IMG/VR virus record: IMGVR_UViG_3300027749_000355
Location: 1-31,216 of that record
Strand: one strand, 5' to 3'
Length of the DNA stretch: 31,216 nucleotides
Source of the DNA: a virus
Positions within the stretch are counted from its first letter, which is position 1, and each line of letters starts with the position of its first letter. The notes under the pieces were generated by a model. That model worked only from the letters and a program-made list of their open reading frames with translations, was not told where the DNA came from and did not search any database. Below are positions 1 to 31,216 of this stretch, piece after piece. A program made the position numbers and the translations under genes.

Positions 1-777
1 TAATCTTGCTACAGGACTACCAACAGTATAACCTACATCAGCGAAATTAACTAAATTAGTAAATCCCGCACTATTAGATTTTACAAAATCAGCGGAAGCA
101 AATCCACCCAATCTATCAGAATTAGTGGCGGTGCCCCAAAATCTTGTACCATCGGTAGTTTGTCCTGGTTGTGAATCGTTATTTGTAGATGCAAGTGTTA
201 TGCCTCTATGTAGTTTAGTAAATCCCGAAGCAGTTAATCCAGTTTCAATACCACCGTCTATTGGGTTGACGTCTACATTACTGACTACAAATAACGTAGT
301 GTTACCTACTAATGCTTCAACAATCGGAGATGTGCTACCATTTAATGCTCGCACAGTTCTAGATCTAACTTGTGTAGTCGAATATCCTGCGGCAACTTGA
401 GGTCCAACTAGGGTATAATCAGTACCGTTCCATGCATTAAGTTGATTATTAACAGTATCAAACCAGAAATCACCAAGTGTTAGCCCAGTCGGGCGGGTCG
501 CTCCAGTTTCTGCTCCACCAGTTGTACGGAATTTATTGCCGTCGAAGAATTTTAATTTGCTATTTGCACTATCAAACCAAACTTGGCCTGAAAGTGGTTT
601 TGGTGGTTGTGTAGTATTAGCGAAGTTTTCTAGCAAAGCTACAAAATTTTCATTTTGTACTTCACCGTATCCTGCGTAATTCTTACCGATTAACTTAATA
701 TCAAGGGTACTATCAATAGTGCCATCAGCTACTACTGTAATTTGTGTCCCGCTATATCTATTTATGGTGTATGACAT
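1..777 (-). CDS. Tail-fibre protein with shared N-terminal domain (C-terminus cut by window edge)
   Basis: This gene has no in-window stop; 259 codons are visible and it runs off the left edge. The ATG at 777-775 is supported by AAGGAA (787-792) nine bases upstream and by alignment with the N-termini of the next two fibre genes (both begin M[ST]Y). Residues about 28-82 carry the family pattern: LIGKNY, then LLENFA at 48-53, then GQVWFD at 64-69 and FFDG at 77-80. A second short unit, GDFWFD at 102-107, is followed by LVGPQ at 123-127. Near residues 215-232 it has WGTATNSDRLGG, a motif I associate with cyanophage-type fibre shafts. From the family and position it is probably a virion fibre or adhesin whose N-terminus docks to the tail and whose missing C-terminus would bind the host. 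It has its own late-type promoter at 802-809, so it may start a further transcription unit leftward. Confidence 0.85.
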   Translation of the reverse strand, partial: MSYTINRYSGTQITVVADGTIDSTLDIKLIGKNYAGYGEVQNENFVALLENFANTTQPPKPLSGQVWFDSANSKLKFFDGNKFRTTGGAETGATRPTGLTLGDFWFDTVNNQLNAWNGTDYTLVGPQVAAGYSTTQVRSRTVRALNGSTSPIVEALVGNTTLFVVSNVDVNPIDGGIETGLTASGFTKLHRGITLASTNNDSQPGQTTDGTRFWGTATNSDRLGGFASADFVKSNSAGFTNLVNFADVGYTVGSPVARL

Positions 778-801
778 CTGGCTCAGTTCCTTATTCTTAT
801 A

Positions 802-809
802 TATTTATG
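802..809 (-). promoter_or_regulatory. T4-type late promoter octamer (CATAAATA)
   Basis: Read on the minus strand the 58-nt gap between the fibre genes contains CATAAATA, ending 24 nt before the ATG at 777. T4 late promoters use TATAAATA, and published cyanophage late promoters are described as NATAAATA, recognised by the phage sigma-like factor gp55 with gp33 and the clamp. This is one of the three longest intergenic gaps in the window, and all three contain this octamer. Confidence 0.6.
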
Positions 810-835
810 CTGTTATATCTTAAATTTCTAGTAGG

Positions 836-2503
836 TTACAGGTCATTCTGATAGACCCAGACGCCGGTTTGCATTATAAACTTCCTAATTGCTGTTCCTG
901 CGCCGTCTGTACACACTGCCCTACAGATAGAATCGTTCGACCATTCGGTATTTGGGAACAATTTAGCTAGGTATGTTGTTGCAATTTGAGCGTTAGATAG
1001 TCCGGTAGTTGTTAAACTTATAGCTACAGACCGTGTGTCTACATATTTTTTAGTAGCGGCATCTTGCGCAGAGGCAGGATCAGCTAAGTTACTTATTTTA
1101 GAACTACTTACGTTAACAACACCTGCACCTTTAGGATCTAGGACTATATTCCCATCCGCAAATGCTGGTGTGCTATTTGCTAATGTTACATTTCCGCTTA
1201 GATCAGCAGTTATTGATAGATTAGTTATGTTTAAAGATGTTAGCGTACCAACACTAGTTAAACTACTAGTAAGTATAGTAGGCCCAAGAATACCTGCTTC
1301 TAATATGGTCGTACCGTTAATCTTATAACCCTTGCTTGCTACTAGATTTACGTGTTCTGAACTATTCCAGTATGCTCCACCATTTACCCATGTAAACGTT
1401 TTATCTGTTGTACCTTTAAGGGTAAAGCCACCGCCATTGGCAGTTGAATCAGTTGGACTAGCGACACTACCTAATTCAATATTTTTATCATCAATACTAA
1501 TAGTTGTTGAATTAATAGTTGTTGTAACGCCGTTAACTGTTAAATTACCTTCGATTATAACACTACCTGGAGTTGCAACTGTTCCTACATGTAGTGTTGC
1601 AGTTGGTGCTGAATTAAAAAGTCCGATATAATTATTAGTTGCGTCAACAAATAGTGCTGTTTGAGATGTTGATCCGTTTCTAGTGGTAATTTTAAAATTT
1701 TGACCAGATGTGTTTGACTTAATATTAAATAAAATTGCTGATGCATTTATCTCAGTATTTCCACTTTCACCTAATATTAACGGAGTGGCATTATTGATAG
1801 TAAGTGTTCCGGCTGTGGCCGAATCGTCAGTAGTTGATATAAAATTTTCTGCTGTTTTACTAGATCCATCTGCGGCCAATAATGTGTCAGCTTGTGAAAC
1901 TGGTGATCTTAATTTGACTCCGCTAAATGTACTTGCATTAAATCCAACATATATTGTACCAGTATATTGAGATATTGCAGTGCTTGGAGTAAATTCAGTA
2001 TTACTCCAAATACCTAATAGTGTTTGACCAACGAACAGACTTGCAATAGTATGAGTGAGTTGGTCAGTGCCAATAACACTGTCTACAACAAATCCTGATA
2101 GACCTTGGGCCGCTGTATAAACAGGGCCTGCTAGTTTAGTCGATGTACCATCGTTAAATCGTAGTTGTCCGTTATTACTATCAATCCAAATATCGCCTGC
2201 ATTAATTCCGCTAGGGGAAGAAGCAGACACGATAGTGCCGCCGCTAACTTTAAAATTAACACCATCATATACTTTTAATCTATTTTGTGTGGTATCAAAC
2301 CAAAGCTGACCAACAGTTGGGGATCTTGGTTGGACTGAATTAGCAAAATTTTCCAACAAGTATACAAAGTTTTGATTAAGAGCAGTGCCGTAAGCACTTG
2401 CACTTTTAGCTACTAAGGTAAGACTTGAGTGAACTTGATCGGTCGTACCGTCGACTAATTCTGTTAAGATTGTTCCGTTAGATTTGGTTATCGTATAGCT
2501 CAT
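836..2503 (-). CDS. Tail-fibre protein, second paralogue
   Basis: This 555-aa protein belongs to the same N-terminal family as its neighbours: LLENFA at 49-54, GQLWFD at 65-70, VYDG at 78-81, a second unit GDIWID at 103-108, then AGPV at 125-128. The middle is a Ser/Thr/Asn-rich beta-type shaft. Residues 320-388 contain LTVNGVTTTINST, NIELGS, GGGFTLKGTTDKT and TWVNGGAYWNSSE, a block seen often in cyanophage-type fibres. Residues 468-489 (ISNLADPASAQDAATKKYVD) match the common junction motif before a terminal fibre domain; the last 65 residues would be the tip. Its ATG overlaps the upstream TGA (ATGA, 2500-2503) and the Shine-Dalgarno signal is weak, so translation is probably coupled. It is inferred to be a trimeric fibre or short tail fibre; the receptor is unknown. 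Confidence 0.85.
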   Translation of the reverse strand: MSYTITKSNGTILTELVDGTTDQVHSSLTLVAKSASAYGTALNQNFVYLLENFANSVQPRSPTVGQLWFDTTQNRLKVYDGVNFKVSGGTIVSASSPSGINAGDIWIDSNNGQLRFNDGTSTKLAGPVYTAAQGLSGFVVDSVIGTDQLTHTIASLFVGQTLLGIWSNTEFTPSTAISQYTGTIYVGFNASTFSGVKLRSPVSQADTLLAADGSSKTAENFISTTDDSATAGTLTINNATPLILGESGNTEINASAILFNIKSNTSGQNFKITTRNGSTSQTALFVDATNNYIGLFNSAPTATLHVGTVATPGSVIIEGNLTVNGVTTTINSTTISIDDKNIELGSVASPTDSTANGGGFTLKGTTDKTFTWVNGGAYWNSSEHVNLVASKGYKINGTTILEAGILGPTILTSSLTSVGTLTSLNITNLSITADLSGNVTLANSTPAFADGNIVLDPKGAGVVNVSSSKISNLADPASAQDAATKKYVDTRSVAISLTTTGLSNAQIATTYLAKLFPNTEWSNDSICRAVCTDGAGTAIRKFIMQTGVWVYQNDL

Positions 2504-4644
2504 TGTAAGTTACCAGTAAAAATAATATAATTAATAGTCAAGTACGGATTCATAATATTTACCGCCTGGCCTAGTTGGGTTGAATCGGCCACGCTACCAG
2601 TTTTATCTATACCGCTAGCACCAGTTACTGCAACTTGTGGGCTGATAGTAGTTTGATAACCTGTACCAGGAACAGTATAGTAGTGTTTGTGATCTGGCAG
2701 ATTTTTAACTAATAATGTAACTGTGTCTTTGCCTGTGCCGGTGCCGATATTATCAGCAGTAACGTCAGTAACTCTGTCAGCAGGGGCAGTGATTGTTTGT
2801 ACGTTCTGAGCTACATTTAATCTGCTTGGTACACTTATTCCGTTGTTCATGCTGTCTTTGCCTAGTGCAAATCTACCTCTTAGGTCAGGCAATCTAAATG
2901 TGCCGTAGCCTTGCAACGGTTCAAGTGCTATATCTCTTATGTATACATCTCCAATGACATCATATAATAGTTTGTATGTTGTTTTAGAAACTTCTGCTCC
3001 GTCACATAAAACATACCCAACTGGCGGGGTAATTCCAGCAAATGGTAGGATTGCACCGATTGGCATTACTGGTAAATTCTGTTGTAATGATTTTTTAGTT
3101 ACCTTTAATAAACCAATATCTTTTCGCTGGAATAAAAAGTAATCGCTGTCCCGGAGTATCGTGGCATCTGTTTGTGCAGAAATTGCAGTTTCATTTAATG
3201 TCGTTGTGAGAATTAACGAACCATTAACTGTTTGTCCGTCAAACGCTTGAGCGTTACTATCCAGCTGGCCTTGAAGCTTAAACGTTGTAGGGCTGGCTAA
3301 TCTTCCGGCAGACCCAGTTACACTTCCATCTAATATACCTGAAAAAGATCCTGTAAATCCTCCGACAAACGCCTGTGCATATATATTTCTAAATCGGTGA
3401 TTCGTATCACCGATATCATACTGTAGTGTAGTAGTTGGAATTATTGCTGAAGATCCGTTTGCGGTAGTAATATAAAGTTTGCCAGTTAAATTAATATCGT
3501 TAGCAAAAGTAGATTTTTTTGTTACTGACAAGCCGCCTAGTGTTTGAATACTTGCACCACCGGGATCGCCCGGACCTGTGCTGAGATCACCGACATTTGA
3601 TGTTCCGTTTACAATCAATCTACCTAGTTCAGGTTTAGTAGCATCGTCTTTGATAATAATTGTGCCGGCAACGTCTAAAGTTGCTAGGGGATCTGCATTG
3701 TTAGTTCCAATACCTATTCTAGTTCTAGCATCGATACGCATTACTGTTTTAGTTATTGAATTATATTTCAACTTAAAATCAATTGCATCTCCGTTGTTTT
3801 TAGAATAAAATATTGTAGAAGTACCGTCAACACCTATGTTAAAACTTAGATCACTACCTATACTAAGTCCAGCATTTGCTCTAATATTAAGTGACGATGT
3901 ACTTGTACTCGACACATCACCTCTTAGAAAGTTACTAGCCAGTACGCTAACACCATTGACTGCTAATGCTTCGGCTCTTTCTGAGGTTCCCCAAATTTTA
4001 CTAGGAGACGTTTCGCTGTTACTGTCAGTTAATGATAAATTAAAGCCTTGTCGAATGAATGGAAACCCAGAAACAATTGATTTAGGCGTAAATGTATCTT
4101 TACTAATAATAGCTACTCTATAATTATTAGTATCAGTTATGCTACTGGAAGCACCATAAAAACTTATCACACTATGAGTAACATTATTAGTGTCAACTAT
4201 AGATTCTACTATGGGGCCAGTTTGTTTTCCTGCACTATATTGAGGTCCTACTAGTAACCAGTTGTTTCCTGAATATAGATATAGTTGACTATTATTTGTA
4301 TCAACCCACAAGTCACCTTTAGAACTACTAATCACTTCAGGAGCTACTCCTGATTTCTTTAAAGAACCTGCGGCGGACCAAGCGGTGCCGTCATATACAT
4401 TTAAAAAATTAAGAGTATTATCATACCACAACTGACCTTGAACTGGGTTAGCAGGCGGGTTATCTGATGGGCTTGCAAAATTTTCTAGTAAGTGTAAAAG
4501 ATTTTCAGCAAGGACTGGAGCAAACCCTTTATAATTTTTGCCGATAAGAGTCACTGAAGTTTGATTATTCAATGTTTGATCAGCGACCACTATCGCAGGT
4601 TTGCTAGGATTAGTAATTTCAGTAAATCTAACTTGATAAGTCAT
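2500..4644 (-). CDS. Tail-fibre protein with C-terminal phage tail-collar domain
   Basis: This 714-aa protein is the third member of the shared-N-terminus family: LIGKNY at 33-38, LLENFA at 52-57, GQLWYD at 70-75, VYDG at 83-86, GDLWVD at 110-115, LVGPQ at 131-135. The shaft holds RIGIGTNNADPLATLDVAG (309-327) and DIGDTNHRFRNIYA (410-423), both recurrent in marine myovirus fibres. Residues 527-599 are a tail-collar domain: MPIGAILPFAG, GYVLCDGAE, FRLPDLRGRFALGKD. It is followed by NLPDHKHYY (648-656) and the C-terminal NPYLTINYIIFTG (699-711), as in T4 gp12-like short fibres and other collar fibres. AGGAG at 4653-4657 lies eight bases before the ATG, and the upstream stop is three bases away. 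A receptor-binding or short-tail-fibre role is inferred from the collar architecture. Confidence 0.9.
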   Translation of the reverse strand: MTYQVRFTEITNPSKPAIVVADQTLNNQTSVTLIGKNYKGFAPVLAENLLHLLENFASPSDNPPANPVQGQLWYDNTLNFLNVYDGTAWSAAGSLKKSGVAPEVISSSKGDLWVDTNNSQLYLYSGNNWLLVGPQYSAGKQTGPIVESIVDTNNVTHSVISFYGASSSITDTNNYRVAIISKDTFTPKSIVSGFPFIRQGFNLSLTDSNSETSPSKIWGTSERAEALAVNGVSVLASNFLRGDVSSTSTSSLNIRANAGLSIGSDLSFNIGVDGTSTIFYSKNNGDAIDFKLKYNSITKTVMRIDARTRIGIGTNNADPLATLDVAGTIIIKDDATKPELGRLIVNGTSNVGDLSTGPGDPGGASIQTLGGLSVTKKSTFANDINLTGKLYITTANGSSAIIPTTTLQYDIGDTNHRFRNIYAQAFVGGFTGSFSGILDGSVTGSAGRLASPTTFKLQGQLDSNAQAFDGQTVNGSLILTTTLNETAISAQTDATILRDSDYFLFQRKDIGLLKVTKKSLQQNLPVMPIGAILPFAGITPPVGYVLCDGAEVSKTTYKLLYDVIGDVYIRDIALEPLQGYGTFRLPDLRGRFALGKDSMNNGISVPSRLNVAQNVQTITAPADRVTDVTADNIGTGTGKDTVTLLVKNLPDHKHYYTVPGTGYQTTISPQVAVTGASGIDKTGSVADSTQLGQAVNIMNPYLTINYIIFTGNLQ

Positions 4645-4647
4645 AGA

Positions 4648-5262
4648 TTATACTCCTGCTAAGCCAGTTAAACTTTGAATACGAACTGTATAATCAATTT
4701 GTATTAAACGATTTAATGATTTTTGTACAGGGTGGAATATAACATGAGTCAATAACAGGCCTGTGCCAGATGCATTATAGCTTTTTAACCCTAGTTCATC
4801 AAATACTAATCCGGTTGTTGTTGAGGTAGCATTGTCAAATGCTTGTTGACCTGCGGTATTTCCATCGCCGTAATCCAACAGACAAGTTACAAACAGATCT
4901 GTATAGTTTGTGCCAGTAACATGTCGAGCTTCTGTATAGTTACGTGTAGGATCGACATTATTACTACTGCGTTCATCTACAACTTTTTTAAATTGTTGAC
5001 TGTACAAACTTGCATTTGCACCCGAACTGTTTGGTGTTAGGTATGTGATAATACCTGTTGGATCTACTGAAGTTCCGCCACTACCAAATGCCATTTCGTA
5101 AACAAAGCCGTTACCACTATTAGATAGCGTGTTAGCTAATGCTATACTCATATTTTCATAGTGTATAGCATTACGTTTGTTGACATAAATTTCATTGGAA
5201 ATGGGATCGAAGATCTTTATATGACCTTCTATATGAACTCCCGTTAAGTCTTTGCTCTGCAT
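4648..5262 (-). CDS. Small tail structural protein (204 aa)
   Basis: This is a 204-aa soluble protein with no signal peptide or membrane segment. It opens with GVHIEGHIKIFDP (8-20). The C-terminal third has VFDELGLKSY (153-162) and LLLTHVIFHPVQKSLNR (169-185), ending in a beta-rich DYTVRIQSL segment. I recognise the HVIFHPVQKS-type ending from small structural proteins near fibre genes in T4-like marine phages, but I cannot assign a T4 gene number. It is the first gene after the promoter at 5284-5291 and is followed three bases later by the collar fibre, so it may be a fibre adaptor, a baseplate-fibre connector or a minor fibre. The ATG at 5262 is preceded by AGAG about 9 nt upstream. Confidence 0.75.
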   Translation of the reverse strand: MQSKDLTGVHIEGHIKIFDPISNEIYVNKRNAIHYENMSIALANTLSNSGNGFVYEMAFGSGGTSVDPTGIITYLTPNSSGANASLYSQQFKKVVDERSSNNVDPTRNYTEARHVTGTNYTDLFVTCLLDYGDGNTAGQQAFDNATSTTTGLVFDELGLKSYNASGTGLLLTHVIFHPVQKSLNRLIQIDYTVRIQSLTGLAGV

Positions 5263-5283
5263 AGTGATGTTCTCTTTATCTTA

Positions 5284-5291
5284 TATTTATC
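5284..5291 (-). promoter_or_regulatory. T4-type late promoter octamer (GATAAATA)
   Basis: The 58-nt gap between the protease and the 204-aa gene contains GATAAATA on the minus strand, 21 nt before the ATG at 5262. It fits the NATAAATA late consensus. It overlaps a 13-nt inverted repeat (5287-5299, TTATCA arms around one base), which may be incidental. Confidence 0.6.
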
Positions 5292-5320
5292 AATGATAAT
5301 TAACTGCTAGTTTAATCGCA

Positions 5321-6982
5321 TTAACCATATCTTCGTATTCTCAATCTCGGATACATTGCGCCGGTAGCGGGTCGGTCTTTGTATCTAGTCATTGGCGAAA
5401 CTGTTCCCGTTACTGGTCGCACAGCTAGGTAATACAAATATCTGTTATTTGAGTTATCACCTAGTGATGTGTAATCGCCAGCAAGGCCGCCGGTTGATCC
5501 AATTTGATTCTTTGTTGAGTTAGTAATCAAATGAGTCAGTGCTTCTGATTGACGCATATTAGGATATTGCTCTAATAAACATGCTAAGTATCCAGCTACC
5601 TGCGGGCCTGCCATACTAGTTCCCGATATGCTTCCTATTTTATACGCAGAATCTCTAGTGTCATTAGCAAGGACAATTCCATATTCTGTAGCGGCTGCTG
5701 AATCTCGAAAACTGGAAACAATATTACTTCCCGGAGCCCATATATCAACCCGCTTGCCATAGTTGCTAAAAGTACTTTTATATTCTGAAACAGTTGTGCC
5801 GGCTGACCCTACACAAATTACTTGAGCGGCTGACCCTGGAGAAGAGCCTCGAGTAGGAAAATATGTAAATCCACCAGCAACAAAAGAATTATTATAATCT
5901 GCAAGATCCGACGTAGCCATATTCCAGTAACTATTTCCAGCACTTGCTACTACAATAACTCCGTCTGCAATAGCATCTTGGATGTCAGCTTCAACCCCGG
6001 CACTTCTTGCGGGGGTTGCATATAGATACGTGCTGGCCGGAACTGGGATTCCGTTGTCTTGTAAAATCGTTCGCTTGGCTGCATCAGTGCCGGACAGTGC
6101 AGTAGTAGTACCTCTATAAGTTACACTAGTTATACCACTTAAAGCAATATTGTTATATGAGTATCCCCAGCTGTTGTTTGTCACTGTTGGGTTACGTTTC
6201 CCAGTTGCAGAATTAACTGGTTTAGAGTTGTGAAAAGCTCTAATATAATCAAATATGAATACAGACCAGTCAGCGGCGGAGCCGGGAGGGCCGTTGCCGC
6301 CTGCATAGTTAAACTCCATATTGTAAATATTTGCATCGCTTGCCCAGCCCTGAGTATTTCCGGCAGTAATGCCAGTAGTGTGTGTTCCGTGATTGCTTGA
6401 ACTAGCACTATAACTATATGTTCCTGTAGAAGCATATCCTAATGCGGCGCTATGCTGGAACCAATCATATTGCACAGCTCTAGATCCGCCAGTACCGTCT
6501 GGATTTACAGCAAACTCTGGATGATTAAAATTTATGTGTGCATCAACTATTACAGCATCTACATTTTTTCCAGAACTAGTAGTAGTAATTGTTTGTGTTG
6601 TTTGGGTAAAAGAACCATTAGTTCCCCATGTTGCTAAATTTGATCCTGCTGTACATCTGAGCAATCCCCAGTTCTTATCGTTGGCATCAATGGTTGAACT
6701 TTTTTCAAAATTGCTAGTTCGTATCCCATGAGGAACTGCTGATATGCCTTGCAGACTAGGCATTAATTCTACAGCAATAACTCTAGGATCGCTACGTAGC
6801 TGTTCAGCTTCTTCAGTAGTTAACAAGAAATGAGTATTTCTACTAATCTCCCTGCGTTGAGTTACCTCTACTGCTCTGTCAGGAATATAGAGATCACCGC
6901 CAGGAGTTTCTAAATCGTCAAGCAGAGACGTAGCATCGTCCATAGTATTTGCTGTAACAATATATTCTTGAGTATCAGACAT
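5321..6982 (-). CDS. Subtilisin-family (S8) serine protease with I9-like propeptide
   Basis: This 553-aa protein has a complete subtilase catalytic set. Asp147 lies in AVIVDAHINFNHPEF, His198 in SSNHGTHTTGITAG, the oxyanion Asn350 in VVASAGNS and nucleophile Ser456 in GSISGTSMAGPQVAGYLA. Residues 6-75 look like an inhibitor I9 propeptide: EYIVTANTMDDA at the start and LTTEEAEQLRSDPRVIAVE at 54-72, the usual edge before the mature enzyme. There is no signal peptide, so it should be made in the cytoplasm, consistent with a virion part released by lysis. The C-terminus (520-553) is short and rich in Arg/Tyr and resembles no fibre tip I know. It lies one base after a fibre gene and just before a late-type promoter; GGAAG precedes the ATG. 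It could cleave host surface proteins, or process the phage's own fibres or giant tail protein; the sequence does not decide between these. It is unrelated to the T4 prohead protease gp21. Confidence 0.92.
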   Translation of the reverse strand: MSDTQEYIVTANTMDDATSLLDDLETPGGDLYIPDRAVEVTQRREISRNTHFLLTTEEAEQLRSDPRVIAVELMPSLQGISAVPHGIRTSNFEKSSTIDANDKNWGLLRCTAGSNLATWGTNGSFTQTTQTITTTSSGKNVDAVIVDAHINFNHPEFAVNPDGTGGSRAVQYDWFQHSAALGYASTGTYSYSASSSNHGTHTTGITAGNTQGWASDANIYNMEFNYAGGNGPPGSAADWSVFIFDYIRAFHNSKPVNSATGKRNPTVTNNSWGYSYNNIALSGITSVTYRGTTTALSGTDAAKRTILQDNGIPVPASTYLYATPARSAGVEADIQDAIADGVIVVASAGNSYWNMATSDLADYNNSFVAGGFTYFPTRGSSPGSAAQVICVGSAGTTVSEYKSTFSNYGKRVDIWAPGSNIVSSFRDSAAATEYGIVLANDTRDSAYKIGSISGTSMAGPQVAGYLACLLEQYPNMRQSEALTHLITNSTKNQIGSTGGLAGDYTSLGDNSNNRYLYYLAVRPVTGTVSPMTRYKDRPATGAMYPRLRIRRYG

Positions 6983-6983
6983 A

Positions 6984-8300
6984 TTATGCTTCCAACTGTA
7001 GTACTGTTAATGTAGCAGTAATTGCCGCGGCAGCGCCGGAAAGATTTGTAATGTTTACTGGGATAGTTGTAGTAGGCGAACTTTCACTGTTAAACCCAAA
7101 TGCTCCTGGACTTATAAGAATTGTCTGCGCACTAGTTGTGATTACTTCAGCAATAACTCCGGCACTAGGTAACGGATCGATAGTAGATGCTCTCGATGCA
7201 TCAGCAGTTCTAGATGCGGCGTCTGAATATATTCGGACCCAGGCTGCTGCCGATGTTTGAATTTTTAATAATGCATAGGATTTAAATCCAGTAATATCTG
7301 CATTAGCATTGGCATTGTTAGCTATACTTGCAGTGGTAGCCGACACTGTTGTTCGAGATACTAGTCCAGCCACTGTTGCCCAACTTGCGTTAGTGCCGTC
7401 AGTAGTTAAATATTTTCCGCTATTACCAGTTTGTGTTGGTATCGTGCCGCTAGGTGTTCCCCAACTAAGTACTGTACCATTAGTAGTTAAATACTTGCCA
7501 CTGTTACCGGTTTGTGTTGGTGTAGCATCGACAGTAGCCCAACTAGTAGATGTTCCATTAGTTGTAAGAAATCTTCCACTGCTGCCTGATTGAGTTGGTA
7601 GGACTTTTGTTTCACCGAGACTTGTGATCCAGCTAGGATCTGCATAGCTGCCAACAGTAGTAACTCCGTTCGTTGCTATAATTGTGCCGGTTAACTTTGA
7701 TACTGCTAGACTTGTAATCCATGCAGGATCTGCATAGGTACCAGAGGTAACTACACCGTTTGTTGCCACTACTGTTCCAGATAATTTTGATCCTGCTAGA
7801 CTTGTAATCCAGCTAGGATCTGCATAGGTACTAGCACTCGATACTGCATTAGTAACTTTGCTAACAGCCAATGAAGTTAACCAGGCAGGGTCTGCTTGTA
7901 CTGAAGTTGTTAGCACAGCATTAGTAACTTTACTACCTGCTAGACTTGTGATCCAACTAGGATCTGCATAGCTTCCGTTAGTATAGACTCCGTTAGTTAC
8001 TGTGCTAGCATTACCGATAACCACATCTGACCAGCTAACAGATGTTCCGTTAGTTGATAAGAACTTTCCAGTTTGGCCAGATTGAGAAGGATACGCACTA
8101 GCTGACGGATTTGCCCAACTTAATGTGGATCCGTTAGTTGCTAAAAATAAACCACTATTTCCAGTTTGAGTAGGAATTTGAGAAGTACTGTTTGCATATA
8201 GTTCAGCAAAATTTGCATTTATTTTTATTGCACCTGACCGAAGAGTATCCCCAGTGCCGTCATTTGCAGTTGAACCTGCGTTTAAGAGTTGTTGCGCCAT
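6984..8300 (-). CDS. Repeat-built tail-fibre protein (438 aa)
   Basis: The N-terminus (1-36) reads QLLNAGSTANDGTGDTLR and KINANFAELYA, a start typical of phage fibre or tail-spike adaptors in marine myoviruses. Residues 43-307 consist of two short repeat families. Unit A (about 20 aa, type PTQTGNSGKYLTTNG plus SW) begins near 43, 71, 235, 261 and 288. Unit B (type YADPSWITSLAGSKVTNAV) begins near 111, 136, 159, 189 and 219. The C-terminal domain (314-438) contains WVRIYSDAASRTAD, GVIAEVITT, ILISPGAFGFN and NITNLSG, a compact beta domain I associate with fibre C-termini. AAGGA at 8308-8312 is seven bases upstream of the ATG. The gene sits four bases after the giant tail gene and one base before the protease. 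It is probably an elongated fibre; tip ligand unknown. Confidence 0.85.
   Translation of the reverse strand: MAQQLLNAGSTANDGTGDTLRSGAIKINANFAELYANSTSQIPTQTGNSGLFLATNGSTLSWANPSASAYPSQSGQTGKFLSTNGTSVSWSDVVIGNASTVTNGVYTNGSYADPSWITSLAGSKVTNAVLTTSVQADPAWLTSLAVSKVTNAVSSASTYADPSWITSLAGSKLSGTVVATNGVVTSGTYADPAWITSLAVSKLTGTIIATNGVTTVGSYADPSWITSLGETKVLPTQSGSSGRFLTTNGTSTSWATVDATPTQTGNSGKYLTTNGTVLSWGTPSGTIPTQTGNSGKYLTTDGTNASWATVAGLVSRTTVSATTASIANNANANADITGFKSYALLKIQTSAAAWVRIYSDAASRTADASRASTIDPLPSAGVIAEVITTSAQTILISPGAFGFNSESSPTTTIPVNITNLSGAAAAITATLTVLQLEA
7380..8174 (-). repeat. Two families of five tandem coding repeats within the 438-aa fibre
   Basis: Two A units (near residues 43 and 71) are followed by five B units (111-233) and then three A units (235-307). 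A units share a TG.SG.[FY]L.T.GT..SW pattern; B units share ADP[SA]W[IL]TSL..[ST]K. The DNA copies are similar but not identical, so the array could shorten or lengthen by recombination. Spacing between B units (23-30 residues) is not uniform. Confidence 0.85.
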
Positions 8301-8304
8301 CTTG

Positions 8305-11300
8305 TTATCCTTGTTTATCGAATGTTATACTACTCGTATCGAGTGTTCCGTTATTACTATCAAAACTTGTTGCACTAAGAACTGTAGGAACACTTGTTCT
8401 TAACGGAGAATAGCTGATTCCAGGAGTTGCTTTTAAGAAATTACTAATCTTACTATCATTATTTAAGCCAATATCCCAATTAATTCCAGTGCGTTTTATA
8501 ACTGTTACACGAGTTCCCACACGCAATGGTGTAAGCAATGTGATCTTATTAGTGATACCGTCTACTGTGAAATCTGCAGAAAGTATTATATCACCTTCTG
8601 GACTATTAGGAGCGATATTACTATTATGCATTGTATATGTACGTTTACGTAATCGAATATTTCCAATAAAAAACATGTATACTAAATTAGCAGAAATCTT
8701 TCTAGCTATAATAGTTCCATCTTGTTGTATTGTATTAACTACGTCTCCCCATGTTGAGCCGCTTGTATGATTTACTGTCACTTTGTAAGTATAGCTAGCA
8801 TATGAAAATATAGTTCCAACAAAATAATTAGTATTTGGTAGCCATTCTGATATATCGTAGCCGCCAACAAATACTTCAATTTCGTTTACGTTAGCAGGAG
8901 TATAGGACAACGGAATTGTTGTTGTGCCGTCAGATACTATTTGCTCAGTTAAAGAAGTGTCAACATAAGGTATAGTTTCGCTTGGTCCTATATCCTGCAC
9001 TATTGAACTGCTTACATGTTTGTTAGGGATTCCAGTGCCTAACGTGCCTCGGCGAATATTACTCAATGTATTACCGGTCAACACAAAATATTCAATTCGT
9101 TCACCTTTGATTTCAATTACGCCTGGTTTATTTTGTGAAAGATTAGGTTTATCAAAATTACTAGCATCAGCAACTACAATCTGTAAATCATTGAAATTTA
9201 AATCTTGTACTAGTGTTGTTTTCTTATTGACACTTAGTCTCTTATAATGTACCCTATTAAGCATATCTTTAAATTGCATATAAGCAACACCGGCAGTGAT
9301 AATGTTACTACTAAAAGTAATTAACATAAATTTATCATTTAATTGCGGAGATACTGCTAGCGTAATACTATCTTTACTATCATTGACTTTGTAATCAACA
9401 GTTGGAGATAGTAATATATTATTTTTTGTTACCCATACATATCCGTCATCTATTACTGGTCTTGATAACACTAGTCGTCCACCGGCAATATCTTTGTAAT
9501 AATAGTACTCTGGAGTATCTGCTACAACTGACTGTGAGAAAGATACGCTAACACTTGTTCTATTAATATCCAATATATCATGCTGATATGAACTAATAAT
9601 TTCTATAAGATTAGAAGATGTGTATGCTTGAGCAAAAACAATACTACCAGCTACAGGAGTTATTGTAGTTTCGTGGGCTATTGAATAAGCGCCTGGATCT
9701 AATGCATACTGTAATGTAATCGATGTTACAGTACTAGCAGTACAGGTATACGTTCCGTTATATAATGGATTAGCATTTCCAGCTATGATATAATTTACAC
9801 CAGTTAACGGTGGAGTATCTTGTTGGGCAATCCTAAATGTTGCTTGATATGGGCCGGTTCCAGTTTTTCCGGTTGATAATGTTATAGTGTTTTGTGTTGG
9901 CGGATAGTAAATATATCCTGCGTCAGCTGAAACTATTATAACTAACTGTTTTCCTTTGTTTAAATTATAAACACGTTTATTAATCTTTACAGTAATACCG
10001 TTAAGATCAACAGAATAGTCAGCACCTACTTTTAGTAATTTACTATCTGCTAGCACTGTTATATCTGATGAATTCAAAGATCCTGGGGTAAATGTACTTG
10101 CACCGATCGAGTAGTTTAATTTATTGCTTCCAATCGTATAATATGTGTTACTTGGTCCGGGTAGAATTGTTTGATCAACTCTAACTATAATACTAGCTTC
10201 ATTCGGTAGTGAGTTTCCAATAGGGTAAGTTAATGGAAAAGTAGTCGCTGAAACTGTAGGTATAATTTTTTCAGTAGCAGTTACCGCAAATGTCTGTTGA
10301 GTGCCGCTAACAATAATATAATTAATTAAATCTCCGATAGCGGGCGCCGTGCTAAATCTAATTCCTACTCTATTTGGGCTTTCGTAGGTAGTGTCTGTTT
10401 TAAATAATTGAGCAATTACTGCTTTTCCGTTTAGATATATTAATGATGTAATCTCAGCTAGCCACGGCGCTTTAGTAATAAATTCAACCGTAGTTCCGTT
10501 GCCGGTTGTGTTATCAAGATCTAAAATATTTTTACCGCTAAACCCAATACTAAAAATACTGACTGTTTGCCCGGCTGTTGGAACTACAACAAACTTTATA
10601 GTTTTAGTCTTATAGTCAACTGTGTAATCTGTAGCGTATGTCTTAATGGTATTACCAATTTTAACAATAACAGCTCTTGGACTATTAGGAGTTTGTGATA
10701 TAACAAAACTCGATTGTGTTCCATTAGAAATGTAATTGTCAATTTTTACCGAAGCAGATCCTGAATTTGGTTGATCATATACTTTAATAGCTACTGAATC
10801 AACTACTTGTCCTGGAACTACTTCTTCCGGTGCTGGACTTGAAGTCGGTGTTACAAATCCGTCACCGTCAAGTATAATATCATCGGCTGCTAATCCAGTT
10901 GCTGTTGCAAATGCCCCAGTTATAGTTTTAGAAGTGTCGCCGCCGCTTATCGCTGAATCGTAGTCAACTTGCGGAGCAACAGATCCATCACTTGTGCTCT
11001 TTCTCCAAATAAACTCATCTTTATTATTAACTACAAAAGTGTTTGGAATCACAAACGTACTAGTCAATCCGGTACCTGTTGGTGATAGCATGACAGCCGC
11101 ATTGTTAGTTTGATTAACTGTTCCGAAAAACGGATCATCAATTCTGATCGATGTTGCTGGACCTTCGATTGACAATACAGTACCGGATGCTAACGGTGTA
11201 GCTAATGTGATGGTACCGGTTGCATAAACTGTTAAGTCGATTGGCGTTACTAATACTCGAGAAAATGTTATAGCTGAGTTATTAGGGATATTAGCTATTA

Positions 11301-14300
11301 AAATTTGATCTAGTATCAGTGTAGTACTGTTGACAATTGTTTTAATTTTAGCATTAGAATTAAATGCGTTAACTGCTGTGCTAGTTACTATATCACCAAG
11401 TCGTAATGAGGAGGTGTTTGAAACTAGTATTGTACTAGACCCGGCAGAATTGTTAACAAAATCTAAAGTCGGGCCAATGGCTGATATCGGCGCTTTGTTG
11501 ATTCTTAAGGTGGTTGAATTAACTATCTCTTTTACTATGTGTAATGAATTAAAACCTGCTCCTATGATACCCATTCCAACAACAATACCAGTTGTATCTA
11601 ATACCTTTAGACTAGTTCCGCTATTACCCGAGCCAGTAGTCTTAGTAACTACGCCAGTTGAGGTAACTGAAAAAGAAGCAGTAACAATTGGTCGAGTGTT
11701 AGTAATATTATACTTGTATTGGGTTTGTGTTCCGTTAGACGTGTAGGTATTTACAATATTTTTTATATAGTAAACATTGAGCACTGCTGTTGTTGCAGGA
11801 ACATATGGCAAAGTAAATGAATGAGTATTTGCCGGAACTACGGTTATGTAATCATCAAATCCATCATCAAATTCATCCCATGAATCAGTTCCGTAACCGT
11901 TTGAATCCCATCCGGTACTAAGGTCAAAGTTTAAACCATCAACAATGACTCCACCATAATCAATACCGGTCATTAGCTGAGATAAGTCTTTACCTAAATC
12001 TCCAGATCGCGGGTTATAGTAATACTGAATACGGTCGGCAGCATTTAATAATGACCAGTCTTTCAAGTACGTTATTGAAATAACTGAGCCGACTGCCGGC
12101 GCTGTAGTAAATTCTAACAGGCCACTATAACTAGTATATCCCTTGGTGGTAGATTGTATGATCTTTAATTTGTACAAATCTCGTAATACTAATGCTCCAT
12201 TAATAGTAACACTTGATGTTCCTATTCGTATGTCCGGAGCCCATGTTAGTGTAAATTGATATAGACCACTTGCTCCGGTTTTTATTTCTGTTTGCTGTAA
12301 GGTAGTTATAAAATAGGACTGGGTAATTCGATCGAATTTTATTTTTATTAAATTAGATCGTACAACATTATTACCGATTATTGATTCTGAACTAGTTCCA
12401 ATTATAGCAACTGCTCTTGCAGAAATTCCATCGGCAGCTAGGCCGCCGGCAAATGTAATCGTCGGAGCTGACAAATATCTCTTACCATTTGTTAATAGTA
12501 TAATTCTGCTAACTGACCCGTTGGATACCAGTGCGGTTGCTGTTGCGCCTGTTCCTGCACCATTAGAAATAATCACTTTAGGTTCCGAAATATAGCCAGA
12601 GCCTGCACTTACTAACTCGATAGATGTTACAGTGTAGCCGATATTATCTAGCCAGTGTTTCCACGGATATGTTGTTACAATAGGGTCTGCAACGTTAATA
12701 GTATTATTACTAATCGAAGTTAGAATCGATGAGATGATTTTATTTTCATATGCTGACGGCAAATCAAAATCAGTAATAGATGTTTGGCTAGTGTCAATTT
12801 TATCATAAGAACTGATATATTCTCGAATGTTAGTTCTATAAGGTTTAACCTCATTAACATAATCTTCAAAGTTACTTAAATTATCGTTGCGATACGTTAC
12901 TGGTTGTTTTAATTCGCCAACATTATGTTTTGCTTTGATAAAACTAGTTTTAAAAACCCAATCAATATACAACTGTTCTGTGAATATATAACGTATGCTG
13001 ACAAAAAACAAATCAAGATATGCACTAGATAAGTCATCAATAAAAATATTATCTCGTAATGCGGTTAGTATGATTCTTAACTCGTTTGACGCAACTGTAT
13101 CAAACATTGTTCCGTCATAAGTTGAAGCATCATATCCAACTGGTGTTCCTGAGAAACTATATAAATCAGAATTAAGTTGAATAGTTCCTTTCTCTATACC
13201 GACTATCTTATATGACTGTGTCCAATCAATACTGACTGAGTTTGCATATTTTACCAAAAGCTGCCAGCCAGATGTTCCACTGTATCTCACAATAACTAAT
13301 TTTCCGATAGCTACAGAATCTGATATTTGAGATAATCCCGAGTAGGTATTTACAGAATAATCTGCGGCAGTAAAAGAGCTATAACCAGATGCATACCAGT
13401 CGACCTTAGACCAATAATCAGCGGTATTATATGTCTTAGTTCTAATTCTTGACCAAAGCAAACCGACCGGATCGTATGAATAAATGCTCCAGTTATTTGA
13501 TGCATTTTCGTCTTGATATACTAACACTGAATAATCTCTAACTAATACTAGTGTGCTATTATCATATCCCGATCCAGCATTTAAAATAGTTGCACCTATG
13601 ATCTTTCCAAGCCCGTCGGTACTAATTATAGTTCTAATTTTTGCATCGGCACCTGATCCAAATACATCAATATACGGTGCAGAAACATAGCCTTGTCCCG
13701 AATATGTTATAACAATACCTGTTATCTTTCCGTCAATTATCGTCGGTGATAGTATTGGACGTTTAAATCCTCCAACATTGGCATAGACTAATTCTGCGGC
13801 TGTATCAGCCGTGGTGTCATATTTTCCGGAAATTAAACTTGGATAATCCTCCGAAGAGCTTAATGCTGATATATCTCTGTTTTCAACAATTTGATTTTTT
13901 AGTAAAACTGCATTTGCTTTTTCTACTACCTGTTTAAGAGCTTCAATACGATTTATAAACATTCCCTGACGTGGGCGATTTTCGATACCATAACGTAATT
14001 TAATCGGAAGGTTAATATCCGGTACTACTCTATCGTAGTCATCTTTACCGCATAGACTATCAAACCATTTCTTTTCAATATTTTTAGGAATAGTTGTGCT
14101 AGTAGACGAATTAATTAATTTCCACTGGCTATGTATATTTTGATCAGTTTTATCTATTGTCCAGTATTCTACCGACAACACAGTATCTGTATCAGTTAAT
14201 AATGATTTAGTATTAACTAAGCTAAAAGAATTTAGACCTGTTATTGCAATGTAGGTATATCCTTGTCCTCTAGGATTTGCAATTAAGTTAGATACCTCAG

Positions 14301-17300
14301 CGGCGGAAATGTGTCTGCCTACTACATTAGGAACAATTTTTTTATTTTTTACCCAATAACAATATGTATTTTTAAATGTTTGACTTATTGTATCATATTT
14401 CTTTTTTACAGAATATGCAGTATTTCCATATAATGATACTCCGCTAATTCCTTGAGCTAGGCCAACTTCGGTATCAGTTCTCTTATCCCATTCTGCTGGA
14501 AGCAATGTAGTTGATACCCATTCATATATATCAATACTTGCTCCGTGTGCTAGAGTGTTCCATGTGCTGTTTCGGTAGGATATTGATGAATCATAACTTT
14601 CTATGAATTTAGCAGTACGTAAATCCCACCATAAGGCACCGACTTGGTCAGTGGTCCATTGGGCATTATCATCAACAGTAACATCTGTTCCTACTGAATA
14701 TATTGCCGGGTCATAAAAAGTAGAGTACTTTATTTCTTCGGCAGCAATGCCTGGAATTTTTCCTTGTAATGGATCAATAACATCAAGTTTTTTTAGTAAC
14801 TGGTCTGTAGTTTTATTATATAGAAATACTTGTTTGATCTTATAAGGATCTGGTTTGTCAATTTCGATATCTTTAATTGTCCAAGAATATGTATTTGTAT
14901 TTTTAATATAGTTATAAACTTTACCTGAACGCAACCCTTGATCAATTGTAAATGGTGCTCCGACAAATACACTATTATTACCAACTGCAATTGCTGATCC
15001 GTATCCAGAAGCAGTTCGGGTATCAGCAGATAATGTTTCACTGAATACCCAATTTGATGAGTATCTATCGTATATGTCTACACGCCCAGTATCTGTATTA
15101 GTTGTTACAAAATTTGTAGATTTCTTATCAAAGGTAGTTGCATTTCCTGAGATAGTCGGATGTAATACCTGATCGTAATTAAATGTTAATTCTACATCAG
15201 TATCTCCGTGTGTACTGTAAACAACTAATGTTTTAGAATCATTCATGAACGACATTTCGCTACCAAATCTTCCATTTATCTGAGGTTGATAATTTACTAA
15301 ATTTTGATATAGGCTGTATGTAGATCCGTTAGATTTATATACACTAACTCTACCTTGTTGAATAATACTAGTACCATCTGTTAAATCGTCTGATATTGCT
15401 AGATATTCGCCGCTGTCAGACAGCGACACCGCTTGTCCAAAATTATAATCAATTCCTACAAGTGTTTGCGTAGGGATTGTACTAAACGTTCCGGCAGACT
15501 TTTTGTAGATATAAACTTTACCTGCAACTGAGCCTGCTGAAGCAGATATACTTAATACTGTAGTATCAGTACTTAACGAAATTGCATTTCCAAAGTTACT
15601 TTGATTTGTTTCACCGGCATAAATTTTAGATAAGTCGTGTGCCCAACTTATAGTTACAAATTTTATAATGCCGCTAGGCTCTGAATCAGGACTGCCACTT
15701 AACAATACTGTGTTCATCGGTGTCACTTGTACTACTGTACGAGTTAGCGATGTTGTAGTATCAGAAAAAGTAACATTTAAAATATTTGATAGATCTTGCT
15801 CAGCTTGTACTACTACATACCCTCTATATGTTGAGGTTAGATCGTAATAGATTGAATATACTTGTGTAGGGAATGTTACATTTGTTCCGCTTACATACAT
15901 ACCAACTTTAACTGCTGAAATGCTATCGCCAATAGCAAAAAATAGTTTAGTTAAAGTATATGCAACAGTTTGGCCAGATTTAAAACCTGTGCCAATAACG
16001 GACATATTAGACTGCACTCCAGCAGTTGAAGTAACTGCTAATATGCCAAATTCACTACCAACTGAGTTATACATTGTAGAAACACGTTCTATCGTAGTAT
16101 AGTTTAGCTTGTAAACACGACCTCTATTAGTATCGTATCCTAGAGCAGATACATATAGCTCGTTATCTCCGAATACTAAACTTGAACCAAATCGTTCATT
16201 AGTTTGAAATAGTGGACTTAGTATAGTATCAACTGGATCATATAATCCGTTCGGATTTCTTTTATATAAACTAACTGCGCCGTGCAATGTTCTATTAGTA
16301 TTTGTTCCGAATGCGTCTGTTTTAAGATACGGTAATAGTTCCCATACTATATTATTACTTGTCGGGTTAATCCCAACAACGCCAGACTGTAGTGTTTGAT
16401 AGTATACATTACCTATTGAAACAATATCGTCAACTGCATAAGTTACAGAATTAGACCAGACTCCGACTAGCTTAGTAGATGCATAGCTGACTAATGGGGA
16501 ACCGATGGCAAACCATGCGCCGTCTGGTGAGAAGGATGCGGCGTCGCCGACTCGTGCGGTTGGATTAGGGTCAAACCCAGAGACTTCTTTAGCAATAAAC
16601 GGTTTAGATAATACTTGCTGTTGCACCCATGCTAGGCCAGAACGTTGGTATATAATTGTTTCTGCCAGGCCATTCAATATTGCTACAACATTCCCAGATT
16701 TACTGATAGCTAATGTTTTTCCGTATTTTAATTCAGTTATAGGAAGAGAATTTTTAATATCGACTTCCGAATACACTGGATTGTAGATCCACGATGCCCA
16801 TTTTCCAGTTCCGCTATCATCAGTCCATAACAATTCTCCTGGAGACAGTGATCTAGATGCCGCAGTATCGATCGTGTCGATAGATGATGTTCTACGGCTG
16901 ATCAATGCATACACAATTAAATCGCTAGCAGGTGTCCATGTAGGAAGTGCGCTAGTAGGTGGCGTTAGCGGCCAGACTGGAATAGTAGCTGAGACTGTAA
17001 ATGCATTTAATTCAATCGACGTAATTTTATAAAATCCGTTTAATCCTGTAACTCCAGATAATCCAATATATGTTCCTACGGATAGTGTTATTAAATCTTC
17101 ACACTTAATAGTAAGAGTTTTATTAGGAATACTATACACAACACCTGCATTTAATTCACCTTCTAATACACGCAAATTAAGATCTGTATATTCGTAAACA
17201 TTCCACGAAGTGTCTTCAAATGTACACCAAATGTAATCACCGTTATTAAACAAGTTAATATCAGCTGTTAGTACTTCATCAATTGATTTAAAAGTGAATG

Positions 17301-20300
17301 CAATATCGCTTTCTCTTACATAACCCGCACTTCGTAAGTAAGGATTATAATTTTGTAATTTAGGCCAAGGTGCAGAAACATAGCCTAATGGTTTTATATA
17401 AACACTAGCTGGTGCTTGTCTAATAATAAAATCATAATAGTTAGTCGAAGCAATCTGATTTACTAGTTCAAATCCTTGCGGGTTATTTTTAAATAACGAC
17501 TCATCTAAAATAAATTCAATATTTTCAAATCCAGAACTAGCGCCATATTGTCCTGATCTTACAGCCCACTCTTCGTAAAAGTTTAAACTTTCTTTTCCGT
17601 CGGCGCTTAATACATCAAACAATTTATTAAGTACATTTTGTGTACCTTTTTCACGAATCATTCCTTGATAAAATTTAAATTCGCTAACGTCATCCTGTAT
17701 AATATTTTCAAGATACTGTCGCTTTTGATAACCAATAAGATGTTGAGCTACTTTTTGTTGGTTAATATCAAAGTTATCACTATCTAAATTATAGAAATCA
17801 GTAAATTGATTTGCTTTGTAATTCCAATTTGGTAGTAATTGTGCTTTTGGTTGTTTGTCAAGTTTTACCCAGTCAGATATATTAAACGCTTCAGTACCTG
17901 ATAGGAAATGAATAGCACTATAATAAAAATCTTTATACTTGACAATATCCCCCAATGCATAATCTTTCCATGCGGCCCAAGAATCAACGATAGCCTGATC
18001 AAATATAAATCCTGGAATATCAAAGCCGCCATACCAGTTCTCACTCACATATCCTGATACTTTAATTCGATCTTGTTTGTAACCGCTCGGTGGGTTATAA
18101 ATTGTATCATTAAACATGGTAGTATTTTTAAGAAGTACTACTTGTTCTTTTTGTACTAGATAAAATGTTGCACAATAAATCCCATCATTAGATTGAGGAG
18201 AATAGGTAACATAATTTTCTTTTCTATATGACTGAAGGAAATCAGAATTTAATGGTGTGCCATCTACTTTAAATATTTCATAGCCGTTAAATGCATTTCT
18301 AATATCATCTATTACACATAATTTTGTATTAAAAGTTAATTTTCCTGCAGACGGACTTAGACTAATAACGCTACTGCCAACTGTGCTTAATCCTTCTAGC
18401 TTGATAAAATCTTCTTGATCAAATATTGCAGAACCCGGAGCAGTTATAATAGCTTTGTAATAATCTCCGTTGTAGCGCAAGATAGAATCAAATACGATCG
18501 GAGTACCCGGTGTCCACTCTGCCCATTTATCTTGTCCTGATGACCAGTTTTGAGTTGTCCAGAATAAGAATTCTTTACCGCTAGTTTCCCAGTTGGCAAT
18601 TGCATCTAGGTTAGGATTATAGTCGTCAAAAACAAATCCTTGATCTTTTAACCATTCACCGTATCCGATAATTACATCGTATACTTCTTGTATAGTATCA
18701 AATTTAGTTCCGTATGGGATTCTAATCGATTCACTTCTGTCCCATAACTTACGTGATATAACAGTTCTTCCACCAATGATAGGAATTGATTTTAATGCTT
18801 GGAAGTAAGATGCTTTAAATGTTCCAGTATCAGTATGAGTGACCTGTACTCTGTAATAAACATTATTGTACTTAACAATAGTGCCGGCAGCATATTGCTG
18901 ATTAGCAGTCCACTGTGAAAATCCTTCTGAGATGCCACCTACGTTGAGAGGATTGCCAGATTGTACATGATTGTAATAATTAAAATATGGCTGAGTTAGG
19001 CTATAACCTTTTAATTCATAACCGTCAGATAATTTTGTTACTAAAATTCCACTGTATGTGATTTTCTTAAGGGGGCTTGAGCTGTTTAAGACAATATCAT
19101 AATCTTCCTGTGGAACAAATATGCTGCCTGAACTCAGCGGGGTTTTGCTATCTAGTAATAAATTGAATTTTTCTTTACTGCTGAAAGCTCCAATACGATA
19201 GCTAAGTTTTGCTGACAAGTTTAATAAATCATATTTGTAAGAAGTGTAAGATTTTAAACTATCACTTAAGATATAATTTACAATATAGTTGATAATTCCT
19301 GCTGTTTGCACCCGAGCAGAACTTGTAGAAATATTAGGTAGGACTATATCTGACGGTCGTATACGTCGATTTGTTTCTTTATATACAAGTTGTCCTGTTA
19401 AATCTCTTACAATTCTTGATCGATCTAATACTAATCCAAAAGTTTTAGATGGGGTTAACAACATAGAAGTTATTAGTATGCTAAACGGATAGTGACTACT
19501 TCTTCTCCAGGCTGCTTCAACCGGACTGTTATCACCGAATACAAAATCATTATTTGTTGATGGGGTAATTATACCTGATACCACATCAGACTGAAGTGGG
19601 CTAATTAAAACGCCTGATTCGTCTACTGGTAGGTGAGCTAACAACCATGGCTTAATATATTGAGATAGTACAGTTGGAGGCACACCAGGCTGCTTAACTA
19701 CACCTTTTGAGATATCTGTCCATAGTATGGTATTGTTACAAGTGTATGGTGCTGGACCATATGTATCTTGCCACCAGTTAGGCTCAATTGTAAAACCTAG
19801 CATCTCCCAAGGACACAAATGTGGACGATCAGTGTTATACATCCAAGTGTAAATACCTCTCCAGTATGCAGGTGCATCCTTTCCGTCTGGAGTAGCGTGT
19901 CCTTTGTAATTGTATGTAAATGAATTTGTTCTATCGTAACTTAGAGGTTTAGAAAAATCTCTATTAATTGAAGATGTCCATTTATAAAAACTCGGGGCAA
20001 GAGTTTGATCAAATTCTGTTCTACTGTAAATTTGATCGTGTCCGTAGCTCGGAATAACATTAAAAATGTCATATATTTTAGGATCGTATTCTACCTTAAT
20101 GTTATTAAAGATTCTTTTTTCTAATTCTAAAATAATATTATCTCGATAGTCTCCAAATGCCAACGTTAGACTTCCGTCATGTCCTTGAATCATCATTCTA
20201 GGAGTAATCAATGTAGTGTCAAGATAAATTTTAGGTTCGTATTTTGGCCATATACCTAGTTTAGTCGGAGTCTCTGGCACAAAACTTCCGTCAGTATTAT

Positions 20301-23241
20301 CATATTCGTAAGTTGTAATAATATTTCCGTTAGCCATTTGTACTTTATCTGCAATGATTACAAACCCAGTCTGGTCAAAAGTATACTCGCTATTGTGTAT
20401 TAACTGTACTCCGTTTAAGTATACGCCAACTGCTTTATTACTCAACGTAGCCAATGTAAAAATATTAGTTAGAGGATAAGTTTTAATTCGATAATCAACA
20501 ACTTTAATATCTGTTCGTACAGCAGAGCCATAGGGAACCATATCACTAAAATAATATGGCAAGTTAGTTGGTTTATCTTTATTAATCTTATCTAAGATTA
20601 AATCTACTTGCTTTGCTGGGGTAGAATCTACTCCTAGTTTTTCTGCAATTGTCAAGACTATTTTCTTAAAATTATTGTAATCTTCTCTTGCTTTTTCTAT
20701 TGATCGTACTATATTGTTTGTCTGAGAAGTAATATGATAAGTCGATAGACTTCCCGGACCACTATGCTGTACAAACTTAGTGCCGTATTGAGTTATACTG
20801 CCTAGGTCTCTAAGATTTACATAATCGGGATCAGTTGTTATATTACCAACTGTAGTTAACGGAGTATGTTGATCAGGATCAGGCGGAACCAATGCCAGCA
20901 AGGCCGGCGGTATGTTTTCTATTATTGAACTAACATGATCCTTTACCTCTCCTAGTGTAAAAGTAGTAACATAATCATTAAGAGGATTATTTTGAAAGTT
21001 TAACGGTATTTCATAATAGCCGTTATTGTTAATAGGCTGTGATGCATATGCTTTAATTGTTAGTACTTGAGAATCAGTTAGAGGATTAACTAGCTTGACT
21101 GATTTATAAAAAGAATTTGTAACAACAGACCAGTATCTGTTGTCTAATAACACGCCATTAATATAAACTTTAACAACTAGGTCACTTAATTTTGATATGT
21201 CATCAAAAATATCAATATTGAAATCGTATTTGATGCTTGAATTTTTATAAATTCTGACGGCGGCTTGTGTATTTGCTACTTCACAAGTCTTCCAGCCGTT
21301 AATATAAATTGGATTTCCGATATAATCCTGACTTACTAAGTAGCCTAAATCTGCCCTAACGGTTGCTACACTAAGATTGTTTTTCTTATAATCAAATGTA
21401 TCTGTAGTTAGATCAAAGCTGAAAACTATATCACCAATATTATTAATATTTTTATACGTTAACGGAAATCCCAATACAGCATCAGCGGTACCGGTAGACG
21501 ATACTTTATAAGAAAACAATTTTGTGCCTACAAATGTTGATCCTGGATAATATGAAATATCTCCATAGCTGTTTGAGGCCGCGTCAACTATATCAAATAG
21601 TGGAGGCTGATTAACTGTTATCTTTTGTTGAGCTAACTTCCAAGCCTTAGTTTTATTACTATACCAGTATGTTTGGCTTTGATTTTTCAATCCTTGTTTT
21701 ACCAATACAGTAGCGTTATCTGACGGCGAAGATATTTCAGTTAAATGTATTTGTCGACGAGTTTCTATATTAACAAAGCTAACTTGATATATTTTATTTT
21801 TAACTAACAAGTCAGTATCCGCAGTAAACAACACTCGATGTCCGGGTGCAAGAGCGGTACCGTCAATGTTGTATCCTAGAGATCCTTCAATGGTCGAGAA
21901 TACATCCTTAGTGAATGTGTCAACTAGATCAACGTCGTCTACTGCTTTAGTACCAAAATTAAATAACTTTAAATTTGCTTCAAATTCAATAATAGGACGA
22001 ACAGCTCGTGCTGTTTGATCCAATGATGGTGTTTTACCGTTAACTGTTGCGCTTTCTTCGATGACATCTTTATGAAACCATCGATTGTATCGTGCCCATG
22101 GGTTATGGTCTGCGCTGCCTCTATTAGAAAGAATATAATCAGTCTTACCAGCATATCCCTCAACGTCACTAAACGGCAATGTATCAAATGGAGTTGTATC
22201 AAATAATACTGCAACATTGCTTGTGAATGGAAACACTACTTCAAGCACTGCTTCGTTGACTAGTGTGATTGCTGTACCTACACCTTCTACATAATAGTTT
22301 CCGGTAGCATATTTTTCAGGAATAACTGTTCCACCAAATGCCACTTTCATACCGTTGCTCAACGGTGTTCCGTCAGCTAATACATAGTATTTTTTGCCTA
22401 ATATATTTTGTTCAACATCAATTACAGTATTGTCTTCTAATGAAAATACTTGGATTACCCCGCTCAATGCCAGATCAGTTTCACTCTGATAATATAATAT
22501 GCTAGGAGAGTTAGGAGGTAGCGTTACAGTTATTGTGCCGTCAACAACTCCGTACTTGTCAATTTGTGGTATTACATATCTGTCAGATGTTCCCAGTGTT
22601 GGTAGTAATTTAATACTGAACGGGTTGCCGGGACTTTTGATTTTAAATTTATATGTTTGTCCTCGATATAATCTAAGTACAGGATTACGAGTTAATCCGT
22701 TAGGTGTGAACAAGTATTGATTTCCGTCACCTGCTGATTCAACCGTTACATTATATGTACTGTCGATCTTTTGCTTTTGTCCATAGATTGTGATAAGGTC
22801 GGGACCATATGGCAACCAATAGTAGTTTTGAAAATTAACAAATTTATCCCAGTCGATATGAGGATTCCAACTGTAAAATTCTTGAGAGTTTAATCTAGCA
22901 TGATTTGAAGTATTGCTTCCAAATACCCCTAGCTGATTAATATAGTCAATATAATCTTTAAAATAAGTTGTATTACCTAGTGTATCATTGACAACAAAAC
23001 TAGGTTCAAACTGATAATTCTGTCGTTCTACTGTCAGAGCATTGATAAACACATCGCTGCCAACTGTGGCTTTTGAACTTTTACGACCAATGTATCCGTT
23101 AATCTTTTTAACAGTACCAGGTTGTACTAGCTGATCAACAGTTGCTTGTAAAAACTTCTTGTTAGAATCAGTTTTATAAAAATTTGGAAGAAAGTTTGCG
23201 GCTACGCTGTTTGATCCAGACGGGTTGATACTATCAGCCAT
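8305..23241 (-). CDS. Giant baseplate or tail structural protein (4978 aa) with propeller and CBM-like modules
   Basis: This single uninterrupted frame of 4978 codons (roughly 540 kDa) occupies nearly half the window. The N-terminus (FLPNFYKTDSNKKFLQATVDQL from about 16) and a Trp/Pro-rich segment around residue 1145 (RPHLCPWEMLG, EPNWWQDTYGPAPYT) resemble very large virion proteins of marine myoviruses. Residues 1444-1794 contain three aromatic modules like CBM5/12; a fourth is at 2262-2306 and a fifth at 4800-4831. Residues 2173 to about 2785 hold seven FG-GAP-like blades. GSGY-type beta repeats occur near 3184-3230 and 3550-3590, and from about 3800 to the end there are beta-sandwich-like units. 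The ATG overlaps the gp6 stop by one base (TAATG, 23239-23243), with GGAG 10 nt upstream. The position straight after gp6 is that of T4 gene 7, so a gp7-like wedge role, perhaps with extra peripheral functions, is inferred. No protease or glycosidase active site was recognised. Confidence 0.85.
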   Translation of the reverse strand: MADSINPSGSNSVAANFLPNFYKTDSNKKFLQATVDQLVQPGTVKKINGYIGRKSSKATVGSDVFINALTVERQNYQFEPSFVVNDTLGNTTYFKDYIDYINQLGVFGSNTSNHARLNSQEFYSWNPHIDWDKFVNFQNYYWLPYGPDLITIYGQKQKIDSTYNVTVESAGDGNQYLFTPNGLTRNPVLRLYRGQTYKFKIKSPGNPFSIKLLPTLGTSDRYVIPQIDKYGVVDGTITVTLPPNSPSILYYQSETDLALSGVIQVFSLEDNTVIDVEQNILGKKYYVLADGTPLSNGMKVAFGGTVIPEKYATGNYYVEGVGTAITLVNEAVLEVVFPFTSNVAVLFDTTPFDTLPFSDVEGYAGKTDYILSNRGSADHNPWARYNRWFHKDVIEESATVNGKTPSLDQTARAVRPIIEFEANLKLFNFGTKAVDDVDLVDTFTKDVFSTIEGSLGYNIDGTALAPGHRVLFTADTDLLVKNKIYQVSFVNIETRRQIHLTEISSPSDNATVLVKQGLKNQSQTYWYSNKTKAWKLAQQKITVNQPPLFDIVDAASNSYGDISYYPGSTFVGTKLFSYKVSSTGTADAVLGFPLTYKNINNIGDIVFSFDLTTDTFDYKKNNLSVATVRADLGYLVSQDYIGNPIYINGWKTCEVANTQAAVRIYKNSSIKYDFNIDIFDDISKLSDLVVKVYINGVLLDNRYWSVVTNSFYKSVKLVNPLTDSQVLTIKAYASQPINNNGYYEIPLNFQNNPLNDYVTTFTLGEVKDHVSSIIENIPPALLALVPPDPDQHTPLTTVGNITTDPDYVNLRDLGSITQYGTKFVQHSGPGSLSTYHITSQTNNIVRSIEKAREDYNNFKKIVLTIAEKLGVDSTPAKQVDLILDKINKDKPTNLPYYFSDMVPYGSAVRTDIKVVDYRIKTYPLTNIFTLATLSNKAVGVYLNGVQLIHNSEYTFDQTGFVIIADKVQMANGNIITTYEYDNTDGSFVPETPTKLGIWPKYEPKIYLDTTLITPRMMIQGHDGSLTLAFGDYRDNIILELEKRIFNNIKVEYDPKIYDIFNVIPSYGHDQIYSRTEFDQTLAPSFYKWTSSINRDFSKPLSYDRTNSFTYNYKGHATPDGKDAPAYWRGIYTWMYNTDRPHLCPWEMLGFTIEPNWWQDTYGPAPYTCNNTILWTDISKGVVKQPGVPPTVLSQYIKPWLLAHLPVDESGVLISPLQSDVVSGIITPSTNNDFVFGDNSPVEAAWRRSSHYPFSILITSMLLTPSKTFGLVLDRSRIVRDLTGQLVYKETNRRIRPSDIVLPNISTSSARVQTAGIINYIVNYILSDSLKSYTSYKYDLLNLSAKLSYRIGAFSSKEKFNLLLDSKTPLSSGSIFVPQEDYDIVLNSSSPLKKITYSGILVTKLSDGYELKGYSLTQPYFNYYNHVQSGNPLNVGGISEGFSQWTANQQYAAGTIVKYNNVYYRVQVTHTDTGTFKASYFQALKSIPIIGGRTVISRKLWDRSESIRIPYGTKFDTIQEVYDVIIGYGEWLKDQGFVFDDYNPNLDAIANWETSGKEFLFWTTQNWSSGQDKWAEWTPGTPIVFDSILRYNGDYYKAIITAPGSAIFDQEDFIKLEGLSTVGSSVISLSPSAGKLTFNTKLCVIDDIRNAFNGYEIFKVDGTPLNSDFLQSYRKENYVTYSPQSNDGIYCATFYLVQKEQVVLLKNTTMFNDTIYNPPSGYKQDRIKVSGYVSENWYGGFDIPGFIFDQAIVDSWAAWKDYALGDIVKYKDFYYSAIHFLSGTEAFNISDWVKLDKQPKAQLLPNWNYKANQFTDFYNLDSDNFDINQQKVAQHLIGYQKRQYLENIIQDDVSEFKFYQGMIREKGTQNVLNKLFDVLSADGKESLNFYEEWAVRSGQYGASSGFENIEFILDESLFKNNPQGFELVNQIASTNYYDFIIRQAPASVYIKPLGYVSAPWPKLQNYNPYLRSAGYVRESDIAFTFKSIDEVLTADINLFNNGDYIWCTFEDTSWNVYEYTDLNLRVLEGELNAGVVYSIPNKTLTIKCEDLITLSVGTYIGLSGVTGLNGFYKITSIELNAFTVSATIPVWPLTPPTSALPTWTPASDLIVYALISRRTSSIDTIDTAASRSLSPGELLWTDDSGTGKWASWIYNPVYSEVDIKNSLPITELKYGKTLAISKSGNVVAILNGLAETIIYQRSGLAWVQQQVLSKPFIAKEVSGFDPNPTARVGDAASFSPDGAWFAIGSPLVSYASTKLVGVWSNSVTYAVDDIVSIGNVYYQTLQSGVVGINPTSNNIVWELLPYLKTDAFGTNTNRTLHGAVSLYKRNPNGLYDPVDTILSPLFQTNERFGSSLVFGDNELYVSALGYDTNRGRVYKLNYTTIERVSTMYNSVGSEFGILAVTSTAGVQSNMSVIGTGFKSGQTVAYTLTKLFFAIGDSISAVKVGMYVSGTNVTFPTQVYSIYYDLTSTYRGYVVVQAEQDLSNILNVTFSDTTTSLTRTVVQVTPMNTVLLSGSPDSEPSGIIKFVTISWAHDLSKIYAGETNQSNFGNAISLSTDTTVLSISASAGSVAGKVYIYKKSAGTFSTIPTQTLVGIDYNFGQAVSLSDSGEYLAISDDLTDGTSIIQQGRVSVYKSNGSTYSLYQNLVNYQPQINGRFGSEMSFMNDSKTLVVYSTHGDTDVELTFNYDQVLHPTISGNATTFDKKSTNFVTTNTDTGRVDIYDRYSSNWVFSETLSADTRTASGYGSAIAVGNNSVFVGAPFTIDQGLRSGKVYNYIKNTNTYSWTIKDIEIDKPDPYKIKQVFLYNKTTDQLLKKLDVIDPLQGKIPGIAAEEIKYSTFYDPAIYSVGTDVTVDDNAQWTTDQVGALWWDLRTAKFIESYDSSISYRNSTWNTLAHGASIDIYEWVSTTLLPAEWDKRTDTEVGLAQGISGVSLYGNTAYSVKKKYDTISQTFKNTYCYWVKNKKIVPNVVGRHISAAEVSNLIANPRGQGYTYIAITGLNSFSLVNTKSLLTDTDTVLSVEYWTIDKTDQNIHSQWKLINSSTSTTIPKNIEKKWFDSLCGKDDYDRVVPDINLPIKLRYGIENRPRQGMFINRIEALKQVVEKANAVLLKNQIVENRDISALSSSEDYPSLISGKYDTTADTAAELVYANVGGFKRPILSPTIIDGKITGIVITYSGQGYVSAPYIDVFGSGADAKIRTIISTDGLGKIIGATILNAGSGYDNSTLVLVRDYSVLVYQDENASNNWSIYSYDPVGLLWSRIRTKTYNTADYWSKVDWYASGYSSFTAADYSVNTYSGLSQISDSVAIGKLVIVRYSGTSGWQLLVKYANSVSIDWTQSYKIVGIEKGTIQLNSDLYSFSGTPVGYDASTYDGTMFDTVASNELRIILTALRDNIFIDDLSSAYLDLFFVSIRYIFTEQLYIDWVFKTSFIKAKHNVGELKQPVTYRNDNLSNFEDYVNEVKPYRTNIREYISSYDKIDTSQTSITDFDLPSAYENKIISSILTSISNNTINVADPIVTTYPWKHWLDNIGYTVTSIELVSAGSGYISEPKVIISNGAGTGATATALVSNGSVSRIILLTNGKRYLSAPTITFAGGLAADGISARAVAIIGTSSESIIGNNVVRSNLIKIKFDRITQSYFITTLQQTEIKTGASGLYQFTLTWAPDIRIGTSSVTINGALVLRDLYKLKIIQSTTKGYTSYSGLLEFTTAPAVGSVISITYLKDWSLLNAADRIQYYYNPRSGDLGKDLSQLMTGIDYGGVIVDGLNFDLSTGWDSNGYGTDSWDEFDDGFDDYITVVPANTHSFTLPYVPATTAVLNVYYIKNIVNTYTSNGTQTQYKYNITNTRPIVTASFSVTSTGVVTKTTGSGNSGTSLKVLDTTGIVVGMGIIGAGFNSLHIVKEIVNSTTLRINKAPISAIGPTLDFVNNSAGSSTILVSNTSSLRLGDIVTSTAVNAFNSNAKIKTIVNSTTLILDQILIANIPNNSAITFSRVLVTPIDLTVYATGTITLATPLASGTVLSIEGPATSIRIDDPFFGTVNQTNNAAVMLSPTGTGLTSTFVIPNTFVVNNKDEFIWRKSTSDGSVAPQVDYDSAISGGDTSKTITGAFATATGLAADDIILDGDGFVTPTSSPAPEEVVPGQVVDSVAIKVYDQPNSGSASVKIDNYISNGTQSSFVISQTPNSPRAVIVKIGNTIKTYATDYTVDYKTKTIKFVVVPTAGQTVSIFSIGFSGKNILDLDNTTGNGTTVEFITKAPWLAEITSLIYLNGKAVIAQLFKTDTTYESPNRVGIRFSTAPAIGDLINYIIVSGTQQTFAVTATEKIIPTVSATTFPLTYPIGNSLPNEASIIVRVDQTILPGPSNTYYTIGSNKLNYSIGASTFTPGSLNSSDITVLADSKLLKVGADYSVDLNGITVKINKRVYNLNKGKQLVIIVSADAGYIYYPPTQNTITLSTGKTGTGPYQATFRIAQQDTPPLTGVNYIIAGNANPLYNGTYTCTASTVTSITLQYALDPGAYSIAHETTITPVAGSIVFAQAYTSSNLIEIISSYQHDILDINRTSVSVSFSQSVVADTPEYYYYKDIAGGRLVLSRPVIDDGYVWVTKNNILLSPTVDYKVNDSKDSITLAVSPQLNDKFMLITFSSNIITAGVAYMQFKDMLNRVHYKRLSVNKKTTLVQDLNFNDLQIVVADASNFDKPNLSQNKPGVIEIKGERIEYFVLTGNTLSNIRRGTLGTGIPNKHVSSSIVQDIGPSETIPYVDTSLTEQIVSDGTTTIPLSYTPANVNEIEVFVGGYDISEWLPNTNYFVGTIFSYASYTYKVTVNHTSGSTWGDVVNTIQQDGTIIARKISANLVYMFFIGNIRLRKRTYTMHNSNIAPNSPEGDIILSADFTVDGITNKITLLTPLRVGTRVTVIKRTGINWDIGLNNDSKISNFLKATPGISYSPLRTSVPTVLSATSFDSNNGTLDTSSITFDKQG
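8749..8844 (-). other. CBM5/12-like module 5 in the giant protein (residues 4800-4831)
   Basis: This segment has the pattern W..N.NY..GTI.SY..YTYKV, followed by a short loop. It lies close to the C-terminus inside the beta-sandwich repeat zone and is the least canonical of the five (Phe/Ser in place of Val and Lys). Confidence 0.4.
8760..11840 (-). repeat. C-terminal beta-sandwich-like repeat zone of the giant protein
   Basis: From about residue 3800 onward, degenerate units recur with the shape: a start such as NGTQSSFVI or NGTTVEFIT, a central vyvnG-like strand (VKIGNTIKTYATDY, IYLNGKAVI, ADSKLLKVGADYSV, VTKNNILLSPTVDY, VFVGGYDI), then a hydrophobic strand and P..G..v.i. Clear examples begin near residues 4174, 4246, 4394, 4588 and 4775. 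A related unit appears early (VGVYLNGVQLIHNSEY, about 921-945). Two units of another type (DTTGIVVGMGIIGAGF near 3870-3890 and NTSSLRLGDIV near 3940) precede them. Boundaries are approximate and divergence is high. Confidence 0.5.
12450..13720 (-). repeat. GSGY-type beta repeats in the giant protein
   Basis: Four related segments are seen: SGQGYVSAPYIDVFGSG (about residue 3184), NAGSGYDNSTLVLV (about 3222), SAGSGYISEPKVIISNG (Tyr at 3550) and NGKRYLSAPTITFAGG (about 3587). They are short glycine-rich beta hairpins with the pattern G.GY...P.v.f..g, a unit seen in many phage fibre and tail proteins. Two pairs are separated by about 320 residues of unrelated sequence. Confidence 0.5.
14887..16725 (-). 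other. Probable seven-bladed FG-GAP-like beta-propeller in the giant protein (residues 2173 to about 2785)
   Basis: Seven blade starts can be placed: YGKTLAIS at 2173, RVGDAASFS at 2230, RFGSSLVFG at 2350, NFGNAISLS at 2549, NFGQAVSLS at 2600, RFGSEMSFM at 2658 and GYGSAIAVG at 2746. Most are followed by a predicted outer strand ending in a [GA].v.iY..-type segment (GRVYKLNY, GKVYIYKKS, GRVSVYKSN, GRVDIYDRY, GKVYNYIKN). Blade 2 is interrupted by CBM-like module 4, and blades 3 and 4 are separated by an insertion of about 165 residues. The FG-GAP resemblance is by eye. Confidence 0.6.
16324..16458 (-). other. CBM5/12-like module 4 inserted in propeller blade 2 (residues 2262-2306)
   Basis: Trp2262 begins W..SVTYAVDDIVSIGNVYYQT and the module ends with Trp2300 in VWELLPYL. 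This W...Y..dDiV...~.YY...~...~W..L shape is that of the small aromatic carbohydrate-binding CBM5/12 fold. It falls between the first strands and the closing AVSLYKRN strand of blade 2. Confidence 0.5.
17860..17979 (-). other. CBM5/12-like module 3 in the giant protein (residues 1755-1794)
   Basis: WAAWKDYALGDIVKYKDFYY is followed by a loop and closes with SDWVKL. The Trp at 1758, the Tyr in KDYALG, the GDIV strand, the paired YY and the closing Trp match the canonical spacing of CBM5/12-like domains. Of the five candidates this is the closest match. Confidence 0.6.
18397..18525 (-). other. CBM5/12-like module 2 in the giant protein (residues 1573-1615)
   Basis: Trp1573 and Trp1576 open WAEWTPGTPIVFDSILRYNG, continuing DYYKAIITAP and closing FDQEDFIKL. 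The opening is longer than in modules 1 and 3, and Phe replaces the closing Trp. It lies about 90 residues after module 1. Confidence 0.5.
18793..18912 (-). other. CBM5/12-like module 1 in the giant protein (residues 1444-1483)
   Basis: WTANQQYAAGTIVKYNNVYY is followed by RVQVTHTDTG and closes SYFQAL. The W...Y..GtIV.Y...YY spacing matches the CBM5/12 pattern; the closing aromatic is Tyr-Phe instead of Trp. Confidence 0.55.
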
Positions 23242-26200
23242 TATTTAGATGCTCCATATGACGAACTAGTTATTACTTGTGTTGACGAGGCTGTTGACAA
23301 CGCTGATCCAGTAACTGATTTAATGTTTCCTGATGTTATTCCTGAAATAATTTCAATATCAGATACAGTGGCGCCGTTGATGAATAGCTGATTACTTGGA
23401 CATTTTATTTCAAATAGTCCTCCAAAGTAAACACCGCTTTCTCTTGGAACAACAATAAAATTTGTAACGTCAGGAGATAACTGGGTCATAATATATGTCG
23501 ACAATTCAGAGAAATAAAAGGTGTCGCCAAAGTCCCAGTTGTCTAAACTAAAAAATTGATTAATTGCAGTTATAGTTCTTGCTTTAATATCATTATCGGA
23601 AACCACACTATTAGAATTTTTAGTAATTTTAAATATAGCTTGTAGATTTGTACTAGCAGTTGCTCCAAATAATATTCTATAGCTAACTGGATGATATATA
23701 ATTTCATCGCTAATTGATTTAATTAAATTCAATGAAGGTGCAATAGTATCATGTAATTGATCAGAACTCGGTGGTAACGGCTCTGATATTGCGGCACCAT
23801 TTAACCATTGTCTAAATTGTGTGTCATAATTTTTTGTTAGGACATAAATGTCAATTATATTACTTACTCCCGGATCAATTCTTGATTCATAATCTGCGCT
23901 ATGTGTATATTGAAATTTTAAGTTGTCCCTGCCGACATATACTTTATAATCTAAATTAGGAACAAGTTGGCCTAATTTTAAATTTAACTTCTTAACAACA
24001 TTTGATGTAACAAAATAAAAATATTGGCCGTCTGCATACTGAGTTAACGATCCAGTGTCTGATTCTTTTTGCTTAATAATTACAGTATTATTAGAATTAT
24101 CCATGTATTGATAATCTTCCTGCCCAACAGATATCGAATATTTTTCTTGAATAATATATTTTGTAAGAGGCAATGTTAACGGATCTACAATATCTAAAAA
24201 CAATTGCGGATTATCAACTACTCCGTTATTATCAGAATCAGCAAATGACACTGCTATTTTTTTATTATCTATATAACCGTCAATTCCGTTAATTTCAGAA
24301 ACTACATCCCAATCTAAATCATAGGTAAATGCAGATGTATTATCAGGTTGAGTATTAACACTTAATATTTTAATTTTATCGCTAACTACAGTGTTTGATG
24401 TAACATCATAGATCTTTTCATTTGTATCAAAATAAAATCTAACTTGTGAATTGCTTTCAAAAACATACTGTAACTGTCGAGTAGTAACAGTATAGAATTC
24501 GTTATCAGTTGTGAATAATAATATCCAACTAGAATCTAATCCAAGGTTTGATGTGTTACCTTGATTAGTCAAACTAAAATTACTAGAGATATCTAAGTTA
24601 GATTCAAAAATAATTTGCCATGACTGCAATGTAGTATCATATCGTAACCCGAATGGTTTATTAGCAAATACTAAATCAATTATAGTTGTAATAAGTGTTG
24701 TATCAATTGAGGTAGATAGTTTTGGAATAATTTGAGATACTATAGCAGTTGATGGTACTACCCTATTTAGGACGATTGCTCCTTGTGGAGCTACTGCTGT
24801 GCCGTCGCCTGTAACAGATACCACTTCAGCCCATATATAAGTTATGCCGCCGGCAGGAACTATTCCGCTAGCAGGTATTGATGTTACTATATTCTTTTTC
24901 TTGGTATCAAAATATTTGCCTGCTGGCGCGGTAAATCTAACTAGCGACTGTGGCACCAAGTATGTTAGATCGTTAGTGGCGGCTGTTCCTACCTTGTACG
25001 GGGCACTTGAAGATGAGCCGAGATAACCTGTAGATGAGCTAGAGTCACTTGAAATACTAAACCAAGAAAATATCAAGCTAGGATTTGTTACTTTGGTATA
25101 ATTTGCATAATAAAAATTTCTTAAATCAGGTTTTTTAAGAATTGGAAATATAGTATTATAGATAACACCCTCAATGTCTGTTCTAGTAGCATACTTAAAT
25201 CGTGTATCAAAGCTGTAAGAGTTTTGATACAATATACCATCATCTGCAAACAAGTTTGTTGAGCTGTATTTGCCTGTTGGATCAGCTAGGTCAAAATATC
25301 TACTAATACCACTACTAGCTCTATTGATTGCTTTAACTTTTGCAACTTCTTGTGTTACAGACAACGGACTAATGTTATAATCCTCGCCAGTGATCATGCG
25401 ATTTTGCGTATAGTATGTTTGTGGTGCATTGGTTTTAACATCTGCATTGGTTTCAGAAAGACTAGCATTTGACACAGAAGTGACTAGGTTTAATGAGATT
25501 GTTATTGTCTCAGGTGATCCTGTTACAGAAGTATATGGAATTGTTATTGATACGTTTCGAACATCTGCAGGGTTAATGGTATAATTTAATCCGTTGCTCA
25601 CTCTGTAATAAGTTCTAAATGTACCTAACGGGAGAGTTCCAAAGGTACCGTCGCTAAAACTCAAGCTAATTGCATCGCCGGCTCTTGTGATAACACTATA
25701 GATATTTTTAATGTTTTTGCTGATGCTATTATAGATAATATTATTACCAGTAACTGACGAAACTTGTGTCCATGCCTCGGACTCAAGACCTTTTTGGTCA
25801 AGTCTATATAACCAAACATCATTATTATTAATATTCTGAGCATCTATATCTATTGATTCGTTACTAGTAGGTTGATCGATGACGAAAGATCCAACATTCA
25901 ATGTGCCTTCTGTAAAATTAAAGAAAAATCCAGTACCGCTACTGCCTGCACCGTGGCCGTCATCTCTGTATATACAAGCCGGGTGGTTACCTATTTTAGG
26001 TGCCTCTTCGTATATAAATGACTTTCCACTAAATGTTGTACTAGTGATTTCAAAATTCATCTGACGGCCTGACACCATCTTAGTAAACGAATAGATCGGT
26101 AGATCAGTATTGCTGCCGCTAAATCGATATTGTCCTGTAGGAATACCGTAGATTGTTGCTTTGGCACTAGGGTTACCAAATTGTTGTGATGCAGGGAGTG

Positions 26201-26687
26201 CCGCATTCATAACTTTGATAAACTGGTCGTTCCAGTTAGTATTACTTGGGTCATTCCATGCAATTACCTGACCTGCTAGATTGCGGCCGTTGCTGTCAAC
26301 TACTGTTTCTGTAGTTTGAATTGTATTAAACTTTAGCAATCCTTGTCCGGCAATATTGCGTTTAGCGTTGTAACTGATCAATCGTGCTAGGCGTAGTACA
26401 CTATCACGGCGTTCGGCCAGTTCCAAAAAGTTTTCACGAGCATTTAAATCAACGCGGAAAGCTATGCTTTGGCCTAGGAACGCAATAAGGTCAATTAGGG
26501 CAAGGTATTCACTAGATTCAATGTAATCGTTAAAATCTTCAGGATAATTAGTACGCAGATACTCAATCATAGTTCTGCGTAAATTTTCAAAGTCGTAACT
26601 TTGGAAATCTGCATTGCGGAAACTTTGATATATTTTCTTCCAATCCTGATTAATTAACAGGTTGTTTTGTCTATCCGTTGAACTCAT
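23241..26687 (-). CDS. 6: Baseplate wedge protein gp6-like (1148 aa)
   Basis: In T4, gp6 forms the continuous inner ring of the baseplate wedges. The N-terminal third has the family's helical entry: DFENLRRTMIEYLR (32-45), ALIDLIAFLGQSIAFRVDLN (63-82), ENFLELAERRDSVLRLARLI (85-104), YNAKR (106-110). The C-terminal region is baseplate J/gp6-like, with INQFFSLDNWDFGDTFYFSE near 1037-1057 and then a predicted helix reaching LSPDVTNFIVVPRESG. T4 gp6 is 660 aa, so this copy is almost twice as long; the extra length is a Ser/Asn/Thr-rich beta region in the middle. AGGA lies about six bases before the ATG at 26687, a late-type octamer lies at 26707-26714, and the stop overlaps the giant gene's start. 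Context with gp25 upstream strongly supports the call. Confidence 0.9.
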   Translation of the reverse strand: MSSTDRQNNLLINQDWKKIYQSFRNADFQSYDFENLRRTMIEYLRTNYPEDFNDYIESSEYLALIDLIAFLGQSIAFRVDLNARENFLELAERRDSVLRLARLISYNAKRNIAGQGLLKFNTIQTTETVVDSNGRNLAGQVIAWNDPSNTNWNDQFIKVMNAALPASQQFGNPSAKATIYGIPTGQYRFSGSNTDLPIYSFTKMVSGRQMNFEITSTTFSGKSFIYEEAPKIGNHPACIYRDDGHGAGSSGTGFFFNFTEGTLNVGSFVIDQPTSNESIDIDAQNINNNDVWLYRLDQKGLESEAWTQVSSVTGNNIIYNSISKNIKNIYSVITRAGDAISLSFSDGTFGTLPLGTFRTYYRVSNGLNYTINPADVRNVSITIPYTSVTGSPETITISLNLVTSVSNASLSETNADVKTNAPQTYYTQNRMITGEDYNISPLSVTQEVAKVKAINRASSGISRYFDLADPTGKYSSTNLFADDGILYQNSYSFDTRFKYATRTDIEGVIYNTIFPILKKPDLRNFYYANYTKVTNPSLIFSWFSISSDSSSSTGYLGSSSSAPYKVGTAATNDLTYLVPQSLVRFTAPAGKYFDTKKKNIVTSIPASGIVPAGGITYIWAEVVSVTGDGTAVAPQGAIVLNRVVPSTAIVSQIIPKLSTSIDTTLITTIIDLVFANKPFGLRYDTTLQSWQIIFESNLDISSNFSLTNQGNTSNLGLDSSWILLFTTDNEFYTVTTRQLQYVFESNSQVRFYFDTNEKIYDVTSNTVVSDKIKILSVNTQPDNTSAFTYDLDWDVVSEINGIDGYIDNKKIAVSFADSDNNGVVDNPQLFLDIVDPLTLPLTKYIIQEKYSISVGQEDYQYMDNSNNTVIIKQKESDTGSLTQYADGQYFYFVTSNVVKKLNLKLGQLVPNLDYKVYVGRDNLKFQYTHSADYESRIDPGVSNIIDIYVLTKNYDTQFRQWLNGAAISEPLPPSSDQLHDTIAPSLNLIKSISDEIIYHPVSYRILFGATASTNLQAIFKITKNSNSVVSDNDIKARTITAINQFFSLDNWDFGDTFYFSELSTYIMTQLSPDVTNFIVVPRESGVYFGGLFEIKCPSNQLFINGATVSDIEIISGITSGNIKSVTGSALSTASSTQVITSSSYGASK

Positions 26688-26706
26688 GATCTATCCTAGT
26701 GTACAG

Positions 26707-26714
26707 TATTTATT
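26707..26714 (-). promoter_or_regulatory. T4-type late promoter octamer (AATAAATA)
   Basis: In the 51-nt gap between gp25 and gp6, the minus strand reads AATAAATACTGT, 19 nt before the gp6 ATG. The bases after the octamer (CT) also agree with the T4 late extended consensus. It would drive gp6 and the giant gene, and probably on through the fibre and protease genes to the next promoter at 5284-5291. Confidence 0.6.
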
Positions 26715-26738
26715 GAATAAAATTATATGCGTAGTTAA

Positions 26739-27188
26739 TTACGCTACTAACAGGCCGTTGTCTTGGTCAAATCGTAATTGTATTTTTTGTTGCACATTAT
26801 AGATTACATATGTTAGTGTAAATTCAATTTGTATTCCCTGGTCGTACGATGTGACTATAACACTTTCTGCTTGAACTCTAGGATCATAGTTAACAATCTC
26901 ATTAACATTTTGCAAGATAAGATCTTTAATGTGGCCTGTTAGTGGTTCAAACAGCAGATCCCATATGATTGTTCCAAACTCGGGTTGCATAAGACGTTCG
27001 CCCTGACGGGTATAAAAGTGATTTAATAAATCTTGCTTAATCAGTTCATAGTCGTACAGGGCAAAGTTTTCTGTTGCTGTGCTAACAGTACTAAATCCAC
27101 GATACATTTTAGTCGGAGATTGCTTAGTCGACTTAGTAGTGTTTGATGGTATTTTAATCTTTTTATATAAATTGGAATTTGATGCCAT
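26739..27188 (-). CDS. 25: Baseplate wedge protein gp25 (GPW/gp25 family)
   Basis: This 149-aa protein joins gp6 and gp53 in the T4 wedge core and has the gp25-family core: ALYDYELIKQDLLNHFYTRQG (43-63), GERLMQPEFGTIIWDLLFEP (63-82), then a helix IKDLILQNVNEIVNYDPRV (87-105) and beta strands ending IQLRF. The LFEP segment corresponds to the conserved EPR-type turn, with Leu instead of Arg after Pro. T4 gp25 is 132 aa; the extra residues are mainly a basic Ser/Thr/Lys-rich N-terminal tail (1-30). TAAGGA overlapping the stop of gp5 (27195-27200) is its ribosome binding site, six bases from ATG. Neighbour to gp5 and gp6. Confidence 0.93.
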   Translation of the reverse strand: MASNSNLYKKIKIPSNTTKSTKQSPTKMYRGFSTVSTATENFALYDYELIKQDLLNHFYTRQGERLMQPEFGTIIWDLLFEPLTGHIKDLILQNVNEIVNYDPRVQAESVIVTSYDQGIQIEFTLTYVIYNVQQKIQLRFDQDNGLLVA

Positions 27189-27197
27189 ATGTTATCC

Positions 27198-28850
27198 TTA
27201 GTTCGCCGGTGGCGGTGGTGGGTCAAAAGTATCTGTCCCAGTGGTATATGAGTTATAATATTTTGGAACTAGTTGATTATCTGGATTTGCTGTGAAGCTA
27301 ACTGATTCTGGATTTTCTCTATCTGTCGCACTTGTAGTCATAAACAATGGATCTAGATGCTCATGCTGAGGCCACGGTTCAATATTTGGTATCCGTTTCA
27401 TAATACTAGAAATCTTATCGCCGGTGGCATTATAAACATTGTCAAAGGTACTTAATGCAGACGCAGTTGATGCGGCTGAAGCAACTGCTGTAACCGCTCC
27501 TATTCCGCCGCCACCTGGCAGAGAATAGTATGCGGCTGCATTTTGTGTAAGTTTTGCTCCGGCTTTAATATTAGTATCTGTACCGGACGTGAGATTAATT
27601 TTAGCAGAGCTTTTAATATTTGTAGCGCCAGTGGATGTAAAATTATTAAGTCCAGTTGTTTTAACTTGTAAACTGCCAGCTGTGGTTATAACTCCATTGG
27701 CACCTATAATTAAATTAAGATCAGTTTTAGATTCGACCTGTACACGACCTGCGGCAGCTTTCATGTTTATATTGCGGCCGGCCTCTATATTAACATCTCG
27801 ATCAGCATAAAAATTCATATCTGCTTTTGTATGAACACTAATACTGTCTTTGGCAAATATATCAATTTTGCCGTCGCTAGATAATTCTATCCAAGTAGTA
27901 CCTTTGGCGTTGCCAATGTAGATCAAGTCTTCAGAATTGTGTAATAATATTTGATGTCCTGTTCTAGTGCGCAATCTAATTAAATCATTATGCGGAATAG
28001 TTACATCGCCTGTAGGTACTGCATCTTTATCTAATGCTTCAATTGATTCATATTCTGGTGGTCCAGCATTTGCCGCTGTCTTGCGTATAAACTTATCATC
28101 GCCGTCATCCATGACAAATGTACTACCGCTCAATCGACTGGTGGCAGCATTTGGTACTCTGGCATCTGATTTGCCTGTAGGAGTGCGTGGAGCATTGACA
28201 CGCTTGTCAATGGGGCCTGGAGTACTAATACCAAATACTTGACTAGGAAATTCTCTCCTTGCTGAACTGGTAGTAAGGCCCCGTATGTCATCTGCTAGCA
28301 ATCCCTGGGCACTTAGCACGTCAGCAAATAAATGTTTAGGTTTTACAATCTGTGTTACTCTGTCAGATGTGTCGTGAACAGCTTTATTATATTCAGCAAC
28401 AGGATATCTAGTATAGGTATCGCCGCCGAGGACATTGTTTGTGGCAGCTATTCCAGGAACCATAAAGTTCATATGTTCATCAGGAATAGATCCTAGATAA
28501 TAACCTCTATCAGGTTCACCGTCAACAAATATACACAATATCAAAGATCCCACATCGGGCGGAATCATCCACATACCATAACTTTTTTGCGTGTTGTCGT
28601 AATTTCTTGGATCAAAGTCATTAGTCTCTTTTAAGCCGGTAGCTGATGTTCTTCCAAAAAATGGACTTAGGTACCTGACCTGACGTAGTTCTCCGCCGGC
28701 AGTGCTGTTGCCAGTTTCTCGCAAAATTTCAACCTCTAATAGCCCCATGTAGGTTGAATCTAAATAGCCAATAATCCTAGCTGTATACGGTCCGGGACTT
28801 GGTAATTTATTTTGTGAGGCAATTACCCTACCGCTTGATAGATTTCCCAT
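27198..28850 (-). CDS. 5: gp5-like baseplate central spike, without lysozyme domain
   Basis: This 550-aa protein forms the membrane-piercing spike under the hub. Residues about 18-135 are an OB-fold (PYTARIIGYLDSTYMGLLEVEIL, then YGMWMIPPDVGSLILCIFVDG at 91-111 and RGYYLGSIPD). From about 285 to 432 a long run of strand repeats (LIRLRTRTGHQILL, WIELSSDGKIDIFAKDS, DVNIEAGRNINMK, KINLTSGTDTNIKAG) is the triple-stranded beta-helix typical of gp5/VgrG spikes. A conserved-looking motif IPNIEPWPQHEHLDP follows at 488-502, and the C-terminus ends in Pro-rich PPPPPAN. The 140-285 segment, where T4 gp5 carries its lysozyme, shows no T4 lysozyme catalytic signature. GGAGG (28861-28865) precedes the ATG, which overlaps the hub gene stop (TAATG). 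Confidence 0.9.
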   Translation of the reverse strand: MGNLSSGRVIASQNKLPSPGPYTARIIGYLDSTYMGLLEVEILRETGNSTAGGELRQVRYLSPFFGRTSATGLKETNDFDPRNYDNTQKSYGMWMIPPDVGSLILCIFVDGEPDRGYYLGSIPDEHMNFMVPGIAATNNVLGGDTYTRYPVAEYNKAVHDTSDRVTQIVKPKHLFADVLSAQGLLADDIRGLTTSSARREFPSQVFGISTPGPIDKRVNAPRTPTGKSDARVPNAATSRLSGSTFVMDDGDDKFIRKTAANAGPPEYESIEALDKDAVPTGDVTIPHNDLIRLRTRTGHQILLHNSEDLIYIGNAKGTTWIELSSDGKIDIFAKDSISVHTKADMNFYADRDVNIEAGRNINMKAAAGRVQVESKTDLNLIIGANGVITTAGSLQVKTTGLNNFTSTGATNIKSSAKINLTSGTDTNIKAGAKLTQNAAAYYSLPGGGGIGAVTAVASAASTASALSTFDNVYNATGDKISSIMKRIPNIEPWPQHEHLDPLFMTTSATDRENPESVSFTANPDNQLVPKYYNSYTTGTDTFDPPPPPAN

Positions 28851-31096
28851 TACATCTCATCCTCCCCGCCTTTGCCGCCGCGGGTATCAACCACCGGAGG
28901 ATTTTTTGTACTAAACAGTTTTTCTCTTTCTTCAACTGCACTTAATTCTTGGCCTGGACGTCTAAAGCCGGTCAAGTTCTGTTTGAACGTACCACCAATA
29001 AATGAACTAGTTAAATCTGTTATGCAATAAATTCCGCTAAACATCGTAACCGGAGAAGATTTTGTGTTGCCGCTAAATTTATATAGTCCAGTATTTTGAT
29101 TAACATCTATAGGAGTTCTAAAATTAACAAGTATATCAGTTTCTCCTGTTTGATAATTAACACTCCCGTCTCTGTTTATATTCTCGCCTATTGGTTGCGA
29201 TGTATAATTTCCAAGACCACTTTGTGCAATCCAATATGGATCGCCTATAATATCCATGTCTAGATTATACATTTCATTTGGATTTGTCACACAGTCTTGA
29301 AATAATCTCGCGGCTCTAACAGCCGGAGTTTCTGCTCCCTGGCCGGCGCCGCCTAGTTTTGAAGTTGTGGTTGTTGTTCCCGCATATACAACTTGAGTTG
29401 GATTTGTACCAATTTTTTTGTCAGGATCATTGCCGGGAACCAGCGGTGCAGTTTGGCCGGCCGCTCCTTGATTGGAGCCTCCGGTATTACCAGCCGTTAC
29501 TTTATCTCGAGTATAGGTCAAATTATCAGCTGCCATTATAGTAGAGAACCCTTGATTTATTTCAATATTAAATCGTATGATATCTACGTTTTTACCCGTA
29601 TAGATGTATTGATACTGCTTTACAACAGTGGCTTTTAATGTGTCGTTATCAAATCCCGGAGGCTTGGTATTAGGCGGCATCATTCTACTAGCATGCACAT
29701 GGTAGGGAATCACTCTATACACAAACAATTTAGGTTTGACTCCTGTACCCTTTTGTTCTTTACTATCTAAAATATAAACCTGTGTGTCAATTCTCCACCA
29801 TTGGCGATATCCTTCTGCTGTAATGTTTTTAGAATCTAGTGCTTCACTGGAATAATCACTTACTAGTAGAACTTGATTTATAGCATTAGGTATATCAGTT
29901 TCTTGTGAAAATTTCATTTCTGCTAGAGAAGGATCTGTAGTTAAATTTCCACGAATCCAAGTACTTGATTGTGTGTTGTATACTAAATTTTCTTTACCTG
30001 TAACGGATGCACCTTTTCTTTTTTGATCAAAGCCTAATTTTGCCTTGCCAAGCGCATTTGAGTCGTCATCTTGTTGGACTAGGGTTTTGTTTATTGTACT
30101 TTCACTAACACCTAATTTTTTATATACATCAGTAGGATTCACAGAAACCGTTGCACTTGACGCAACTTCTTTAGTAACTGGTTTTGCAGGGCCCACTTCC
30201 GGTTCTCCAGTTGCAATCTCGTTAGGGAATAGTATTACAATCTGATCAGCAACTTCTACAACTTTTTTTGTAACCATTTCTTGTAGTCTATCATTTACAA
30301 TTTTCTGTAAACTTTTTTCGCCGGTTTGCAATATTTCTCGTACAGTTCTACCGGCTGGAGATACATCGGTTTTAAATAATGAATTCTGCTCTAATAGTGC
30401 CGCGCCACATATTGCCATACAATCGCATTTGTAAACGCTGCCTTCCTCTGTTGCGGTCAAGGTTATGTTACTAAAGTAAAAAGGAATGAATCGACTAGTT
30501 CCAGGAACCTTGGACATTTTTCCTGTTTCTTTGTTACCTCTAAATTCAATAGTTAATAAGAAAGGAGCATCTCTCCAGTTATCATGTTTTTGTTGTTGGG
30601 CGGCGGTTTGACATGCAATCATAAACAATCCCATACTATACGGTTCTGTGATCGTGAATGAAAAGTTAGTTACGTTTGTATTATTGCTAGCTACTGCAAA
30701 ACCTAGATTTTGTTGGAGTACTAGATTATCAATAAAAAAATCAAACTTTCCGTATGCTGTTTTAATTCTATTGTTTGGATCAGCATTGGCTGATTTACAA
30801 ATCAATGCTTTGAGACGTTTTCCTGCCATGTACGTCTTATCAGGAAAATTAGCTTCTTCTTCACTTAGACATGCTAGTCCAATCGAATAGGTATAACTGG
30901 CATATGCATGCAACGGGTTAAGTAACGGAAACTTTGGTCCTTTAATTTTCTTGAAAAGATTGCCTACTCCTGAAAGTATACCTGTTGATGTATTGACTGT
31001 TCCGCTCATTCCTGAAGCGGGACCCCCGGGTGTAAATTTACTTACTGCGCCGCCAATAGAACTTATCGTTGCGGCAGCGGCATCAAACAATCCCAT
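28850..31096 (-). CDS. Baseplate hub-like structural protein (748 aa)
   Basis: This 748-aa protein starts with a Gly/Ser/Ala-rich leader (MGLFDAAAATISSIGGAV). Then LHAYASYTYSIGLACLS (62-78), KFDFFIDNLVLQQNLGF (117-133), FSFTITEPYSMGLFMIACQT (145-164) and DAPFLLTIEFRGNKETG (176-192) follow, a beta-rich block I recognise from large marine myoviruses. The middle (about 245-340) is a polar, helical linker with KIVNDRLQEM. The C-terminus includes DPYWIAQSGLGN, VNFRTPIDVN, MFSGIYCITDLTSSF and FKQNLTGFRRPGQ, which look like hub/D-domain strands. Sitting between a LysM-like gene and gp5, it occupies the position of a hub protein (T4 gp27 or equivalent), but I cannot assign the T4 number. AGGATT precedes the ATG at 31096; the upstream stop is one base away. 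Confidence 0.75.
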   Translation of the reverse strand: MGLFDAAAATISSIGGAVSKFTPGGPASGMSGTVNTSTGILSGVGNLFKKIKGPKFPLLNPLHAYASYTYSIGLACLSEEEANFPDKTYMAGKRLKALICKSANADPNNRIKTAYGKFDFFIDNLVLQQNLGFAVASNNTNVTNFSFTITEPYSMGLFMIACQTAAQQQKHDNWRDAPFLLTIEFRGNKETGKMSKVPGTSRFIPFYFSNITLTATEEGSVYKCDCMAICGAALLEQNSLFKTDVSPAGRTVREILQTGEKSLQKIVNDRLQEMVTKKVVEVADQIVILFPNEIATGEPEVGPAKPVTKEVASSATVSVNPTDVYKKLGVSESTINKTLVQQDDDSNALGKAKLGFDQKRKGASVTGKENLVYNTQSSTWIRGNLTTDPSLAEMKFSQETDIPNAINQVLLVSDYSSEALDSKNITAEGYRQWWRIDTQVYILDSKEQKGTGVKPKLFVYRVIPYHVHASRMMPPNTKPPGFDNDTLKATVVKQYQYIYTGKNVDIIRFNIEINQGFSTIMAADNLTYTRDKVTAGNTGGSNQGAAGQTAPLVPGNDPDKKIGTNPTQVVYAGTTTTTSKLGGAGQGAETPAVRAARLFQDCVTNPNEMYNLDMDIIGDPYWIAQSGLGNYTSQPIGENINRDGSVNYQTGETDILVNFRTPIDVNQNTGLYKFSGNTKSSPVTMFSGIYCITDLTSSFIGGTFKQNLTGFRRPGQELSAVEEREKLFSTKNPPVVDTRGGKGGEDEM

Positions 31097-31097
31097 A

Positions 31098-31216
31098 TTA
31101 TAATCCTAGCACAGTTCTTAGACTGCTGTTTTTTGGAATGTAAATTTGTGTTCCGGGAACAAAATCAAAAATTGGATCTTGTAGCATGTCGAGATTGCGT
31201 TGGATAAAGACCCACC
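31098..31216 (-). CDS. C-terminal fragment of a possible LysM-type or gp53-like baseplate protein
   Basis: Only the last 39 codons are in the window; the frame enters from the right edge with two extra bases and ends with TAA at 31098-31100. The tail reads IQRNLDMLQDPIFDFVPGTQ and IYIPKNSSLRTVLGL. The segment PGTQIYIPK resembles the end of a LysM module, a domain also present in T4 gp53, whose gene precedes gene 5 in T4. A LysM hub-associated protein is equally possible. It probably lies in the same transcript as the hub gene. Confidence 0.5.
   Translation of the reverse strand, partial: WVFIQRNLDMLQDPIFDFVPGTQIYIPKNSSLRTVLGL

Follow-up and report, generated by a model that had tools for sequence, protein, structure and literature searches.

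Organisation of the locus

The stretch of viral DNA analysed here, referred to as the window, comprises the 31,216 nucleotides of the IMG/VR record IMGVR_UViG_3300027749_000355. Its minus strand carries an intact open reading frame (ORF) of 553 codons, with its ATG at 6980-6982, whose product matches Pfam Peptidase_S8 at 86.8 bits (E 2.1e-24, cut-off 21.8 bits) and PHROG_9158 at 331 bits over nearly its full length (Table 1). A complete subtilase had been predicted at this place from the DNA alone, and the intact frame and the Pfam score bear that out. The gene directly follows that of a fibre or pin protein, here called the socket protein after its C-terminal domain; the protein encoded next to a socket is called its head. 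Upstream of both lies the gene for a giant virion protein, which has matches to the carbohydrate-binding family CBM_5_12 (45.6 bits) in two stretches, the best at residues 1443-1471. The original prediction had placed the subtilase between two fibre-type genes, which is nearly right: the pin gene lies upstream and a collar-domain fibre downstream, but a gene of the phrog_11259 family, separated from the subtilase by 58 nt, intervenes before that fibre. On the same strand, the proteins encoded at 2500-4644, 836-2503 and 1-777 are three successive fibre-like proteins with similar N-termini (e.g. LLENFANS..P..GQLWFD); judged by these shared residues, they look like a common attachment module to which distinct distal parts are joined.

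Table 1. Features of the subtilase locus, in window coordinates
Feature	Position	Strand	Basis
Giant virion protein, 4978 aa, upstream of the module	8305..23241	minus	Large gene at the same place in S-H38 and S-CREM1 is named baseplate wedge initiator or subunit
Fibre/pin protein carrying the socket, 438 aa	6984..8300	minus	ORF; its stop codon lies 1 nt ahead of the subtilase ATG
T4 gp9/10-like N-terminal domain of the socket protein	8016..8294	minus	T4_gp9_10_N, 30 bits, cut-off 25
Socket (tip) domain, C-terminal 118 aa of the socket protein	6987..7340	minus	Alignment and profile
Subtilase (S8) head gene, 553 aa	5321..6982	minus	Pfam, PHROG, predicted fold
Prodomain, residues 1-78, I9-like predicted fold	6749..6982	minus	AlphaFold2
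Link, residues 79-84, putative self-cleavage zone	6731..6748	minus	AlphaFold2, pLDDT below 50
Catalytic domain, residues 86-523, proteinase K/aqualysin-like	5414..6727	minus	AlphaFold2, fold comparison
Asp147	6542..6544	minus	Motif and alignment of relatives
His198	6389..6391	minus	Motif and alignment of relatives
Asn350, oxyanion residue	5933..5935	minus	Motif and alignment of relatives
Ser456, nucleophile	5615..5617	minus	Motif and alignment of relatives
C-terminal tag, residues 522-553, RPVTG....RPATGAMYPR	5324..5419	minus	Alignment, AlphaFold2
204-aa protein (phrog_11259) downstream of the subtilase	4648..5262	minus	PHROG/Pfam search

Catalytic domain and prodomain of the subtilase

The predicted triad D147/H198/S456 and oxyanion residue N350 are all present and placed in the right motifs, and none of 67 aligned relatives departs from them. 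A wider check of 147 unique sequences, covering the heads collected before two later socket searches, found exceptions only in truncated entries, in two heads of family S53 (L142 and L167), and in the subtilases of S-CAM1 (L047, 7080-9332) and locus L149 (1484-3292), where Glu replaces the catalytic Asp. A socket still adjoins the latter two genes, and the substitution suggests that their products are possibly altered or inactive proteases; the proposal that all relatives are active enzymes was dropped on their account. Around the nucleophile, eight S8 heads were missed by the first search pattern, six of which have the usual GTS and two (L146, L205) GSS.

The AlphaFold2 model of the window protein has a mean pLDDT of 89.4. 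Comparison of the modelled catalytic domain with 8c4z_B gives a Z score of 36.0 (276 aligned residues, 2.2 A), and the best Foldseek E value against proteinase K-type enzymes is 1.4e-20. By profile score, by its triad and oxyanion Asn, and by its subtilisin fold, the protein is a member of S8, with proteolytic activity as the predicted function. No signal peptide is apparent on inspection by eye, in keeping with the original prediction.

The intact I9-like prodomain that had been proposed is reasonable as a description of the predicted secondary structure and falls short as a formal family match. A beta-alpha-beta-beta-alpha-beta order is modelled at residues 4-73, but the Pfam Inhibitor_I9 score of the window protein is below threshold (13.7 against a cut-off of 21.2 bits); 11 of 29 relatives match the family at E≤1, the best at 0.0057. 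Foldseek alignments spanning both the prodomain and the catalytic domain of solved pro-enzymes (e.g. 3whi) have an rmsd of about 20 A, and on whole-model superposition the prodomain is not placed as in solved pro-subtilisin. When a prodomain profile was run against PDB sequences, the best rows were lysozymes with E≥0.16, read as chance. "I9-like" is therefore a reasonable term, given the order of strands and helices, and not a formal assignment, given the Pfam score and the poor superposition. A prodomain motif is present in 143 of 167 complete S8 heads. Subtilase zymogens free themselves by cutting after the prodomain; in the model of the window enzyme, the low-confidence link likely marks the zone of self-cleavage, and self-activation would proceed from there. 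In S-T4 (HOU04_gp070; L048, 7920-9836), the annotated start of the subtilase (locus position 8070) seems to lie about 50 codons late, and an upstream in-frame ATG restores both the start of the prodomain and a 1-nt coupling to the preceding gene.

Relatives in phage and environmental records

Relatives of the subtilase were found by tblastn in 52 phage records. Cyanophages or marine viruses account for 48 (40 named Synechococcus, 4 Prochlorococcus, 3 Marine-virus, 1 Cyanophage); the other four, from Agrobacterium and Acinetobacter phages, are partial matches. In IMG/VR, at least 580 stretches hold relatives, out of the 599 pattern matches listed and with duplicates included. This distribution excludes a chance origin of the ORF. 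The relatives in S-H38 and S-CREM1 share 56-57% identity over 98-99% and show the same order of giant baseplate gene, pin gene and subtilase. The gene is already known, several relatives being annotated as 'subtilisin-like serine protease'. That a virion subtilase lies outside the T4 core, as had been stated, agrees with the records; it is however already annotated in cyanophages, and an earlier report (PMC3037559) notes T4-GC518, an S8 peptidase, in P-HM1 and P-HM2. PF00124 (photosystem II), sought as a sign of a possible cyanophage origin of the window itself, is present in one virus contig only (G005) of 14 long relatives (13 virus contigs and 1 MAG, partial records).

A conserved socket at the end of the upstream protein

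The single base that separates the stop codon of the pin gene from the subtilase ATG in the window recurs widely. Among 127 subtilase loci, 122 have an upstream ORF; the gap is between -4 and +3 nt in 119 of these and exactly +1 nt in 89. In a larger set, the 1-nt coupling is found for 124 of 192 heads of the S8/S53 class. The upstream proteins vary in length and in N-terminal type, while their last ~118 residues are conserved in most, with a mean column identity of 63% over 55 sequences. A profile of this domain, the socket, gave 362 matches in 358 sequences, and in 356 of 358 matches in closed ORFs it ends 0-2 residues from the C-terminus (duplicates included in both counts). Socket proteins with both ends visible (n=164, some starts mis-set) have a median length of 380 aa and a maximum of 1598.

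The predicted structure of the socket is beta-rich and of high confidence (pLDDT 96.4). It has no Foldseek match in the PDB at E≤1e-3 and no PDB match by sequence profile, and its best VIA-align Z score, 5.9, is below the interpretable range. Against BFVD, 13 matches were obtained at E≤1e-3, of which five are named Synechococcus phage proteins and one is from a Nodularia phage; the others are unnamed or more distant, e.g. from Agrobacterium phage Atu_ph07 and Bacillus phage G.

Different heads adjoin the same socket

IMG/VR was searched by socket alignment alone, with a query of ten sockets, six of which adjoin subtilases, led by the S-BM3 socket, which no subtilase adjoins. At 81 places surveyed in this way the next gene was S8-like in 57, a member of a 'PCPYYLPDDF' family (PCPYY) in 21 and something else in 2, with a contig edge in 1. 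The 66 unique places, counted before S53 proteins were split off as 45 S8-like, 18 PCPYY and 3 remaining, resolve into 43 S8, 18 PCPYY, 2 S53, 1 alpha/beta-hydrolase and 2 unassigned. Two further socket searches together with all earlier loci bring the total to 229 unique places, with 189 S8 heads, 29 PCPYY, 4 S53 (L332 and three recognised by motif), 1 hydrolase and a remainder of 6; the remainder comprises two with a second socket gene and then S8, two that are cut off or unassigned, and two (L259, L133) where the socket has no recognisable head. Because most loci were retrieved with protease or socket queries, these proportions are biased.

Two of the S53 heads, L142 and L167, are without a prodomain and carry SGDSG and GTSASAP motifs. 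L142 and L332 are assigned to the family because they match kumamolisin/sedolisin over the catalytic domain (kumamolisin in the PDB at E 8.8e-31 and 3.8e-23, respectively), and L167 and L265 by motif. Pfam had suggested that such heads are subtilases, a reading dropped because both of those searched match kumamolisin. L142 has no relative in the phage collection at E≤1e-5. The hydrolase head, at L200, matches Pfam BD-FAE at 61.9 bits. PCPYY proteins (~600-780 aa; e.g. L134 6317-8614, L136 6311-8137, L041 8572-10875, L137 1632-3962 and L054 708-2678) reached no Pfam cut-off and gave no PDB sequence match; in most loci they are followed by a small tagged protein. Sockets beside different heads can be close: one next to an S53 head is 75% identical to one next to an S8 head, and one next to a PCPYY head is 72% identical to an S8-linked one, which favours exchange of heads. 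A separate arrangement is seen in S-TIM54 (L046, 6033-12452), where a 2140-aa virion protein appears, by eye, to hold an alpha/beta-hydrolase-like stretch between a subtilase prodomain and the S8 domain.

A C-terminal tag accompanies the socket

The C-terminal tag of the window subtilase is modelled with a pLDDT under 50 at residues 527-534 and 536-553, yet it is conserved: R522 is invariant, and R537, G541, P545 and R546 nearly so. The form RPxTGxx[YFW]PR is common to S8, S53 and hydrolase heads, as in LRPVTGNVSP...RPATGMVWPR on an S53 protein and LRPTGGQVFPR on the hydrolase. A tag profile applied at E≤10 to 7307 ORFs gave 213 matches, of which 174 fall in ORFs resembling the S8 references. 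Of the 39 rows that remain, the top seven (E≤0.075) are genuine tags, carried by an S53 head, by the hydrolase and by small ORFs next to PCPYY genes; below these, tags are mixed with noise. At the 29 PCPYY loci, the next gene is tagged in 22 (76-120 aa, once 221), five are cut by the contig end, and two have an untagged next ORF with a tagged one further on.

The [YFW]PR core follows the catalytic Ser region in all 167 complete S8 heads that adjoin a socket (159 of 159, plus 8). In a first set of 118 socket-linked subtilases the core was present in 113; of the remaining five, four run off the locus and the fifth ends 43 bases before its edge. Conversely, the core is absent from eight of nine subtilase loci without a visible socket (six distinct sequences, from P-SSM2, S-SCSM1 twice, S-T4, Sf-CH8, S-TIM54 and two contigs that resemble each other); the remaining locus is truncated on its 5' side. 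The strict tag, R..G..[YFW]PR, is found in 143 of 170 complete S8/S53-class heads, the other 27 keeping the core only, for which reason an all-or-none rule for the strict form was dropped. Among 7386 other ORFs, 12 contain it: five are S8 heads, and each of the other seven has a socket upstream of it within its locus.

Divergence of the socket was also compared with that of the two parts of the head in 85 non-redundant S8 pairs. It tracks tag divergence (0.277) better than divergence of the catalytic domain (0.131), even though the tag is the farther of the two from the socket, with the catalytic domain in between. The partial rank correlation of socket and tag beyond the catalytic domain is 0.246; it exceeds the maximum of 500 permutations (0.168, sd 0.058) and so points, modestly, to socket and tag working together.

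Probable virion association

The proposal of a virion-bound role gains support from the tie between the gene and a fibre/pin protein, from the place of its relatives in structural clusters, and from a relative labelled 'virion protein'. Relatives lie within fibre or baseplate clusters in 11 annotated phages inspected and have virion or fibre neighbours in two more. In the GenBank record of S-SCSM1, 48 CDS by our own count bear the label 'virion protein', among them the S8 protein SSCSM1_228, its upstream neighbour 227, the socket protein 231 and the PCPYY head 232, whereas SSCSM1_233, the small protein with the tag, lacks it. The S-SCSM1 report gives 45 proteins detected by mass spectrometry (PMC9602691). 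The labels take in a translational repressor and NMNAT but not several of the structural genes, which gives them the look of detection calls, though the two counts differ by three. The S-CREM1 paper gives only 14 virion proteins and names no peptidase or protease in its main text. A virion location in the window's phage would be in line with the gene context and, indirectly, with the S-SCSM1 labels.

SSCSM1_228 belongs to a second subtilase clade, with an NPFANN tail and a different C-terminal domain on its upstream partner. Across this clade (L043, L044, L048 and L049, from S-SCSM1, P-SSM2, S-T4 and Sf-CH8) the tail is mostly of the NPFANN type and the partner ends in a TPEPGxTGxxTY-like domain; these motifs suggest that the two may form a parallel socket/tag pair.

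Alternative roles for the protease and the socket

The original prediction offered two tasks for the enzyme, maturation of the fibres or giant protein and cleavage of host surface proteins. An assembly protease, which would process fibre, pin or giant baseplate proteins in morphogenesis and then stay bound or be lost, would suit the position of the gene directly after the pin and giant genes in the window, S-H38 and S-CREM1, and the predicted prodomain would allow timed activation. In S-RSM4, S-WAM2, S-H9-1 and P-SSM2, however, the subtilase sits in fibre clusters with no giant gene within the stretch viewed (the largest there being a 4.6-kb 'baseplate wedge subunit' in S-H9-1), and an alpha/beta-hydrolase or PCPYY protein in the same slot could hardly substitute for a maturation protease. 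Moreover, most T4-like cyanophage records are unmatched, with 448 Synechococcus- or Cyanophage-named records holding a T4-type capsid against the 52 matched by the subtilase, a comparison in which distant S8 relatives may have escaped the search. We regard a maturation role as unlikely on these grounds, and action on host surface proteins as the better of the two options by comparison of the loci. Far less probable is a host-takeover protease acting inside the cell. The lack of an apparent signal peptide would fit such a role, as would the metabolic genes found a few kb from relatives in some phages, yet the direct neighbours in the annotated contexts inspected code for fibre or virion proteins or are unnamed members of that cluster, and SSCSM1_228 is labelled a virion protein.

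Two further readings concern the socket and the tag. Instead of holding the protease, the socket might act as its chaperone, inhibit it or be cut by it, with the tag as a folding or secretion element. Tight stop-start coupling of the kind counted above is also seen in chaperone pairs, but the same socket type stands beside unrelated heads (S8, S53, hydrolase, PCPYY) and forms the terminal domain of long fibre proteins, and in PCPYY loci a separate protein bears the tag; this reading seems to us slightly less probable than a maturation role. It is a little more doubtful still that gene order and common descent alone tie the socket to the tag and that the proteins act separately. Related phages do share modules and the data are all comparative, but linkage would favour the nearer catalytic domain over the farther tag, the reverse of the divergence observed, and the tag recurs on non-homologous heads.

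A proposed enzyme head at the fibre tip

The reading we prefer builds on features computed directly from the loci, namely intact catalytic residues, fold, gene coupling, socket-tag co-occurrence and head exchange; the catalytic residues and the architecture of the module are well supported. The subtilase is quite probably the enzyme head of a two-gene fibre-tip module, its tag docked in the socket. The pin or fibre would be fixed to the baseplate by its N-terminus, as its gp9/10-type domain family suggests, and its last ~118 residues would form a beta-rich socket at the free end. Into this socket the head encoded by the downstream gene would dock by the flexible tag RPxTGxx[YFW]PR, a physical contact that their joint occurrence and divergence make plausible, and the stop-start spacing would couple both products. 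The proteinase K-type head would be made as a zymogen, folding with the aid of its prodomain, which would be cut near residues 79-86 to free the active site. The virion-mounted protease would then cut a host-surface protein during adsorption, a substrate suggested by analogy.

The same socket and tag would serve S53 proteases, the alpha/beta-hydrolase and the 'PCPYYLPDDF' protein. As one mount accepts two protease families, a hydrolase and a PCPYY protein, what these heads most likely have in common is that they touch or degrade material on the host surface; with several heads on one socket and tag, a change of tool without a change of fibre becomes possible. On balance, we further favour, somewhat less firmly, the broader proposal that aquatic T4-like phages use a standard plug-and-socket at their fibre tips, with a C-terminal socket on fibres of many kinds, a short portable tag on diverse enzymes (S8, S53, alpha/beta-hydrolase, and PCPYY via a small adaptor) and surface-attacking tools swapped as cassettes.

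An isolated protease annotation becomes, in this way, a testable virion mechanism. Two short signatures, the socket and the tag, predict a phage protein mounted at the fibre tip together with its enzyme type, which would help in naming many virion genes of aquatic T4-like phages. If correct, the proposal would show how such phages may pass the protein coats of their hosts and explain, through swappable fibre-tip enzymes, how they change their host-surface tool; it would also provide a natural peptide-socket pair for fixing enzymes onto fibres.

Comparison with known systems

An exchangeable fibre-tip mount looks to be undescribed so far: a literature search, thin in its coverage of subscription journals and confined to articles without their supplements, returned no description of a socket/tag module. 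The 'subtilisin-like serine protease' genes of S-H38, S-CREM1, S-RSM4 and S-WAM2 (PHROG_9158) belong to the same family as the window subtilase. The records treat them as single genes, and the annotations and the available passages of the literature make no mention of the socket/tag module or of head exchange.

Proteinase K and aqualysin-type subtilases share the fold and catalytic residues of the window protein (Z 34-36), which differs from them in having no apparent signal peptide, a C-terminal tag and insertions (553 aa against solved chains of ~280 aa). The alternative heads L142, L167, L265 and L332 belong to the kumamolisin/sedolisin family (S53), but the match is confined to the catalytic domain; they lack a long prodomain and carry the phage tag. 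The N-terminus of the socket protein resembles those of the T4 pins gp9 and gp10, whereas its C-terminal socket is without a PDB sequence match or a Foldseek PDB match at the threshold given above.

A possible parallel in design is gp38, the adhesin carried on gp37 at long tail fibres of the T2/PP01/S16 type. The genes of those phages are ordered gp37-gp38, and the loci described here have a like order, the head gene standing directly after the fibre or pin gene. In those phages the mounted protein is an adhesin, whereas the head in the window is a protease.
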